This document shows, one piece after another, positions 1 to 60,242 of a DNA stretch of 60,242 nucleotides; position 1 is the first letter of the stretch, and each line of letters starts with the position of its first letter. Source of the DNA: a virus; IMG/VR virus record IMGVR_UViG_3300042445_000754, positions 1 through 60,242 of that record. One strand, written 5' to 3'. Position numbers and translations under genes: made by a program. The notes under the pieces are model-generated. The model did no database searches, was not told the DNA's origin, and saw only the letters and a program-made list of their open reading frames with translations.

Positions 1-7
1 TTTAATA

Positions 8-319
8 TTAATCTAGCTTAGGTGCAACATAACCTTCGTCTCCTGGTTCAGGAATTTCTTTTTCTGTAAACAAGTTATTTTTAGTAGCTTGAGTTTCTAT
101 TTCAGCAAGAAGAAGTGCTAAAGTATAAAAAGCTCTTTGTTGTTCATCAAGATCATTGTACTGTTTGTTCATGATATCTTTAAAGTATGCATCTCCTTTT
201 TCAGGAATGTTCATACTTTGTAAAAGTACAAATGAAGCAGCTTTAGTCATTAAGTAGAAGCTTTTGTTTACTTGAATGTTTACAATAACATCATCTTTAA
301 GCTCTTTAACCTTTATCAT
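8..319 (-). CDS. small acidic phage protein, unknown function
   Basis: This is a complete 103-aa frame. I place the start at 319 because the longer in-frame extension to 490 would run through the uracil-DNA glycosylase gene on the other strand, and because MIKVKELKDD is a natural-looking N-terminus. The N-terminal half reads as beta strands plus a hydrophobic helix (YLMTKAASFVLLQSM), the middle is helical (QQRAFYTLALLLAEIETQA), and the end is acidic and Pro/Gly-rich (EPGDEGYVAPKLD). From memory, crAss-like phages carry similar small proteins ending in a PGDEGY-type tail, but I cannot name a function. It is the only leftward gene left of the replication block. If the genome is circular, it would be the first gene of the same leftward block that fills the right two thirds of the window. 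Confidence 0.75.
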   Translation of the reverse strand: MIKVKELKDDVIVNIQVNKSFYLMTKAASFVLLQSMNIPEKGDAYFKDIMNKQYNDLDEQQRAFYTLALLLAEIETQATKNNLFTEKEIPEPGDEGYVAPKLD

Positions 320-350
320 ATTTATAATTTTTATCAAAAATAACAAAAAA
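320..350. promoter_or_regulatory. divergent intergenic region between the two gene blocks
   Basis: Only 31 bp, almost entirely A/T, separate the start codons of the leftward 103-aa gene and the rightward uracil-DNA glycosylase gene. Promoters for both blocks must sit here or inside the opposite reading frames. I see no clear -33/-7 pair and no Shine-Dalgarno sequence; the region before 351 is simply A-rich, as is common in Bacteroidota translation starts. The regulatory role is inferred from gene orientation only. Confidence 0.4.
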
Positions 351-1043
351 ATGGATTTAGAAGAAATTAAACAAAAAATGTTTGAGAAATTAAAACCAAA
401 TGGTTGGGATAGAATTCTTAAATCTTTTATATTTAGTTCTGAGTTTGATGATATTCTCAACAAACTTCGGAGTCTAAGTGAATCAGACAAAAGATTTACT
501 CCACCACTTAAACAAGTCTTTAGAGCATTTGAAGAATGTCCGTATGATGAACTTAAAATTGTGATGATTGGTCAAGACCCATATCCTCAGTTAGGTGTTG
601 CTGATGGTATTGCATTCAGTTGTGGTAACACTTTAACAGAACAGCCTTCATTAAGATTTTTATTTAATGGAGTAGAGGAGGATTATCCTCACAGATATGA
701 AAGAAATTGTGATCTGACTAGATGGTCAAATCAAGGTATTTTGATGCTTAATACAGCTCTTACAACTGAAGTAGGTCAAATAGGTGGTCATTATGATATC
801 TGGAAACCGTTTACTGCATACTTGTTAGATACTTTAAATAATCATAATAACGGATTGATATATGTGTACATGGGTAAAAAAGCTGAAGAGTGGTCTAATC
901 TTACCAATGATAATAATTATAGGTTTTATGTTAAACATCCTGCTTCTGCTGCTTATAATGGCTCTAAATGGGACTGTGATGATATATTTAAAAAAATATC
1001 TGTTCTAGTTAAAGAGAATTATGATCAAACAATAACTTGGTGA
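351..1043 (+). CDS. ung: uracil-DNA glycosylase (UNG family 1)
   Basis: This 230-aa enzyme should remove uracil from DNA and start base excision repair. The water-activating motif GQDPYP is at residues 74-79 and the DNA-intercalating loop motif HPAS begins at His196, replacing the more usual HPSP. Length matches family 1 enzymes (about 220-230 aa). I chose the ATG at 351 because the upstream in-frame ATG at 276 lies inside the divergent gene and would add a low-complexity, non-homologous extension. It is the first gene of the rightward block. UDG is a recurrent member of crAss-like replication modules, where it presumably polices dUTP incorporation or deamination in an AT-rich genome. Confidence 0.93.
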   Translation: MDLEEIKQKMFEKLKPNGWDRILKSFIFSSEFDDILNKLRSLSESDKRFTPPLKQVFRAFEECPYDELKIVMIGQDPYPQLGVADGIAFSCGNTLTEQPSLRFLFNGVEEDYPHRYERNCDLTRWSNQGILMLNTALTTEVGQIGGHYDIWKPFTAYLLDTLNNHNNGLIYVYMGKKAEEWSNLTNDNNYRFYVKHPASAAYNGSKWDCDDIFKKISVLVKENYDQTITW

Positions 1044-1044
1044 T

Positions 1045-1632
1045 ATGAAAGAAATCTTTAAAAAACTGGCTGACAATGGAATTACTCCTAATGCATTTTA
1101 TATACTAGACTGCATAAAAGAGGGTATTGTTCCAAATACTTATGTTAAAGCTAGTCTTGAGGTAACTAGGTTGATTAGAGATAATTGGCTTACACAAGAT
1201 TTGGAATTAACAGACAAAAGTATTATCTTTACTACGGAGATTGATGGTTATTTCAAAAAATCCAAGAAAAAAACTTCTACAGATTTACTAGGGCATAATT
1301 TTATGCAAAACATAGAGGCATATGTTCATATATTTCCTAATAAGAAGTTGTCTTCTGGAAAATATGCTAGAGTACCTGCTAAGAACTTAGAAAGTGGATT
1401 TAGATGGTTTTTTGAAAACTATGATTACGATTGGGAAACTATCTTTCAAGCTACACAAAAGTATGTTGGTGAATATGAATCTAAAAACTATGAATACATG
1501 AGAACTGCTCAATATTTTTTGAGAAAGCAAAATGTAGACAAGAGTTGGGATTCTGATTTGGCAACTTATTGTGAATACTTAAAAGATAATCCTGACGATG
1601 AACAAGTATATTTTGGTGAGTTAATTGTATAA
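1045..1632 (+). CDS. conserved phage protein beside helicase; possible helicase loader
   Basis: A 195-aa protein starting 1 nt after the UDG stop. The N-terminal 60 residues look like a small helical or winged-helix module (LADNGITPNAFYILDCIKEG). The C-terminal half is aromatic and helical (FRWFFENYDYDWETIFQA, then YMRTAQYFLRKQN and a short acidic end). Phage proteins with this kind of C-terminus often sit directly upstream of replicative helicases, which would fit a loader or primosome role. I cannot assign a family from sequence alone, so the role is inferred from position. Confidence 0.6.
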   Translation: MKEIFKKLADNGITPNAFYILDCIKEGIVPNTYVKASLEVTRLIRDNWLTQDLELTDKSIIFTTEIDGYFKKSKKKTSTDLLGHNFMQNIEAYVHIFPNKKLSSGKYARVPAKNLESGFRWFFENYDYDWETIFQATQKYVGEYESKNYEYMRTAQYFLRKQNVDKSWDSDLATYCEYLKDNPDDEQVYFGELIV

Positions 1633-1650
1633 TTTAAATTTTAAAAATCT

Positions 1651-2658
1651 ATGGCTAATTTATTTAATGGTGCCCGTCATTTATTACCAGTCAGTGAAAG
1701 AGACAGTTTAGAAAAGGGTCTCATTAAAATGAAAGCTAGGAGAGAAGGTAAGTTACCATCTCTTGTTAGTGCATGGCCCAAATTTAATGATGCCTTTTGT
1801 GATGGATTAGAATGGAAAACTATTACTGTAGTTGGTGCTCGACCAGGAACTGGAAAGACTCTTTTTATGGAACAACTGATATCTGATATCATTGATCTAA
1901 ATAAAGCTCAAGACTTCCGTGTTCTTAAATTCCAAATGGAAATGGTTGATGAAACAAGTGCAATAAGAAAGTTTGGTCTGAAAACAGGTGCTGATTACAA
2001 TACATTAATGAGTAAGGACGGTAAATTAGTTGACAAAAGAATATTTCAGAAGTGCGTTGATTTTTATCATGAAAGTGCACAGACGGATGTTGTTAATGTT
2101 GTCTATGATGTATGTACTGTCAATGAAATGTGTGCTACTATCCATCATGAATTGGAAAGACACAGAAGAGAAGATGGTTCTTACAGAAACATGCTTGTTG
2201 CAATAGATCATTCAGCTTTATTTAAGAATGATGTAGGACAGAAAGATAAATTTGAAATGCTGGGAGCATTGGGTGAGGCCTTGACTCAAATGAAGAAGAA
2301 ATATCCAGTTGCATTTATTGTCCTAAGTCAGTTAAATAGAAACATTGATGATGTTAAAAGACAAGTAGAAGGTAATTACGGTAATTATGTATTAGATTCT
2401 GATATCTATGGTTCTGATGCTTTGTTACAGCATGCAGATGTAGTAATGGGTATTAATAAACCCTCTATAAGAAAAATTAAACAATATGGTCCTGAGAAGT
2501 TTCTGATTGAAGACCCGGATACATTAGTGTTTCATTTTTTGAAGTCCAGGAATGGCACAACAAGAATAAGTTTCTTTAAACTTGATAGGGTAACTATGAG
2601 GATTATAGAAATGAATACCCCTGCTAGAGCTGTAGCACAAAAAATCCAAGTAAATTAA
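1651..2658 (+). CDS. DnaB-type replicative DNA helicase
   Basis: 335-aa RecA-fold (SF4) helicase. The Walker A motif GARPGTGKT is at residues 62-70. A Walker B-like strand follows (MLVAIDHSALF), then the H3 sensor strand FIVLSQLNRNID and, near the C-terminus, a basic KSRNGTTR segment typical of DnaB-family DNA-binding loops. It is shorter than bacterial DnaB (about 470 aa) and appears to lack the N-terminal primase-interaction domain, as many phage helicases do. It should unwind the replication fork with the primase at 4736-5713 and the polymerase at 13527-15431. Confidence 0.9.
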   Translation: MANLFNGARHLLPVSERDSLEKGLIKMKARREGKLPSLVSAWPKFNDAFCDGLEWKTITVVGARPGTGKTLFMEQLISDIIDLNKAQDFRVLKFQMEMVDETSAIRKFGLKTGADYNTLMSKDGKLVDKRIFQKCVDFYHESAQTDVVNVVYDVCTVNEMCATIHHELERHRREDGSYRNMLVAIDHSALFKNDVGQKDKFEMLGALGEALTQMKKKYPVAFIVLSQLNRNIDDVKRQVEGNYGNYVLDSDIYGSDALLQHADVVMGINKPSIRKIKQYGPEKFLIEDPDTLVFHFLKSRNGTTRISFFKLDRVTMRIIEMNTPARAVAQKIQVN

Positions 2659-2663
2659 TAAAT

Positions 2664-3266
2664 ATGAGTAGTAATTTAAGAAAAGAAAAAGAAAGAGAGT
2701 TCTATATGCAACATATGGATGCTTTCAAAGCAATTGGTATTGCTGATCCTTTTTTCACAATTAAAACTGCATTCTTCAAGAAAGGAAAGTTTGGAAGACA
2801 ATGTCAGTTTTTTGAGTGGGAATTGAAGAAAGGTGAAGATATCTACATTGAGTTTTATGACAATGCCTATGATGGTAATGGTAGAACTATTGATATCGTA
2901 CCAATGAATGAAGACAGAGCACTCTTTAAACTCAAATTCAATCCTTATTTTCAAGAGGAGTATGATGTGATTGAAGGAGTAGACAGTGAAGGAAAACCAG
3001 ATAGAAAATATCTTATTCCTGTTAATGAGATGATGGTTGTATTATCTAGTGGTCAAGAGATTAGTCATTCTCTTTATGATAAGAGAAAAGAAGATGCTAA
3101 AAATGATTTGCCAGAATTACAAAAATCATTAAGTTTGTTTCCCGATTTTGAAAAAGAATACTCTCCTAAAGTAGAGGAAGTTTCTTTGAATGATGGAGAT
3201 GAATCCGTTTCTGATATTTTAATGAGAATAAGTGTAGAATTTCAAAAATTAGCAAAAAGGTTATGA
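2664..3266 (+). CDS. conserved hypothetical protein of the replication block
   Basis: A 200-aa protein I do not recognise. It starts with a charged helix (LRKEKEREFYMQHMDAFKA), followed by a beta-rich core (FFTIKTAFFKKGKFGRQCQ, then DIYIEFYDNAY). It ends with an acidic, probably disordered segment and a final helix (MRISVEFQKLAKRL). Its stop overlaps the next start (ATGA), so it is probably translated together with the Sak4-like ATPase. Its place between the helicase and the recombination ATPase suggests a replication or recombination accessory role, but nothing in the sequence shows a catalytic site. Confidence 0.65.
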   Translation: MSSNLRKEKEREFYMQHMDAFKAIGIADPFFTIKTAFFKKGKFGRQCQFFEWELKKGEDIYIEFYDNAYDGNGRTIDIVPMNEDRALFKLKFNPYFQEEYDVIEGVDSEGKPDRKYLIPVNEMMVVLSSGQEISHSLYDKRKEDAKNDLPELQKSLSLFPDFEKEYSPKVEEVSLNDGDESVSDILMRISVEFQKLAKRL

Positions 3267-3985
3267 GTATTGTACTTCCAACTAAAAAAGTTAAAGCAGA
3301 AAGAACTAATCCTAAGAGACTGATTATTTATTCTAAACCAAAGACTGGTAAGACCAGTGCATTTGCAGGATTAGATGATAATCTTATCATAGATTTAGAA
3401 AATGGTGCTGATTATGTAGAAGCTCTGAAGATTAAAGTTACTTCTCTTCAGGAGTTATTAGAAGCAGGTAAAGCTATCAAAGAAGCTGGTAAACCATACA
3501 AGTATGTAACAGTAGATACTGTGACTGCATTAGAAGATATGGTTATGCCTCTTGCAATCAAATTGTATAAACAAACTAGTATGGGTAAGAATTATGATGG
3601 AGACAATGTCTTGTCATTACCTAACGGTGCAGGTTATTTATATTTGAGACAAGCTTTCTTTCAAGTTTTAGATTTTATTGATACTTTAGCTCCCCACATT
3701 ATTTTATCTGGTCACATTAAGGACAAACAGGTAGATGATAAAGGTGAAATGGTATTAGCTGCCAATATTGATTTGACAGGTAAAATCAAATCTTTGATCT
3801 GTGCAAATGCAGATGCAATTGGTTATATGTTTAGAAAAGGTAATAAGACTGTTCTATCATTTAAAACTAGTGAAGAAGTGACTTGTGGTGCAAGACCAGA
3901 GCACTTAAGAAATGAAGAAATAGTAGTTTCTGAGATGAATGAAAAAGGTGAACTAGAGTTTCACTGGGATAAAATTTATGTGTAA
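3263..3985 (+). CDS. Sak4-like RecA-fold ATPase (single-strand annealing or recombination)
   Basis: 240-aa P-loop protein. The Walker A motif SKPKTGKT is at residues 24-31, preceded by a hydrophobic strand (RLIIY), and a Walker B-like strand YVTVDTVTALED follows around residue 82. This minimal RecA core, with IDLENGADYVEA after the P-loop, is characteristic of phage AAA_24/Sak4-type proteins, which act with an SSB in single-strand annealing. The neighbouring gene downstream is a probable SSB, which is the usual Sak4 arrangement. The start ATG overlaps the previous stop (ATGA). It could alternatively be a generic phage nucleotide-binding ATPase, but the context favours recombination. Confidence 0.82.
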   Translation: MSIVLPTKKVKAERTNPKRLIIYSKPKTGKTSAFAGLDDNLIIDLENGADYVEALKIKVTSLQELLEAGKAIKEAGKPYKYVTVDTVTALEDMVMPLAIKLYKQTSMGKNYDGDNVLSLPNGAGYLYLRQAFFQVLDFIDTLAPHIILSGHIKDKQVDDKGEMVLAANIDLTGKIKSLICANADAIGYMFRKGNKTVLSFKTSEEVTCGARPEHLRNEEIVVSEMNEKGELEFHWDKIYV

Positions 3986-4005
3986 TAATTAAAAAGTAAA
4001 ATAAA

Positions 4006-4686
4006 ATGGCGTTAAGTACAGATGATTTAGGTAACGGTGGATCCGGTTTACCAAAGACAATTAGTCCAGGAAACAAAGTGTTGAAAATCAACAATGTTGA
4101 ATTAGAACAGTTTAAATTTATTGACAATGCATTTCATTTGATATTGCATGTTGAAACCGAACCTATTGAAGGTTTTGAAGGATTTGCTTTAGATAAAGAC
4201 AATCCTGACAGAGGTCACTTCAAAGGTCAAATTGGTAGAGTTAAAGCAAGCCAGTATGCATTTGCAGATGGTGAGACCAAAACTGGTATCAAAATACAAA
4301 GAGATAGATCAATTTTAATGTTCTTACAGAATCTTTGTAAAACAATGGGAATCAATGATTGGATGTCAGCACAACATAACAAGCATGATACTATTGAAGC
4401 TTTTGTTGAAGAATTTAATAAAACTGCACCAATTAAAGATAGATATCTTGAATTCTGTGTTGCAGGTAAAGAGTATGTTGGTAGAACTGGTTATACCAAT
4501 TACGATATGTGGTTACCAAAAGCAGAAAGTGGAAAGTATGCATTTGGTGAAGTTGAAGAAGGTAAAGTTATTAGATATGATGAATCTAAACATTTGAAAA
4601 AACTTGAAGTAAACAATGTTGAAAGTTTTGGAGATGATGATTTAAACATGCCAAACAAACCTTCTACTGATTTCTCTCTAGACTAA
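4006..4686 (+). CDS. probable single-stranded DNA-binding protein
   Basis: 226 aa. The body is beta-rich with alternating hydrophobics (FKFIDNAFHLILHVET) as expected for an OB fold, and the C-terminus is an acidic, low-complexity tail (ESFGDDDLNMPNKP, ending STDFSLD) as in phage SSBs. Position immediately after the Sak4-like ATPase supports the call. Unlike the two proteins ending at 11516 and 16612, its tail does not end in aromatic residues. A strong terminator follows at once, closing the first plus-strand unit. I call it SSB from the tail, fold pattern and context, not from a diagnostic motif. Confidence 0.68.
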   Translation: MALSTDDLGNGGSGLPKTISPGNKVLKINNVELEQFKFIDNAFHLILHVETEPIEGFEGFALDKDNPDRGHFKGQIGRVKASQYAFADGETKTGIKIQRDRSILMFLQNLCKTMGINDWMSAQHNKHDTIEAFVEEFNKTAPIKDRYLEFCVAGKEYVGRTGYTNYDMWLPKAESGKYAFGEVEEGKVIRYDESKHLKKLEVNNVESFGDDDLNMPNKPSTDFSLD

Positions 4687-4691
4687 TATAG

Positions 4692-4724
4692 TTAGGGGGA
4701 GTCAGTGATTCCCCCTAATTTTTA
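4692..4724 (+). terminator. intrinsic terminator after the SSB gene
   Basis: A perfect 9-bp stem (TTAGGGGGA at 4692-4700 pairing with TCCCCCTAA at 4710-4718) has a 9-nt loop and is followed by a T-rich run. It ends the UDG-to-SSB unit 6 nt after the stop codon. Confidence 0.88.
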
Positions 4725-4726
4725 AA

Positions 4727-4735
4727 TTTTGGTAT
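4727..4735 (+). promoter_or_regulatory. possible promoter box before the primase gene
   Basis: Directly after the terminator T-run the sequence reads AATTTTGGTAT and then the primase ATG. The TTTG resembles the 3' half of the Bacteroidota -7 element (TAnnTTTG) and recurs at two other post-terminator gene starts (10150s and 16660s). No upstream TTG (-33) element is visible. Confidence 0.25.
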
Positions 4736-5713
4736 ATGATTTCTACACAAACAATAATTTCTGATTTAAATGAAGTACCTAGAGAATGGGTATTTGAGTA
4801 TTATTTAAACCTCACTGAAAGACTTTGTGGTCAAAGTTTAAAAATAAAATCTGCATTCAATCCTACTGATAAAGTTCCTTCTATGTGTATATACACAGAT
4901 AACAAAGGATTTTATAAGTTCAAAGATTTCTCATCTGGATTTGGTGGTGATGGTTTAAATCTAGTTATGCATTTGTATAATCTAGATGGAAGAGGTAAAG
5001 CTTCTTTTAAAATCATGGCTGATTATGATGCATACATTTCTAATAACACATACGTTCCACTAGATTATGTTCCACAAAGTAAATACACTGTCTCAGATTA
5101 TGAAATCAGACACTGGAACACTTTAGATCAATCATATTGGAAAGGTTTTAAATTAAGTTCTAGTATATTAGAGCATTATAATGTGCATCCTTTAGAGTTT
5201 TATAACATGGTTAAGGAAGACGATGGTCAAATTCTTGATACTGTTAATATAAAAGGTAATTTTATTTATGGCTTCTTTAGGGAAGATGGTAGTTTGTATA
5301 AAATATATACACCAAAAGTAAAAGATAACAAGTTTATTAAAGTAAAAGATTACATCCAGGGTTCTGATCAACTTGAGTTTAAATCTAAATATTTGATTAT
5401 TACTTCTTCTTTAAAAGACTTAATGTGTTTTAAGAAGTTAGGAATAAATGGTATTGAAAGTATTGCTCCAGACAGTGAGAACAGTGTTATTCCGGAAAAC
5501 TTCATGCAACCTCTTCTAAGTAAGTATCAAAAGATACTTGTACTGTTTGATAATGATGATCCTGGTCTTAAATCTGCTCAGAGATACAAAGAAAAGTATG
5601 GTTTTAATTTTGTAGTACTTGAAATGTCTAAAGATCTTTCTGATTCTGTAAGAGATCATGGTGTTGAAGCTGTGAGAGATGTATTGTTTCCATTATTAAA
5701 ACAAGCATTATGA
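4736..5713 (+). CDS. DNA primase (TOPRIM, DnaG-like)
   Basis: 325 aa. The N-terminal 90 residues resemble the CHC2-type template-binding domain (FNPTDKVPSMCIYTDNKGFY, then FKDFSSGFGGDGLNLV) but lack the zinc-binding cysteines. The C-terminal third is a TOPRIM fold: LIITSSLKDLMCFKKLGI supplies the first motif and VLFDNDDPGLKSAQRY the acidic metal-binding motif. No helicase domain is fused; the helicase is a separate gene upstream. It should lay RNA primers for the phage polymerase. It opens a new unit right after a terminator, and its stop overlaps the next start (ATGA). Confidence 0.88.
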   Translation: MISTQTIISDLNEVPREWVFEYYLNLTERLCGQSLKIKSAFNPTDKVPSMCIYTDNKGFYKFKDFSSGFGGDGLNLVMHLYNLDGRGKASFKIMADYDAYISNNTYVPLDYVPQSKYTVSDYEIRHWNTLDQSYWKGFKLSSSILEHYNVHPLEFYNMVKEDDGQILDTVNIKGNFIYGFFREDGSLYKIYTPKVKDNKFIKVKDYIQGSDQLEFKSKYLIITSSLKDLMCFKKLGINGIESIAPDSENSVIPENFMQPLLSKYQKILVLFDNDDPGLKSAQRYKEKYGFNFVVLEMSKDLSDSVRDHGVEAVRDVLFPLLKQAL

Positions 5714-6135
5714 GTTGGATATATAAAGGAAAAGAGTTTGATGAATTGTGTATCCCAGAAGGTGCTGTTGGATTTATCTACAATATGACTGCTATTATAG
5801 ATGGCAAGTCTGTTGCATATATTGGTAAGAAGAACTTCTTTGCTAATATAAAGAAACCTATGGGTAAGAAAGCTTTGGCTATGTCTACAGACAAAAGGTT
5901 AAAGAAATATACCCGGGAGCTTAAACCTGACTTTATGAGATACTATAGTAGTAACAAGACTCTTAAAGAAGCTCACAAAGCAGGTGTTGTAATTAAAAGG
6001 GAAATTCTAATGATTTGCTACTCAGCAATGGAATTGACTTATCAAGAAGTAAAGCATCAGTTTAAATATGAGGTGCTTGAAAAAGAAGAATATTTGAATG
6101 CCAACATTCTTGGCAGGTTTTACAAAACAAAATAG
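5710..6135 (+). CDS. GIY-YIG nuclease-like protein (SegE-type)
   Basis: 141 aa. The N-terminal part carries the split signature of this fold, GFIYNM near residue 20 and AYIGKK about 15 residues later. A basic region and a helix with MELTYQEVKHQFKYEVL then supply the downstream Glu/Lys positions expected in phage SegE-like proteins. Such enzymes nick or cut DNA; in phages they can be homing endonucleases or resolve DNA structures. Translation is probably coupled to the primase (ATGA overlap). It is free-standing, not inside an intron, and its stop is TAG. The fold is recognised by pattern only, so activity is uncertain. Confidence 0.7.
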   Translation: MSWIYKGKEFDELCIPEGAVGFIYNMTAIIDGKSVAYIGKKNFFANIKKPMGKKALAMSTDKRLKKYTRELKPDFMRYYSSNKTLKEAHKAGVVIKREILMICYSAMELTYQEVKHQFKYEVLEKEEYLNANILGRFYKTK

Positions 6136-6137
6136 TT

Positions 6138-6560
6138 ATGACAGAAAATGATATGACAGGCCTTCTTTTACAGTTGGCTGACCGTGGTGTGACCGGAATT
6201 AGAGTACACTACGCAGGTGGTGGAGACAGTGGTTGTATTGAAGATATTAATTATACTACTCAAACTTTAAGTAAAGATGAAGAAGCTGCATTTGAGTATA
6301 TTTCACTATTATCTACTTATGGACATGAGGCAGCCCCAAATTTAAAAGATCTAGATAGCGGAATCTATTCTGATATTGAAGACTTTGCTAATGATAGAAT
6401 TCTTAATGATATTGAGGATTGGTGGAATAATGATGGAGGTTATGGTGTACTGTGTATTATGGTTCCTTCTGGTAAATATAAAATTGATAACACAATTTAT
6501 ATTACTAATACAGAAGAGTATACACATGAAGGGAGTTTAATTGATGAAGCTTTAAACTAA
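6138..6560 (+). CDS. DUF6878-like hypothetical protein
   Basis: 140 aa, very acidic. The C-terminal segment DWWNNDGGYGVLCIMVPSGK, followed by an Asn-rich strand (IDNTIYITNTEEY), matches the pattern of the DUF6878 family found in phages and plasmids. No catalytic residues are evident and no function is known. It begins 2 nt after the previous stop, and its own stop overlaps the next ATG (TAATG). Confidence 0.62.
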   Translation: MTENDMTGLLLQLADRGVTGIRVHYAGGGDSGCIEDINYTTQTLSKDEEAAFEYISLLSTYGHEAAPNLKDLDSGIYSDIEDFANDRILNDIEDWWNNDGGYGVLCIMVPSGKYKIDNTIYITNTEEYTHEGSLIDEALN

Positions 6561-6823
6561 TGGAAGAAAAACACTTTAATGAAGCTAACCATATAAAAGA
6601 CATGATTGAAAAGCTTCGTACTAGATCTCTTAAACTTAATGAAGCACTATCAGGAACCATGACAAAAATAACTGTAGATTATTTTAGTGGTGAAGAAAGA
6701 TTTAGAAGACCTGGAGAAATTTACTTAAATGATGTTGCAGGTATTAAAGATCTTATGCAAAAAGAATATGCCGAGATAAAGCTTGAGTTAGAGCAATTAA
6801 CAGAAAAATTTAAAAATCTGTAA
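6560..6823 (+). CDS. small helical hypothetical protein
   Basis: 87 aa. Two helical stretches with heptad-like spacing (HIKDMIEKLRTRSLKLNEAL and the C-terminal KEYAEIKLELEQLTEKF) flank a short beta segment (TKITVDYFSGEERFRRPG). It is unrecognised. Translational coupling through TAATG and TAACATG junctions on both sides shows it belongs to the unit. Confidence 0.6.
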   Translation: MEEKHFNEANHIKDMIEKLRTRSLKLNEALSGTMTKITVDYFSGEERFRRPGEIYLNDVAGIKDLMQKEYAEIKLELEQLTEKFKNL

Positions 6824-6824
6824 C

Positions 6825-7166
6825 ATGTCACATCCATATGAACATAGTAAAAGCAGTGCCCGTAAATGGGGAGGAGAACCATCAGAATATATGCATATTC
6901 ATGAATGGTTTGATGCTACAAAAGCCTGGATAGGACATAGTAAACATAGAATGTTCCGTCACCACAGTGAAGGTATATTTGAATGTGAAGTACATTTTGG
7001 TACTTACTTTGTTAATTCTGTAGGAAAAAGAGTGTATATAAGATATGTTGGGGAACAACATGTCAAAGAAGATTGCAATGGCTATATTCCAAGTGCAAAA
7101 GAGTGGGTGGATAATATTAATACACCCACAGAATGGATGATTAAAACACTTAAAATTGAAGACTAA
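6825..7166 (+). CDS. DUF6915-like protein
   Basis: 113 aa, rich in His and Trp. It matches the strongly conserved pattern of DUF6915: HPYEHSKSSARKWGG at the start, then IHEWFDATKAW, RHHSEGIFECE and GEQHVKED near the end. The many conserved His/Glu/Asp residues suggest a metal site, but the family has no known function. The family occurs in bacteria, plasmids and phages. Confidence 0.75.
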   Translation: MSHPYEHSKSSARKWGGEPSEYMHIHEWFDATKAWIGHSKHRMFRHHSEGIFECEVHFGTYFVNSVGKRVYIRYVGEQHVKEDCNGYIPSAKEWVDNINTPTEWMIKTLKIED

Positions 7167-7167
7167 T

Positions 7168-7593
7168 ATGATTTTTGACAAAGAAGAAACGAAGAATTTG
7201 TTGAACATGCTACGTTCTACAGATACTGAAAATGCTATCATAGCATTTGAAGCTCTTAAAGGAGTTGAAATACAAAAATATTTAGGGGAACTAATTGTAT
7301 TATATAAGTTTGGTAAACAACCTATTAAAGCATGGGATGATAACTGTAATAATTGTTCTGTAGCACTTAGAACAGCTTTACATCCTTATACTAAAGAAGA
7401 TGGTGCTGAGTTAAGCACTGGGTCTTGTTTATCAGCAATGATAAGTAGTAAAGCAAGTCATCAAGCAGTTGAACTTTTTATGGAGTACTTTACTGTAAAT
7501 ATGATTGGCTTCCTAGGTCAGATGGGTTACCCCGCTGACAAATTTGAAATTAATGTAAAACTAAAAGATGATGGACAAACAACAGAGTCTTAG
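7168..7593 (+). CDS. hypothetical phage protein
   Basis: 141 aa from the ATG at 7168, one base after the preceding stop; a TTG four codons upstream would overlap the previous gene and is unlikely. The sequence has a helical N-terminus, a CNNC motif (WDDNCNNCSVALR) in the middle, and a second helical part. The Cys pair might bind metal, but a third and fourth ligand are not obvious. Not recognised. The next gene starts inside its last 26 nt. Confidence 0.6.
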   Translation: MIFDKEETKNLLNMLRSTDTENAIIAFEALKGVEIQKYLGELIVLYKFGKQPIKAWDDNCNNCSVALRTALHPYTKEDGAELSTGSCLSAMISSKASHQAVELFMEYFTVNMIGFLGQMGYPADKFEINVKLKDDGQTTES

Positions 7594-8881
7594 TAAAACA
7601 GCCAAAGATTTAATGTTGAAAGAGCCCTATTACGGGTTCTTTCTTATTATGTTGAATAAGCTTTGGAATAAAAGAGTACCTACTGCAGGTGTTAGTAAGA
7701 ATGGAATCAATTATCAGTTAGTGATAAATGAAGAGTTCTGGACAAGTTTAACTGAATTAGAAAGGTTAGGTTTACTCAAGCATGAATTATTACATATTGC
7801 ATTTGGACATCTTACTACTGTATTTAAGTTCAGTGATAGAAAGTTAGCAAATGTGGCTATGGATATGGAAATCAATCAGTATATTGATGCTTCCTGGCTT
7901 CCAGGTGGAGAATTATCTTCAGACCAATTTAAACAACTTAAAGAATCTGTTAAAGCTGAATTAGAAACAGCTAAAGAGAATGGTGCATCTGTTGAAGATC
8001 TTCTTGCTATTAGTAAGAAACTTCCTGCAAGAGGTATCATGATTGATGATTATGCTGAACTTAATTTAGATAGAAAAGCAGGTGCTAGATACTATTATGA
8101 TAAACTTAAAGAAGCAAAAGATAAGAAAGACCAGACTGGTACAAGTGGCTCTCCAAGCTTTGATGATCTTTGTGATCAAATGGATTCTGGTGACGGTGAT
8201 GGTTTGCCTGACCATGCTACTTGGGATGACTTTGAAGATCTTAGTGAAGCTGAACAAAAGTTAATTGATAAACAATTACAAAAAGTTCTATCTGATGCCA
8301 AGGAACAGACTGTTAAGAAAAGAGGGACTGTACCTGGTGAAATTGAAGGAGTTATTGTAATAGAGGAAATAGTACCACCTAAGTTTGATTGGCGTGGATA
8401 CATTAGAAGATTCACAGGAATCAGTACTAAAGTCTTTACTAAAAAGATTAGACGTAAAGAAAACCGAAGATTTGAAGCTAATCCAGGATTAAAAGTAAAA
8501 ATGAGACAACATATGTTGTTGGCCATTGATACTTCAGGTTCTGTAAGTGATTCTGAATTAAAAGAGTTTATGGTAGAAATGCATCATATTTTTAAATGTG
8601 GTGTAGATATTACTATTATTCAGTGTGATACAAGAATCAGGTCTGTTGAACCTTACAAAGGTAAACACGAACTAAGTGTACAAGGAAGAGGAGGAACAGA
8701 ATTTGATCCTGTCTTAGAGTATTTTAATGAGAATTTAGGTAAATATACTAGTCTAGTATATTTTACTGATGGAGAATGTAATGCAGATGTAAAACCTAGA
8801 GGTAATGTCCTATGGGTTTTGTCAGAAAGATCAAGTATGAATGATAGCCTTCCAGGAAAGGTAATTAAGTTAGAATTATAA
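7568..8881 (+). CDS. metallopeptidase-VWA fusion, partner of MoxR ATPase (DUF2201-like)
   Basis: 437 aa. The N-terminal domain has a zinc-peptidase helix HELLHIAFGH (His72, Glu73, His76 and His81) followed by the VAMDMEINQYI segment typical of DUF2201 peptidase-like domains. A charged, Asp/Gly-rich linker follows (about residues 190-260). The C-terminal VWA domain has a MIDAS motif DTSGS at residues 321-325 plus RGGTEFDP and YFTDGE, the second and third metal-site segments. Proteins of this architecture work with MoxR AAA ATPases as chaperone-like complexes that insert metals or remodel targets, and the ATPase is the next gene. Start choice between 7568 and the adjacent ATG at 7571 cannot be settled. 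Confidence 0.85.
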   Translation: MMDKQQSLSKTAKDLMLKEPYYGFFLIMLNKLWNKRVPTAGVSKNGINYQLVINEEFWTSLTELERLGLLKHELLHIAFGHLTTVFKFSDRKLANVAMDMEINQYIDASWLPGGELSSDQFKQLKESVKAELETAKENGASVEDLLAISKKLPARGIMIDDYAELNLDRKAGARYYYDKLKEAKDKKDQTGTSGSPSFDDLCDQMDSGDGDGLPDHATWDDFEDLSEAEQKLIDKQLQKVLSDAKEQTVKKRGTVPGEIEGVIVIEEIVPPKFDWRGYIRRFTGISTKVFTKKIRRKENRRFEANPGLKVKMRQHMLLAIDTSGSVSDSELKEFMVEMHHIFKCGVDITIIQCDTRIRSVEPYKGKHELSVQGRGGTEFDPVLEYFNENLGKYTSLVYFTDGECNADVKPRGNVLWVLSERSSMNDSLPGKVIKLEL

Positions 8882-8892
8882 AAATTAAAGTT

Positions 8893-10062
8893 ATGAGTCA
8901 AGTTCAATTAAACGTAGATGAATTAAAAAGTTTTATTAAACACATGGTTGGAAATAACCAACACATTCAGTCTGAAGGAAAAGTTCCTGTGGCAATTAAT
9001 ATAGAAGGTGATGCTGGTTTAGGTAAAACTTCTGCTATTATGCAGTTGGGTAAAGAAATGAACATGCAAGTAGTAAAACTTAATTTATCTCAGTTAGAAG
9101 AATTAGGTGATTTAGTAGGTTTTCCTGTGAAAGAATTTCAAATTCAAAATGCTGAAGGTAAGACTACATGGATTAATGAGTCTCAGATATCTGCAGCAAG
9201 TGCAAAAGGTTATAAAGTTGTAGATAAAAGAATGTCACATGCTGCTCCTGAATGGATTCAGGGTAAAGGAGAAGGTGGATTCTTAATCTTAGATGATTAT
9301 ACTCGTGCTGATCAAAGATTCATGCAAGCAACTATGGAAATATTAGATAGACAAGAATATGTTTCTTGGAAGTTACCTAAGAACTGGCATGTTATCTTAA
9401 CTACTAATCCAGACAACGGTGATTATAATGTCACAAGTCTAGATGTAGCTCAGAAGACTAGATTTATCTCTGTTGAGTTAAAGTATGATTCTGAAGTATG
9501 GGCTAAGTGGGCAGAGAGTGCAAACATTGATGGTAGATGTATTAACTTCATGTTGATGCACCCGGAATTGGTAACTCAAAGAATTAATCCAAGAGCTATC
9601 ACTACGTTCTTTAATGCTATCAGTTCTATTCCTAAGTTTGAAAGTGATTTACCTCTAATTCAGATGATTGGTGAGGGTTCTGTTGGTGTTGACTTTAGTT
9701 CTATGTTTACTATGTTTATTAATAACAAGTTGGATAGAATTATTAGTCCTGCAGATATCTTAACTAAAGATGAAACATATGTATTAGGGTCTTTAACTTC
9801 TGCAGTAGGGGAGGAAGGGGATTTCCGTGCTGATATATCTAGTGTAATTGCAACCAGAATTATTAATTATTCTCTTGCTTTAGCAGATAAAACAAGCATT
9901 GGTAAACCTATTATTGATAGAATTGCTAAATTAACTACAGACTGTAAAGCATTCACAGATGATTTAAGATATTACATGGTGAAGGAGATAGTTAACGGTA
10001 ATAAAATTAAGTTCTCACAATTGATGATGAATCAGAACGTGGTGAAGATGGCTGTAAAGTAA
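8893..10062 (+). CDS. MoxR-like AAA+ ATPase
   Basis: 389 aa. The Walker A motif GDAGLGKT is at residues 39-46. The Walker B is FLILDDYTRAD with the downstream RFMQATMEIL helix, and sensor 1 is LTTNPDN followed by DVAQKTRFISVEL, a classic MoxR order. The C-terminal part is helical and less conserved. MoxR ATPases normally act on or with VWA proteins, and the gene directly upstream (12 bp away) encodes exactly that partner with a metallopeptidase-like domain. A terminator lies 58 nt after the stop. The phage target is unknown. Confidence 0.88.
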   Translation: MSQVQLNVDELKSFIKHMVGNNQHIQSEGKVPVAINIEGDAGLGKTSAIMQLGKEMNMQVVKLNLSQLEELGDLVGFPVKEFQIQNAEGKTTWINESQISAASAKGYKVVDKRMSHAAPEWIQGKGEGGFLILDDYTRADQRFMQATMEILDRQEYVSWKLPKNWHVILTTNPDNGDYNVTSLDVAQKTRFISVELKYDSEVWAKWAESANIDGRCINFMLMHPELVTQRINPRAITTFFNAISSIPKFESDLPLIQMIGEGSVGVDFSSMFTMFINNKLDRIISPADILTKDETYVLGSLTSAVGEEGDFRADISSVIATRIINYSLALADKTSIGKPIIDRIAKLTTDCKAFTDDLRYYMVKEIVNGNKIKFSQLMMNQNVVKMAVK

Positions 10063-10120
10063 ATCTAACGTAGAAGGTTTCCACTTTAAAAACCCATTAT
10101 TTTAATTAAATACAAACATA

Positions 10121-10145
10121 GGGAGAGGTAATACTCTCCCTTTTT
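10121..10145 (+). terminator. intrinsic terminator after the MoxR gene
   Basis: A perfect 7-bp stem (GGGAGAG at 10121-10127, CTCTCCC at 10134-10140) with a 6-nt loop is followed by TTTTT. The preceding 58 nt after the stop are AT-rich with no other feature I can name. Confidence 0.88.
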
Positions 10146-10157
10146 AATATTTTGAAC
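10146..10157 (+). promoter_or_regulatory. possible promoter box before the 452-aa gene
   Basis: The sequence AATATTTTGAAC stands between the terminator T-run and the ATG at 10158. The TTTG placed four bases before the start codon mirrors the primase and MazG-like gene starts. No upstream -33 box is visible. Confidence 0.25.
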
Positions 10158-11516
10158 ATGAATATTATAAAAATAACATCAGATATTCCAAGACACAGTG
10201 AAAACTATAATCGTCTTCCAGATGCAACATTTGACATTAATATCCTAACAGGAGGTTTTGATACGGAAGTTATTGATTCATTTAACTTGATTAAAACACC
10301 GTATACCCCTAATAAAGGAGATAAAATCTATTTTTTACCCGGTGTAAATGTACCTAGAGTAAAATTTAAAAATGTATGTGTAGAACATGGCATTAAAACT
10401 ATACGAGATGTAGAACAAGCAACTGTTATATTTGCTTCTAAGAAAAGTATAAGTGATCTTACTACATCTCATTGGGCATACAAATGTAATACTCAGGAGT
10501 TCAAAGATTTTATTAAACATTACGAGTCTGATATAGATAATCACGATCTTGATAAAATAGAAACTGCATTAGAGTTTTATAATCAAGAGTTTATTGCAGT
10601 AGATTATAATCTATTTGATTGGATTGTAAACACAATCCCTGCAACAAATTCTAGTAGATACAGTGAAAGATTATCTATGATTAAAGATGAGTATGTTGAT
10701 TTATTTAATTCAATTCAAGGTAAAGAAATTCTTGATGAATCAAGTGTAATCAATGTATTGAATGGTGAAGATGCTGCTGAGATTGATAAAAGTATGTTTG
10801 AACATCTTTCAGATATGTTTGAGAGTTCAGATACAGATAATCATGTTCTGGCTATGGAAATCATGGCCAACTCTAAGTATGTAGAAAGTTTGATTTATTT
10901 AGAACTTTTATTCTATAAATACTCTCATAAGATATATGATAGACATACTAAGAATCATGTTAATTTTAAATCTTTAATTAGTTATTTAGGTAAAGATAAA
11001 AGTTATCTTAATACTGATATTGATGGTATTGCTCATAGTTTAGTTAATAAAGATCAGTTTACTACAGATAAATTAGAAATTATCATGGAGTATTTAAGTA
11101 ATGATATCCAACGCACTGGAGACAGCCAATATTTTACTGTAAAAACTATAACTGTGCATCCTGATCATATTGCAAAACTAAATTCTAATTATACTTATGA
11201 GGTGCAAAAAGATTATATTCCTACAGTAGAGGAAATTGCTGAAGTAGAAGAGTTACCAGCTTACGAGGGGTCAGAGGGACCGATAGGACCACAAGGACAT
11301 GCTGATCCAGTAGGAGAACTTGGAGCCCCAGGAGTAGATGGAATTGAATCTGTAGAGTCTGAATTTGCAGTTGAAGATAACTTTGATATCTCAACTGAAG
11401 AAGATGAAGATGACACAGATGTATTAGAGCCAGAACCTATTTCAGAAGTTTCCGAATCCCAATCAAATAACAATCAAATAGAAACAAATGACACTAATGA
11501 CTTTGAATGGTTCTGA
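10158..11516 (+). CDS. unknown replication-block protein with collagen-like tract and acidic aromatic tail
   Basis: 452 aa from the ATG at 10158 (an in-frame TTG two codons earlier is less likely). The first 340 residues are an unrecognised mixed alpha/beta region. Around residues 370-396 comes a collagen-like run of Gly-X-Y triplets (GSEGPIGPQG, interrupted by one Asp, then GELGAPGVDG). The last 55 residues are acidic and carry EFAVEDNFDIS and a final DFEWF. A closely similar EFA..DNFD motif and aromatic tip end the DUF932-like protein at 16612. The tail resembles SSB C-terminal tails that recruit replication proteins; that role is inference. The following exonuclease gene starts 29 nt before this stop. 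Confidence 0.72.
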   Translation: MNIIKITSDIPRHSENYNRLPDATFDINILTGGFDTEVIDSFNLIKTPYTPNKGDKIYFLPGVNVPRVKFKNVCVEHGIKTIRDVEQATVIFASKKSISDLTTSHWAYKCNTQEFKDFIKHYESDIDNHDLDKIETALEFYNQEFIAVDYNLFDWIVNTIPATNSSRYSERLSMIKDEYVDLFNSIQGKEILDESSVINVLNGEDAAEIDKSMFEHLSDMFESSDTDNHVLAMEIMANSKYVESLIYLELLFYKYSHKIYDRHTKNHVNFKSLISYLGKDKSYLNTDIDGIAHSLVNKDQFTTDKLEIIMEYLSNDIQRTGDSQYFTVKTITVHPDHIAKLNSNYTYEVQKDYIPTVEEIAEVEELPAYEGSEGPIGPQGHADPVGELGAPGVDGIESVESEFAVEDNFDISTEEDEDDTDVLEPEPISEVSESQSNNNQIETNDTNDFEWF

Positions 11517-12495
11517 TGAACTTGAGCTTTTCTACAAGAAGAAGTTCTATTTTAGTTACAGTGGGATCAATAAGCTATTGTTTTCTCCTGTAATGTTTTA
11601 CAATCATTATGTGCTCAACCAAAGAGAAGACAGTACAGACACGCACCTGGTATCAGGTCGTGTCTTACACTGTCTCCTATTGGAGGAGGACAACTTTGAT
11701 AAACAATTTTTAATATTACCTGGCAAATTACCAACAGAGAGCCAGAAGAAAATTATTGACAATATTTTCAAATATCACTTGACATTAGGAAATAATTCCT
11801 TAAATTTGTCTGATTACTCTCAGGAAATACTCACACAATTACTTACAGTTAACTTATATCAGAATCTCAAGACTGATCAACAAAGAATTGACAAGCTTTT
11901 AACTCAGGAGAACCTTGATTATTTTGAATTCCTCAAATCTAGTTTAGATAAAACAGTAGTTGATGAGCCTACATTAGCAGCATGTAGAATGTCTGTAGAT
12001 GTTCTTAGAGCTAATCAGGATGTAAGAGCACTGTTACAATTAGACAAAGATGAAGATGACAAAACTATTGAGGTTTACAATGAGTTATTTATTAAAGCCG
12101 AACCAAGTGAACAAACATTTGGCTTTCATGGAATGCTTGACAATATTGTTATAGATCACAATACAAAAACTATCTTTATTAATGACTTAAAGACTCTTGG
12201 TAAGTCTATACAAGATTTTCCGGATTCTGTGGAGTATTATAGGTATTGGATTCAAGCCATTATTTATATACAATTAGCAAAGCATTATTTCACAGCATTT
12301 GCAGATTATAATTTTCAGATTACATTTATTGTAATTGACAAGTATAATCAAGTATATCCTTATCAAGTATCTTCAGAAACACTAACTAAATGGAAATCTG
12401 ATTTTGATACTGTAATAACCAAAGTTGCTTGGCATTATAATAACAAAAAATATGATCTTCCATATGAGTTAGCATTAGGTAATGTAAAACTGTAA
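11488..12495 (+). CDS. PD-(D/E)XK exonuclease (Exo VIII/YqaJ-like)
   Basis: 335 aa. After an N-terminal segment FYFSYSGINKLLFSPVMFYN and the conserved HLVSGRVLHCLLLEEDNFD, the nuclease core has Asp218 (GMLDNIV) followed 15 residues later by Asp233-Leu-Lys235 (INDLKT) and then a QAIIYIQ helix, the order of RecB/Exo VIII-type enzymes. It likely resects double-strand ends for the Sak4-like annealing system. The start lies inside the preceding gene; a second ATG at 11497 is also possible. Confidence 0.85.
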   Translation: MTLMTLNGSDELELFYKKKFYFSYSGINKLLFSPVMFYNHYVLNQREDSTDTHLVSGRVLHCLLLEEDNFDKQFLILPGKLPTESQKKIIDNIFKYHLTLGNNSLNLSDYSQEILTQLLTVNLYQNLKTDQQRIDKLLTQENLDYFEFLKSSLDKTVVDEPTLAACRMSVDVLRANQDVRALLQLDKDEDDKTIEVYNELFIKAEPSEQTFGFHGMLDNIVIDHNTKTIFINDLKTLGKSIQDFPDSVEYYRYWIQAIIYIQLAKHYFTAFADYNFQITFIVIDKYNQVYPYQVSSETLTKWKSDFDTVITKVAWHYNNKKYDLPYELALGNVKL

Positions 12496-12500
12496 AGATT

Positions 12501-13082
12501 ATGGCTTTAAATTCTGTTTATAAGAAGTATTTTCAAAAATCCAAGGTGTTTTTATATCCGCTCCTTGGAATAAAAAGAGGTGTAAGTGTTGTTCCAGTTG
12601 AAACTTATTTCAGTTGGGAGGGTTACTATAACTCTGAGGATATGAAATTGATATGTGTATATGATATAAGAACAGATGAAGAGTACGTTTTATTTGAGAA
12701 AAATACTTTGTTGAAACACAATAGACTTTGTGATTATATAAAAGTAAACTCTCAAGCTATATTTACATTTGATTTTTCCGACATGGAAGATGATTGGTTC
12801 CATTTAATTAATGGAAGATATAGTAAAATACGTTTAGAATTAAAGCAAAAAATCCTTGGCTTTTTTGATAAATACAGTGGCAATTATGCATACATACATA
12901 GTTATTTGATACCTGAAAAGTATTTTAGTAACTATGCTGAACTTTTAGATGTTGAGCCTGAGATGTTGATAAAAGTTGGAGAACTATGCAGCAAACCAGA
13001 TACTGCTAAAGAAACTTTAGTAATTGAAATAGCAGATTTGGATAATATAAATGAAAAATTGTTAAATTTGTCAAAACCATAA
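12501..13082 (+). CDS. conserved hypothetical protein
   Basis: 193 aa, unrecognised. The N-terminus (KYFQKSKVFLYPLLGIKRG) is basic and hydrophobic; the rest alternates beta segments with a helix (RLELKQKILGFFDKY) and ends in a helical, acidic stretch. It sits between the exonuclease (5 bp upstream) and a small protein (3 bp downstream), so co-expression with recombination genes is likely. No catalytic motif was found. Confidence 0.65.
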   Translation: MALNSVYKKYFQKSKVFLYPLLGIKRGVSVVPVETYFSWEGYYNSEDMKLICVYDIRTDEEYVLFEKNTLLKHNRLCDYIKVNSQAIFTFDFSDMEDDWFHLINGRYSKIRLELKQKILGFFDKYSGNYAYIHSYLIPEKYFSNYAELLDVEPEMLIKVGELCSKPDTAKETLVIEIADLDNINEKLLNLSKP

Positions 13083-13085
13083 GAA

Positions 13086-13442
13086 ATGAATAAATCAATG
13101 ATGCTTGTACAAGCAACTTGGCAAGAAAGCCAAACTTTTAGAATGATTCCTACTAGCACAGACTGTCCATATGTAGAATGTATCTTTGACCCTACTAGTA
13201 ATGTATTTGTAGTGATCTCTAATATTAAGAAAACAACATTACACATGTTGCCAAAATTAGATGAATACGGTCAACCTTCTACAGGAAGTAAAGGAATGAA
13301 ACAAGAAAGACATAAATTGGAAGTTTTTCAAGAATTCTATGTTGAAGATAAAAAAGCAACAGAAGAATTAATTAAAGGATTTGCAATTAATGCAGATAGT
13401 TTTGATTACAAGAAGTTTATGAAAGAAGCTAAAAAAGCATAA
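13086..13442 (+). CDS. conserved hypothetical protein
   Basis: 118 aa. The first two thirds are predicted beta-rich (YVECIFDPTSNVFVVISNI), followed by a charged C-terminal helix ending KKFMKEAKKA. Unrecognised. It is the last gene of its unit, with a terminator 18 nt after the stop. Confidence 0.65.
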   Translation: MNKSMMLVQATWQESQTFRMIPTSTDCPYVECIFDPTSNVFVVISNIKKTTLHMLPKLDEYGQPSTGSKGMKQERHKLEVFQEFYVEDKKATEELIKGFAINADSFDYKKFMKEAKKA

Positions 13443-13460
13443 ATTAATTATCACTTGAGA

Positions 13461-13488
13461 AGGGTGAGTATATGCTCACCCTTTTTTT
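13461..13488 (+). terminator. intrinsic terminator before the DNA polymerase gene
   Basis: An 8-bp stem (AGGGTGAG at 13461-13468 with CTCACCCT at 13475-13482) has a 6-nt loop and a run of seven Ts. The 38 nt between it and the polymerase start hold an unpaired GGGGGAAC stretch and no clear promoter. Confidence 0.88.
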
Positions 13489-13526
13489 ATTTACTAAAAG
13501 GGGGAACAGCTTAACTGAACTAGCCT

Positions 13527-15431
13527 ATGAGAACACATTGGGTAATGGATTATGAAACTCTTAGAAATTGTTTCATAGGGGTGTTTGAAGATGTAAAATC
13601 TGAACACCAAGAAGTGTTTGTATGTCACAAGTCTCAAAATGACATTGTGGACTTAATACACTTTCTAAAAAGAAATCAAAATTTAAATGAATGGCATATA
13701 TCCTTTAATGGATTAGCATTTGACAGTCAAATAACTGAACACATTCTTCGTAATGAAGATCAGTTAATTTATGGTTATGGGGATGGTGAAGAAATTGCAA
13801 GATGGATTTATGGTAAAGCACAAGAAGCTATCCAGAAAAGTAATGATAGGGAGTTTGCTACATTTAGTCCTAAAGATTTAAGCATTAGACAAATTGATGT
13901 CTTTAAACTTAACCATTGGGATAATCCTGCTAAGAGAAGTTCATTAAAGTGGATTCAGTATACAATGGATTGGAAGAACATTATGGACATGCCAATACAT
14001 CACACTACTGAAGTAGAGAGTTCTCAGATTCCTGAAATTATCAAGTATTGTATTAATGATGTTAAGTCTACTAAGAAGATTATGCACTTAAGTAAAGAGC
14101 AAATTAATCTTAGGAAAGCATTAACAGAAGAATATGATATAGATTTGTTTTCAGCTTCAGAGCCTCGTATATCTAAAGAATTGTTTTTACATTTCTTAAG
14201 TAAAGAAACTGGTATAAAGAAGTATGATCTAAAACAGATGCGAACACAAAGGGATCAGATTGTCTTTAAAGATATTATATTACCTTATATTGAATTTAAG
14301 ACAGCTACGTTTCAAAATCTCCTAAAGAAGTTTCAAGAAGTGGTTTTATATCCCGGAGAAACTAAAGGAGGTTTTAAATATTCTGTCCAGTATAAAGGTG
14401 TAAAGACTGATTATGGTCTTGGTGGTATTCATGGTGCAAGGTCTAGTAAAGTTTACAACTCAACTGATGATATGATTATTATGAGCTCAGACGTTGTAAG
14501 TTTCTATCCTAATTTAGCAATTAGAAACAATTGGGCACCAGCACATTTACCAAAACAAGAATTTTCTCAACTGTATGAGTGGTTCTTTGAAGAAAGAAAA
14601 AAGATTCCAAAGTCTGATCCTAAAAATTATGTATACAAAATTATCTTAAACTCAACCTATGGGTTAAGTAATGATGAGAATAGTTTCCTGTATGATCCTC
14701 AATTTACAATGAGTATCACTATAAATGGTCAACTAAGTCTTAGCATGCTGTATGAGATGATTTGTGAAGAGATTCCAGGTGCAGTTCCACTGATGCAGAA
14801 TACAGATGGTCTTGAGACTATGATTCCTAGAGAATATGAAGCACAGTATATGGAGATTTGTGCAAGATGGGAAAAGATGACTAATCTTTTATTAGAACAT
14901 GATAAGTATTCTAAGATTGTTCTGGGTGATGTCAACAATTATATTGCAGTAAATGAAGCTGGTAAATCTAAATGTAAAGGTAGATTTGAGTATAAAGATC
15001 TTGCTCTTCATAAGAATAAAAGTTTTCTAGTAATACCTAAAGCATTGCATGCATATTTTGTAGAAGGTGTTAAACCTGAAATATTTATAAAAGAAAATCT
15101 AAACATTTTTGATTTTTGTGGTGGAGTAAAAATTAAAGGAGATTGGAAGTTTGTTGAACGTAAAGTGACAAATGGTCTCTATGAAGAACAATCTTTACAA
15201 CACACAATAAGATATTATATCTCTAAAACAGGGTCTAAAGTTATTAAAAAGAATAACTCAGATCGTAGAGAAATCCAGGTAGAAGCTGGGAAATGGATGC
15301 AGAGTCTAATGATTGACTATGTAGAAAAACCATTTGAAGAATATGATATTAACTATGATTACTATCTAGAGAAGATAAGAAAAGAAATAAATTCTCTAGA
15401 ACCATTTTCAAACCAATTAAGTTTATTTTAA
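13527..15431 (+). CDS. family B DNA polymerase with 3'-5' exonuclease
   Basis: 634 aa. Exo I is DYET (Asp8, Glu10), and Exo II-like ISFNGLAFDSQ follows near residue 60. The polymerase domain has motif A SSDVVSFYPNLAI (Asp322), motif B KIILNSTYG (Lys371 to Gly379) and motif C QNTDGLE (Asn425-Thr-Asp427). Motif C has Asn in place of the first Asp of the usual DTD but keeps the second, which is the more important metal ligand in family B enzymes. It is short for family B (often 800 aa or more), with a compact N-terminal region. It should be the replicative polymerase. crAss-like phages are known to carry either family A or family B polymerases; this one is B. Confidence 0.92.
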   Translation: MRTHWVMDYETLRNCFIGVFEDVKSEHQEVFVCHKSQNDIVDLIHFLKRNQNLNEWHISFNGLAFDSQITEHILRNEDQLIYGYGDGEEIARWIYGKAQEAIQKSNDREFATFSPKDLSIRQIDVFKLNHWDNPAKRSSLKWIQYTMDWKNIMDMPIHHTTEVESSQIPEIIKYCINDVKSTKKIMHLSKEQINLRKALTEEYDIDLFSASEPRISKELFLHFLSKETGIKKYDLKQMRTQRDQIVFKDIILPYIEFKTATFQNLLKKFQEVVLYPGETKGGFKYSVQYKGVKTDYGLGGIHGARSSKVYNSTDDMIIMSSDVVSFYPNLAIRNNWAPAHLPKQEFSQLYEWFFEERKKIPKSDPKNYVYKIILNSTYGLSNDENSFLYDPQFTMSITINGQLSLSMLYEMICEEIPGAVPLMQNTDGLETMIPREYEAQYMEICARWEKMTNLLLEHDKYSKIVLGDVNNYIAVNEAGKSKCKGRFEYKDLALHKNKSFLVIPKALHAYFVEGVKPEIFIKENLNIFDFCGGVKIKGDWKFVERKVTNGLYEEQSLQHTIRYYISKTGSKVIKKNNSDRREIQVEAGKWMQSLMIDYVEKPFEEYDINYDYYLEKIRKEINSLEPFSNQLSLF

Positions 15432-15433
15432 TT

Positions 15434-16612
15434 ATGCCAAAGAAAATTCAACACACAACAAAAGCAAATTTATTATCTATTGATTTGCCACAACATGGAG
15501 CTAGTTACACTGTAATTAGTCATGAATTTATTATTGATTATGCACACCAAGCCCTGTCTTCTGCAGGGTTTATAGTATTAGATGAGGAGTACAGATGTAC
15601 TGCTGATGGACAAATTGCTCAAGGGATTTATAAACTAAACTATAATAATGATCCTGATTTAGCTATGATGTTTGCATGGACAAACAGTTATAATAAACAA
15701 GTAAAGTTTAAATGTGTAATTGGTGCTTATGTAAATAACACTGGTTCAGTTATGATTTCTGGAGATATTGGTAGCTGGGTTAGAAAACATACAGGAACTG
15801 CAGATACAGAAACACAAGAGACAATAGATTCTTACATTTCTAATGCACACATGTACTACAATCAATTATGTAGTGACAAAGCTTCCATGGAAACAATCTC
15901 CCTAAATAAGAGAAAACAATCACAGCTATTGGGTGTACTATTTGCAGAGTATGAAATTCTAACAACTGAGCAAGCTAGTATGGTTAGAGATCAAATGAAG
16001 AAACCTTATCATGTATTTACTAATACAGATAGTTTATGGGCCTTTTACAACTACATAACTATAGCTCTTCAGACATCACATCCTAAAACATGGATGGAGG
16101 ATCAAAGAATATTACACTACTTTATTTCTAGTATTAATAACTTTGCACAGGCTCCAGCAGTTGTTGTTGTTCCTGTAGTAGAAGAGGTAGTTGTACCGGT
16201 TGTCTATTCAGATCCTAATCAAACAAACTTGTTAGATCAGATTGCTGATATGGAAGCTGATATCATAGATGAAGATATCAGATATGCTGCAAATGATGAA
16301 GAAGAAGTCATTGATCGTAATATTACGATAGATGAAGTAATTGATGAAGAAGTACAGGAGTATGAATTCAAGGAAGAACAGGAAGACAAGGTATGTGATG
16401 AAACCATTATTTACACTGATCCAATGGGTAATACATTTGAGACAACTTCAATTGCTCCTTGTGCAGGACATGATACTGAAACAGAAAAAGAAATTGAAAA
16501 AGAAACTATTAAAGAAGTCACTGAAGATGAATTTGCAGCAGCAGATAATTTTGATTTAGACTTCAATGAAGAAACTAATGAAGACCCGGATAGCATCCCG
16601 GACTTCTTTTAG
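15434..16612 (+). CDS. DUF932-like protein with SSB-like acidic tail
   Basis: 392 aa. The N-terminal about 230 residues fit DUF932: a start helix with HEFIIDYAHQALSSAGF, then FAWTNSYNKQVKFKCVIGAY and SWVRKHTG. A low-complexity hinge of Val and Pro (VVVVPVVEEVVVPVV) leads to a 130-residue acidic tail with EFAAADNFDLDF and a C-terminal DSIPDFF. The tip closely resembles the DDDIPF end of bacterial SSB, and EFA..DNFD is shared with the protein ending at 11516. DUF932 proteins are phage and plasmid proteins of unknown role. It starts 2 nt after the polymerase stop, which supports a replication-fork function by context. Confidence 0.75.
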   Translation: MPKKIQHTTKANLLSIDLPQHGASYTVISHEFIIDYAHQALSSAGFIVLDEEYRCTADGQIAQGIYKLNYNNDPDLAMMFAWTNSYNKQVKFKCVIGAYVNNTGSVMISGDIGSWVRKHTGTADTETQETIDSYISNAHMYYNQLCSDKASMETISLNKRKQSQLLGVLFAEYEILTTEQASMVRDQMKKPYHVFTNTDSLWAFYNYITIALQTSHPKTWMEDQRILHYFISSINNFAQAPAVVVVPVVEEVVVPVVYSDPNQTNLLDQIADMEADIIDEDIRYAANDEEEVIDRNITIDEVIDEEVQEYEFKEEQEDKVCDETIIYTDPMGNTFETTSIAPCAGHDTETEKEIEKETIKEVTEDEFAAADNFDLDFNEETNEDPDSIPDFF

Positions 16613-16632
16613 TAATGAATAATTTATCAATT

Positions 16633-16660
16633 AAGGGGTGGTGGAAACTGCCCCTTTTTT
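16633..16660 (+). terminator. intrinsic terminator after the DUF932-like gene
   Basis: AAGGGG (16633-16638) pairs with CCCCTT (16651-16656) across a 12-nt loop, followed by a run of Ts. Confidence 0.78.
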
Positions 16661-16668
16661 TAACTTTG
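16661..16668 (+). promoter_or_regulatory. TAnnTTTG-type -7 box before the MazG-like gene
   Basis: TAACTTTG matches the Bacteroidota -7 consensus TAnnTTTG exactly and ends four bases before the ATG at 16673. If it is a promoter, the transcript would be nearly leaderless. The expected TTG about 20 bp upstream is missing; that position is occupied by the terminator hairpin. Confidence 0.35.
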
Positions 16669-16672
16669 TAAC

Positions 16673-17059
16673 ATGAAAAAACAACTAGAAGCAGTAGAAA
16701 AGTTCCATAATGCATTTGGACAAGAGAACGGTAAATATCCAAGACCTATTAGTAAAGATGACTATGATCTTAGATATAAGTTAATGGCTGAAGAAAACTA
16801 TGAGTATCTTGAGGGATGTGAAGCTAATTCATTAGTAGAGATTGCTGATGCATTGGGAGACCAACTATATATTCTTTGTGGGACAATTCTAAAACATGGT
16901 ATGCAACATATCATACAAGATGTGTTTGATGAGATTCAAGCAAGTAACATGAGCAAGTTAGGAGAAGATGGTAAACCTGTTCTTAGAGACGATGGTAAAA
17001 TTTTAAAAGGACCTGAGTACTTTAAACCAGACTTGACAAAATTTATTAAAGAAGACTGA
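16673..17059 (+). CDS. MazG-like/HisE-fold nucleotide pyrophosphohydrolase
   Basis: 128 aa, all-alpha NTP pyrophosphohydrolase fold. The metal-binding helices are visible as MAEENYEYLEG (the EExxE-type motif) and EIADALGDQLYIL (the ExxD motif). The end FDEIQASNMSKLGEDGKP with a final lysine-rich segment is typical of phage members. It probably hydrolyses (d)NTPs, for example to sanitise or shift nucleotide pools, which fits with the UDG gene. It opens the last plus-strand unit and overlaps the next start (TGATG). Confidence 0.82.
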   Translation: MKKQLEAVEKFHNAFGQENGKYPRPISKDDYDLRYKLMAEENYEYLEGCEANSLVEIADALGDQLYILCGTILKHGMQHIIQDVFDEIQASNMSKLGEDGKPVLRDDGKILKGPEYFKPDLTKFIKED

Positions 17060-17670
17060 TGTTTAGTATAAACCCAAATCAAAATAAAAGATTCTTTGTA
17101 GTAGATGACTTCTATGAAGATCCTATGGCAGTAAGAGAGCATGCATTAGCTCAAACATACTTTCCTGGAGAAGGTGCTGTTGGTGAAAGAACCCGTGATC
17201 AATTCTTATTTGAAGGTCTTAAGGAAAAGTTTGAAGAAATCATGCAAGTTAAAATAGCTGATTTAACTGAAGACGGTTTTGGTTGGTATAATGTAGGGAT
17301 TAATGGTAGATTCCAATCTTGTATTGGTGGTGTACCTCAAGTATTTCACTGTGATGCACAGAAATGGGCAGGTGTAATATTTTTGACCCCAGATGCTCCT
17401 CCTCAATCAGGTACTAGCTTCTATAGAAACAAACAATCTAAAGTGTATCATAATGAGCAAATTGATTGGACTGTAGGTGAGAATGGTAATGCATTTTCTA
17501 AGCATACATTTCTAGATCCTACTCCATTTGAGAGACAGGATACTGTAGGTAATGTATTTAATAGACTAGTTATATTTGACGGAGGATTAATCCATTCAGG
17601 TAATGATTACTTTGGTCACAGTAGAGAAACTGGTAGATTATTCCAGATTTTCTTTTTTAATGAAATATGA
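17059..17670 (+). CDS. DUF6445-like protein, probable Fe(II)/2-oxoglutarate oxygenase fold
   Basis: 203 aa. The N-terminus FFVVDDFYEDPMAVREHAL is typical of this family. The facial triad is present as His97-x-Asp99 (VFHCDAQKWAG) and His179 (LIHSGNDYFG), with Arg193 (GRLFQIFFF) in the position that binds 2-oxoglutarate. The strand GVIFLTPDAPPQSGTSFY between them is also characteristic. Substrate is unknown; a nucleotide, protein side chain or small molecule are all possible. Start overlaps the preceding stop and its stop overlaps the next start, so it is translated with its neighbours. Confidence 0.75.
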   Translation: MFSINPNQNKRFFVVDDFYEDPMAVREHALAQTYFPGEGAVGERTRDQFLFEGLKEKFEEIMQVKIADLTEDGFGWYNVGINGRFQSCIGGVPQVFHCDAQKWAGVIFLTPDAPPQSGTSFYRNKQSKVYHNEQIDWTVGENGNAFSKHTFLDPTPFERQDTVGNVFNRLVIFDGGLIHSGNDYFGHSRETGRLFQIFFFNEI

Positions 17671-18038
17671 TGGAAGATAATACAGAAATATCTCAAGAGT
17701 TAATTACGTATATTACTTTATTATCTGCAATGCAGGTTGTACAGAATTGTACTCTTGAATTACAAGGTACAATTTATGACCAAGGAAAAGTAAAAATAAA
17801 AACTAGGGAAGCTCTTAATGCTATGACCCAACTGAATGATAAAAGAAAAAGACAAATGTGGGATAATGATCCAATTATGGCACCTACATTTATGCAAGCT
17901 ATTCATATCATAGGGGAGCAATTAGCAAAAGGTGATGGTACTGCATTAGCAAACATCACAGCTCTGACAAGACAAGGTATTGATTTATCTAAATACAAAC
18001 TGGTAGAAATAGAAGAAGATGAACAAAGCAATGATTAA
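17667..18038 (+). CDS. hypothetical phage protein
   Basis: 123 aa, mostly helical (ELITYITLLSAMQVVQN, TREALNAMTQLNDKRKR, PTFMQAIHIIGEQLAKG), with an acidic C-terminal tail. Unrecognised. It begins with two consecutive ATG codons, the first overlapping the previous stop. The next gene starts 20 nt before its end. Confidence 0.6.
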   Translation: MMEDNTEISQELITYITLLSAMQVVQNCTLELQGTIYDQGKVKIKTREALNAMTQLNDKRKRQMWDNDPIMAPTFMQAIHIIGEQLAKGDGTALANITALTRQGIDLSKYKLVEIEEDEQSND

Positions 18039-18204
18039 AAAGCTTATTATTGAAGCTTATCTCTCTGGTGCAGAATCTATGTACTGTGGATGTTATGAAA
18101 GACCAACAAAAGCTGAGGCTAGAGATTGGTATGATCAAGAATATGGTGTAGAAGATGCAGAAATCACGGAAGATTGTGATTGTTGTGAAGAAGAAGAAGA
18201 TTAA
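18019..18204 (+). CDS. small Cys-rich acidic protein
   Basis: 61 aa. A short helix (MIKKLIIEAYLSGAESMY) is followed by CGCYERP, and the C-terminal 15 residues are CDCCEEEEED-like, giving five cysteines in two clusters. The Cys pairs could bind a metal ion, but I do not recognise the family. It is nested in the operon, overlapping the previous gene and followed after 2 nt by the next, which supports it being real. Confidence 0.6.
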   Translation: MNKAMIKKLIIEAYLSGAESMYCGCYERPTKAEARDWYDQEYGVEDAEITEDCDCCEEEED

Positions 18205-18206
18205 CT

Positions 18207-18563
18207 ATGATTTGGTACATAACTGAATGGAAAACCAATAAGAAGATAACTCTTCCTACTGGAACACTTCTTGATCTTACATTTATGGAAAAAGGTTGGG
18301 GTAATGGTTATGTTGCTATTCCTCCTACACATCCTGCATACAAAATGGATTGGGATACTATGTTATATGCCATAGATGTACATGGTGGAATTACATATAA
18401 TGATTTTGGAGATGGTATAAGAGCACCAAAAGATTGGTGGGTTATTGGTTTTGATACATCTCACTATGGAGACACTATGGAAAGATGGCCAAAAGAAGCT
18501 GTAGAAGCTGAAACAAAAAGATTATTTTGTCAATTACTTGACATAGAATTAGGGGGACTGTAA
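18207..18563 (+). CDS. conserved phage protein, unknown function
   Basis: 118 aa. The pattern GYVAIPPTHPAY, then DVHGGITYNDFGDG and WWVIGFDTSHYGDTME recurs in a widespread family of small phage proteins of unknown function. It has many aromatic and His/Asp residues but no recognised active site. It is the last gene of the plus-strand block; its stop codon lies in the loop of the terminator hairpin. Confidence 0.7.
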   Translation: MIWYITEWKTNKKITLPTGTLLDLTFMEKGWGNGYVAIPPTHPAYKMDWDTMLYAIDVHGGITYNDFGDGIRAPKDWWVIGFDTSHYGDTMERWPKEAVEAETKRLFCQLLDIELGGL

Positions 18564-18580
18564 TGGTCCCCCTTTTTTTT
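18551..18580 (+). terminator. intrinsic terminator closing the plus-strand block
   Basis: A perfect 8-bp stem (AGGGGGAC at 18551-18558, GTCCCCCT at 18566-18573) with a 7-nt loop is followed by a T-run. It overlaps the end of the last plus-strand gene and faces the end of the minus-strand block. The reverse strand lacks a U-run after the hairpin, so it should work mainly on rightward transcription. Confidence 0.9.
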
Positions 18581-18586
18581 TCCTTG

Positions 18587-18727
18587 TTACCTTCCTTGAG
18601 AATTATACTTCTTTTTATAATTCTTGGAGCTTTTAAGTTTTGATGACTTAGTTTTTGAATGTATCCCAGGACGTGATACCTTTACTTTATCATACGTTTT
18701 TGCTGATCCTGTTGTTGTTTTTGCCAT
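18587..18727 (-). CDS. small basic Lys/Ser-rich protein (46 aa)
   Basis: A 46-codon frame, MAKTTTGSAK to KKYNSQGR. It begins 2 nt after the stop of the 1978-aa giant gene, with a good purine-rich ribosome binding site (AGAGGAAG) 7 nt upstream inside that gene's last codons. It has about 13 Lys/Arg and only two acidic residues, so it may bind nucleic acid or be a packaged basic peptide. It is the last gene of the minus-strand block, ending 7 nt from the plus-strand terminator T-run. No family assigned. Confidence 0.65.
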   Translation of the reverse strand: MAKTTTGSAKTYDKVKVSRPGIHSKTKSSKLKSSKNYKKKYNSQGR

Positions 18728-18729
18728 TT

Positions 18730-21700
18730 TTAACTTCCTCTTTTAGAACTGTTTTTAACCATATTTTCAAATTGTGTAACTGGATCCCCAGTACCTCCGG
18801 ATAAACCAAATATCTTACCTAATTTACTCCAAATCTTTAGTTCCCCTTCTTGTTTCCAAGAATAAGGTCCAGTATCTCTTTTATATCTATCCATTTCTGA
18901 AAATGTTACAAAGTCTAACACGTCTCCAAATATATCAATATAAAGTACAACTGTGTTATACCACGATGTTGTTGTTTGTGTAATCATCTTAACGTAGTCA
19001 TCTGAACCAAAGTTAATTCCTTTTACATTAGGTAGTGGAACAAATGCACTAGACTCTGCTTGTACCCCCATTGCTAATAACAACATGTGATTAGCTAAGA
19101 ATCCGTATGTATTGAAACTATCTTCATTGATTGCACCAGACTTAGCTCTTAGTTTTTTCCATTTCTCATCATCTTCTGGATCAAATCCAAACAACATTAA
19201 TGATAATAGAGCAAGACCAATAGCAAAGAATCCTTCACCGGCCATTTTTCTTACAGCACCTTTTTCCTGGTCTGTTAAATAACTGTAGTTTTTAAAACCA
19301 GACTTCATAGTTTTAAGCATGGTTTGAAATGCAGTTATGTAAAAACCTTTACCATAAGAAGTTGTAGCCCAATCATATCTGTCACCACCACCGGTCCATG
19401 AAATAGTTTTAGAATCAAAACCAAATCTATTCATCAACATTGGTGTAAACCATTTTCTCATGAAGAAGAACATTCTGTAGAGTAATAACTTATTACCTTC
19501 AGGTTGTCCCATCTCATCATATGCACCAAATAACTTTCTAGAAGTTCCCTGGATTCTATTCTTAAGTCCCATGAATAACTCTGACTTAGCAATAATAAGC
19601 TCTTGACCATCTTCAAGCTGCACTTCAGATTTAATCCTGTTCTTAGCTTTAAGTTCATCAACACTTATGTAATACTTCTTAGCTATTTCTGCTAAAGTCT
19701 CACCTTTAACATACTCATGATAAACTGCAAGATTATTCCATCCTGGGTGTACTCCTTTTTTAAGTCTGATAATTCCATCTTCATCTTTCTCCCAAGCTTC
19801 AATGTATCTTAATGCTTTCTTTGTACCATCACCAAGAATCTGATCTACTTTCTGACCATACATGAATGCACCAAACAATGAGACTGCAACTTGCATCTCA
19901 CCAAATTTTCTGTGCATGTACATCCACTCCATGTTGACTAGATCTTTTACTAATGATCTCTCAACCTCTCTACCGAATTGATCTTTAGATTTAAAGTTAG
20001 GATCAAAGATCTGAATCAACTGTGTAGATATAGCTCCAGGTCCTGTTTGATAGATACCTTTTGTTGACCATTCTAACATAGCTTTTTCTGCCCAAGGTCT
20101 TGCTAATGCAATATCTTTAAGATTGATAAACTCAGCACCTGCACCTTCAATAATTAACTGGACGTAACCACCATACTTGTTTTTCAAATCTGAAGGAATA
20201 TTAACAGCTAATGAACCCATAGCAGATAAACCTTGAAGTTGATTTATCCATTTACCAAAACCAGGGTGAGTTTCCTCAATACCTTCAACCATCTTACCAT
20301 AGTACTCTCTTTCAATAAGAGATTTTACTTGACCAAGTCTATTGTTAGTAGCAAACTTTTTCTTTGCATTTGTTAGGGCCCCTTTCAAACTGTAGATGTT
20401 CTTATCAAACTTCTCTAATTCTTTAGGAGCATTATCAGGATCCTCTAAAGTGTCCAAGATACTTTGCACAAGAGGTAAGCTTTCTAAAAGTTTTCCTTGT
20501 GTTTGTACAGACAACGCATATCTAAATAAACCTTGGAAGATATCAGCATCTTGTACTTCAATATCTAAGTTATAGATACCAGATACAGGAACGTATGATA
20601 TTTGATTTCCATCAAGATCCGTGTTTACTAAGTTGTTTTCAGGATTGTAGTTCAAGTCATTCTCAGCATCCATTACAGATTTACCTAATGCTTGTTTGTA
20701 CCACTCCTTTACATTTGCCCCTAATTCAGAGAACCTCTGACCGTAAGCACCTTTTTGAATAGCTTGGTAGATGTCTCCTTTTTTAAGAGCATATCTAGGC
20801 ATGTCAAGATACAACTTACTATAACTACTCTGACCTTTCTGATTATCTAAATGGTATTCCTTAATTGCTTCAAGTAACTTAAATTCATTACTGTTAGCAG
20901 CTTGCATTTGAAAGTACTTCTCATTCATGAATCTGTTATCAAGAGCACTGTATTTTGAATTTGGTTCATAAAGTCTAGGTAACCATTGATTCTTATTATC
21001 AATGTACTTACCTATATACTCTGACTTGTCTGCTCCAAAAGGAATAGTTCTATACTCATCTTTAACCTGATATCTAGAGTGTCTTGCATTTGGTGTACCC
21101 ATAAGAACAACCTCGTCTCCGTTTCTGTCTAAGATTCTAGTAAACTTGATGTTACTTTCATCTTTAGGTACAGACACAGTATTGGCTTTTGTTCTTTTAT
21201 ATCTAGCAATGTAAGCTCTAGATGGTTTATCATACTGTTGTACAACATAGTGATTAGTTTCAAACCAACTCTTAAATGCATCATCTGCATCTAGAATTTC
21301 TTCAAACTCTTCAGTATTAATAAAGTCATCAATCTCATCAATCTCCAACTCTTTAATATTTTGCTTAGATAAATTATAGTTTAATGTCTCTAAGTAATAT
21401 GTAGTAGGTATGTTTACTGATAAGTCAGATAACTCTGAGAAGATATCTTGGATTCTAGCGGCATCTTCAGGACTTATTCCCTGGTCATTTAACAAGTCTA
21501 ATAGATACATATATCTTTTAGATTCTGCAGACCCTGCTTGTAGTAATCCTTTTCTAGCTTTTTCTGACAGTTCTCTCAACTCTTCAGAGTCTTCTTTAGA
21601 GAGACCTGTGGAAGAATCAAATCTGAATTTGAAATCTGCAATAGATTGTTCCAAGTCTCTGATTCTCTCAAGTCTTGTTTTACCCATAGCACCACTATCA

Positions 21701-24666
21701 GGTTCTCCTTGCTCATCCCTGTAACTGTAGATTAGATCATTAATAGTTTTAAATGCTTCAGCTACATCAAATTTAGATTTGGTAGCTTCATTCATTCTAG
21801 TTTGCAGTTCTCTAAGTTCTGTTATCAATGCATTTCTACTTTCCCAGTACTTAGGATCGTATTCCATTCTTAGATTCTGTCTTCTCCATTTTTCTAACTC
21901 AGCTTTAAAGTCTGCTGAACCAGGGGAGATTCCTTTAGTTTCTAATAAATCTGCAAACTCATTGTATGCACTTTGTAGTAATCCTTCAATAGGTCTCCAC
22001 TCATAGAAACCTTTTGTAGCGGCTCTGTGTTCTTGTAAAACTTCAGCAATGCTTAAGTCATAGATTCCATTCTCCGGATCATCTACTTTAGAAGTACCAT
22101 CTTCATAAGTAAGAGAATATAATTGTTGAAACTCTCTGAATGCAGCTTGAATAGTAGAGTATTTTTCAAATCTCTCATACTCATTCTCCATACTGTTTAG
22201 TAAGTTGTTGTAAGCTTGTAGCTTTTGCTTTCTAACAAAGTATGCTAATTTACCTACCTCAGACTTTTTAAAGATATCATCTTTCTCATAGAATTCTGGC
22301 ACATATTCTTGCCACATGAAGTCTCTTTTAAACTGTTCAAACTCCATAACTGCATCAGCAAGTTTTGTTTGATCTTCAGTTTTCTTTGCTTCTTCAATGT
22401 TCCACTCTAATAAATCATAATGGTATCTGTAGTCTTTGTATTTATCAAGATAAGCATAAACTTCTTTCTCAATAGGTTTACCTGTTTCTTTATCAAAATA
22501 CATTATCTTATCTTTGAACCCAAGCTTTTCTCTTAACTGAATAGAGTTAAGTTTGCTGAATCCTACTTTAGGTAGAAGTTCTTCTAGTTTTTTTCTAAAC
22601 TTCATAGACTGCTCCCAAACAACGTTTTGAACTTGAGTTCTCTCATTCTGAATAAACATTGCTAATGGTCCTACTATAACATCATTACTTGAACTATAGC
22701 TTTCCAACCATCTATTGAACCAGGTAACATCCTGTGCACCTCCTGTAAGAGCTGCTCGGATCTTATCCTCATCAACTACTAAGTCTTTGTATTCTTTTAA
22801 AAACCCTTTTAAAACATCCGCGGGAATACCTTTCTGTACTAATGCATCCACATCAGCATCTGTAAGAGTTTGTTGAACAACTTTATTATATAAGTCATCA
22901 ACTTCTTTCTCTAACTGATCTGCAGAGAAAGTTTGTTTTAATGCAATACCAAGGTTTCCTTTAAGTCTATCTTGAATATACTTAGACATGTATCCAGTAA
23001 TCTCCACATAGAACTGTACGTTATTGTTCTTAAGGATATTTGCAATATTGGTATTGATTCTTGTAATGTTTAATACAATCTCATTCAAGGTTTGATAGAA
23101 AGGATTACTACTTTCAATCAATTGACCTTCTGATGAAAGAGATTCATCAATTGCTTGAATCATTTTCAACCATGCTTTTGAATTTTGTTTGTATAACATT
23201 AACAAAGCAATAGTACTTCTATTGTTTATATTGGTATTGCTGATTCTTGAAACATCAAGTAACATGTTTTGGGTCATGCTGTTGATATTATCTAATGTAT
23301 TTACCAATGCTACTGCTCTTTGAAGATCTACATCTAGGGCCCCTTTGGCAGCATCTAATGCATTTTGAATCATCTGATCTTCTGTAAAACTTTCAGTGTC
23401 TACATTAAGATTGTCTTTTAGTGTGCTAACCACCTCACGTAGATATCTGTTTGTTCCCTGTTCAAATAATGAATCCTTTAAGAATTTTCTTGATGCTTTG
23501 TCTCCTTTAAAGTTCTCAGCTTCTGTAAGAATTCTTCTATTAGTTTCATATATTTCACGGACCACTTTAAGTTGTGACTCAGCATTAGAGAACTTGTTAA
23601 GTTCTTTTGCTCGGTCAACAACATTCCGTGAGAACATAACCAGATCTTCTTCTGTAATATTGTCTGTGTTAAACTCAAACTCTTTATCCAAGAGCATATC
23701 AGCTAACTCCTCTAGAGTAGTATCAACATCTAGTTTAGCAACGTTTACTTTATTCCCAAACAATTTTCTTAATAGCTGTTTAATAGCAGCCATAAGTTTG
23801 TTCATGAAACTTTGGAAACCTTCTGTTTCTATTTCATTGTTTATTCTATTAAGTGCTTTCAACTGCATTGCGTATGCTAGCACTTCTTCTTTGAATAGAT
23901 CAGAGTTCTCTTCTAGTTCAGGATAGTTATTTAATACATAGTATTTAATACCTTGACCTTCTTCTGTAGCTAATGCTTGATCATATAGTTTCTGAAATAG
24001 GATGTTGTTTGTCTTTCTCAGGCCTTGGAGAACCGGGTGAGAGAATTCGTGAAGTACAGTTCTTACATTTACATTATCACCTACTATATAAACAGTACCA
24101 GCATAATAAAATGCGGGTTCTCCATTGTATTTAACGGCTCTATTCTTTAAAATGTTTGCTGCTTCGTCTTGTGTAATAGTTTCAAATTGTGCACCAATAC
24201 CTTTAGATAATCTTTGTGCAAGTACTTCAGCAATTTCTCTTGATCTTTCGTTTTGTAACTCATCAAGTTTTACATCCATAAATAATACACCATTAATCTC
24301 TTGTAAAGATTGATCTACTTTAGGATTATCTAAAGCTGGCATATCTTTCATCATCATTGCATCATCTGGTCTTGCATTATACAAGTCCTGCAATCTCTCA
24401 AAAAGTTTTACATTAGGTTCAGCTCTAAGTACTCTATACTTTGCATCTCTCCAGTATGTAGATCTTTGTGGATCTACATGCTCAGACATATTAGTACTAA
24501 ATAACTTAGTACCATCAGTTTTTAGACCATACTTTGTTTCAGCTAATGCTGTTATCTGATCATTTAACTTATCAAAAAGATCTTCATTGATGATTCTTCT
24601 CACATCATTTGTAGCTCCTTTATCTTGTAAAAACTTTATTGAATTTAATTGTACCTGACAAACCAT
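18730..24666 (-). CDS. giant virion protein with zincin and LysM domains
   Basis: 1978 aa. The N-terminal region has a zinc-peptidase helix HEFSH (residues 206-210) and a downstream EE pair at 260-261 (FKEEVLAYAMQ), followed by LLRKLFGNKVN. A similar arrangement occurs in the 3315-aa neighbour. The middle is long and helical with many charged residues. A LysM-like module lies at about 1652-1692 (YVKGETLAEIAKKYYISVD, then DGQELII), followed near residue 1810 by a hydrophobic segment FFAIGLALLSLMLFGF. LysM binds peptidoglycan, so this protein may act at the cell wall and membrane during DNA entry. Large zincin-bearing proteins next to the virion RNA polymerase are typical of crAss-like phages. 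It ends 2 nt before the 46-aa gene. Confidence 0.85.
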   Translation of the reverse strand: MVCQVQLNSIKFLQDKGATNDVRRIINEDLFDKLNDQITALAETKYGLKTDGTKLFSTNMSEHVDPQRSTYWRDAKYRVLRAEPNVKLFERLQDLYNARPDDAMMMKDMPALDNPKVDQSLQEINGVLFMDVKLDELQNERSREIAEVLAQRLSKGIGAQFETITQDEAANILKNRAVKYNGEPAFYYAGTVYIVGDNVNVRTVLHEFSHPVLQGLRKTNNILFQKLYDQALATEEGQGIKYYVLNNYPELEENSDLFKEEVLAYAMQLKALNRINNEIETEGFQSFMNKLMAAIKQLLRKLFGNKVNVAKLDVDTTLEELADMLLDKEFEFNTDNITEEDLVMFSRNVVDRAKELNKFSNAESQLKVVREIYETNRRILTEAENFKGDKASRKFLKDSLFEQGTNRYLREVVSTLKDNLNVDTESFTEDQMIQNALDAAKGALDVDLQRAVALVNTLDNINSMTQNMLLDVSRISNTNINNRSTIALLMLYKQNSKAWLKMIQAIDESLSSEGQLIESSNPFYQTLNEIVLNITRINTNIANILKNNNVQFYVEITGYMSKYIQDRLKGNLGIALKQTFSADQLEKEVDDLYNKVVQQTLTDADVDALVQKGIPADVLKGFLKEYKDLVVDEDKIRAALTGGAQDVTWFNRWLESYSSSNDVIVGPLAMFIQNERTQVQNVVWEQSMKFRKKLEELLPKVGFSKLNSIQLREKLGFKDKIMYFDKETGKPIEKEVYAYLDKYKDYRYHYDLLEWNIEEAKKTEDQTKLADAVMEFEQFKRDFMWQEYVPEFYEKDDIFKKSEVGKLAYFVRKQKLQAYNNLLNSMENEYERFEKYSTIQAAFREFQQLYSLTYEDGTSKVDDPENGIYDLSIAEVLQEHRAATKGFYEWRPIEGLLQSAYNEFADLLETKGISPGSADFKAELEKWRRQNLRMEYDPKYWESRNALITELRELQTRMNEATKSKFDVAEAFKTINDLIYSYRDEQGEPDSGAMGKTRLERIRDLEQSIADFKFRFDSSTGLSKEDSEELRELSEKARKGLLQAGSAESKRYMYLLDLLNDQGISPEDAARIQDIFSELSDLSVNIPTTYYLETLNYNLSKQNIKELEIDEIDDFINTEEFEEILDADDAFKSWFETNHYVVQQYDKPSRAYIARYKRTKANTVSVPKDESNIKFTRILDRNGDEVVLMGTPNARHSRYQVKDEYRTIPFGADKSEYIGKYIDNKNQWLPRLYEPNSKYSALDNRFMNEKYFQMQAANSNEFKLLEAIKEYHLDNQKGQSSYSKLYLDMPRYALKKGDIYQAIQKGAYGQRFSELGANVKEWYKQALGKSVMDAENDLNYNPENNLVNTDLDGNQISYVPVSGIYNLDIEVQDADIFQGLFRYALSVQTQGKLLESLPLVQSILDTLEDPDNAPKELEKFDKNIYSLKGALTNAKKKFATNNRLGQVKSLIEREYYGKMVEGIEETHPGFGKWINQLQGLSAMGSLAVNIPSDLKNKYGGYVQLIIEGAGAEFINLKDIALARPWAEKAMLEWSTKGIYQTGPGAISTQLIQIFDPNFKSKDQFGREVERSLVKDLVNMEWMYMHRKFGEMQVAVSLFGAFMYGQKVDQILGDGTKKALRYIEAWEKDEDGIIRLKKGVHPGWNNLAVYHEYVKGETLAEIAKKYYISVDELKAKNRIKSEVQLEDGQELIIAKSELFMGLKNRIQGTSRKLFGAYDEMGQPEGNKLLLYRMFFFMRKWFTPMLMNRFGFDSKTISWTGGGDRYDWATTSYGKGFYITAFQTMLKTMKSGFKNYSYLTDQEKGAVRKMAGEGFFAIGLALLSLMLFGFDPEDDEKWKKLRAKSGAINEDSFNTYGFLANHMLLLAMGVQAESSAFVPLPNVKGINFGSDDYVKMITQTTTSWYNTVVLYIDIFGDVLDFVTFSEMDRYKRDTGPYSWKQEGELKIWSKLGKIFGLSGGTGDPVTQFENMVKNSSKRGS

Positions 24667-24667
24667 A

Positions 24668-27600
24668 TTATGAACATTTAAACGGATCTTCTTCTAATTC
24701 CAATTGTGTTAATATTTCAGCATCTGAAATTCCTTGACTTGCACTCACTAAGTCTCTCATTTGGTCATACTTAGTAGAACCTGGATTAACATATTGAAAC
24801 TCTTCAAATAACCTCTTACTTAAATATACAAATAATTCTTGAGGCATGGTATTAGGATCACCAAATCCATACTCTGGAAATGCAATTTTACCATCTTTAT
24901 CTTGAATTTGTTTGATTATATTAATTCTCTTTTCCCAAATATTTTTTAGTGTTTGGTATTGGTCAGGACTAAGCTCAACTTGTTTACCATTAACAACACT
25001 TGCAAATAAATTAGTTGGGAAATTAATAGACATGCTAGGTATTTCTGACATAAAGTTAGATGCACCACCTAGATTAGTACCTTTTGCAATTTGCTCAGGT
25101 TTAATCTCATAGACACTTGTGTTGTGTACAAAGACTACGTCCGGATTATTTTTACCTATGTTAGTGTAATAGTATATATTTTTAGCATTGCTATCATTAT
25201 ACATAAATACTCCTTCTTTATCTGTAGATCTTAAACCAAGTCTTTTTACTTCAGCTGTAGTATCTAGATTTGTAGAATCTTCTTCAGCTACTTGCTCACC
25301 TCTTTGTGGTGTAGGTGCAACTGTAGGACTAATTCTTTCAGGATTAGCATAATCCATATTAGACAAGTAGTCTTTAAATCTATTTTTGTTTAGATTAGTA
25401 ACTGAGTTCTGTCTGATAAACTGATCATAGAAGTTATCCAACACTGTAAATCCTTTTTTATTCAAAGCATCCATAAACTCACCAACCTCATCTTCTACAA
25501 CAGCTAAGAAATCTGTGTAGTCAACAACATTTGTAAAGCTTAATTTAGTTTTGTTTAGACCTGTTTGCAAGAAAGCAAATGTGTTTAAGTATTTAAACAT
25601 ATCACTGATTCTAGCATTCTCTTGTGGATCACTAACTTTTTGTACAGTTGGATCTGCTAATCTTTTAAGATCATTACTATAAAGATTGGCCTTATCATTA
25701 TCAAAACTCTTCTCAGCTAACAAGATGTTAAATGCAGTCTCAGTTTTATCTGAATCAAGTTTTAATCTACCCAATACTGGATAGTCTTTTGCAAGCTCTG
25801 GATTGTTTTGTAACAACTTAGACATTCTTACAGCAAAAGCATTATCACTATCTTGGAATAAGTGGAAGAAGTTGTATGAATTATCTAAAGCTTTGACAGC
25901 TAATAGTTTTTCATATGTATATCTTGCAGCTTTTTCACTTGATAAATCTGGGAACAGTTCTTTTGTAGTTTTTAGTTCTTCTTGGAATTCTACTGAAGTA
26001 GAGAAGTCTGTTGTAAGAGGGTATACTGATCTCAAGTACTCACGTTCTGAAACAAATTTCTGATATTCATTGAAGTTTGTTTCTTCATTATTCATGAATG
26101 TTGATGGATGTAATGGGTATAAACCTCTATCCTCGTAACTATTCTCTACATCTGATCCTTCTACCCAAGCCTGTGCTTTGAATTCTTTCTGTAATTGTTT
26201 AACATCTACATATAAAGTACCACCTTTAACAAATGCACCTCTCTTAAGTTCTTTTACAAGTGCAGTAGGAATTTTAGTCTCCATGTTTAAAGACATAAAT
26301 CCTTCTTCAGCTTTATATTTTCTTAGAGCATTCTGAAGAATAAAACTTACAATATCATTTCTAAATACATTGCTGAACATTTCAACATTCTTACCTGGAA
26401 AAGTAGTTTCAAGATCATTTCTGATTTGATTCTTTCTTGCAATTAAGTAATCACTAATCTGTTTGTGGTATCTTAATTTAAATAAAGGTCTACTTACAGC
26501 TAAAGCCATAGGTCCATTAAAGAAAGAACTAATTACAGAGTCATTCATCATTCTATCCAAAATTTCTCTTGGAATTCTTTCATCATACTGTAATTCATCA
26601 ATGTTAGCTTCACTTTGCTCTACATCAGATAAAGTAGACTTAGTAGCTGTATCTGGATTAGAACTCATTTTAAGTGCTGTATATCCAGAAATTTGTTGTT
26701 CTAATTCAAGGTAATGTAGGAACATAGCTTTTGCAATATCACTATCTGCATCATTATCCATGATAAGTTTTTCCATCTCCTTTTCAGTAAATGTTTGTTC
26801 TTTTCTACCATTGAAATGAGCATCCAATAATTCTTGGCCTTTTAAATATCTAGCATCATTACTAGAATTTTTAGCTAACTCAGCTTTGTCAAAATGTTTT
26901 CTAATAACTTCAGATGCAGCTTTGTATTTTGCTAATCCTGGACTATCTGGTTTCTTGTTAAGTACATCAGCAAAAGTAGATTTAGCAAGACGTTGTTCAT
27001 CCACATACTCTCTCACCAATGGGTTAGATACAAAATAGATTGCTTCTTGAACAGGTACACCAGCTTTAACTAGATAAAGTAAAGTTGGAGCTACCTCATA
27101 GTTACCTTGGATAAAGAAGATCCATGCATCTTTCTCAACATCCACCCAACCATTCATCATCTGAGAAATAACATCAGCTACTTTATTGACACCATCAACA
27201 TCATATAAATTTGACATAGAGATGACTTCTTTACCGTCCACAATCATTTTATTGTTTCTCAACCTCATGTTGCTCTTTCTCAATTCTTTCTTGATAGTAT
27301 ATTCATCCGGCATATAAGCACCAATTGAATTCATAATAACATTGAAAGTATTTTCAATAGCACCGAGACCTAAAGTTTTCTTACCTACAATATTAGATTC
27401 ATGTTTGTATATGTTATACATTGCTTCTAATACTCTTGTAGGACTAATTTCTCCAGTATTGTCAGTCATTTTATTATTCTTAGGATTGTACTCCGAAACA
27501 TACTCTGATAATTTTTCAGCAATGTCTTTAAGAATAAACGTACCATTTGGCATAATAAGAGATGCATAGTTATCAGGAAGCTCAAGAATGTTTCTGATAT

Positions 27601-30600
27601 CTTCTATAAGTTCATTTTCTAATGCAGCTTTTTGTTCTTTAACAGCTTTGGTAAAATTATCACCACCTCTAAGATTTTTTATAGCTTCATTATCTTTATA
27701 ACTACGTTTGATTATATTACCGTTTTCATCAATTGTATTCATGAAAATTGTAAGTTTATCAATATCAAAGTCACCCCCTGACTTAGCAACGATCTCTGCC
27801 GGTGGAATAATTATATTACCAGCTTGTGGAGGAAGGAATTCAAATACCTCAGCAAACTCCATAGAGTTAAGACCTTGTACAGGAATACGTACACCCACTA
27901 TAGTAATAGCTTTTCTGATTGCACCATCATTAGCATCTAACCAAGAGTCATCTTTGATTTTTTCATTTAATCTAGCTAATGATTTATCCATATCAAGTGT
28001 ACCATCTTCAAGATAAACACCTACAGTTTCTTCATTAGCATATTCTAAATTGAATAGGTTATAATATGAGCCCTGCATAGCTATCATAACTTTAGCAGCA
28101 GCAGTATAACCATTAGATTTTTTATGATAAGTAGGTAACAAGTATGTTGTAGAGGCCCATTTTTTGATCTCATCTTTACTTGCTTTTCTTAAATCAGGCT
28201 CTGTAAATTGATTTGCATACAAACCAACAGATACTTGAATTAATGGCTCACCTGTAACTTTTTGTTTGATTACTCTCTTATTAATCATAGAAAGTAATAA
28301 CTTCTCTATTTTAGCAGCTTCCGGGTGGAAAGAAAGATCATGGACTAAGTCTCCATTATTATCAAATACATCAATAAACTCAATAAGATCATCACTCAAA
28401 ACTTCTTCTCTTTCAAGATTTGTTCTGATCATGTTTACAAGTTTAGCAATGCTTGACTTATCTTTAGCTTTGTATTCTCCAGGAGTAGTTTCTTCATACC
28501 CCATCTCTTCAAGAAGTTCTATCTTAAGTAGGTTAGTATACTCTTCAACGTGATCTAGATATTTTTTTACTCTAGTGTTAGTAATGTCTTGATATTTTGT
28601 AGACTTGATTACACCTTGCTCATATAGACCCTCAAGAATTAACTTTCTCAACTGTGTAGAGAAGATTGATTTACCTTTGTAAGTTGCATTAACCTCTGTT
28701 TGGTTCTTCAAATACTCAGCATAAATAGTGTTAATTGTAAATTCTGAGTTTTTATTGAATGTTCCATCAGGGTTTAAAACAACATCTCCGTTTCCAATAT
28801 GACCTACTTTGGAACCAGACTCAAATAAAACGTAGTCTATTTGGTCTTTCATCATTTTCTCATGCAAGTCAAATAACGGAGTACCCTCTCTTCCTACTCC
28901 AGGAATAATAGGAGCAAGAGAGAACTTGTGGAAAGAGTTAACAGGAAGACCTGTTGATTCTATATTACCAAAGTACTGTAATTTATATGGAGGGAAGAAC
29001 TCTACTACATCCTCTACAGTGATATTCTCACCCATAGCAACTTTTCTGTATAGTAATTCTTGTTGATCACCCCAGTTACCTTCTAGATGTTTTAATCTTC
29101 TATAAGTCTCAAAGGATACAATACCCTGACCATCAGCAATCTTCATCTGTGCTTTGTCAGCTGAGAAGTATTCAGATGCTGCTTTGTCTGCAATTTCTTT
29201 TGCTTTCTTCTTGTCTTTAGTTCTTTCATATGCAGCTGCTTCAATCTCATCTCTGTACTCTTTGTACATAACAGAATTGAACTGCATTTCTTTTATAATA
29301 GCTGTTTGTAAAGTACCATCATAGTTTCTAACTTCATAACCTCTTCTATCAGCATAGTAGTTTTTCAAAGAACTAACATAGATTTGTGCTCTTTTGTCTG
29401 CTCTAAATCCTTTACCACCAGATGCTAGACCTGCATTACGTTTGTGGAATTCTTCTTTAGCATGATTATATTGTACTAAATCTCCATATGCAATGATAAC
29501 AGTCTCCATCTTATGGATGAAAGAGTTATATGTGTAAGCTTTTACTAATGCAGTTTCTATGTCTTTTTCAGTAAGATCTTCATTAGTAACTCTGATTCTT
29601 TCAATAAGACCTTTGTCTACATACTTAGCTTTTTGAAGTCTACCATAGTTAGCAGCAGTATCAATATCAAAATAATCTTCAACATCTTTTCTAATTTGAT
29701 CTCTTAACTCCGGGTTATTATCTAACTCAGTCATTAAATCAAAATCAGAAAGACTATTGTCTGAAGCTTTATCAATTATAGCATACAAACTTTTTTGTGT
29801 GGTTGCTCTAAGGACATCATCAAATGCAGTAAAGGCTTGTCCAGCCATAACTGCAGTTTTTTGACCATCTTTTCTTTTTACTTTTCTATTATAGCCAGCA
29901 TAATTCTTGAACTTATCTTTATCCTGTTGGAATCTAAAGATTCTATTACCCTCACCAACAAGATATCCTTCAATGATATCATATGATTTTAGTGTACCAT
30001 CAGCATAAGGTAAGAAAGACTCCATATCTACATAAAGTTTAGAAGCTTTTTTACCATTATAAGTCTTGATATCACCATCAAGAGTCATACCCATTGCAGT
30101 GTTTTTAGAAGCATGTCTCATGAATTCCTCAACACCACTCAATAACATCGTGTGAAACTCTTGTAGGTATTTACTAGTAGCATCCATTGATGCTGTAGAA
30201 GTACCTCCTTCATTTCTACGACTTACCATCTGAGTACCAGCAACATTTTGCAATACAATTTTTGTATCTGAAATTTTTTGACCATATGTTTGAGACATAG
30301 GATCAAGATCAAATATTGAAGTTAAAAGTTTTGAGAAAGGACTGAATGTATTATTTGATTCATTCAACCATCTCATATGTTTAAATCTACCATTTGGATC
30401 AGCTTCAGCTGTTGTAAGTTGTTGCCAATTGTCAGCATAATTAATAGCTGCAATAATTCTTGTGATAGTATTATCAACCATGTGTTCCCATACTCTGTTT
30501 CCTTCAGGGGTTTGTACACTAAAGTTTGAATAACTATCAGAGAATGCATTTTGAATTCCTGCTAATGCTCTGATTCTACCTCTTACTTCATCACTTTGTG

Positions 30601-33600
30601 CTTGGTTATCTCTAAGTGATTCAGGAAGACCATTAAGTAAGTATGTAAGTGGGTCTTTCTTAAATAAGAATGCGTCAGAAGATGCACTTTTATTTACTTT
30701 TTTGATAACCTCATACATTCTATCAACACCAAATGTTGTACTGAATGGCGTAGTTCTGTTGTTAATCATCTCTTTGATTGCAGAACTAGATTGATCTAAC
30801 ACAACACCAATAGCTTGTAAGAACTCATTAGCTTTACGGTAGTTAAATCTACCATCAGTACCAAAGTCTTTTACAATTTTAGCTGTGTTCAATATATTAT
30901 TACCATACTTATCTTTTGATACATATGGGTTAATTGTACTATCTGCAGTAACAAAGTTAGATTTCCAATCTTGAATTACCTGGTATACATCAAAGTTAGC
31001 TTTAGCAACACGGGCTTCAAAAGATTTATTTATACCTTCCTCAGTTCTAGCTTCTTCTTTGTTTAAGTTAAGCTGAACATATGGGATTCTTGGTTTCTTA
31101 AAGTCTTGCCAGAAATTTGTTTCTGATGCAAACTCCATTGAAGTATACTCCCCTAGAGCAGTCTTCTCATTAAAGAATGGATTAGGTAGTAACGTTTGTA
31201 GTTGTTCAAGCTCAGGATAATTCTCAGAATTTTCAAAGATTCTTGAGTACATATCCATTTCATCAAATGAACCTTCTAAGATTTTAGCAAGTCTATTCCA
31301 AGTAATGTCAATGTCCTGTAATACAGGAAGACCAAAAAGACCTTCTCTACTAGTTACAATCTCTCCATTTTCTTTGGATACTTTGAAGATACTAGCTAAT
31401 AACATCATAGTGTCTTCACTAGCAAGTTCTTTTGAAGAAATAGTGTTACCGTCATTTAACTTAAACAAGTTACTCTTCTCAATATTGCTTGGATCTTCAA
31501 TCTCTATATATTCATCTCTTAGTACACGGAATCTAGACTTCTCAAGATGATATGCTATAACATTGTTTTTTTCTTTACCATCAAGACTATCTGTTAGATT
31601 ACCAAAATTAGCTGTGATCTTATCTAACAATTCTAATTCTTCAATGAATTTAGGATCAGTTAATAACTCATCATCAGCCTCTAGATCAGTAACATAAGCA
31701 ATTCTTAATCTTTCAAATCTGTCATAGATATCTCTGTAAAGATCTTTTTTGTTTTCTGGATCTTTAAGAAGTTTTAATGCAGCAGCTGTTGTATTGAAGT
31801 CTCTGTTGTGAGCTTGAAATATAACAGACATCATGCTGTCCATTGCATCAGCAATTTTCTTAGACTCTTCTAATGTAAAGTTATCATTGATGATCTTACT
31901 TCTGTTTAGTTTCCCAAACATTACATTATCCATAGAAGGTTTTAAGCTAGATAGAATACTTGGATTCTCTGAAGCTCTGTATAATTTGTCAAACAATTCT
32001 TTTACAGACTCAACATCTTGCAAGCTTGTAGCAGCTTGTTTCTTACTAACTTTACCAAATAGCTTTTGGATAAACTGGTAGATCTTGTCAAACAGTCTAC
32101 CTAAAAGACCTTTAACTTCTTTCTTACCTTTTGATTTAGCATATGATCTAAATTCTTCAGCCAAAGATTCCTCTATATCAAAGAAACTTTTGCCTTTGTA
32201 TTTAGGTAACGATTGTATTTCTTCATAAAGTTTGATCTTCTCATCCTTAGTTAAAAGTAATTGAGAGAAACCGTGCCATGCTTCATGATAAACATCAACC
32301 ATGGTACCACCATCAGCTTCATAAAGAGTAATACCATAACCAGACCAGGTAGCAAATGCATCTGAGTTTACAATTTCTGTTACTCTCTCAAGACTAATGA
32401 ACTTACTCAAAGGTGAATTGTTCCACCATGTCTCTGCTTTTTGTCTGTCAGATTTAGAAGTAAAGACTTTGTCTAAGAATCTATCACGCAGTTTACTTCT
32501 GTCTAATCCTTTCTTTTTATATAAAGCACTGTTTGATGAACCATTAATGATATCATCTAATAGAGATACTCTAGTTGATGGATTGTTCTTAATGTTTGTT
32601 TCTTTAGCTTCAGCTTCTGTTTTAGAAGGAGTTTCTTTTGCAGTTACTGGCTTGGTACGGATCTGTTTTTTAGGAGCAGCTTTTGGTGCTTCTTTATCAA
32701 CCTTAGTTTTAGCAACAGGTGTTGATTGAGTAGGTTTTGGTCTACCAACAGGAATGATTCCATCAAACTCAACAGTACCTTCAGGTATTGCATAAGTCAG
32801 ATAAGCATTCATACCATTCTCATATGCATTAGTCTCAGCTGTATATGTAATTTTGATAAATGGTTTAATTACTTCAAAATAATTCTTAGAGACTTCAGTA
32901 ATTTTATCTCCTTCAATATTATAATCAGTAATAGTTTTACCCTTATACTTATTATTGTATTGCACATTAGCTGGCCAAAACTGATCTTTAACTTTGTCTT
33001 TTGGTCTAGCATTTAATAAATGATCTATAATAAGTTTTTTACCTTCTTCAGTATAAAGAACATCTTGAGGTATCTCTTTACCATTGATCTCTACAAAGAA
33101 TGTTTTCTCATTATTTACAATAAGAACCTTTGCTCTAATTCTATCTCTGTTATATGGAAGATTTGTTTTGTATCCTGTTTTAGGATCTTTCATCAAAGCA
33201 TTATTGATAAAGATTTCAAAGTATGCTTTTCTTTCATCCGGTGTCAACTCTCTACCTTTTAACTTTGCTGTAGTAGTTAATACTGTTGCAAGTTGTTCAG
33301 CCAAAGACTGATCAATGTCTGATCTTTGTAAAAATACTTCTTGGTCAACATTTAATCCTCCAGCTTTAGTTTTCTGAATAATAACATATTGTTTACCACT
33401 ATCTTTACCAGTTGTGATACCAGTATAATTTTTGATATCTGCTTCAGTAAGACCAGCTTCTTCCAAAGTCATAGTCTTAATTGCTGTTCTTGGAATACCA
33501 AATGTTCCTCCTAAAATTGGAAGAATGATTTGTAACTCACCATTAGACTCTTCAATTAATTTTCTTAATTGATAAAGCTCATTCATTTCTCTGTCTTGAC

Positions 33601-34615
33601 GATCTTTGATAGTTTTAACAAGTTGTTTGAATTGAGCTTCGGTTACTTTAACCTTACCATTACTCTCTTCTTCAATCAAAGCTTTCTGTCTACCAGCAAT
33701 TACTTCTGGTTGAACAAGATTATAATGACGATTACTTCTGTTAGATAATAATAACTTACCATCTACAAGGTTTACTTTTCTAAGATATTGGTAAACTATT
33801 CTACCCTCTTGAGGATTGTCTGTAATTGTACCGTCTTCTTTAAAATAAACTAGATCTCCTTTTGCATCAGTTATAACAGCTGCTATACCATTATCATTAG
33901 GATTCTTCTCTAGGAATAATCTATCATCAGTAGTCAATAACTCAGGAGAAATGTTTCTTGTAAGTTGAGTAGTCAATGCAAGTATTACTCCATTGTATTC
34001 AATCTCTTCTGTACCTACTCTTTGTTTAGATATTTCTACTATAGCTTTAACTACTTCAGAAAATAGTTTCTTTTCAGGATCTATATTATTTCTGTCAGCC
34101 TCAGATAGTGTTTCTGGATTTCCTGCAAATGCCATTTGGATAGAGGTAGCCCAAGGAGTTGTTACTTTAGCACCATTATCTTCATTAAATGACCAGAACT
34201 CCTTCTCGTCTACTTCAGGAACAAAGTCTTTTTTACCTTTGTTTGTATTTTTAATCTCAGAATCAATCTGCTGCTTGCTCTTTTTTTTAGTTGCAATATC
34301 CTTTCCTACCTCAGTAAGATCAGCATATCTTTTTCTCATTTGTGCAAGAGCAGTAAAATCAAAACCATTATCAACTAGATAATCATTAGCTTCATTGTCT
34401 TGAGTAACTAAATGGAATACATCAGGAATAGCTTGTGCATATAACATAGCTTTAACTTGATCTCCTGTAGCTTCTTTTACAACATTGTATGTGTCTTGAA
34501 CAATTTTATTCAAGTCAATTGCAGGTAATTCAGAATTACCTAATCTATCAGTTACTTCACCATAAAGTACTTCATATAAATCTAATACCTGCTCTCTATT
34601 TAAACTACATGCCAT
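24668..34615 (-). CDS. giant virion RNA polymerase (crAss-like, DFDID)
   Basis: 3315 aa, single chain. The catalytic metal-binding motif DFDID is at residues 2282-2286 (nt 27758-27772), preceded by KSGG. An RIPVQGLNS segment begins at Arg2243, 39 residues earlier; in E. coli RNA polymerase beta-prime the RAPTLHR motif precedes NADFDGD by about 35 residues. This matches the two-barrel polymerases of crAss-like phages, which are packaged in the virion and transcribe early genes. The N-terminal third also holds a zincin domain (HEAWH 777-781, EE 820-821) after a Lys/Pro/Thr-rich linker (about 630-690). Regions after the catalytic core are long, helical and unassigned. Its stop is 1 nt from the next start, so translation is coupled to the 1978-aa gene. 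Confidence 0.9.
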   Translation of the reverse strand: MACSLNREQVLDLYEVLYGEVTDRLGNSELPAIDLNKIVQDTYNVVKEATGDQVKAMLYAQAIPDVFHLVTQDNEANDYLVDNGFDFTALAQMRKRYADLTEVGKDIATKKKSKQQIDSEIKNTNKGKKDFVPEVDEKEFWSFNEDNGAKVTTPWATSIQMAFAGNPETLSEADRNNIDPEKKLFSEVVKAIVEISKQRVGTEEIEYNGVILALTTQLTRNISPELLTTDDRLFLEKNPNDNGIAAVITDAKGDLVYFKEDGTITDNPQEGRIVYQYLRKVNLVDGKLLLSNRSNRHYNLVQPEVIAGRQKALIEEESNGKVKVTEAQFKQLVKTIKDRQDREMNELYQLRKLIEESNGELQIILPILGGTFGIPRTAIKTMTLEEAGLTEADIKNYTGITTGKDSGKQYVIIQKTKAGGLNVDQEVFLQRSDIDQSLAEQLATVLTTTAKLKGRELTPDERKAYFEIFINNALMKDPKTGYKTNLPYNRDRIRAKVLIVNNEKTFFVEINGKEIPQDVLYTEEGKKLIIDHLLNARPKDKVKDQFWPANVQYNNKYKGKTITDYNIEGDKITEVSKNYFEVIKPFIKITYTAETNAYENGMNAYLTYAIPEGTVEFDGIIPVGRPKPTQSTPVAKTKVDKEAPKAAPKKQIRTKPVTAKETPSKTEAEAKETNIKNNPSTRVSLLDDIINGSSNSALYKKKGLDRSKLRDRFLDKVFTSKSDRQKAETWWNNSPLSKFISLERVTEIVNSDAFATWSGYGITLYEADGGTMVDVYHEAWHGFSQLLLTKDEKIKLYEEIQSLPKYKGKSFFDIEESLAEEFRSYAKSKGKKEVKGLLGRLFDKIYQFIQKLFGKVSKKQAATSLQDVESVKELFDKLYRASENPSILSSLKPSMDNVMFGKLNRSKIINDNFTLEESKKIADAMDSMMSVIFQAHNRDFNTTAAALKLLKDPENKKDLYRDIYDRFERLRIAYVTDLEADDELLTDPKFIEELELLDKITANFGNLTDSLDGKEKNNVIAYHLEKSRFRVLRDEYIEIEDPSNIEKSNLFKLNDGNTISSKELASEDTMMLLASIFKVSKENGEIVTSREGLFGLPVLQDIDITWNRLAKILEGSFDEMDMYSRIFENSENYPELEQLQTLLPNPFFNEKTALGEYTSMEFASETNFWQDFKKPRIPYVQLNLNKEEARTEEGINKSFEARVAKANFDVYQVIQDWKSNFVTADSTINPYVSKDKYGNNILNTAKIVKDFGTDGRFNYRKANEFLQAIGVVLDQSSSAIKEMINNRTTPFSTTFGVDRMYEVIKKVNKSASSDAFLFKKDPLTYLLNGLPESLRDNQAQSDEVRGRIRALAGIQNAFSDSYSNFSVQTPEGNRVWEHMVDNTITRIIAAINYADNWQQLTTAEADPNGRFKHMRWLNESNNTFSPFSKLLTSIFDLDPMSQTYGQKISDTKIVLQNVAGTQMVSRRNEGGTSTASMDATSKYLQEFHTMLLSGVEEFMRHASKNTAMGMTLDGDIKTYNGKKASKLYVDMESFLPYADGTLKSYDIIEGYLVGEGNRIFRFQQDKDKFKNYAGYNRKVKRKDGQKTAVMAGQAFTAFDDVLRATTQKSLYAIIDKASDNSLSDFDLMTELDNNPELRDQIRKDVEDYFDIDTAANYGRLQKAKYVDKGLIERIRVTNEDLTEKDIETALVKAYTYNSFIHKMETVIIAYGDLVQYNHAKEEFHKRNAGLASGGKGFRADKRAQIYVSSLKNYYADRRGYEVRNYDGTLQTAIIKEMQFNSVMYKEYRDEIEAAAYERTKDKKKAKEIADKAASEYFSADKAQMKIADGQGIVSFETYRRLKHLEGNWGDQQELLYRKVAMGENITVEDVVEFFPPYKLQYFGNIESTGLPVNSFHKFSLAPIIPGVGREGTPLFDLHEKMMKDQIDYVLFESGSKVGHIGNGDVVLNPDGTFNKNSEFTINTIYAEYLKNQTEVNATYKGKSIFSTQLRKLILEGLYEQGVIKSTKYQDITNTRVKKYLDHVEEYTNLLKIELLEEMGYEETTPGEYKAKDKSSIAKLVNMIRTNLEREEVLSDDLIEFIDVFDNNGDLVHDLSFHPEAAKIEKLLLSMINKRVIKQKVTGEPLIQVSVGLYANQFTEPDLRKASKDEIKKWASTTYLLPTYHKKSNGYTAAAKVMIAMQGSYYNLFNLEYANEETVGVYLEDGTLDMDKSLARLNEKIKDDSWLDANDGAIRKAITIVGVRIPVQGLNSMEFAEVFEFLPPQAGNIIIPPAEIVAKSGGDFDIDKLTIFMNTIDENGNIIKRSYKDNEAIKNLRGGDNFTKAVKEQKAALENELIEDIRNILELPDNYASLIMPNGTFILKDIAEKLSEYVSEYNPKNNKMTDNTGEISPTRVLEAMYNIYKHESNIVGKKTLGLGAIENTFNVIMNSIGAYMPDEYTIKKELRKSNMRLRNNKMIVDGKEVISMSNLYDVDGVNKVADVISQMMNGWVDVEKDAWIFFIQGNYEVAPTLLYLVKAGVPVQEAIYFVSNPLVREYVDEQRLAKSTFADVLNKKPDSPGLAKYKAASEVIRKHFDKAELAKNSSNDARYLKGQELLDAHFNGRKEQTFTEKEMEKLIMDNDADSDIAKAMFLHYLELEQQISGYTALKMSSNPDTATKSTLSDVEQSEANIDELQYDERIPREILDRMMNDSVISSFFNGPMALAVSRPLFKLRYHKQISDYLIARKNQIRNDLETTFPGKNVEMFSNVFRNDIVSFILQNALRKYKAEEGFMSLNMETKIPTALVKELKRGAFVKGGTLYVDVKQLQKEFKAQAWVEGSDVENSYEDRGLYPLHPSTFMNNEETNFNEYQKFVSEREYLRSVYPLTTDFSTSVEFQEELKTTKELFPDLSSEKAARYTYEKLLAVKALDNSYNFFHLFQDSDNAFAVRMSKLLQNNPELAKDYPVLGRLKLDSDKTETAFNILLAEKSFDNDKANLYSNDLKRLADPTVQKVSDPQENARISDMFKYLNTFAFLQTGLNKTKLSFTNVVDYTDFLAVVEDEVGEFMDALNKKGFTVLDNFYDQFIRQNSVTNLNKNRFKDYLSNMDYANPERISPTVAPTPQRGEQVAEEDSTNLDTTAEVKRLGLRSTDKEGVFMYNDSNAKNIYYYTNIGKNNPDVVFVHNTSVYEIKPEQIAKGTNLGGASNFMSEIPSMSINFPTNLFASVVNGKQVELSPDQYQTLKNIWEKRINIIKQIQDKDGKIAFPEYGFGDPNTMPQELFVYLSKRLFEEFQYVNPGSTKYDQMRDLVSASQGISDAEILTQLELEEDPFKCS

Positions 34616-34616
34616 T

Positions 34617-37600
34617 TTAACAAGTTTTTGAATTTTCAGCTAATTTATCTAATCTTGATTTTTTATCAGATGCTTTTGATTTTTCTTTTGCTTCAGCAAG
34701 TGCTGCTGCATCATTTTGAATATCCTTGATAGTATCTTTTGATTCATTAGAATCTTCGATATCTACAGGAGTTATTTCTACATTTGCTTCAGGTTGTGTT
34801 GCTTCCATAGTTGTTTTTTCAAAATTTTCTATAAGTTCTGCTTCAGTAAAATCTCTTGATTCTTCAGTTTTAATATTTTTTAATTTAACTGAATCTTTAC
34901 CTTTTTTCACCACGATTACTTCTTCACCAGCGAAGTCTGTAAAGATAGGATTTTTACTTATAAGATACTCATCCACAGCAATGTTTTGAATAGAAACTAT
35001 TGTTTTTAATTCCTGTAATCTATTAGCATAAGCTTCTCTTATTGCAGCTGTATTCTGATCATTTTTCACAGCATCCAAGAATGCTTTTTCATATACAGTT
35101 TCAATAGTATCTAACGTAGCATTATTTATTTCTTCTACAGAATCTAACACTTCTTCAAACTCTACTGGCTCTTCAAAAGTTTCACTTAAACCTTCTTGTC
35201 TTGCTTGTTTGACAAGGTCTTCAAGTTCCGTTCTTGTAGCTGGTCTAGAAACTCCTTCTGCTGGTTTTCTGCTAGACCTTTCATCCGTAGGTACACTAGT
35301 CCCTTTCTGTACTTCTGTTGATCCTGGCCCGAAGACTTGGTCTGCTGCTTCTTGTTTTTTGCTGATTCTTCCATTCTTAGTTAAATTAATTAATTGCATG
35401 TCATTAAGTAAATCATTCAATGCATTAATTTGATTAGTAATATCATCTACTATGTCTCCACGGTTGATTACACTGTAACCTAATGACTCTAATTTTTTAA
35501 TAGTGTTTTGAGCCCATTTTGTAATAGTGTTGAGATCTGATTTCTTTAAAGCTTGAACACCACTCTCTATCAAAGTATCTAATACTTCAGGGTACTCAGC
35601 ACTCATTATTTCTGTAATTGCTGTACCAATGCTACGTGATAAAGATAAGTTATCTATTGCTTTTAAGTCTTGTGTTTCATTTGCTTTTGTAGCATTTCTA
35701 GTAGCTCTTTGGAAACTATTAGGTAATCTGTTAAGAGCAAAAATAAAAGTATCTGCATTCTCTCCATAGACAAACATTTTTTTGTTTGATTCTGCAAGAG
35801 AAACTCTCTTATTACCTAGTTGTTTAATTTGATCTTGTAGTTTTGCTATTTTAGTAATTAAAGCATCTCTTTTATCAGAATCTACATCTTCTGTAGAGAC
35901 AATGTTACGGAGGTCTCCTATTCTTTGAGACAGTACACCAATTTGTTTATCAATCTTACTGATTGTTTCATCATTAGACATATAACTTAACACAGTTATA
36001 GTTCCAGTTGAATCTCTCAATACATCATATCTTACACCGTTAATGGTTGCAACAGTATCATCATTGTTTGAGAAGGCTGCATTAATTACTTGACCATTTA
36101 CAGTTGATACTTGACCAACGTTTTGTGTTTCTATTACTAAACTTGCACCAGCATCACTTAAAGTCAGCTCACCATTGTATACATTTCTGCTATCTTTTTG
36201 TAATGGATATACTTCAGTAAACCCTTCTGCTGAATTTATTGCATCAGATATTCTTTTAATATCATTCTTTAATGCTTGAAGAGTTTCTTCAGTACCATAT
36301 TCTTTCTCTACTGACAAGTTAGCTTCTAAAGTATCTAATGTAAGCTGTAGTGTTGAGATATCATTATTTACAGTTACCTCTATACCAAAAGCCCCATCAG
36401 GCATTGTTACTAGTTTACCAATACGACCATTCAAAACAATTGGTTTATTGATATTATCAATAAGTTTGTTTTTAGCTGGATCAGATTCTTGTATACCTGG
36501 ATTTGTAGTACTTTCTTTAGCTGCCTCTTTTTTAATAGGTGCTTTAATTTCAGGCGTTGTTTTAGTAATACCGTAGTTTTCAATTTCCGGTAAGTATTCT
36601 AAATCAATTGTGTCTTTTCCATCCTCTACAATAGAAGCAAGCTCAATATCATTGATATAACCATCAATAGTTACATCAATTTCAAACGGCATTAACTTCA
36701 AGTCAGGTGTAATAGCTGTATTGTTATGGAACATGTATCCATATATAGACTGTTGAGCACGGAAATATGTAGACTTATCTTTAAGTTTACCTGTTCCAAA
36801 TGCTGCCCACTTGTCTTTACCTGCAGTTTTAATATCCACAATAGCAACGGATCCATCTTCTCTTACTAAAAGTAAGTCAAGCTCTCCTGTTACACCATTT
36901 CCGTCTCGTAAATTTCTATCAAATAGTTTTACGTTCTCTGATAAAATAGTATATGTACCATCAACTATACCTAGTCTAAATTTAGTAACTATACCACCTG
37001 GGCTGCTAGAAGTAACCGGTGCAAAAAGTTTATCAAAAACTTTTCTGGCCATTACATCTGAGATCTTAACCATTTTACCTTTTATCTCTACTGTAGAATC
37101 ATAATCAAATTCTGAAAAGTTTGATTTAGTTCCTGCATTAGGAGTAAGGAATACTCTGATTAAGTTATCCACCACGTCACCAGCATCTGCAAATTCTCTG
37201 AATGCTGTTCTTGAAACAACATTTTTTAAATTTTCATATGTAGGTTTAGTACCTAAGGCATCCTCAATAGTTTTTAATTTATTCTCAGATCTAAATACTT
37301 TCCATCCACCTTGTGATTGGTAAACTTTTCTTTTAAAAGCTTCCATGAACAAACGTACTCTGTCTTCAGGTACTATATCTGGATCATTAAAGAACTGATT
37401 AAATAAATTTTCAAGAGGAGCAGCAGTAACATTACCGTCTGCATCAACTCCTGGTTTTAATGGGTTGTATATAAATGGATCTTTACCTAACAAGTTTGTT
37501 TCAACTTCTTCAGCAACTTGAGTAGAACGAGCTGGCATAGGATCATTAGGACCTCTATCAGCAAAAGTTCTACCAATTACATTACCATCTTCATCTACTA

Positions 37601-40600
37601 CATCAACAAGTTCCTCTTGTTTGTTAATAACATACTCTTGTATGATATTAATAGTCTGTTCTGCAATGTTTCTGGGCTCTGCAGCAGTTACTCTTGCATT
37701 AAGATATCCTGTTAAACCTTCTATATCATCTTTTATATTAGAAATGTCTTCTGGAGTCAACTGTATAAACTCACCTTTCTTTTTTACATTTGGATACTGA
37801 CCATCTTCTAAAAACTTTTGGAATCTTTTGATGATGCTAGATATAGTGTACGTAGTTGTTTGAGCATTTATCTTTGTAGAAATAAATTTAAGAACAGGTG
37901 GTTGAGCTAATCTCTGAGCTTTAACCAATGCATTCTGTTTTGATTGCTCATTAAAAGAATCAATCAAAGCAGCTTGTGTTTCCAACCAGTTACTTCTAAG
38001 TCTATCATATTCAATAGGGTTGTTTGTCTTAATGTCTAATGGTTCCATTAAAACATTAACCAAATACTCATCAAATAAGGTAGTTATCTCATCTTGAAAC
38101 TCTACATCAAAATCTTCAAATTGAGTTTTAGTTGTATAGTTATCAGGAGTATTCTCATCTATACCTTTCTTTTTAAAATCATTTTTTACTTCAGCAATAA
38201 GTTCATCATATCTGTCATTAATAGCATCTATAGCTTCTTGATAAGCTAAAAACTCTTTTGTTTTTTCTACATCAATAGTTGGAGCTGCCGGTTTTTTACT
38301 TAACTCAGTTTCAATTTCTGCAAGTCTTCCTGCAGCATATTCACCATAGATAGTAGATTTAAGAGCAGCATCTATTCTTGTATTAAATGCTTCTTGTTGA
38401 TCATCTATATCAGAAGTATCATACTTTTGAGACAAGTTAAAAATATTTCTATTTTTATCTTTATCATTCTTTTGTATTTCTTCTTGCTGACTAAAAAATT
38501 CTTGAGCATTAAGACCTTGTTTTTCTAAAACTTCTGTAGCAAGAACTTCAGCAGCTGCTTGAACATCTACATAATTATCAGAAGCTAATTTATCAATAGC
38601 TTTTGTAACTAATTCTTTTTCTTGCTCAAGTGCTTTACGTTCTTCCTCTGTAAGTTCCTCACTAGCAATACGTTCTGATTCTTGTTGTAAGTATTCTTCT
38701 TCAGTTAAACCGTATTTTTCTTTAAACTTATTATCGTATTTAGAACGTTCAGCATTTAATAACTCACCTCTTTCATTTTCAAGAGTTTGAATTCTTTTAT
38801 CAAGTACTTGTTTTTGTGTAAGAGGATCACCAGCAGGTTTCTTTTCTGCAAGTTCTGCAGCTTTTATAAATATTCCAATGTAATCTTCATACAAGATAGA
38901 ACCTTTGTTAATCATTCTGTTATTTGTAACATCAATGAAGTATTCCGGTAAATATCTTGGATCTTGTGACCACTTAGAAAATTCTTCTAGATCAACAAAT
39001 ATTCCTTGATCAGCTAACGTATTTAATAAAGTATTTTTTTCAATAGCTGATATCTCTTGATTTACAATATCTCTAACAATTTCTTCTCTGTTATTATATA
39101 GATCCTTCATGAATTTGAAGTTTCTCATAATGTGTTCATAGAAGTCTCTTGGATTAGACAGTAAATTTACATGTTCAGCAAGTCTTGCTGACTCATTTTT
39201 TAATATATGTGTATCAAGTAAACTATCAAATAAATCATCAATACCACCAATGTTCTGCAACTCTTGTTCTAATTGCATTCTTTTTTCATTACTACCAGCT
39301 AGACCATTTAACAAATCAGAAAATGCTTCTTTGTAGTCTAAAAACTCATTGCTTTCTCCATTGTCGTATTGTTTAACAATTTGATCTATGCTTGCTAAAG
39401 AAGCATCAGTATCAGACATGTCTGGATTCTCTCTTAATATCTCATTTTTAATATTTTCAAGTAAAGTTTTATTGACAAATAAGTCTACAAGACTTTCTTG
39501 TCTCTCTTGGAAGTTGGAATATAACTCAAGAAGTTCTCTTTTTCTAGAAGCTTCTGCAATTGATTCTGAAGTATTAAAACCTTCTAAGTTTTCTATTTCA
39601 GTTTTCAACATCTCAACCTCTCGTTGTAATTTGTTAGGCTCAGTTAATGTTGTAAAGTCAGTAAAATTAGATTCTTTTATAGCAGATAAAGAAGCTAGGG
39701 TTTCATATAATTTCTTTTCTCTTTTAACATTGTTATCAAATGACTCATGTAAGAAAACATAGTTATACAAAGCTTGATTATATGCTTTATTATAAATCTC
39801 AGCCATTCTATATTGCTCAGTATCCTTTTCATAGTCATCTAAGTTGGCCATAAATTTCATTTTGGACTTAGCATTATCCCATCTAGTAGCAATTTTCTTA
39901 GCATTTTCCAATGACTGATCAAATCTTTCTAGTGCTTTAACACCTTGACCTGGAGCTAAACTCCATGCTTCTTCAAGATCAGTTGGAGAAGCTTGTTTAT
40001 AACCTTCGTAATGTTTTAAGAAAGAGTTAAAGGTTCCGTTTTGTAATGAACCTAATACTGCAGATTGAAATGCAGCAAACTCAGTATCTCTAATTTCTTT
40101 TGTTGTATGATTTTCTGGATCATCTATTACTTTACCTAACAGAGATTGATTAACATAGTTGTTGATTCTATTGTCAAAGAAATACTGTGGATTTTTATAC
40201 ATAGTATTTAATTGATCTACAACTGTATCAGCTAATTCTTCTCTGCTATCTAAGTACTCTTTATATGAAGCATCTTTTTTAAGATAATCATTGTAACCAA
40301 CCGTTGCATATTTTTTAATATGACCCGGAGCCTGTAAGATAGAGCCCATTAAAAACCCTGATAAAAATGTCTCAAGACCTTGAGAACTAAATTGTTTTTT
40401 AACTGAGTCTCCTAATAAAGCAGCACCGTATCTAAAACTTCTTGCATCAGGATTATTATAAGTATCTACATAATAATTTTGTGTAGCTTCTTGTAAAACA
40501 TCTTGAGCTAACTCTTGACCACCTTCTACTACGTTTGCTTTAAAATAATTTAAACCAACTTTACCATATGTAGCAGGTTTAGCTAAAGACTTTATTGCAT

Positions 40601-42008
40601 TAGCTAAGTTTACTCTTTGTTTAACAAAAGCTCCTTCTAATGCAGTTTTTCCTGGTTGAAAAAGAATTTGAAAATCTTTCCCTACATTAGTAACTACTTT
40701 ACCAAAAGCAAACTTTGGTGCACCTTTTAAGAAACTAGCATTTGTAATTGAAGGAAACACAAGTTTATTAGAAAGAAATATAAGAGCAGAGTTAGAAGCT
40801 GTATTTAAAAAAGCACCTTCAGATGCTTGTCTCATCATACTTTCTTGTTCTTCTAAACTTGGCCCTTGACCATTATGATCTTGAACAAATTTATTGTACA
40901 ATCTATCATATGTCTGATATCTTGTAAAACCTCCTTCAAGTTTACCTTCAGAAAGAGCCATGTTTAAGTTCATCATATCATGCCACAAAGCACCTGCCGT
41001 TGTTGCACTTCTTGCTATGTTAGTTATGTTGTCTGTATTCTTTAACTGATTGTATGCTTGTAATGTATTCTGTAAAGGATTAATAAAATTACCAAAATGT
41101 TTAGCAGAAGATCCAAACAACTCTTTAGCTTTACTTAAGTTGGAATAGTTCTTTACACTTGCTAATAGTTCTTTTGTTCCTTTAGTTGCTTCTACTAATG
41201 ATTTAGGGAGGCTCCCTAATTTGTTTAAGAATGTAGTACCACCTTCAACAGCTCCTGTAGCAGCATTTCCACCACTAAATAAACTACCTATCAAAGCTCC
41301 TTCTACAGCACCTTCCATTAGGATACCCATGGAATAAGCTGCTGAGTTAAATAAGTTTACTGTAAACCCACCTAAACCACCTTTTGAGGATGCTCCAATA
41401 GCATTATAGTATTCATAGTCTCTTGCACTTTCAGGATCTGCATCAAATAAACCATTACCTTGTACTATACTTTGGTAAGATTTAATAGGATCCATGAAAC
41501 CTTTAGTCAACATTGGCCATGCAGAATGTGTTGCCCATCTAGTCAAGTCATCTCCAAATGTTGTGTTTTGATTGAAAAGAGCTTCATTATCAATAAGTGG
41601 ATGAAATCCAATCTTATTAAATGTTTCTTGACCATAACCTTTATACCTTGCTCTGAATGTACCTTTAGGAGATGCATCAAAAGCATAAGGTTCAGCATAA
41701 TTACTTACATCTGAAACACTGTTTATACCAGCCATACCTTTGTCAAGCATAGCTCCAAAACCACCTTGACTAACACCATTTACTGAAGATGCTTTAACAG
41801 ATGATGGATAATAATCAGGAGATACACCTGATGTATTATCTTTAATGTAGTTTGTAGGATTAGCAAAATTATCTTTCCAATTTACTTTTGGAGCAAGTGG
41901 TTGATCTACTGATGCTGGATTTAAGAAATCACTTTCAGCCATCAACTGATTAAAAGCAGATGGTTGATTGTTTAAATTCTCTACAGTATTTAAGGTTTCT
42001 TCAGCCAT
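34617..42008 (-). CDS. giant virion protein with PD-(D/E)XK nuclease core
   Basis: 2463 aa. The N-terminal 300 residues include Gly/Ala-rich, possibly membrane-active segments (GILMEGAVEGALIGSLFSGG). The central 1000 residues are highly charged and helical, probably coiled coil. Around 1700-1760 is a nuclease core: Asp1711 in GELDLLLVREDG, then Asp1725-Ile-Lys1727 in VAIVDIKTAG, with a QQSIYGYMF helix behind it. This is the layout of PD-(D/E)XK restriction-like nucleases. The C-terminal 400 residues are low-complexity and acidic. It is transcribed just ahead of the virion RNA polymerase gene (1-nt gap). A nuclease injected with the genome could attack host DNA or process phage DNA; this is inference. 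Confidence 0.8.
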   Translation of the reverse strand: MAEETLNTVENLNNQPSAFNQLMAESDFLNPASVDQPLAPKVNWKDNFANPTNYIKDNTSGVSPDYYPSSVKASSVNGVSQGGFGAMLDKGMAGINSVSDVSNYAEPYAFDASPKGTFRARYKGYGQETFNKIGFHPLIDNEALFNQNTTFGDDLTRWATHSAWPMLTKGFMDPIKSYQSIVQGNGLFDADPESARDYEYYNAIGASSKGGLGGFTVNLFNSAAYSMGILMEGAVEGALIGSLFSGGNAATGAVEGGTTFLNKLGSLPKSLVEATKGTKELLASVKNYSNLSKAKELFGSSAKHFGNFINPLQNTLQAYNQLKNTDNITNIARSATTAGALWHDMMNLNMALSEGKLEGGFTRYQTYDRLYNKFVQDHNGQGPSLEEQESMMRQASEGAFLNTASNSALIFLSNKLVFPSITNASFLKGAPKFAFGKVVTNVGKDFQILFQPGKTALEGAFVKQRVNLANAIKSLAKPATYGKVGLNYFKANVVEGGQELAQDVLQEATQNYYVDTYNNPDARSFRYGAALLGDSVKKQFSSQGLETFLSGFLMGSILQAPGHIKKYATVGYNDYLKKDASYKEYLDSREELADTVVDQLNTMYKNPQYFFDNRINNYVNQSLLGKVIDDPENHTTKEIRDTEFAAFQSAVLGSLQNGTFNSFLKHYEGYKQASPTDLEEAWSLAPGQGVKALERFDQSLENAKKIATRWDNAKSKMKFMANLDDYEKDTEQYRMAEIYNKAYNQALYNYVFLHESFDNNVKREKKLYETLASLSAIKESNFTDFTTLTEPNKLQREVEMLKTEIENLEGFNTSESIAEASRKRELLELYSNFQERQESLVDLFVNKTLLENIKNEILRENPDMSDTDASLASIDQIVKQYDNGESNEFLDYKEAFSDLLNGLAGSNEKRMQLEQELQNIGGIDDLFDSLLDTHILKNESARLAEHVNLLSNPRDFYEHIMRNFKFMKDLYNNREEIVRDIVNQEISAIEKNTLLNTLADQGIFVDLEEFSKWSQDPRYLPEYFIDVTNNRMINKGSILYEDYIGIFIKAAELAEKKPAGDPLTQKQVLDKRIQTLENERGELLNAERSKYDNKFKEKYGLTEEEYLQQESERIASEELTEEERKALEQEKELVTKAIDKLASDNYVDVQAAAEVLATEVLEKQGLNAQEFFSQQEEIQKNDKDKNRNIFNLSQKYDTSDIDDQQEAFNTRIDAALKSTIYGEYAAGRLAEIETELSKKPAAPTIDVEKTKEFLAYQEAIDAINDRYDELIAEVKNDFKKKGIDENTPDNYTTKTQFEDFDVEFQDEITTLFDEYLVNVLMEPLDIKTNNPIEYDRLRSNWLETQAALIDSFNEQSKQNALVKAQRLAQPPVLKFISTKINAQTTTYTISSIIKRFQKFLEDGQYPNVKKKGEFIQLTPEDISNIKDDIEGLTGYLNARVTAAEPRNIAEQTINIIQEYVINKQEELVDVVDEDGNVIGRTFADRGPNDPMPARSTQVAEEVETNLLGKDPFIYNPLKPGVDADGNVTAAPLENLFNQFFNDPDIVPEDRVRLFMEAFKRKVYQSQGGWKVFRSENKLKTIEDALGTKPTYENLKNVVSRTAFREFADAGDVVDNLIRVFLTPNAGTKSNFSEFDYDSTVEIKGKMVKISDVMARKVFDKLFAPVTSSSPGGIVTKFRLGIVDGTYTILSENVKLFDRNLRDGNGVTGELDLLLVREDGSVAIVDIKTAGKDKWAAFGTGKLKDKSTYFRAQQSIYGYMFHNNTAITPDLKLMPFEIDVTIDGYINDIELASIVEDGKDTIDLEYLPEIENYGITKTTPEIKAPIKKEAAKESTTNPGIQESDPAKNKLIDNINKPIVLNGRIGKLVTMPDGAFGIEVTVNNDISTLQLTLDTLEANLSVEKEYGTEETLQALKNDIKRISDAINSAEGFTEVYPLQKDSRNVYNGELTLSDAGASLVIETQNVGQVSTVNGQVINAAFSNNDDTVATINGVRYDVLRDSTGTITVLSYMSNDETISKIDKQIGVLSQRIGDLRNIVSTEDVDSDKRDALITKIAKLQDQIKQLGNKRVSLAESNKKMFVYGENADTFIFALNRLPNSFQRATRNATKANETQDLKAIDNLSLSRSIGTAITEIMSAEYPEVLDTLIESGVQALKKSDLNTITKWAQNTIKKLESLGYSVINRGDIVDDITNQINALNDLLNDMQLINLTKNGRISKKQEAADQVFGPGSTEVQKGTSVPTDERSSRKPAEGVSRPATRTELEDLVKQARQEGLSETFEEPVEFEEVLDSVEEINNATLDTIETVYEKAFLDAVKNDQNTAAIREAYANRLQELKTIVSIQNIAVDEYLISKNPIFTDFAGEEVIVVKKGKDSVKLKNIKTEESRDFTEAELIENFEKTTMEATQPEANVEITPVDIEDSNESKDTIKDIQNDAAALAEAKEKSKASDKKSRLDKLAENSKTC

Positions 42009-42013
42009 TTCAA

Positions 42014-45000
42014 TTATTTATTATATTGCCAAAAAGGACTATTAGTTATACCACTGAAATTTTGTTGAGCATTTTGAATAGCTTTTTGATCCCCTGCTTG
42101 GTGGATTCTTCTAAACATATCAAAGTTCATACTAGCTGCTTGATTTAAAATTGAATTCATACTTTGTTCTTTTCCTTCAATTTCTCTACCACTTTTAACA
42201 TCTACACCAAAATATTTGTAATGTGTTTTTTTAGATCCATCAGGCATCATCTCATAAAACTCTCCAACACCTGAGTAATCTCCAACACCTGGAGTTTTCT
42301 CAATGGTATATTTACCATTACCAGAAGGATCAGTATATTTAATTGGTCCCTGTCTTAGGAGGACTTCTGTAGGAGTTGGGAACTGTTTTGAAAATAATGG
42401 ATTGCTATCCCAGATATTTTTTGGTGCAATAAATGTAAGACCATTTTGGTAAATAGCATCAATTTTATTTTTAAGAGCTTTTTCATCTCCACCATCTGAC
42501 ATACCTTTAATTACTTTTTCAATTACATCTCTTGGAGCTGTAAGTTTCATAGAACCTAACTTTGTGCTTTCCATTGACATAGTTGTAGCATGAACCATAA
42601 AAGGTTTCAGTTCAGGATCTGAATTTAATCTTGATTGAAGTTCTCTTACAATAGCTGTTGCTTCATTTTGTGTAACACCAGTATTATCCCATTCTTCATC
42701 TGAACCAGGTAATTTGTTTCCATTAATGGAAATTCTAAATTTATTTTTATCTTGATTCCAGTTTGTACTTAAAATAGTACTAAACATTTGAGAGGCTGAT
42801 TGATTTCCTGGATCCCAAGCAATACCTGGAGCAACTATCATAGTACCAGTCTCTGCAGCTAAAGCCACTTTATTACCAGATCTTTGAGTTCCACTAATAG
42901 GATATATTTGTAAACCTGTTTCAGGATTCATGTCTTTTGCAAGTTCTTCAAATGATTGATCAAATACATCAGATACCCAAGAAGCTTTGTCTTTTACATT
43001 TTCTCTACCATCACCAATCATTCTAGGTAATGCTGTTAATGGAACAACATAATTGTACCATTTTGATTCAGCTTTTTGATTTGTAGATTTACCAATACTA
43101 AAACCAAGAATAGCTGATATTTGTGCATCTACTTCAGGAGCCATAGCTTTAAACTCATCTGTATTACCATGACTATCTAAAGCATATTTAGACATCATTA
43201 AGTTTACAGCTTGTTGAATTTTAGCATCATTTATATTTCTATATGTTTCTGGATCTTTACTTTTTACATTCTGTACAATATAATTTATATCCTGTGTAAA
43301 TTTAGTTCTGATTTTATCATAGTTATTATTTCTAACAACATTCAATGCATCATCAGTTCTAGCAAGTTGATCTAGTTTGATCATTGATTGATCTCTGAAA
43401 TACTCTTGTGCTAAACCACTTCCAGAGTGTGTAGCAGTCCAACTTTGCATCAAGTTATTTACGTTATAAATTTGACCAGAGTTAACTGTTCTAGCTGTAA
43501 AACCATTAGGATCAGATTTATATCCACTCCAAATTTGATTCCATACTTTTACAATATCTGGTTTGTAATTCTTACTTCCTTCTTTTAGAATTCTTTTTGC
43601 AGTTGGTTCACTTGGATTTAATTTCAATACAAATTGAGCTAACTGAGCAGCAGTAAATGAATCACTAGTTACACCATTATTAATAAACTTCATTAAGTTA
43701 TTCACTGGTTCAGTAGCATTCTGACTGATCATTTGATCTCTCATGTATTTATTTGCTGCATCAAGAGACATTTCTTCAGCTGTAGTTCCATCTGGTGTAA
43801 CCATATTGATGTTAAAGCCTTGACTTTGAGGATTGGTATTTAATTGACCATCTTTAGTAAAGCCCCAGTATCCTTTTTTAACATTATAGTCAACAGCTTT
43901 TTGATACATTTTTGCTTGATTTGCTCTGTCTATTTCAGACTCTCTATCAAGATGTGCTTGTTGTTGTCTTGCTCTAGCATGTTTATCTCTTAAAAATTCT
44001 AGACCTACAGGATTAGCTTTGTATTCAATCTCTTGATTAATTGTTGCATAATCATTGGATGCTCTCATTATATCTTGCTCTGCATTAACAGAAGCAAATC
44101 CAGCATCTACTTTTAATCTAGCTAACTCAATATCACTTAAAATATCTTCATCATAACCTTGAGTTGTACCAGTAGATTGTTTGTCATTAATTTGATCATT
44201 TAATTTTTTTGCATCATCTGCTACAGCAGTATTTACTTTTAATGCTTGATTAAGTCTATCAGCATATGATAATTGTTGAGGATTAACATTACCATTGTTT
44301 ACATCTTTTTCAAGATTACCTTGTAAACTTTTAGTAGTACTTAAATCATCTTGAGCTTTAACATTTTTATCAGAAGCATAATTTTTTAACCAATCATATT
44401 TTTCTTTAATGTATTGTTTCTCTGCTTCTAATTTATTACCACCAAACTTTTCTGCATTTTGATTAGCATAAGTCATTCTTTCTACAAATGCTTTTTCTCT
44501 ATACATATCTTGAATATCCGGTCTATTTGTATATTCAGCTAAAAACATATTTTGAAGAGTAGGTAAAATCAACTCTCCATTTTTCTTTCTTACTAAATAT
44601 AAACCTGATTGGTCTGGTACTTGAGATACAGCTCCAACATTATACTTCTTAGCAAGATCCATATACTCTTGATATGCATTAACAAAAGGAGTATACTGTG
44701 CATTAGTCATATTTAAAGTACCCTCTAAATCAGCATCCTTAAACATTTGTCTTCTTAACTCTAAACCTTGGATACCAAGAGGCCACCATTGTTTTCTTTG
44801 TTTATCATCTTGTGAGGTTTTCAATGCATTAGCTGAGTTGTAAGTATTCTTCCAATTTTTAGTCCAAGCCATATCTTTCATTAAGTACTTGTCTTCATAG
44901 AAAGGTTTGAATACTTGCATAGCTTGATTTACATTCTGCTCTAGAGAAAGGTCAAGTCCGGATACTCTTTTTAGATTGAAGTCTATTTGTTTTAATAGTT

Positions 45001-45196
45001 CATCTTTCTTCTTGATATTTAAATCATGTGTTAAGTCAGCACCATAGAGTTGACCATATAGATTATTTAAGGATTGCCAGTTTGTATCATACTGAGTTTG
45101 TTTTGTCTGCATGACATTTCCATAGAAATTTAAGTCAGGCTGAAACGGCTGATAATCTGGTATATAATCTGTAACCCCTTGTAAATACGTTGCCAT
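42014..45196 (-). CDS. crAss-like virion cargo/structural protein
   Basis: 1060 aa. The N-terminus MATYLQGVTDYIPDYQPFQP with the following NFYGNVMQTKQTQYD is, from memory, a strongly conserved signature of a crAss-like virion protein. The body is helical, Gln/Asn-rich and charged, without Cys modules or the GG motifs of the next four proteins. The C-terminus is FSGITNSPFWQYNK. I infer an internal (cargo) virion protein from family memory and position; no enzymatic motif is visible. The 56 nt upstream are AT-rich. Confidence 0.75.
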   Translation of the reverse strand: MATYLQGVTDYIPDYQPFQPDLNFYGNVMQTKQTQYDTNWQSLNNLYGQLYGADLTHDLNIKKKDELLKQIDFNLKRVSGLDLSLEQNVNQAMQVFKPFYEDKYLMKDMAWTKNWKNTYNSANALKTSQDDKQRKQWWPLGIQGLELRRQMFKDADLEGTLNMTNAQYTPFVNAYQEYMDLAKKYNVGAVSQVPDQSGLYLVRKKNGELILPTLQNMFLAEYTNRPDIQDMYREKAFVERMTYANQNAEKFGGNKLEAEKQYIKEKYDWLKNYASDKNVKAQDDLSTTKSLQGNLEKDVNNGNVNPQQLSYADRLNQALKVNTAVADDAKKLNDQINDKQSTGTTQGYDEDILSDIELARLKVDAGFASVNAEQDIMRASNDYATINQEIEYKANPVGLEFLRDKHARARQQQAHLDRESEIDRANQAKMYQKAVDYNVKKGYWGFTKDGQLNTNPQSQGFNINMVTPDGTTAEEMSLDAANKYMRDQMISQNATEPVNNLMKFINNGVTSDSFTAAQLAQFVLKLNPSEPTAKRILKEGSKNYKPDIVKVWNQIWSGYKSDPNGFTARTVNSGQIYNVNNLMQSWTATHSGSGLAQEYFRDQSMIKLDQLARTDDALNVVRNNNYDKIRTKFTQDINYIVQNVKSKDPETYRNINDAKIQQAVNLMMSKYALDSHGNTDEFKAMAPEVDAQISAILGFSIGKSTNQKAESKWYNYVVPLTALPRMIGDGRENVKDKASWVSDVFDQSFEELAKDMNPETGLQIYPISGTQRSGNKVALAAETGTMIVAPGIAWDPGNQSASQMFSTILSTNWNQDKNKFRISINGNKLPGSDEEWDNTGVTQNEATAIVRELQSRLNSDPELKPFMVHATTMSMESTKLGSMKLTAPRDVIEKVIKGMSDGGDEKALKNKIDAIYQNGLTFIAPKNIWDSNPLFSKQFPTPTEVLLRQGPIKYTDPSGNGKYTIEKTPGVGDYSGVGEFYEMMPDGSKKTHYKYFGVDVKSGREIEGKEQSMNSILNQAASMNFDMFRRIHQAGDQKAIQNAQQNFSGITNSPFWQYNK

Positions 45197-45252
45197 AATT
45201 TATCTTTGTGTAAATCTATTAAAATTTTTTAAGTTTACTAAACCTATAAAGT

Positions 45253-48200
45253 TTATAGTAAAAATGGAAGCCATGAACTAATGTCAATATAACCACTGTT
45301 TTCACGTACTGAACCACCTTTTTTTGTTGTTTGTTGTGATCCATAAACATTATTAATTATGTTTGGATCCGGTGCAGTATTAGTACCACCTCCACTTCCT
45401 CCAGTTCTAGCACAGTCTCTTAGTAGTGCTTCACTCATACCTGGATTGTTTGCTTTACATGCATCATATGCTTTTTGCCAACTACTAGTATTATTACTTC
45501 CTTGACCAGTAACTGTTTTATCAGTAGGTCTAAAATCCATACGTCCACCAGAAGGTGCATTAACAGCATAGTTAGGGTACATCTGGTTTAATGCATCTGT
45601 TTTCCATTTATTAGTAATACCCTGTGTATAATAGTTTCTAACATTATTTCTCATTGCTAATTTAGCATTGTCAAACTGTTGATTAGCAACTGTATTTTGA
45701 TCATACAATCTTTGATTAGTTGCTTGATTCAACATACTACTTTGATTTCTAATATCATTTGCTTTTAATTCAAATTGATTAGCAATATTGACATTGGCAT
45801 TATTATACTTAGCTAGTATATCAGCAGCATTTTTAGCAGCAGCACCTTGAACACCTGATGATCTTAAACCTTGAGGACCAGCAAACTGTGCTAAAGCATT
45901 TGTCTGAATAGCTGCTTGTTCAGCATTAGTACCAAGTTCTTTTGTAGGATCTTGAAACACAGGTCTAGGTACACCCATTGATAATGGAGGAGCTGCCGGC
46001 ATTCTTTTCTTAAGACCCATCAGATCTCCAAATGCACCTGTAGTTTTAATAGTATCTTGTAACCACATTCCAGGAGGTTCACCCGGTACAGGAATAGTTG
46101 TATCATCTGTACAAGGAGGACAATTACCATTTTGATCAGCAGTCATCTCTAATACAGTACCATCAGCTTTTTGACATGGACATGTTTTAGGTTTTGCTGG
46201 TTCACATGTACAGTTGTTTTGAGCATCTTTTGGTTTATAATTTGGTTTATTTGGATCATCACATTGACATGGACCACCTTCTGGTAGATCTTCAAATTCT
46301 AAATTTCTTTTACCAACCATATATTTATGACCAGCTGTTGTATCACCATATGTAGTATAAGTACCTCTTTTTGAACCATACCAATTTTTATCATTATAAT
46401 CATATGTATCATCAAGAGGAGAAATTTTATTACCTATTGGACCATATAATGCACCCATAGATGTTTCATCTGCTGCTCCTGAATGTACAAGACTAACATT
46501 ACCTAAAAAATTATCCATTGCATATTTTGCATCAGGATCATTATTATAAGAACCACTTTCAAAATCTTTATATGCTTTTGCATAAGCATGCATAGTAGAT
46601 TGTTGTAATAATCTATCTTTTCCTTTAGGTTCTAATGGTACATTAAGTTTATCTGACATTGCTGCTACAGTGGTATAACCGGCATCAGTCATACGTTTTG
46701 TTTCAGCTTGAGCTTCAGATAATGTATAAGGTTTACCTGTTTTTGGATTTATATATTTTTCATCTAAAATTTCTTGAGGAGTATCCAGTCTATTACCTAT
46801 ATCAGAAAACAATTGCGGATCTACTTCATTAGCTTCAAACATTAAATTTCTTTTCTGATGCATTAAAGCTGCATTTATAACTTCATCATCTGTTGGTAAA
46901 TCTCCATATTTAACAGACCATTTTCTATTTGGATCTATAGATGTAGAAGTTTTACCTTTCCATGCTGCTGGATCATCAACAATTTGTTTTGTATTTTTTA
47001 TAATCTCAGCTCTAACGGTTGGGTTATTAAGATTATCTTTAATTAACATGTATTGAGAAGCTGCCACTCTTCCTGTAGGTGTATCTGGAAAACCATCTAA
47101 GCCATCTGCTTTAATATCAGATCCACTAGGAATTGTAAAACCAGAACTTTTTAATTTTTGAGTCTTAACTTTTCCATCTTCTCCTTTACGTGTTACTTGT
47201 ATTTCAGCATTTTTATCTTTATCTTTTGCATTCCATATAGCTCTCTGAAGTTGATCTTCAGTCATATTAGTTGCATCAATAATTACAGGTCCACCTTGTG
47301 TAGTTGCTATACCATCTCTAGCTTTAACCATACGTGTTATTGGACCTGATGCAGGAATTCTTTTTGGTCTACCTTGATAGTTTTGAGACATACCTGCACC
47401 CATTGACATACCATACTCTGCTTCTGGCATATCATAGAAAGGCATATCATAACCACCCATAGACATTCCATAGGCAGCCATTGGTGGTGCCATTTGTTCT
47501 TCTTCCATAGGAGGTTGTTGACCCATTGCTTGTTCTTGTCCACCTTGACCTTGGGACATTACTGATTGAATAAGACCCACAGCCTCTTCTTGAGAAACAC
47601 CCAATTGAGTAAATACTTGTACTACAGCTTCAGGTGGAAGACCATTCTGTAATAAACTCATAACAACTTCAGCAGGTTCAGCACCTCTTTGTAAAGCACC
47701 TTGAACCTCTTGCATGATTTCCATCATCTGATCTTGACCACCTTGTGCACCTTGTGCACCTTGTTGTTCTATCATTGCCATTTCTTCAGGAGATGGTTGT
47801 TGCATACCTTCTGCAGCTCTTCTTAATCTTCTCATACCACCACCATACATCATCATTTCTTCTTGAGACATTTGTGGTTGTTGAGCTTGTGCAACAGGTT
47901 GACCTTGGTTCATTTCCTCAGCTTGCATCATTTGATTCTGATCATACTCTGATTCCATTGTCTGATCTGAATTCTCCTGTTGTTTCATTTGTTTTTTCAA
48001 CTGATCATTTAATGCACTGATTTCTTTAGCAGGTAGAATTTGTTCTTCTGTAAGACCTCTTGCTTCCATACAAGGTTTAGCTACAGCAGGAATTCCTTGA
48101 GGAAAACCTTTCATTGATTCTTGAGCTAATGCTAAACAACCTAACTTAATGACATACTTCTTCATCATCAACTCAGCTGATTTTCTTTCTATAGCATCAG

Positions 48201-48654
48201 TATCAGGATCTTCTAAGATTTTTCTATACTTCTGTAAGTCATATTGTTTTGCAAGTTCTGCAGGAGTGTATGATTTGTTTATACCACCTTTACCAAACAT
48301 AGCAAGTACAGCTGGATCTTTTATTCTCATACCTCTAGTATCACTAAAAATAAAAGTATCCTCAGGTAAATTTAATGGTACTCCACCATTATGGTGTCTT
48401 GGACCTTTAATGATTTGTTGTTCTGGCATTCCATCACCATTGATGTCTCCATATACAGTTTCTCCACCCTCTGCTTCTAAGTTAGCTTCATCTCTTGGTA
48501 CGGCAGTAATATACTTACTAGCTATAAGTTTAGGCTTCCCTATATAAGCATTATAGTCTGCTCCACCCATTGCTGGAACATCATTTACTAAAGCACCTTG
48601 GACTTGATATCCTGTTTTTGCTTGAGGTAATTTTTTAATTCTAACTTTTATCAT
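45253..48654 (-). CDS. large virion protein with Met/Gln-rich and Cys-module regions
   Basis: 1133 aa. The N-terminus KVRIKKLPQAKTG matches a signature shared by its neighbours. Residues about 50-115 hold a conserved-looking module (VYGDINGDGMPEQ, HHNGGVPLNLPEDTFIFSD). A Met/Gln-rich low-complexity zone (about 215-430) contains a helical repeat region and YGMSMGG repeats. A Cys module starts at residue 796 (CQCDDPNKPN...), followed by more CxC/CPPC pairs. The last 250 residues have a conserved helical segment (AQFAGPQGLRSSG, then NVNIANQFELKANDIRNQ), and the protein ends shortly after KKGGSVREN. Probably an internal virion or ejection protein; no catalytic site seen. Confidence 0.75.
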   Translation of the reverse strand: MIKVRIKKLPQAKTGYQVQGALVNDVPAMGGADYNAYIGKPKLIASKYITAVPRDEANLEAEGGETVYGDINGDGMPEQQIIKGPRHHNGGVPLNLPEDTFIFSDTRGMRIKDPAVLAMFGKGGINKSYTPAELAKQYDLQKYRKILEDPDTDAIERKSAELMMKKYVIKLGCLALAQESMKGFPQGIPAVAKPCMEARGLTEEQILPAKEISALNDQLKKQMKQQENSDQTMESEYDQNQMMQAEEMNQGQPVAQAQQPQMSQEEMMMYGGGMRRLRRAAEGMQQPSPEEMAMIEQQGAQGAQGGQDQMMEIMQEVQGALQRGAEPAEVVMSLLQNGLPPEAVVQVFTQLGVSQEEAVGLIQSVMSQGQGGQEQAMGQQPPMEEEQMAPPMAAYGMSMGGYDMPFYDMPEAEYGMSMGAGMSQNYQGRPKRIPASGPITRMVKARDGIATTQGGPVIIDATNMTEDQLQRAIWNAKDKDKNAEIQVTRKGEDGKVKTQKLKSSGFTIPSGSDIKADGLDGFPDTPTGRVAASQYMLIKDNLNNPTVRAEIIKNTKQIVDDPAAWKGKTSTSIDPNRKWSVKYGDLPTDDEVINAALMHQKRNLMFEANEVDPQLFSDIGNRLDTPQEILDEKYINPKTGKPYTLSEAQAETKRMTDAGYTTVAAMSDKLNVPLEPKGKDRLLQQSTMHAYAKAYKDFESGSYNNDPDAKYAMDNFLGNVSLVHSGAADETSMGALYGPIGNKISPLDDTYDYNDKNWYGSKRGTYTTYGDTTAGHKYMVGKRNLEFEDLPEGGPCQCDDPNKPNYKPKDAQNNCTCEPAKPKTCPCQKADGTVLEMTADQNGNCPPCTDDTTIPVPGEPPGMWLQDTIKTTGAFGDLMGLKKRMPAAPPLSMGVPRPVFQDPTKELGTNAEQAAIQTNALAQFAGPQGLRSSGVQGAAAKNAADILAKYNNANVNIANQFELKANDIRNQSSMLNQATNQRLYDQNTVANQQFDNAKLAMRNNVRNYYTQGITNKWKTDALNQMYPNYAVNAPSGGRMDFRPTDKTVTGQGSNNTSSWQKAYDACKANNPGMSEALLRDCARTGGSGGGTNTAPDPNIINNVYGSQQTTKKGGSVRENSGYIDISSWLPFLL
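47734..47766. repeat. short tandem repeat inside the Met/Gln-rich region
   Basis: The 9-bp unit TTGTGCACC occurs twice in tandem (47743-47760), flanked by degenerate copies TTGACCACC and TTGTTG. It encodes Gln/Gly/Ala repeats (QQGAQGAQGG) in the 1133-aa virion protein. In-frame copy number change is likely between relatives. Confidence 0.6.
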
Positions 48655-48662
48655 CGGGTTCT

Positions 48663-51600
48663 TTATAAATATTCAACTTGTCCTCCTGCTGCTAAGAATT
48701 GTTCTAATTCTTCTGGAGTCATATATACTTCTTCATCATCCATGTAACCACCATCTTGCATGTAACCACCATATTGAGCAGCATTACTGTTTGCATAATT
48801 ACCAAAGGTTGCTCTACTGTTTCTGTCTGATCCCATTTCATCGTATCTAAACATACCAGTTTTACTACCTATATCTCCCCAATCTCCCTTATCAGTTTGA
48901 TTAGATGCCATTACATTAGCCATTGGATCAAACTTGTCTAACAACATATTGTTTTCAATTGGATTGTTTTGCATTCTTTCCATAAAACCTAGACCTGCAT
49001 TAGCCATTGAATTAAATGCATTAACTCCTGCTTCACCATCAAAGTTTCTAGCTGTTTTACGTTGTCTTTCTACACCAACATACTGATTTGGATTAGGTTG
49101 AGGTGCTGGCTCTTGAGGTATAATTTCTTGACCTTGGTTACCTAATGTATGACCAGTATTTGCAGTTTCAGCATAAGAACCTGTCCCAGTCTGAGTTATA
49201 AAGTTGAATGGGTTTTGTTGTTGTGGCATTTTGTTAGGAGCTTGTGCACCAAACAGATCATTTTCAAATTGAGATTGTTGAGAATAAGGATTATATCCTG
49301 CTTGATTTTGACCAGCTCCCATACCAAAACCAGTACCTACTTCAAATGCACCACCCATTCTTTTAAAAGAAGGATTTTTTATTCTATCAACTAATGTTTT
49401 AAGAGTACCATATGCATTCTTTACATTATCAACTGCATCTCTAGCACCATAATAAACTTGATCAGTATTGTATCTAGCACCACGTCCTTGTTCATATCTC
49501 TCAGCTTGTCTTAGATTTCTTTGACCTCTTCTAGTTTGCTCATCCCACTCTTCATCACTAAATTGGAATCTTTCTTTTGCTTGATCTTCTAAACGATCTC
49601 TTCTACTTGTCTTTTCAGGCTTGTCATTGTTTTTGTAATTAACCATTGACCAACCATCTTGAAGTGCATCTTTTACCATTTTTTTATCAAGACGACCAAG
49701 ATTAGACTTGTTTCCAGAACCTCTACGGTTATCTAACATACCCTCAAGGTTTTGTAAATCACCCATAGGAACTCCAGTACCATCACCATCTACTTGATAG
49801 ATGTCAATCCATTTTTTTCTACCACCTAATAAACCTTTCTTAGTAGTGTAACTTGCAACAGGTTTGTCTGGTATAAGACCATTATAAGATCTACCATCAT
49901 TTAAATAATATGGAGAACCTTTTTGTTTAACCCATGATCCTGCAGCACCAAACACTGGATTCCACGGAACTAAGTTACGACCATAACCACCTGGATTTCT
50001 AACCTGTGTATACTTATAGTTCATTTTAGCTATTGGAATACACATGTTGTATTTGTCATTCCAAACTGTACCAGGACCACACTGAGTTTTCTTTGATTGC
50101 AAGCTTGCACTTGAATTTGATACACAAGCAGATCCATTCCAAGTATATCCTGCTGGACACTTCTGAGTACTTCCTTCTTCTTCTTGTTCTTCACCACCTA
50201 TATTAGTATAATCTTTCAATGCTTCATCATAAAAATTTTGATAATCATCATATGTCCTATCATCTAATTTAACATCAACATCATAGTCCCCATCTGGATT
50301 AGCAGCTTCCCAATCTTCTCTTTCACTTTTTCTATTTAATATTTCATTATCTGCCCATTCTTGATAATTCATTTTATCTTGCATACCTCTTAGCTCTCCA
50401 GCTTTGTTAGTAATAGTAATACCATCTCTAGCTTGTTCTAAATCATATGGTTCATAGTATTCACTCTCATCACCACCATAAATAAATTTAACAAGTGGTT
50501 CTTCAGCATTCATATCTACAAATCCACCAAATGCTGCAGTAAAATCTGTATTCATTGGTTCTTCTTCAGCAAGATTTTCTTTATAACCATCTTGCGTTAA
50601 CATGTTTAGAATCTTTGGATTACCCTGAGCATTCTTATAAATATCTTTTGATATAGCTTTATTAGAATTAGTTTTTAATGTACTAATGAAAGAGTTTTTC
50701 ATGTTAGCAACATCATCTGTCAAAGTATCTTTTCTATTACCTTTACCTAATGCTTCAGTATCACCACCTTCTGCATACATTGAAACCATTTTTTTAATAA
50801 ATCTGTTTTCAGAAACACCACCTTTTGCAAAATCATCAGGTAATACTTGGTTTTGTAAATTTGGGTTTACAACATTTGAATCTTGGTATCTATAATAGTT
50901 ATAGTCACTAGGAGTTTGTCCTTTTAAGAATTTTAAACTATCTGGTGTCCGTAATGAATTCGGATCAATAGTACCATCTTCTCTAATAGGAGTAGGGTCT
51001 AAAACTCTACTTGGCCCTACATCAGTACCACATGTACATTTACCAAGAGCATTTTTAGGTTGGAAGTTTGGTAAATTACGATCCTCACATTGACACGGAT
51101 GTGCTAATGCATCATATGTTTGATAACCTAGATAACCTAAACCACCACCAATAAGTGTAGTCTTTAAACCTAATCTATACTTATAGTTAATAGCATTCTT
51201 AATATCAGATGCTGTTTGTGAATAAGGTATAGCAGCAGGGTCTTGAATGTTTGGTCCAAGAGCCATGTTTGCATAACCATATACAGGTTGATCAATATTT
51301 TCAATTCCTTTTGCACCAGTTCTGAATAATTGGTTTAATCCAGTTGTTCCATATGTTTCTAAACCTCTACCAATTTTTCCTCTGTTACTTAAAGTATCCC
51401 ATGTAGATGGTGGTAGACCTGTTATATCAACTTTGTTTACACCTTTAAAATCATCCATGTAATTAGGAAAAGGAGTTGTTCCAAAATCTTTTAATAACAA
51501 CTCATTCATGCTACCTGTAAATGAAGAACCAATTGGTCTTGTAACTCTTGATTTTGTTTGAACACCCATTGTTAATGGATTACCTAATGGATCAAATACA

Positions 51601-53003
51601 TTTAATCCACCTGTCTCAGGGTCTTGATTGTAATAAAATCTATTTTTAAATGTAACTTCTTTAGCTTTAGGAGGTGTTGTACCAAAAGGTAAATTTTGGT
51701 TAGGACCAAAAGTATGTTTAAACTCAAAAAATTTATTACCAGCATCATCTTCACCACCAATAACTTTTGTTTGAGGAGGGTAAATACCACTAATCAAACC
51801 TTCTTGTTGAGACATGTTACCGTAAAGGTCTTCTAATGTAAAAGGTTCATTATTGGTTCTTTCTAATTGCATTATTAAATCTTGAACATCTGCTTGATCT
51901 AATACTAACCTATCAGCTTGTAAGCTACCATCAGTTCCACCAGCATATGTCCCATTCTGACTAAACACTCCTGTTTTTGGAGTAGCTCCATTAATAACAT
52001 TCCAAAGCTCAGTTCTATTCTGTGTAAATGGAGTAGCTAATTTTGGAGCAAACTTTGCTCCTACATAAGGTAACCTAGTCATTGCATCACCAATACCTGT
52101 AAATACAGGTAATGCTTTACGTACTGTAGATAAATTAGATAAAGGATTTGCTTTGTTAGCATATCCAATAGTTGGAACATACTCAGCTAATTTTTGAAGT
52201 GCATTTTTAACAGGAGGTGTATTTAATCCATATTGTGCTCTTGGTAAATAATCTTGAGGTTGGTAAGAATCAGATGCACTTCTGTAATCACCTAAGTAAT
52301 AAGATAGATCTGGAGTTGCTGGCATCTGTTGTGCACCTGGTGTCATAGCAATTAAATCTTCCATAGAGAAAGGTTTTCCTTCAGGTGTTTTCCCCGGTGT
52401 ACCATACTGATTTATTACAGTTTGTTCTCTACTTGGTTGTTGGTTAGGGTTCATATCTTCAAATTCAGGATACTCTCCACCATCATCAAAGTAACCACCA
52501 TATTTAAAAGCTTGTTCTTCTTCATCCTGTGTCATTTCTAAAGCAGAATTCTGATTCATTTGTGCATCTTCCTCATCATATAAACCACCATCAGAAATTG
52601 CTAGTTCTTCTTGCTCTGCATCTGAAGCTGCTCTTTCATTATCTTCATCTGTTTGTTGCTGTGGATTAGCTGGTTCTTCTGTTTGAGTTTTATCTTCAAC
52701 TAATTCTGGATCAACATAACCTTCTTCTGCAAGTTTACTCATAGCAGATTTAATAAGCATTATAGATGTATTCTCATCTAATGCATACTCATTAATAAGT
52801 TGATTAAATAACATATCAGGTGTAGCATCATTTTTTAATGATATATAAACCTGATCATATATTTGATTTAGTTTAGCCGGATCCATACTTGGAGTTCCTA
52901 CTTCCATACCCATAGCTGCTTTTTCTAAAAACTTAGCAGTTTTGTTATAGTACCCTGGAGTTTCACCTGGAAGTGCTTTTCTAATCCTTACTTGCTTCTT
53001 CAT
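48663..53003 (-). CDS. large virion protein with Cys modules and GG motifs
   Basis: 1446 aa. It begins KKQVRIRKALPGETPG, similar to neighbouring N-termini, then a helical module (residues about 43-90) like one in the 1133-aa protein and an acidic stretch. A hydrophobic segment TTLIGGGLGYLGYQTYDAL precedes a Cys module starting at residue 637 (CQCEDRNLPN...). Two further Cys motifs lie near 946-990 (CPAGYTWNGSAC and CGPGTVWNDKYNMC). GG motifs are scattered (FKYGG, FAKGG, YAEGG, QYGGYMQDGG), and it ends MTPEELEQFLAAGGQVEYL. Probably an ejection or cargo protein with disulfide- or metal-stabilised modules. No enzymatic domain recognised. Confidence 0.75.
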   Translation of the reverse strand: MKKQVRIRKALPGETPGYYNKTAKFLEKAAMGMEVGTPSMDPAKLNQIYDQVYISLKNDATPDMLFNQLINEYALDENTSIMLIKSAMSKLAEEGYVDPELVEDKTQTEEPANPQQQTDEDNERAASDAEQEELAISDGGLYDEEDAQMNQNSALEMTQDEEEQAFKYGGYFDDGGEYPEFEDMNPNQQPSREQTVINQYGTPGKTPEGKPFSMEDLIAMTPGAQQMPATPDLSYYLGDYRSASDSYQPQDYLPRAQYGLNTPPVKNALQKLAEYVPTIGYANKANPLSNLSTVRKALPVFTGIGDAMTRLPYVGAKFAPKLATPFTQNRTELWNVINGATPKTGVFSQNGTYAGGTDGSLQADRLVLDQADVQDLIMQLERTNNEPFTLEDLYGNMSQQEGLISGIYPPQTKVIGGEDDAGNKFFEFKHTFGPNQNLPFGTTPPKAKEVTFKNRFYYNQDPETGGLNVFDPLGNPLTMGVQTKSRVTRPIGSSFTGSMNELLLKDFGTTPFPNYMDDFKGVNKVDITGLPPSTWDTLSNRGKIGRGLETYGTTGLNQLFRTGAKGIENIDQPVYGYANMALGPNIQDPAAIPYSQTASDIKNAINYKYRLGLKTTLIGGGLGYLGYQTYDALAHPCQCEDRNLPNFQPKNALGKCTCGTDVGPSRVLDPTPIREDGTIDPNSLRTPDSLKFLKGQTPSDYNYYRYQDSNVVNPNLQNQVLPDDFAKGGVSENRFIKKMVSMYAEGGDTEALGKGNRKDTLTDDVANMKNSFISTLKTNSNKAISKDIYKNAQGNPKILNMLTQDGYKENLAEEEPMNTDFTAAFGGFVDMNAEEPLVKFIYGGDESEYYEPYDLEQARDGITITNKAGELRGMQDKMNYQEWADNEILNRKSEREDWEAANPDGDYDVDVKLDDRTYDDYQNFYDEALKDYTNIGGEEQEEEGSTQKCPAGYTWNGSACVSNSSASLQSKKTQCGPGTVWNDKYNMCIPIAKMNYKYTQVRNPGGYGRNLVPWNPVFGAAGSWVKQKGSPYYLNDGRSYNGLIPDKPVASYTTKKGLLGGRKKWIDIYQVDGDGTGVPMGDLQNLEGMLDNRRGSGNKSNLGRLDKKMVKDALQDGWSMVNYKNNDKPEKTSRRDRLEDQAKERFQFSDEEWDEQTRRGQRNLRQAERYEQGRGARYNTDQVYYGARDAVDNVKNAYGTLKTLVDRIKNPSFKRMGGAFEVGTGFGMGAGQNQAGYNPYSQQSQFENDLFGAQAPNKMPQQQNPFNFITQTGTGSYAETANTGHTLGNQGQEIIPQEPAPQPNPNQYVGVERQRKTARNFDGEAGVNAFNSMANAGLGFMERMQNNPIENNMLLDKFDPMANVMASNQTDKGDWGDIGSKTGMFRYDEMGSDRNSRATFGNYANSNAAQYGGYMQDGGYMDDEEVYMTPEELEQFLAAGGQVEYL

Positions 53004-53060
53004 AACATGTTATATATATAAATATACTAAATTTTAATTTAATCAATACACTTTAAAAGT
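53004..53060. promoter_or_regulatory. AT-rich spacer, possible internal promoter of the minus-strand block
   Basis: This and 45197-45252 are the only gaps of more than 10 bp between adjacent genes in the minus-strand block. It is almost entirely A/T, with an alternating TA tract and a palindrome AACATGTT just before the start of the 1446-aa gene. I cannot define promoter boxes; the call rests on spacing and composition. Confidence 0.2.
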
Positions 53061-56000
53061 TTACTCATCCTCAATGATATAACCATCTTTAATATACTGA
53101 TCTATTTCTTTTTTAGATAACTTGGCTACCATACCACCTTTTTTATTTTTTGGTTTTACCCACGGGTTAGTTAATAACTCTTCAGCTTTACTATAAACTT
53201 TTTTAACAGGCTCTGTAACATATTCATCAAGATATTCTTGAGGTGCAGCCATACCCATACCAGCAAGAGCTGCAGCATAAGCAGCACCATAACCATATCG
53301 TTCTATTAAACTTTGTAAATTTCCTCCTTGAGTTCTCCAATCAAACTCATCATTTCTAAGTTTATCCATGTTAACAGGAATGTATCTATTAGAAAAAGGT
53401 AATCTTCTATGGAATGAAAGACCTGGTTCAGATAAAGGAATACTAGGCTTTCTATTACCAAGAGCATCTGTAACTAAAACACCATTTCTATTAGACATTT
53501 TTTGAAAACTTATATCAGAACCAGGAACATTTCTATTAAATTGAGCACCAAATACTCCTGAATATTGTTCATTAGGTTCATTAAGTTCAGCCCAATTACC
53601 TTCAGACATAATTTGATTTTTACCCATTCTTAATAATGGACCAGCTGAAGGATTTAATTCTCCAGACATTTTTACATAATCTAATGTATCACCAAATTTT
53701 CTAAATGCTGTACCATCCATAGGATTCATTTTTTCTCCATAGAAAGGAAGAGCATTTAAAGGACTTCCTGTAAATGGACCCATTTTTTCAATGCTTGTAC
53801 CAAACAAAGGTATCCTTACTGGATTTATCATTATAGGTGCTATATTTTTAGCTAATGAATTTACAGTACCTATAGTACCTATGTTAGCCATTCTTGCTGC
53901 AGTTTTACCTGATGCACCTAAAGATTGTAATCCTTTAACAATTGCACCAGTTCTAGCTTTAATTAAACCACCATCTGAATAACCTAACAAATTTGTATTC
54001 ATTGGTTGTTGAGGTACTCTCCATCCAGGATTAACTTTATTAATATTAAACTCACCAAAACCTAAACCTTTACTTAATGTATTAATAGGTTTTGTGATAG
54101 ATTGAAATTTTGGTTGACCTATACCAGGAATAGCAGTACTTGGATTACCCATAAATATTCCAGATCCAGGTGTTGCAGCATTATATGTAAATGCATATCT
54201 ACTTTCCGGACTAAGATTTGCTATCATAGTTCCCGGAGTTTTTAAAGTATTAAGTGTCTTAAAAGCATTTTTAGCAACTCCTACAGCAGGTAGTGCACCT
54301 AAAGCATCTAATGCAGCTGTACCATAGTTTCCTTTCTCAAAGTTATCATATGCACTTTCAGCAAAAGCTGGTGCATTTGCATAGTAACTAAGTTGACTAA
54401 TTGGATTATTAAATACATTAGACATAAGTGGTTTTATCAAATTGGGCTTATACCATTTAGCACCTTTTGTAATTGCATTTAATCCTTTGATACCACCATA
54501 TGTGGATCCAACATCCCATAATTCTTTCCCTACAGCAGGAAGAAACTCTCCTTTATCATAACCTTCTCTTAGATTGAAACCAATCTTAAATGGATTAAAA
54601 GGTTGTAAAAGAAAGTTAAAAGGACTCATTACACTTACAGGCATTGTACCTAAATCCTCTCCTGTCTCATCTTCAATCTGTTTTCTTTGAGAATAGGTTA
54701 AATTTTTAGGTCCATCCCACATACCTTCTCTCGCATTCATTGCATAGTACATACAATCAAAAGGATGTTTTAAACAATCTTTTACTTTAGCTCCAGTATT
54801 TTCATCAATATTAAATTGATTTCCTGAAACTTGTTTTATTGTGTCAGGATTTTTTTCATATAAAAGTCTAGCCTCTATACTGTTATTTAATATATCGGCA
54901 TATGTTTCTTTTTTATCACCAGTTTTTTGTTCTAATAATTTTTGCATTGCTTGACTAGGATCCTCTTGAAATGATTTTAATATTTCAAGTTTACTTTTTT
55001 GTGTAGAACCTGCATTATCTAATGCTTGTTTAAGAACTTGTTTAGTAGCATCTGATTGAAAATTTTGCATGTATGCTAAATAAGCATCATTAAAATCTTT
55101 AGCTTTAGCAGTATTTGCAGCAGCTAGTGCATTCTTTTGATTTAAAGTTTGGTTCAATAATGCATTGTTCTGTCTAACATTAGCCATAGCATCATCTTTT
55201 GCAAAAGTAAGTCCATCATACTGACCTGCTTTTCCATACTTATCCATCCAATCTGAATAAGCTTTCTCACCTCTTTCAGTTTTTTGAGATTGATAATTAA
55301 TAAAATCTCCTAAGTTATTTGTACCACTATGATATCTCTTTTCCCATGCAGTCATTGGGTCATCAGATTCTAAAAATATTTTACGATCCTGATCAACCTT
55401 AGCTCTATCAGTTCCGGGTATAGAATCTATATTTGAAACAAGACTTGCATATGCATCATCTATTATTTTATTTGTAGGTTTTTCAAATGTAGATTTTAAA
55501 CCTGACTGTGTCCCTATTTTAGGAGAAAGTCCTTTAATAACTTGGTCTACAGGTTTACCTTGCTCAATGGCTTTTGTAAGTATACTCTTAGTTACTTCAG
55601 CTTCATAGTTAGCTTTAGCTGCTCCCATTAAATCTCCAAGTTGTTCTTTAACTTGTTTAGGATCTAAACCCCAATAGTTTTTAAATTGCTCTGCTTGAAA
55701 ACCATTTGTAATAATTCTATCTTGAACTATGTTTTTAGGAAACAATTCTATATAACCATCTTTCTTATGAACAAGAAAATTATTTTTTAACTCAGCTTCT
55801 TCTTCCGGTGAAACATTAGATTCTGGAATTTTTTTCCAAGGTTCAATTTTATCTTGTTTTTTAGATTTAGCAAATGTCTCACGATATTTATCACTCTCTT
55901 CTTTATACCATCTTTTTTGTTGTTCATTTGCTTTAGTACGTATATCATTTATGTCTTTAGCTAAAGCTGTATTTCTAGCTAATTGTTTAGCTTCAAAGTC

Positions 56001-56318
56001 TTTTTGTATTTGATTCATTTCTGCTTTAGAAGCAGCAATATATTCTGATTCAGGTAAACATTGTCCATTAAACTCATACATACCTGGAGGACATCCTTCA
56101 CCTCTCATATAACCTGGCAATGATTCATTCCAATATGATGGTTGCTGTACTCCTTGTACTTCTACCATAGGAGAAGCTGGTGTTTCCCCATCATATGGAT
56201 CTTGTGATTTATTTGAAGATTTAAATTTACTTTTTTTAAGTCTACTATTTTTAATTGTTTTACCAAATCTGGCTTGAGGTAATTCCTGTGGAATACTAGT
56301 TATTCTGTACTTTGCCAT
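53061..56318 (-). CDS. large virion protein, probable ejection/cargo
   Basis: 1085 aa from the ATG at 56318; an in-frame GTG one codon earlier overlaps the previous stop and is less likely. The N-terminus is basic (AKYRITSIPQELPQARFGK, then KKSKFKSSNKS), followed by a Cys motif GCPPGMYEFNGQCLP near residue 77. The first half is charged and helical. The second half is Gly/Ala/Pro-rich with hydrophobic helices (YGTAALDALGALPAVGVA, YGYGAAYAAALAGMGMA) that could touch membranes. It carries ARxG motifs (IKARTGAIV) and ends with NKKGGMVAKLSKKEID and a YIIEDE tail, resembling the 1261-aa protein's end. No catalytic domain found. Confidence 0.72.
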   Translation of the reverse strand: MAKYRITSIPQELPQARFGKTIKNSRLKKSKFKSSNKSQDPYDGETPASPMVEVQGVQQPSYWNESLPGYMRGEGCPPGMYEFNGQCLPESEYIAASKAEMNQIQKDFEAKQLARNTALAKDINDIRTKANEQQKRWYKEESDKYRETFAKSKKQDKIEPWKKIPESNVSPEEEAELKNNFLVHKKDGYIELFPKNIVQDRIITNGFQAEQFKNYWGLDPKQVKEQLGDLMGAAKANYEAEVTKSILTKAIEQGKPVDQVIKGLSPKIGTQSGLKSTFEKPTNKIIDDAYASLVSNIDSIPGTDRAKVDQDRKIFLESDDPMTAWEKRYHSGTNNLGDFINYQSQKTERGEKAYSDWMDKYGKAGQYDGLTFAKDDAMANVRQNNALLNQTLNQKNALAAANTAKAKDFNDAYLAYMQNFQSDATKQVLKQALDNAGSTQKSKLEILKSFQEDPSQAMQKLLEQKTGDKKETYADILNNSIEARLLYEKNPDTIKQVSGNQFNIDENTGAKVKDCLKHPFDCMYYAMNAREGMWDGPKNLTYSQRKQIEDETGEDLGTMPVSVMSPFNFLLQPFNPFKIGFNLREGYDKGEFLPAVGKELWDVGSTYGGIKGLNAITKGAKWYKPNLIKPLMSNVFNNPISQLSYYANAPAFAESAYDNFEKGNYGTAALDALGALPAVGVAKNAFKTLNTLKTPGTMIANLSPESRYAFTYNAATPGSGIFMGNPSTAIPGIGQPKFQSITKPINTLSKGLGFGEFNINKVNPGWRVPQQPMNTNLLGYSDGGLIKARTGAIVKGLQSLGASGKTAARMANIGTIGTVNSLAKNIAPIMINPVRIPLFGTSIEKMGPFTGSPLNALPFYGEKMNPMDGTAFRKFGDTLDYVKMSGELNPSAGPLLRMGKNQIMSEGNWAELNEPNEQYSGVFGAQFNRNVPGSDISFQKMSNRNGVLVTDALGNRKPSIPLSEPGLSFHRRLPFSNRYIPVNMDKLRNDEFDWRTQGGNLQSLIERYGYGAAYAAALAGMGMAAPQEYLDEYVTEPVKKVYSKAEELLTNPWVKPKNKKGGMVAKLSKKEIDQYIKDGYIIEDE

Positions 56319-56320
56319 CA

Positions 56321-59300
56321 CTATATTTTTTCAAACGTATAACCTAATTTCTTTAATTGTTGCATAGTAGCTTCATCTATTTCATCTCCAAGTTCATAAT
56401 CAATAGAACCTCCTTGTTGAGCATATTGCATTTCTTCTTGAGAATCATTTTTTGCAATATAGTTAAATAGATCTTTTAATCCTTTCTCATCTTTTACAAC
56501 TTTGAAAAGATTGTATAATGCAGGATCATAATTAGGATTATTTTTATCCAATGCACCATTTTTCTCTGCTTCAGATTTCCAAGACTTAATATCCTCATCT
56601 GTAATAACTTGTGTTGGTTGAAGACCTTTACTTTGTCTTACCTCAAATATTAAAGACTGTATGTTGTCTTGACTAGGATCTGTAAGATAATCATAATAAT
56701 CCCTAGCTGCTTTTTTATCTGCACCTTTAAGATCACCCCAACCTTCTTCAAATGATTTTAAGTTAGGTTGAATAATAATTTGTTCAGCAGGTAATATTTT
56801 ATCACCAAATTTATCCCAAAGTCTTGTTCTTTCTTCATGTGCAATAGTTGAATTTAATTCTTTTGGATCAGCTTTCAACTTTTCATTTAGTAATATTTTT
56901 TCAGCATCACCCTCATCATCATACACTAACTCTCCCATTACATTTGGATCATCATTAATTATACTAGCATACTCATAAGGCACAGATTGATTTAATTCAT
57001 CCAATAGTGGAGATTGCGGATTATAAACTGGTAAGAATTGTTTTAATGTACGTTCATATGTCTTATTACCTATTTCATCAAAAGGTAATTGTCTATTCCC
57101 ATACCAGTTACTAAAGTAAGAGTTTGCATCTATTAAATTACTTGAAGGATCATTTTCTTCAATAGGTGTATCCATTTGAACAGGAGCTGGGCCACCATTT
57201 CTTTTTTGGTTTAAAGCACCTCCATATTTTCTTTCAGCATCTATTAATTTCTGTTTATTACCAGTTGTTAAATACTCTTCAAATGATTTTACTAATTTTT
57301 TTTCAACGTCACTTTGTTGTTCTTGATTTTTTGAAGCAGCATTTAAGTAAGACATTATCAAAGCATCATCAAGATCTTTATATAACTCCTGTTGTTTTAT
57401 TTTCTTTACATCACTCTCATCAAAAACTGTTATTTCTCTTGGATCAAAAGCACCAGTAAAACCTTTATCTCTTAATGCATCTGCAGCTTGAGCTTGACTT
57501 GTTCTAATTAAATCTTCATTACCAGTTGGATTAAAACTTGTTCTTAAAGCCTGTTCATACTCATATCCATTTTGAAAATTTCTTGGATCTACACCATTTA
57601 TCAAGCCTACTTTTTTTATAAAGTCATTAGTCATTGGTGCATTATAATTTAAAAAGTTTTGAGGATTTTTAAATAAAGCTTCTGAAACATAAGGTGTAAA
57701 TGTTTTAGATTGAGGTATTAAACCATAACCACCTAAACTACTACTTCTAGCTGCACTTGCAGCAAAGTCAGGATGTTGTGTAAAATATGCACCACCTTCT
57801 TGATTACCTAAACCACTACCTCTAAAAGATCTATCAAAATTTTCAAATGATGTTTTATGTCCAGTTAAACCACCTGTTATTATTGGTTGATCACCATCAT
57901 ACATAATTGGATTGTAACCACTATACTGAGTTAAAAAATCACTCTCTAGCATAGGAACTTTTTCCAATAATTTTTTTGTTTGCTGTAAGTCTAACTTTGG
58001 CAATTCAAACTGAGCACCTGGAATAGCAGCTGGAAGATTAATCTGACTAGATAAACCTTTTAAATAATTATCTGCTACATAATTTAAAGCAGGTAAATTT
58101 TTACTTACAGCACCTAAACCTCTAAGTGATTTTATCAAATTAGAACTAACTACCAGACCTAATTTAGGAGGAACTACTTTAGCAACACCACCTAAGTTAT
58201 ATTTTCTAGTAAGTTTATAATTTGGAATTCTTATTTCACCTGTATTGCTTCCTGGAATAAGTTGTAAATAAGCTTTTTCTGTTAAACCCCTACCTTGTAA
58301 ATCTGCATTCAATCTACCAATCATCTCATCAGCAGCCTTTGGATCCCATTGTCTTAATGAACGTAACCCTTTTGGTACATTATCTAAACCTTCAAATAGT
58401 TTACTATGTGTTGCCGCAAAATTTAAAGGAATATAATTTTCAAAATTCATATCCCAATCTTTTTTATTTGCCATGTTTAGTAATAGATTATATGAATCTA
58501 AACTTAAACTATGTGGTTCTAATATAGAAGGAAACGGTTGTGGAAATGCATCATTAGCTATTTTAAATGCTTTTCCTGCTTCTAAAGGACTAGTCATTTT
58601 AGTACTAAAATGAAAAACATTATCCTCTACTTTATTATTAGGATGAACAGAAAGATAACCAGTATCACCGCTTATACTTAAAGGGTAATTTATTTGAAGT
58701 GCTTTAAGATCAGCGGGTATATTTTTTAAATCTATTTGAGTAGGATTTATTTTAGGTAATATAGTAGTAGTTCCACGAGGAAATACAGTACTGCTTACAC
58801 CAGCAGGTCCTATTATAGTACCAGTATATCTTCTAACAGGTGGTGCTTTAGTTACAGTTTTAACTACTTTACCTAAGTTAGCTTTAGTTAACTCAGGTAC
58901 AGAAATGTCTTCTATAATAAAACCACCCTTAGCATACTCTTGTATTTCTTTAGGAGTAAGTTCTGCTTCTATAAATGCTGGTGACACATCTTTATAATGT
59001 TCTGCAAAGTATCTTGCATCATTTGGATTATCAAACTGCATTGCTTCTTTAGAAGAATGATCATAATCTCCAAAATTTAATTGACCATTTTCCTCTTGTA
59101 TTTGTGGAACAGCATAGTTATCCATACTGGCCATATAATGTGTTCCATAATTACCATCACCAAAATCATATGGTTGGTCTGGTACAACAATCATTCTTTG
59201 TGCAGCGGGATTACCAAATTCATTTGCATATGCAAGTTTGGATTTCATAACTGCATTTGTATAGTCTTGTAAATGCTCAGGAAGAGGAATATCATATTCT

Positions 59301-60106
59301 CCTTCTTCATTATGTGAATCATTTACTGCTTGACCTTCAGCAGTAGTTTCTCTCCAATTTCTATAATCATTAAGTTTATCCTGTAACAAATAATAATCTT
59401 CTAATGTCCAGCTATCTGGATTTCCTATTTGACTTTCTATGTCTCTAATTTCTTGACCCCATTCTTCTGGAGTTGTAGCTCCTCCTTTTCTATAGTACTT
59501 AGCATTAGGATCATACACTTTATTCTTTCTAGACTTAGGTTTAGCAAAGAATGAATTTTGTGTAAAGAACTTATTTGTAGCCTCTAGACTTCTTGAGTAT
59601 CCTTTAGAGTTTTTCTTTCTAGGCATCTTTGGTAAAGAACCACCTTTTTTAAAATCATCTGGAGTTTCTAAAGTGGGGTCGTTATCTTCGTAATAGTTAC
59701 CTGCTATTTCTTCTCCCGGTTGAATGTTCTTAAGGGCTCTTAAATATCTTTTGTTACCTTGAATTATAGAACCAGCATTGAATGCATCATCAGAATGATT
59801 GTAATGTGCTCCTACAACAGGAGTCTCTTTACTTTTCAAATATGTTTCACCATTCTTTTGGAAAGATGATTTAATATGTGAAAGACCAATTATCTCACCA
59901 GCTCTGATTGGTTCATCAGCAAACAAACCTTTACCTTGTATGTTAGATTTTTGTATACTAACTTTTTTGTTAGGTTTTTCATTTAAACCACCGTTACTCA
60001 TCAAAGGGTTTCCACTTGGATCTACCAATATATCTCGTCTTTTAACAGGTGCTTTAGCACTACCAAGATTTTTGAGTGAATCAATAAGAACTTTTTTATT
60101 ATACAT
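56321..60106 (-). CDS. large virion protein with SET methyltransferase and ADP-ribosyltransferase-like domains
   Basis: 1261 aa. Residues about 49-141 form a SET domain: NIQGKGLFADEPIRAGEII, then YNHSDDAFNAG (NHS motif 103-105) and RALKNIQPGEEIAGNYY (the GEE..Y motif). SET enzymes transfer methyl groups from S-adenosylmethionine to lysines. Residues about 740-905 resemble an ART fold: His750 (GHKTSFENFD), Tyr774 (GAYFTQHPDFA) and Glu897 (ITVFDESDVKK), a possible H-Y-E triad. At 1090 a degenerate zinc motif HEERT lacks the second His. GG motifs punctuate the chain (FKKGG, YRKGG, YAKGG, YNLGG, RKYGG, AQQGG), and it ends LKKLGYTFEKI. Stop is TAG. Virion location is inferred from neighbours; delivery into the host would place both enzymes in the cell. 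Confidence 0.8.
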   Translation of the reverse strand: MYNKKVLIDSLKNLGSAKAPVKRRDILVDPSGNPLMSNGGLNEKPNKKVSIQKSNIQGKGLFADEPIRAGEIIGLSHIKSSFQKNGETYLKSKETPVVGAHYNHSDDAFNAGSIIQGNKRYLRALKNIQPGEEIAGNYYEDNDPTLETPDDFKKGGSLPKMPRKKNSKGYSRSLEATNKFFTQNSFFAKPKSRKNKVYDPNAKYYRKGGATTPEEWGQEIRDIESQIGNPDSWTLEDYYLLQDKLNDYRNWRETTAEGQAVNDSHNEEGEYDIPLPEHLQDYTNAVMKSKLAYANEFGNPAAQRMIVVPDQPYDFGDGNYGTHYMASMDNYAVPQIQEENGQLNFGDYDHSSKEAMQFDNPNDARYFAEHYKDVSPAFIEAELTPKEIQEYAKGGFIIEDISVPELTKANLGKVVKTVTKAPPVRRYTGTIIGPAGVSSTVFPRGTTTILPKINPTQIDLKNIPADLKALQINYPLSISGDTGYLSVHPNNKVEDNVFHFSTKMTSPLEAGKAFKIANDAFPQPFPSILEPHSLSLDSYNLLLNMANKKDWDMNFENYIPLNFAATHSKLFEGLDNVPKGLRSLRQWDPKAADEMIGRLNADLQGRGLTEKAYLQLIPGSNTGEIRIPNYKLTRKYNLGGVAKVVPPKLGLVVSSNLIKSLRGLGAVSKNLPALNYVADNYLKGLSSQINLPAAIPGAQFELPKLDLQQTKKLLEKVPMLESDFLTQYSGYNPIMYDGDQPIITGGLTGHKTSFENFDRSFRGSGLGNQEGGAYFTQHPDFAASAARSSSLGGYGLIPQSKTFTPYVSEALFKNPQNFLNYNAPMTNDFIKKVGLINGVDPRNFQNGYEYEQALRTSFNPTGNEDLIRTSQAQAADALRDKGFTGAFDPREITVFDESDVKKIKQQELYKDLDDALIMSYLNAASKNQEQQSDVEKKLVKSFEEYLTTGNKQKLIDAERKYGGALNQKRNGGPAPVQMDTPIEENDPSSNLIDANSYFSNWYGNRQLPFDEIGNKTYERTLKQFLPVYNPQSPLLDELNQSVPYEYASIINDDPNVMGELVYDDEGDAEKILLNEKLKADPKELNSTIAHEERTRLWDKFGDKILPAEQIIIQPNLKSFEEGWGDLKGADKKAARDYYDYLTDPSQDNIQSLIFEVRQSKGLQPTQVITDEDIKSWKSEAEKNGALDKNNPNYDPALYNLFKVVKDEKGLKDLFNYIAKNDSQEEMQYAQQGGSIDYELGDEIDEATMQQLKKLGYTFEKI

Positions 60107-60242
60107 TATCTAGGAGAAAATTGATTTTTACTATTAGACATTTTGAAAATCACATTGACATCGTCACCTTGATTTTTTCTAAGGTTTATAAAATTCAAAT
60201 AATTTCTAAACTTCTTTCTTTGCATTTGAGGTTTAGCATAAT
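60106..60242 (-). CDS. 3' end of an upstream minus-strand gene (partial)
   Basis: An open frame enters from the window edge and ends at TAA (60106-60108), overlapping the start codon of the 1261-aa gene (TAATG). The visible 44 residues are basic and Asn-rich (MQRKKFRNYLNFINLRKNQ, ending SNSKNQFSPR). Too little is present to name it; the overlap shows it is in the same operon. Confidence 0.6.
   Translation of the reverse strand, partial: YAKPQMQRKKFRNYLNFINLRKNQGDDVNVIFKMSNSKNQFSPR

Follow-up and report, generated by a model that had tools for sequence, protein, structure and literature searches.

The closest described systems to the arrangement reported here are the C-terminal tails of SSB and of the replication proteins of phage T7. 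In SSB, a poorly conserved disordered linker is followed by a conserved amphipathic C-terminal tip (SSB-Ct), which has numerous partners and binds with its last Phe buried in a pocket and its carboxyl group at the basic lip of that pocket (PMC10164576). In phage T7, the gp4 tails bind basic patches on the gp5 polymerase (PMC12593628). Short C-terminal peptides also serve in binding to sliding clamps, for which the consensus is QL[S/D]LF, usually located at the C-terminus (PMC3716654). Here, we describe two unrelated proteins of an uncultivated crAss-like phage, called P1 and P2, whose long acidic tails end in conserved aromatic tips and which may represent a further case of replication proteins recruited by their C-termini.

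The window analyzed is the whole of the source record, IMGVR_UViG_3300042445_000754, with a length of 60,242 nt. An earlier note on this DNA reported two proteins with acidic tails, one with EFAVEDNFD and the ending DFEWF, the other with EFAAADNFD and the ending PDFF, and both are present where they were reported. The relevant features are as follows.

10158 to 11516, plus strand: P1, 452 residues, with a folded core at about residues 1-340 and a disordered acidic tail at about 356-452 (open reading frame and AlphaFold model)
11361 to 11387, plus strand: EFAVEDNFD in the P1 tail (motif match)
11488 to 12495, plus strand: PD-(D/E)XK exonuclease (phrog_412, E 1.9e-22; PF12705, E 1.9e-6)
11499 to 11513, plus strand: P1 tip DFEWF (conservation in relatives; overlaps the exonuclease start)
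13527 to 15431, plus strand: PolB-type DNA polymerase, with a C-terminal QLSLF at 15414-15428 (phrog_1252, E 9.4e-143)
15434 to 16612, plus strand: P2, 392 residues, DUF932-related, with a folded core at about residues 1-240 and a disordered acidic tail (open reading frame and model)
16529 to 16564, plus strand: EFAAADNFDLDF peptide in the P2 tail, which includes EFAAADNFD at 16529-16555 (motif match)
16595 to 16609, plus strand: P2 tip IPDFF (conservation in relatives)

The start of P1 is taken as the ATG at 10158, and a length of 454 residues is obtained only with an upstream TTG start. Profile searches of the module place both genes within a replication operon, together with a DnaB-like helicase, a Sak4-like ATPase, a primase, the exonuclease, the polymerase, and a pair consisting of a VWA/metallopeptidase protein and a MoxR-like ATPase. 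The crAss-like label is supported by matches of module genes to phi14:2 and cr116_1, both Crassvirales phages, and by Crassvirales portal and capsid genes in the larger records among the relatives (matches to cr116_1 in 10 of 11 for portal and 9 of 11 for capsid); the 60 kb window itself has no portal or capsid match. P1 and P2 are replication/recombination-module proteins of a Crassvirales lineage, and neither was found in phi14:2 or cr116_1. A tblastn search of 50,697 annotated phage records returned no relatives of P1, of P2, or of a 226-residue protein encoded at 4006-4686. The latter, which has the C-terminus DFSLD, was considered as a candidate phage SSB and was not confirmed, the profile and PDB searches being uninformative.

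As the earlier note had stated, the tails are carried on unlike proteins: the cores of P1 and P2 have nothing in common in sequence or in predicted secondary structure. AlphaFold models were built with 51 relatives for P1 and 48 for P2, and in that of P1 the pLDDT lies mostly above 90 as far as about residue 320 but falls below 50 over residues 356-452. The region at about residues 50-204 of P1 is suggestive of a weakly BRCT-like fold, followed by a predicted helical bundle, in that sub-threshold structural and profile matches coincide on the same residues. The BRCT profile gives at best 16.4 bits against the P1 family (in one relative), below the curated cut-off of 21.3, and an E value of 0.003 in 2 of 51 members; VIA-align against BRCT gives Z 6.2 over 73 residues with an rmsd of 2.7, which falls within the range of common arrangements. 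With Z values of only about 6, the VIA-align matches of P1 to BRCT and to helical repeats are middling and do not amount to an identification, and the same is true of the matches of P2 to the Fbxo7 FP domain (Z 7.8) and CapZ (6.6). The description of P2 as DUF932-like holds at the level of the family, where 21 of the 48 relatives match PF06067 (the best at E 1e-7), but not for the P2 of the window, which has no Pfam match. A fold search of viral predicted structures found relatives of P1 among tailed phages, including a crAss-like virus, and no relatives of P2 were found in contigs of cellular genomes. Neither core has a significant match in the PDB by sequence or by Foldseek; likewise, P1 and P2 match no SSB family by sequence, and the fold searches were without significant match. 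Among the relatives, a median net charge of -19 marks the P1 core as acidic, while P2 combines a near-neutral core with a very acidic tail (median -46).

How well are the ends of these proteins conserved? Relatives of P1 and P2 were gathered from IMG/VR, and the counts that follow are not from independent samples. Among 106 distinct P1 proteins, Trp occupies position -2 in every one, and the last residue is Phe in 97% and Leu in 3%; the tip has the form D[FIL][ED]WF, with D, N, G or S at the first position. Among 85 distinct P2 proteins, the last residue is Phe in 99%, preceded by Phe at -2 in 91%, Asp at -3 in 89% and Pro at -4 in 73%, which gives the form [ITV]PDFF. The intervening linkers are far more variable: the mean pairwise identities of core, linker and last five residues are 0.41, 0.24 and 0.70 for P1, and 0.74, 0.22 and 0.67 for P2. 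An aromatic last residue closing a strongly acidic 30-residue end is found in 175 of 187 P1 and P2 proteins, and this combination occurs in none of 1212 other proteins from the same module families. The tips are family-specific (WF versus DFF), with no swap between P1 and P2. Because of this, they are better regarded as one kind of feature than as one sequence, and they do not point to a common pocket. The earlier note, which had proposed in advance that loss of the tails in relatives would speak against its reading, is thus borne out on conservation of the tips, while its suggestion of shared tails survives for the kind of tip and fails for the sequence. Aromatic tails are also seen in L113 and L115 on proteins adjacent to Sak4, an observation that we do not count as proof.

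The resemblance to SSB-Ct (DFDDDIPF), raised in the earlier note, lies in the overall design: in P1 and P2, too, the disordered linker diverges while the acidic, amphipathic tip that follows it is conserved, with the last Phe at the exact C-terminus. The tips themselves, however, are D[FIL][ED]WF and PDFF rather than DDIPF, and of the two proteins that carry them, one weakly BRCT-like and the other DUF932-related, neither has a detected SSB domain. The comparison with T7 is similarly partial. The gp4 helicase and the gp2.5 SSB are also unrelated replication proteins of one phage with acidic C-terminal tails, but neither P1 nor P2 is a helicase or a recognized SSB, no sequence relation is evident, and the P1 and P2 tails have the extra EFAxxDNF peptide.

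Beside WF and PDFF, the module has a third conserved tip at a C-terminus, that of the polymerase, which ends in QLSLF in 47, QLKLF in 15 and QLTLF in 3 of 70 distinct relatives (65 of 70). QLSLF agrees with the sliding-clamp consensus and stands at the C-terminus, where that motif usually lies, and this suggests that the polymerase uses a sliding clamp, probably that of the host. The P1 tip resembles the clamp motif in having five residues with a hydrophobic-x-aromatic-Phe pattern, and DLQWL in particular recalls QLxLF. Both the P1 and the P2 tips nevertheless lack the highly conserved Gln of the motif, and for want of this glutamine we rejected clamp binding as a role of the P1 tip.

The peptide EFAxxDNF[DE] is a separate matter. 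As a DNA pattern it occurs in the 60 kb record only at the P1 and P2 places. The window pair alone is only mildly unusual, since 10 of 600 shuffles reach its 7 identities in a 9-mer, and the case for a shared peptide consequently rests on the relatives. EFAxxDNF is carried by 11 of 106 distinct P1 and 12 of 86 distinct P2 proteins, where tail shuffling predicts 0.001 and 0.0045, although the relatives are not fully independent, with 6 of the 11 P1 carriers belonging to one clade. On the P1 tree the distribution of the peptide needs at least 5 gains or losses. When all IMG/VR contigs were scanned for the DNA pattern, 55 stretches were found; those within acidic C-terminal tails are only P1 or P2, and the remaining ones fall in unrelated proteins. 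A search of 12,099 open frames with a slightly looser form found it in no further family, and the looser xF[DS][LF][DN]F is common among P2 proteins. We also considered mutual exclusion of the peptide within a genome and saw no clear pattern (both proteins 2, P1 only 7, P2 only 9, neither 61). EFAxxDNFD is a minority feature in both families. The search of relatives that the earlier note had recommended did recover the peptide far above shuffled tails, and overall the earlier observation is stronger than stated for conservation of the tips and weaker for sharing of EFAxxDNFD.

The P1 tip has a complication that the earlier note missed, and which on its own could account for much of the tip's constancy. 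The exonuclease gene begins (ATG at 11488 or 11497) within the same DNA in a different frame, and its start overlaps the tip in all relatives examined except L113-L115. Because of this overlap, conservation of the P1 tip taken alone is no evidence. Might the tip be simply the other-frame reading of the exonuclease start (LNGSDE, LTGSDE or LIGSEE), with only the exonuclease or a coupling signal under selection? The endings FEWF, IDWF and FDWF do track exonuclease LNGS, LTGS and LIGS, and the P1 Phe codon is TTC in 94 of 94 overlap sequences, the only choice compatible with the exonuclease Ser. However, the exonuclease third positions at -9, -6 and -3 within the tip are unvarying in 94 of 94 sequences though free for the exonuclease, whereas third positions downstream, where only the exonuclease is encoded, average 0.86 bits. 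At -7, a third position of P1, variation is nearly free (0.24 bits) even though it alters an exonuclease residue. From these codon-position patterns, both P1 and the exonuclease appear to be selected at the tip, such that a single short piece of DNA seems to be constrained by two proteins simultaneously. In addition, L113-L115, which have no overlap, still end in LTWL or LQWL, from different DNA, and the P1-tip DNA string is not a recurrent element (3 matches in the window with up to 2 mismatches versus 2.9 expected). An artefact of the overlap would also leave the P2 tip unexplained: in the window this tip is clear of overlap, with the next gene starting at 16673, and across the relatives its last codon is TTT in 38 and TTC in 38, with third positions varying freely. 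The P2 tip is thus kept at the protein level, and we consider it quite unlikely that overlap alone accounts for the P1 tip.

Imitation of the tip of the host SSB, by which host SSB-binding proteins would be drawn to the phage fork, or titrated in a decoy version, would fit an acidic tail with a terminal Phe, the nearby Pro of P2 (IPDFF, with the 73% Pro at -4) and the many partners of SSB-Ct (PMC10164576). The tips are nonetheless unlike DDIPF and unlike each other, DDIPF may not be the host's SSB tip, and constancy across very diverse phages is expected equally for a host or a phage partner; we judge such mimicry unlikely. Its decoy version, a role also offered in the earlier note, is unsupported, and nothing separates a decoy from a recruiter. 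A different use of the tails would be self-regulation, with the acidic stretch acting as a DNA mimic over a putative DNA-binding surface of the protein itself and the aromatic tip as an anchor. The tails of T7 gp2.5 and E. coli SSB are known for covering the DNA-binding surface of their own protein, and the strong charge of the P2 tail beside a near-neutral core would suit such a role. In the models, however, the tails are of low confidence with no intramolecular contact evident, and a tail of negative charge is hardly suited to cover the P1 core, which is acidic too, so that self-regulation seems improbable. Finally, acidic low-complexity tails could yield look-alikes, making EFAxxDNFD in both proteins a coincidence. 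The shuffling result for the window pair and the minority status of the peptide are compatible with chance, but the excess of carriers over expectation, even with most P1 carriers in one clade, and the restriction of acidic-tail matches in IMG/VR to P1 and P2 make it very improbable.

We give a probability of about 0.5 to the reading in which P1 and P2 have C-terminal docking tails of the SSB/T7 type, with EFAxxDNF as an accessory peptide directed to a shared partner. By analogy, the long disordered acidic linker of each protein would position the amphipathic tip, the acidic residues would steer the tail toward its target, and the terminal aromatic residue and carboxylate would enter a basic-rimmed hydrophobic pocket of the partner, as with SSB-Ct and the T7 gp2.5 and gp4 tails. 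P1 and P2 would thereby be tethered at the replication fork. The WF and DFF tips probably use different pockets or modes, and EFAxxDNF[D/E] may be an accessory docking peptide, repeatedly gained and lost, through which both proteins could reach one shared partner. Several points count against docking, namely the acidic P1 core, tips that never swap, the absence of EFAxxDNF from most P1 and P2 proteins, and the hold of the exonuclease on the P1 tip. A broader proposal, which we regard as doubtful, is that the crAss-like replisome is wired by a few C-terminal tail peptides, with a portable EFAxxDNF[D/E] that unrelated proteins acquire and lose, and one fixed tip per protein (WF, PDFF and QLSLF) fitting separate pockets.

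P1 and P2 are without assigned function, and their conserved tips of 3-5 residues provide directly testable handles: the binder of WF, the binder of DFF, and the use of a clamp by PolB via QLSLF. Where the P1 tip and the exonuclease start overlap, there is a case of one stretch of DNA apparently constrained by two proteins. If unrelated proteins of one phage have a peptide in common, this would show that docking peptides can arise in genes and move between them. If the crAss-like replisome is indeed wired by its tails, recruitment would be encoded by the tails of these proteins rather than by their folded domains.

The 29 nt at 11488-11516 are read in two frames, as the last codons of P1 (the 452-aa protein with a disordered acidic tail) and as the first codons of the PD-(D/E)XK exonuclease gene, and comparison across relatives indicates that each of the two readings appears to be conserved. 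Upstream of this overlap, the P1 linker carries a short collagen-like stretch, and many relatives have a further conserved peptide there, (I)ERxELKSELIALEEE (for example in L003:2718-4067), which was seen in no family other than P1 and is missing from the window's own P1. The features considered here are as follows.

276-1043: gene homologous to the uracil-DNA glycosylases of Crassvirales (profile matches to phi14:2 and cr116_1 with E of about 1e-46)
4006-4686: 226-aa protein, adjoining the Sak4-like ATPase gene
11265-11340: collagen-like Gly-x-y stretch GSEGPIGPQGHADPVGELGAPG, P1 residues about 370-395, a weak Pfam Collagen match (E 0.036)
13527-15431: PolB polymerase, C-terminal tip QLSLF at 15414-15428
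L115:1147-2430 and L113:2894-4147 (distant relatives): two proteins after the Sak4-like ATPase, with an acidic C-terminal stretch and a last residue Trp

In the few relatives in which it was seen, the glycosylase homologue ends in Trp. In L115/L113, where P2 (the DUF932-related protein) and the window-type PolB are missing nearby, the two proteins following the ATPase end in EEGVW/ENVW and GDEW/GDDW, and P1 ends in LQWL/LTWL. The 226-aa protein, which gave no informative match in searches, is a candidate phage ssDNA-binding protein; its C-terminal sequence is DF[SNM]LD in almost every relative. A similar peptide, DFSLDF, lies within some P2 tails.

By its sequence, the QLSLF end of PolB is a C-terminal motif of the sliding-clamp type, and QLSLF, QLKLF or QLTLF terminates PolB in 65 of 70 distinct relatives. 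Such an end suggests clamp use by the phage polymerase.

What the first reader, a model, noticed from the sequence alone, without database searches (positions are those of the whole stretch)
59684..59962. SET-domain lysine methyltransferase fused to a phage virion-type protein
The N-terminal region of the 1261-aa protein shows the ordered SET hallmarks: the GKGLFA entry strand, an NHS motif (YNHSDDAFNAG) and the RALKxIxxGEEIxxxY ending, at the right spacing over about 95 residues. SET enzymes are mainly eukaryotic or from bacterial effectors. Here it heads a large protein in a virion gene block, so it may be injected and methylate host proteins (RNA polymerase, ribosome, nucleoid proteins) or other virion proteins.
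Basis: partly seen in the sequence, partly recalled or inferred. Interest (0 to 1): 0.85.

Follow-up and report, generated by a model that had tools for sequence, protein, structure and literature searches.

The report
SET methyltransferase module in crassvirus cargo
A crAss-like phage encodes, directly behind its tail-tip gene, a patchwork protein that carries a complete, strongly conserved protein-lysine-methyltransferase (SET) domain; the same domain turns up at different places in the equivalent protein of many related phages, which suggests an interchangeable enzyme that the virion injects into the bacterial cell.

Summary
Residues 47-141 of the 1261-aa minus-strand protein (56321-60106) are a SET domain: Pfam SET E=3e-7, above the curated cut-off; AlphaFold pLDDT 87, best PDB match the minimal viral enzyme vSET. 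GxG-F, NH and the terminal Tyr are kept in all 17 distinct crassviral SETs examined.

The genome is a crassvirus (close relative: Pfam crassvirus capsid, ring-2 and muzzle hits). The SET gene's start overlaps the stop codon of the muzzle gene, the slot that encodes a virion/ejection protein in cultured crassviruses. Of 77 post-muzzle proteins from 80 muzzle loci, 17 carry SET (one more phage has it in the next gene), near the N-terminus or at aa 469, 482 or 576; relatives also carry lysozyme, ADP-ribosyltransferase, GNAT or metallopeptidase-like modules. SET is the most constrained part (dN/dS about 0.1). These proteins share an N-terminal leader and a recurrent 22-aa tag, internal and C-terminal.

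Best reading: an exchangeable SET effector in a crassviral polyvalent cargo protein, probably injected and methylating a host protein. Fold, conservation, context and mobility are shown; packaging, activity and substrate are inferred. SETs are not rare in bacteria or phages; fusion, recurrence and tag appear undescribed in the open papers searched.

The parts
56321..60106 (-). 1261-aa modular post-muzzle (cargo-position) protein carrying the SET domain
   Evidence: Open frame; orthologue in L003, 81% identical, 1178 aa; directly follows the muzzle gene in the crassviral loci where the next gene is readable
59969..60106 (-). N-terminal leader, aa 1-46 (MYNKKVLIDSLKNLGSAKAPVKRRDILVDP...)
   Evidence: phmmer finds it at the start of about 30 post-muzzle proteins; visible in most of the 77 starts
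59684..59968 (-). SET domain, aa 47-141
   Evidence: Pfam PF00856 E=3.3e-7; AlphaFold pLDDT 86.9; Foldseek to vSET; dN/dS 0.09-0.10
59921..59935 (-). GKGLF, aa 58-62: SET entry motif (AdoMet-binding GxG-F)
   Evidence: second G and F invariant over 50 viral SETs; motif in 17/17 crassviral SETs
59792..59800 (-). NHS, aa 103-105
   Evidence: NH 17/17, NHS 14/17 in distinct crassviral SETs
59693..59716 (-). GEEIAGNY, aa 131-138; Y138 aligns with the terminal Tyr of vSET
   Evidence: Tyr invariant in 50 viral SETs; alignment with vSET
59267..59638 (-). Exchangeable linker, about aa 157-280 (basic RKKNSKGYSRSLEATNKFF... segment); replaced by a zinc-ribbon-like segment in L003
   Evidence: Alignment A2; linker kept in L018
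58904..59269 (-). Module 2, aa 280-401 (GNPAAQRMIV..GTHYMASMDNYAVPQIQ..), widespread in post-muzzle proteins, ends in the tag
   Evidence: phmmer, 114 domain rows
58904..58972 (-). Internal copy of the recurrent tag, aa 379-401 (IEAELTPKEIQEYAKGGFIIEDI)
   Evidence: Tag profile 27.7 bits
57371..58039 (-). Module 4, aa 690-912, ADP-ribosyltransferase-like by eye only; unproven
   Evidence: No Pfam hit; AlphaFold failed, pLDDT 35.7
56822..56839 (-). HEERTR, aa 1090-1095: possible degenerate HExxH of a metallopeptidase-like C-terminal module
   Evidence: Module matches L039 aa 695-916, overlapping its weak DUF6782 match; HExxH not intact
56324..56410 (-). C-terminal tag, aa 1233-1261 (GSIDYELGDEIDEATMQQLKKLGYTFEKI)
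   Evidence: Tag pattern in 50/58 complete post-muzzle proteins, 0/277 upstream ORFs
60106..60242 (-). 3' end of the muzzle gene; its stop codon TAA overlaps the SET gene's ATG by one base
   Evidence: Sequence; same junction in L002/L003
53061..56321 (-). Next cargo-block protein (1086 aa), no SET, ends in the same tag (LSKKEIDQYIKDGYIIEDE)

Best explanation
The SET domain is a catalytically competent, exchangeable effector module in a crassviral polyvalent cargo protein. The protein is made late, packaged in the tail/capsid cargo space next to the muzzle, and passed into the bacterium ahead of or with the DNA. There the SET domain, close to the end that would exit first, uses AdoMet to methylate lysines of one or more host proteins (substrate unknown; takeover or anti-defence), while other modules of the same polypeptide open the envelope or carry other activities. 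Shown: SET fold and intact active-site residues, purifying selection, crassviral post-muzzle context, module mobility, shared leader and tag. Inferred: packaging, injection, AdoMet chemistry, host (not virion) substrate.
For: SET by profile and fold. Active-site residues kept in 17/17 distinct crassviral SETs. dN/dS 0.09-0.10, the lowest of any region of the protein. Gene placed directly after the muzzle; crassviral MCP, ring 2 and MUZ in the closely related L003 genome. Cultured relatives: phi4:1 gp041, the gene after the muzzle, is a virion protein by MS/MS and carries a phage lysozyme; phicrAss001 gp45 in the same slot is in virions by MS and cryo-EM and is modelled as ejected N-terminus first (PMC10172136). 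In relatives SET shares the polypeptide with lysozyme, SLT, ART-PolyVal, GNAT, or weak amidase or metallopeptidase matches. At least 5 changes of SET presence on the muzzle tree; some SETs group against the muzzle tree.
Against: No proteomics or assay exists for this virus. The protein shows no crAss_CARG1 domain and no shared leader or tag with gp45, so the link to C1 is by position. In the window protein itself only SET is recognised; the ART-like and metallopeptidase-like parts are unproven. SET is absent from most post-muzzle proteins, so it is dispensable. A virion-protein substrate fits much of the data too.
Confidence: 0.6

Rival explanations
1. The SET domain is active but acts inside the virus: it methylates lysines of the basic linkers or other virion/cargo proteins during assembly, for example to tune packing or unfolding for ejection.
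For: Linkers next to the SET are Lys-rich (RKKNSKGYSRS...); by position SET is made together with other late virion proteins.
Against: The basic segment occurs without SET (20 proteins) and SET without it (6 proteins), so they are not tightly coupled. Most relatives assemble without any detected SET (9 of 26 records).
Confidence: 0.2
2. The domain keeps the SET fold but serves as a binding or structural piece (AdoMet or peptide binding, no catalysis).
For: Some PR/SET domains in other organisms have lost catalysis (own knowledge); NHS is not fully kept (14/17) and the region between the GxG strand and NHS is very short.
Against: GxG-F, NH and the terminal Tyr are kept in 17/17 and dN/dS is the lowest in the protein; closest fold is the active minimal enzyme vSET.
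Confidence: 0.1
3. The post-muzzle protein is a structural/ejection-channel protein that is not delivered to the cytoplasm, and modules such as SET act in the envelope or are neutral passengers.
For: Same slot as gp45, proposed to form the transmembrane channel; peptidoglycan-degrading modules in relatives.
Against: AdoMet is cytoplasmic, so a conserved AdoMet-dependent SET is hard to explain outside it (established biochemistry); purifying selection argues against a neutral passenger.
Confidence: 0.1

Closest known systems
vSET (PBCV-1 A612L), minimal viral SET lysine methyltransferase
   Same: Best PDB match by sequence (E=0.03) and by fold (TM 0.65/0.70); GxG, NHS, GEExxxxY
   Different: vSET is a 119-aa stand-alone enzyme of a eukaryotic virus; here the domain is about 95 aa, shorter before NHS, inside a bacteriophage cargo-position protein
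Stand-alone phage SET proteins (cyanophages P-SSM7, P-RSM6; Stenotrophomonas phages Moby and Ps15)
   Same: Same small SET type; those aligned here (cyanophages, Moby) are about 28-32% identical, with S, GxG-F, N, GEE, Y; Ps15 is annotated in the literature
   Different: About 100-aa separate genes, not fused to cargo-position proteins
Polyvalent proteins of phages and conjugative elements (Iyer et al. 2017, PMC5512222)
   Same: Large multidomain proteins near virion genes combining disparate effector domains, predicted to be injected; ART-PolyVal is found with SET in relative L201
   Different: The paper's main text contains no 'SET domain', 'SET methyl' or 'protein methyl' phrase and no crAss; an intact zincin metallopeptidase is not found in the window protein
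phicrAss001 cargo protein C1 (gp45, crAss_CARG1)
   Same: Gene directly after the muzzle; large; cargo slot
   Different: No CARG1 domain in the window protein; no shared leader or tag in gp45
T4 Alt
   Same: Works-like comparison: virion-packaged enzyme injected to modify host proteins (PMC5512222)
   Different: ADP-ribosyltransferase, unrelated fold; not crassviral

Membership tests
SET domain (PF00856) | Profile match above curated cut-off | tested here: met
   31.1 bits vs 22.4, model 1-104/105
SET domain (PF00856) | GxG-F, NH(S), GEExxxxY in order with the terminal Tyr | tested here: met
SET domain (PF00856) | SET fold | tested here: met
   pLDDT 86.9; 217 PDB chains at E<=0.001, the best ones listed being SET/PR-domain entries with vSET first; the pseudoknot threading itself was not traced by coordinates
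SET domain (PF00856) | AdoMet-dependent lysine methylation | not testable with these tools
   needs biochemistry
Crassvirales | Crassviral muzzle, MCP and ring proteins in the same genome | tested here: met
   On the close relative L003/L267: crAss_MUZ 1.5e-27, Crass_capsid 3.7e-31, CrAss_Ring_2 1.7e-22; the window itself holds only the muzzle's 3' end
crAss_CARG1 / gp45 cargo protein C1 | CARG1 portal-binding domain | tested here: not met
   No PF25725 hit in the window protein, present in gp45
Polyvalent proteins | Several disparate effector domains in one polypeptide, encoded among virion genes | tested here: inconclusive
   Met in relatives (SET with ART-PolyVal, lysozyme, GNAT); in the window protein only SET is recognised
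Polyvalent proteins | Packaged and injected | not testable with these tools
   MS/MS only for the positional counterpart in phi4:1

The most novel reading that the evidence does not exclude
This branch of crassviruses has a standard delivery format for injected proteins: an N-terminal leader and a reusable 22-aa junction/C-terminal tag (docking or cleavage signal) between which effector modules, including a lysine methyltransferase, are slotted and swapped between phages; the SET module would be a virion-injected phage protein-lysine methyltransferase, for which I found no precedent.
Probability: 0.35. Interest if true: 0.82.

Novelty: new variant of a known kind. Interest (0 to 1): 0.6.

Why it matters
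Injected phage enzymes that modify host proteins are known for ADP-ribosylation (T4 Alt); lysine methylation by a virion enzyme would be a new way of takeover. Crassviruses are abundant and their cargo proteins poorly understood. The shared leader and tag also make a direct test possible of how cargo is chosen for packaging, and give a handle for finding other injected effectors in uncultured phages.

Tried and rejected
Direct tblastn of the SET region (E<=0.01) and of the whole protein (E<=1e-5) against named phages found nothing; only weak SET matches at a looser limit. The mention of 'set domain' in the phicrAss001 paper is 'C2-set domains' of immunoglobulins, not SET. Homology to gp45/C1 was considered and rejected. 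An ART domain in aa 690-912 was suspected by eye; the AlphaFold model with 3 sequences failed (pLDDT 36), so no claim is made and no fold search was run on it. Coupling of SET with the adjacent basic segment was tested and not found to be tight. Several independent origins of crassviral SETs: one clade is not rejected (p-AU 0.37), so one origin followed by loss and exchange is possible.

Full report
CHECK. The minus-strand ORF 56321-60106 encodes 1261 aa. Pfam SET matches aa 58-138 over nearly the whole model (E=3.3e-7 on the first 169 aa, 1.8e-5 on the whole protein; cut-off 22.4 bits, scores 31.1 and 25.5). It is the only SET in the record. With 50 viral SETs aligned, AlphaFold gives pLDDT 86.9, and Foldseek's best PDB match is vSET of PBCV-1, E=9.8e-7, probability 1.00. 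By sequence the best PDB match is also vSET (E=0.03, weak alone), whose alignment pairs Y138 with the terminal Tyr of vSET.

THE VIRUS. Close relatives in IMG/VR are L002 (100% identical over the protein; a longer contig) and L003 (SET 95%, whole protein 81% identical). The gene before it in these contigs encodes a protein of about 1846 aa, matching annotated crassviral muzzle proteins (csAssE-Sib; Cellulophaga phi4:1 gp042, a virion protein by MS/MS) and Pfam crAss_MUZ (1.5e-27); the L003 genome also carries crassviral MCP (3.7e-31) and ring protein 2 (1.7e-22). hhalign of the muzzles with phicrAss001 gp44 gives E=4e-5 over 156 columns. In the window the muzzle's stop codon overlaps the ATG of the SET gene by one base.

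THE SLOT. A scan by muzzle rather than by SET gave 80 loci with 77 readable next genes, 58 of them complete. The muzzle is kept (48-100% identical to the L003 one), but the next gene is a patchwork of 363-2191 aa (complete ones). 17 of 77 carry SET; one more phage (L200) has it in the second gene. These counts include near-copies. SET starts at aa 3, 42-83, 469, 482 or 576 of the post-muzzle protein and at aa 661 of the second gene. In relatives it shares the polypeptide with SLT transglycosylase (L048), phage lysozyme (L225 at cut-off; L041 below it), ART-PolyVal (L201, 6.6e-13), GNAT (L235), and sub-threshold matches to DUF6782 metallopeptidase (L039) and Pol-beta (L044). On a muzzle tree, SET presence needs at least 5 gains or losses. 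In the SET tree, L231's SET groups with the window's (99/91) although its muzzle lies in another clade: the module probably moves between phages. A tree of 94 columns is weak; a single origin of crassviral SETs is not rejected.

FUNCTIONAL CONSTRAINT. Between window and L003, dN/dS is 0.09 in SET against 0.16-0.62 elsewhere; against L018 it is 0.10 versus 0.19-0.59. GxG-F, NH and the terminal Tyr are kept in 17/17 distinct crassviral SETs (NHS in 14). This argues for a working enzyme.

LEADER AND TAG. Most of these proteins start with a leader like M(Y/G)NKKVLSKAxxELxKAKAPxKPKDIIxDP, though several SET-first proteins lack it. A short tag ending G-Y-x-(I/V/F)-E closes 50 of 58 complete post-muzzle proteins and 8 of 62 downstream ORFs, but 0 of 277 upstream ORFs and 0 of 78 muzzles; random 14-mers match at 0.14%. 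The pattern was written after seeing the data and the loci include near-copies, so the contrast matters more than the exact figures. A profile of the tag finds about 70 further internal matches, a few of them marginal, usually followed by (D/E)ISVPxLxKAQ or LPKAQxG, which resembles the starts of other cargo ORFs. I read it as a module junction; docking peptide and processing site are both possible. phicrAss001 gp45 and its neighbours lack it by eye.

MECHANISM. In phicrAss001 the post-muzzle protein gp45 lies in capsid and tail and is proposed to leave N-terminus first (PMC10172136). phi4:1 gp041, same slot, is in virions and has a phage lysozyme. By position, then, the SET protein is virion cargo (inferred). 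A SET enzyme needs cytoplasmic AdoMet, so the host cytoplasm after injection is the most likely place of action (inference from biochemistry); methylation of virion proteins during assembly is the main rival. The substrate is unknown.

COMPARISON. The domain is a member of the SET family on the sequence and fold tests run; activity was not testable. The whole protein works like the polyvalent proteins of Iyer et al. 2017 (PMC5512222), whose main text has no 'SET domain', 'SET methyl' or 'protein methyl' phrase and no crAss; membership of the window protein itself is inconclusive because only SET is recognised in it. It is not a CARG1 protein. SETs in phages are not new: small ones are annotated in Moby and Ps15, and UniProt holds a 971-aa 'SET domain-containing protein' of an uncultured virus, the best BFVD match. 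Searches of open-access papers found no description of SET in crassviruses; subscription papers were not covered.

SCORES. SET fold: near certain. Crassviral post-muzzle module: near certain. Injected methyltransferase acting on a host protein: about 0.6.

Noticed in passing
window 58904-58972 and 56324-56410; post-muzzle proteins of L185-L264: Recurrent tag ELTPEEIxEYxKGGYIVEDISVPxLxKAQ, internal and C-terminal in crassviral cargo-position proteins, absent from upstream structural genes; possible docking or processing signal.
   Followed up: partly
L003:10001-13537 aa 157-200 against window 59267-59638: Between nearly identical SET domains and similar downstream modules, the linker is swapped for a zinc-ribbon-like segment (CKKCGWKW...CHKCGG) in L003: recent module exchange.
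   Followed up: partly
L010:2974-3273 (Cyanophage P-RSM6): Stand-alone SET gene directly before the baseplate wedge gene gp25, so small phage SETs may also sit in virion gene blocks.
   Followed up: no
L009 (MW202744.1) 2530-3291: Podovirus record with a SET at the C-terminus of a longer protein, between a phage stabilization protein gene and the genes leading to terL.
   Followed up: no
L044:1870-3210, L045, L046: 446-aa protein with a weak N-terminal nucleotidyltransferase (Pol-beta) match and a C-terminal SET of the crassviral type; genomic context not examined.
   Followed up: no
L066:5920-6303: 127-aa stand-alone SET on a 181-kb viral contig with the same NYRLQPDLEQP ending as crassviral cargo SETs; possible donor or offshoot.
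   Followed up: no
window 18730-24666 and 24668-34615: Giant cargo-block proteins: 1978 aa with LysM and HEFSH, 3315 aa with HEAWH; no DxDGD motif found in any of the seven large proteins other than the SET protein, which was not scanned for it.
   Followed up: no
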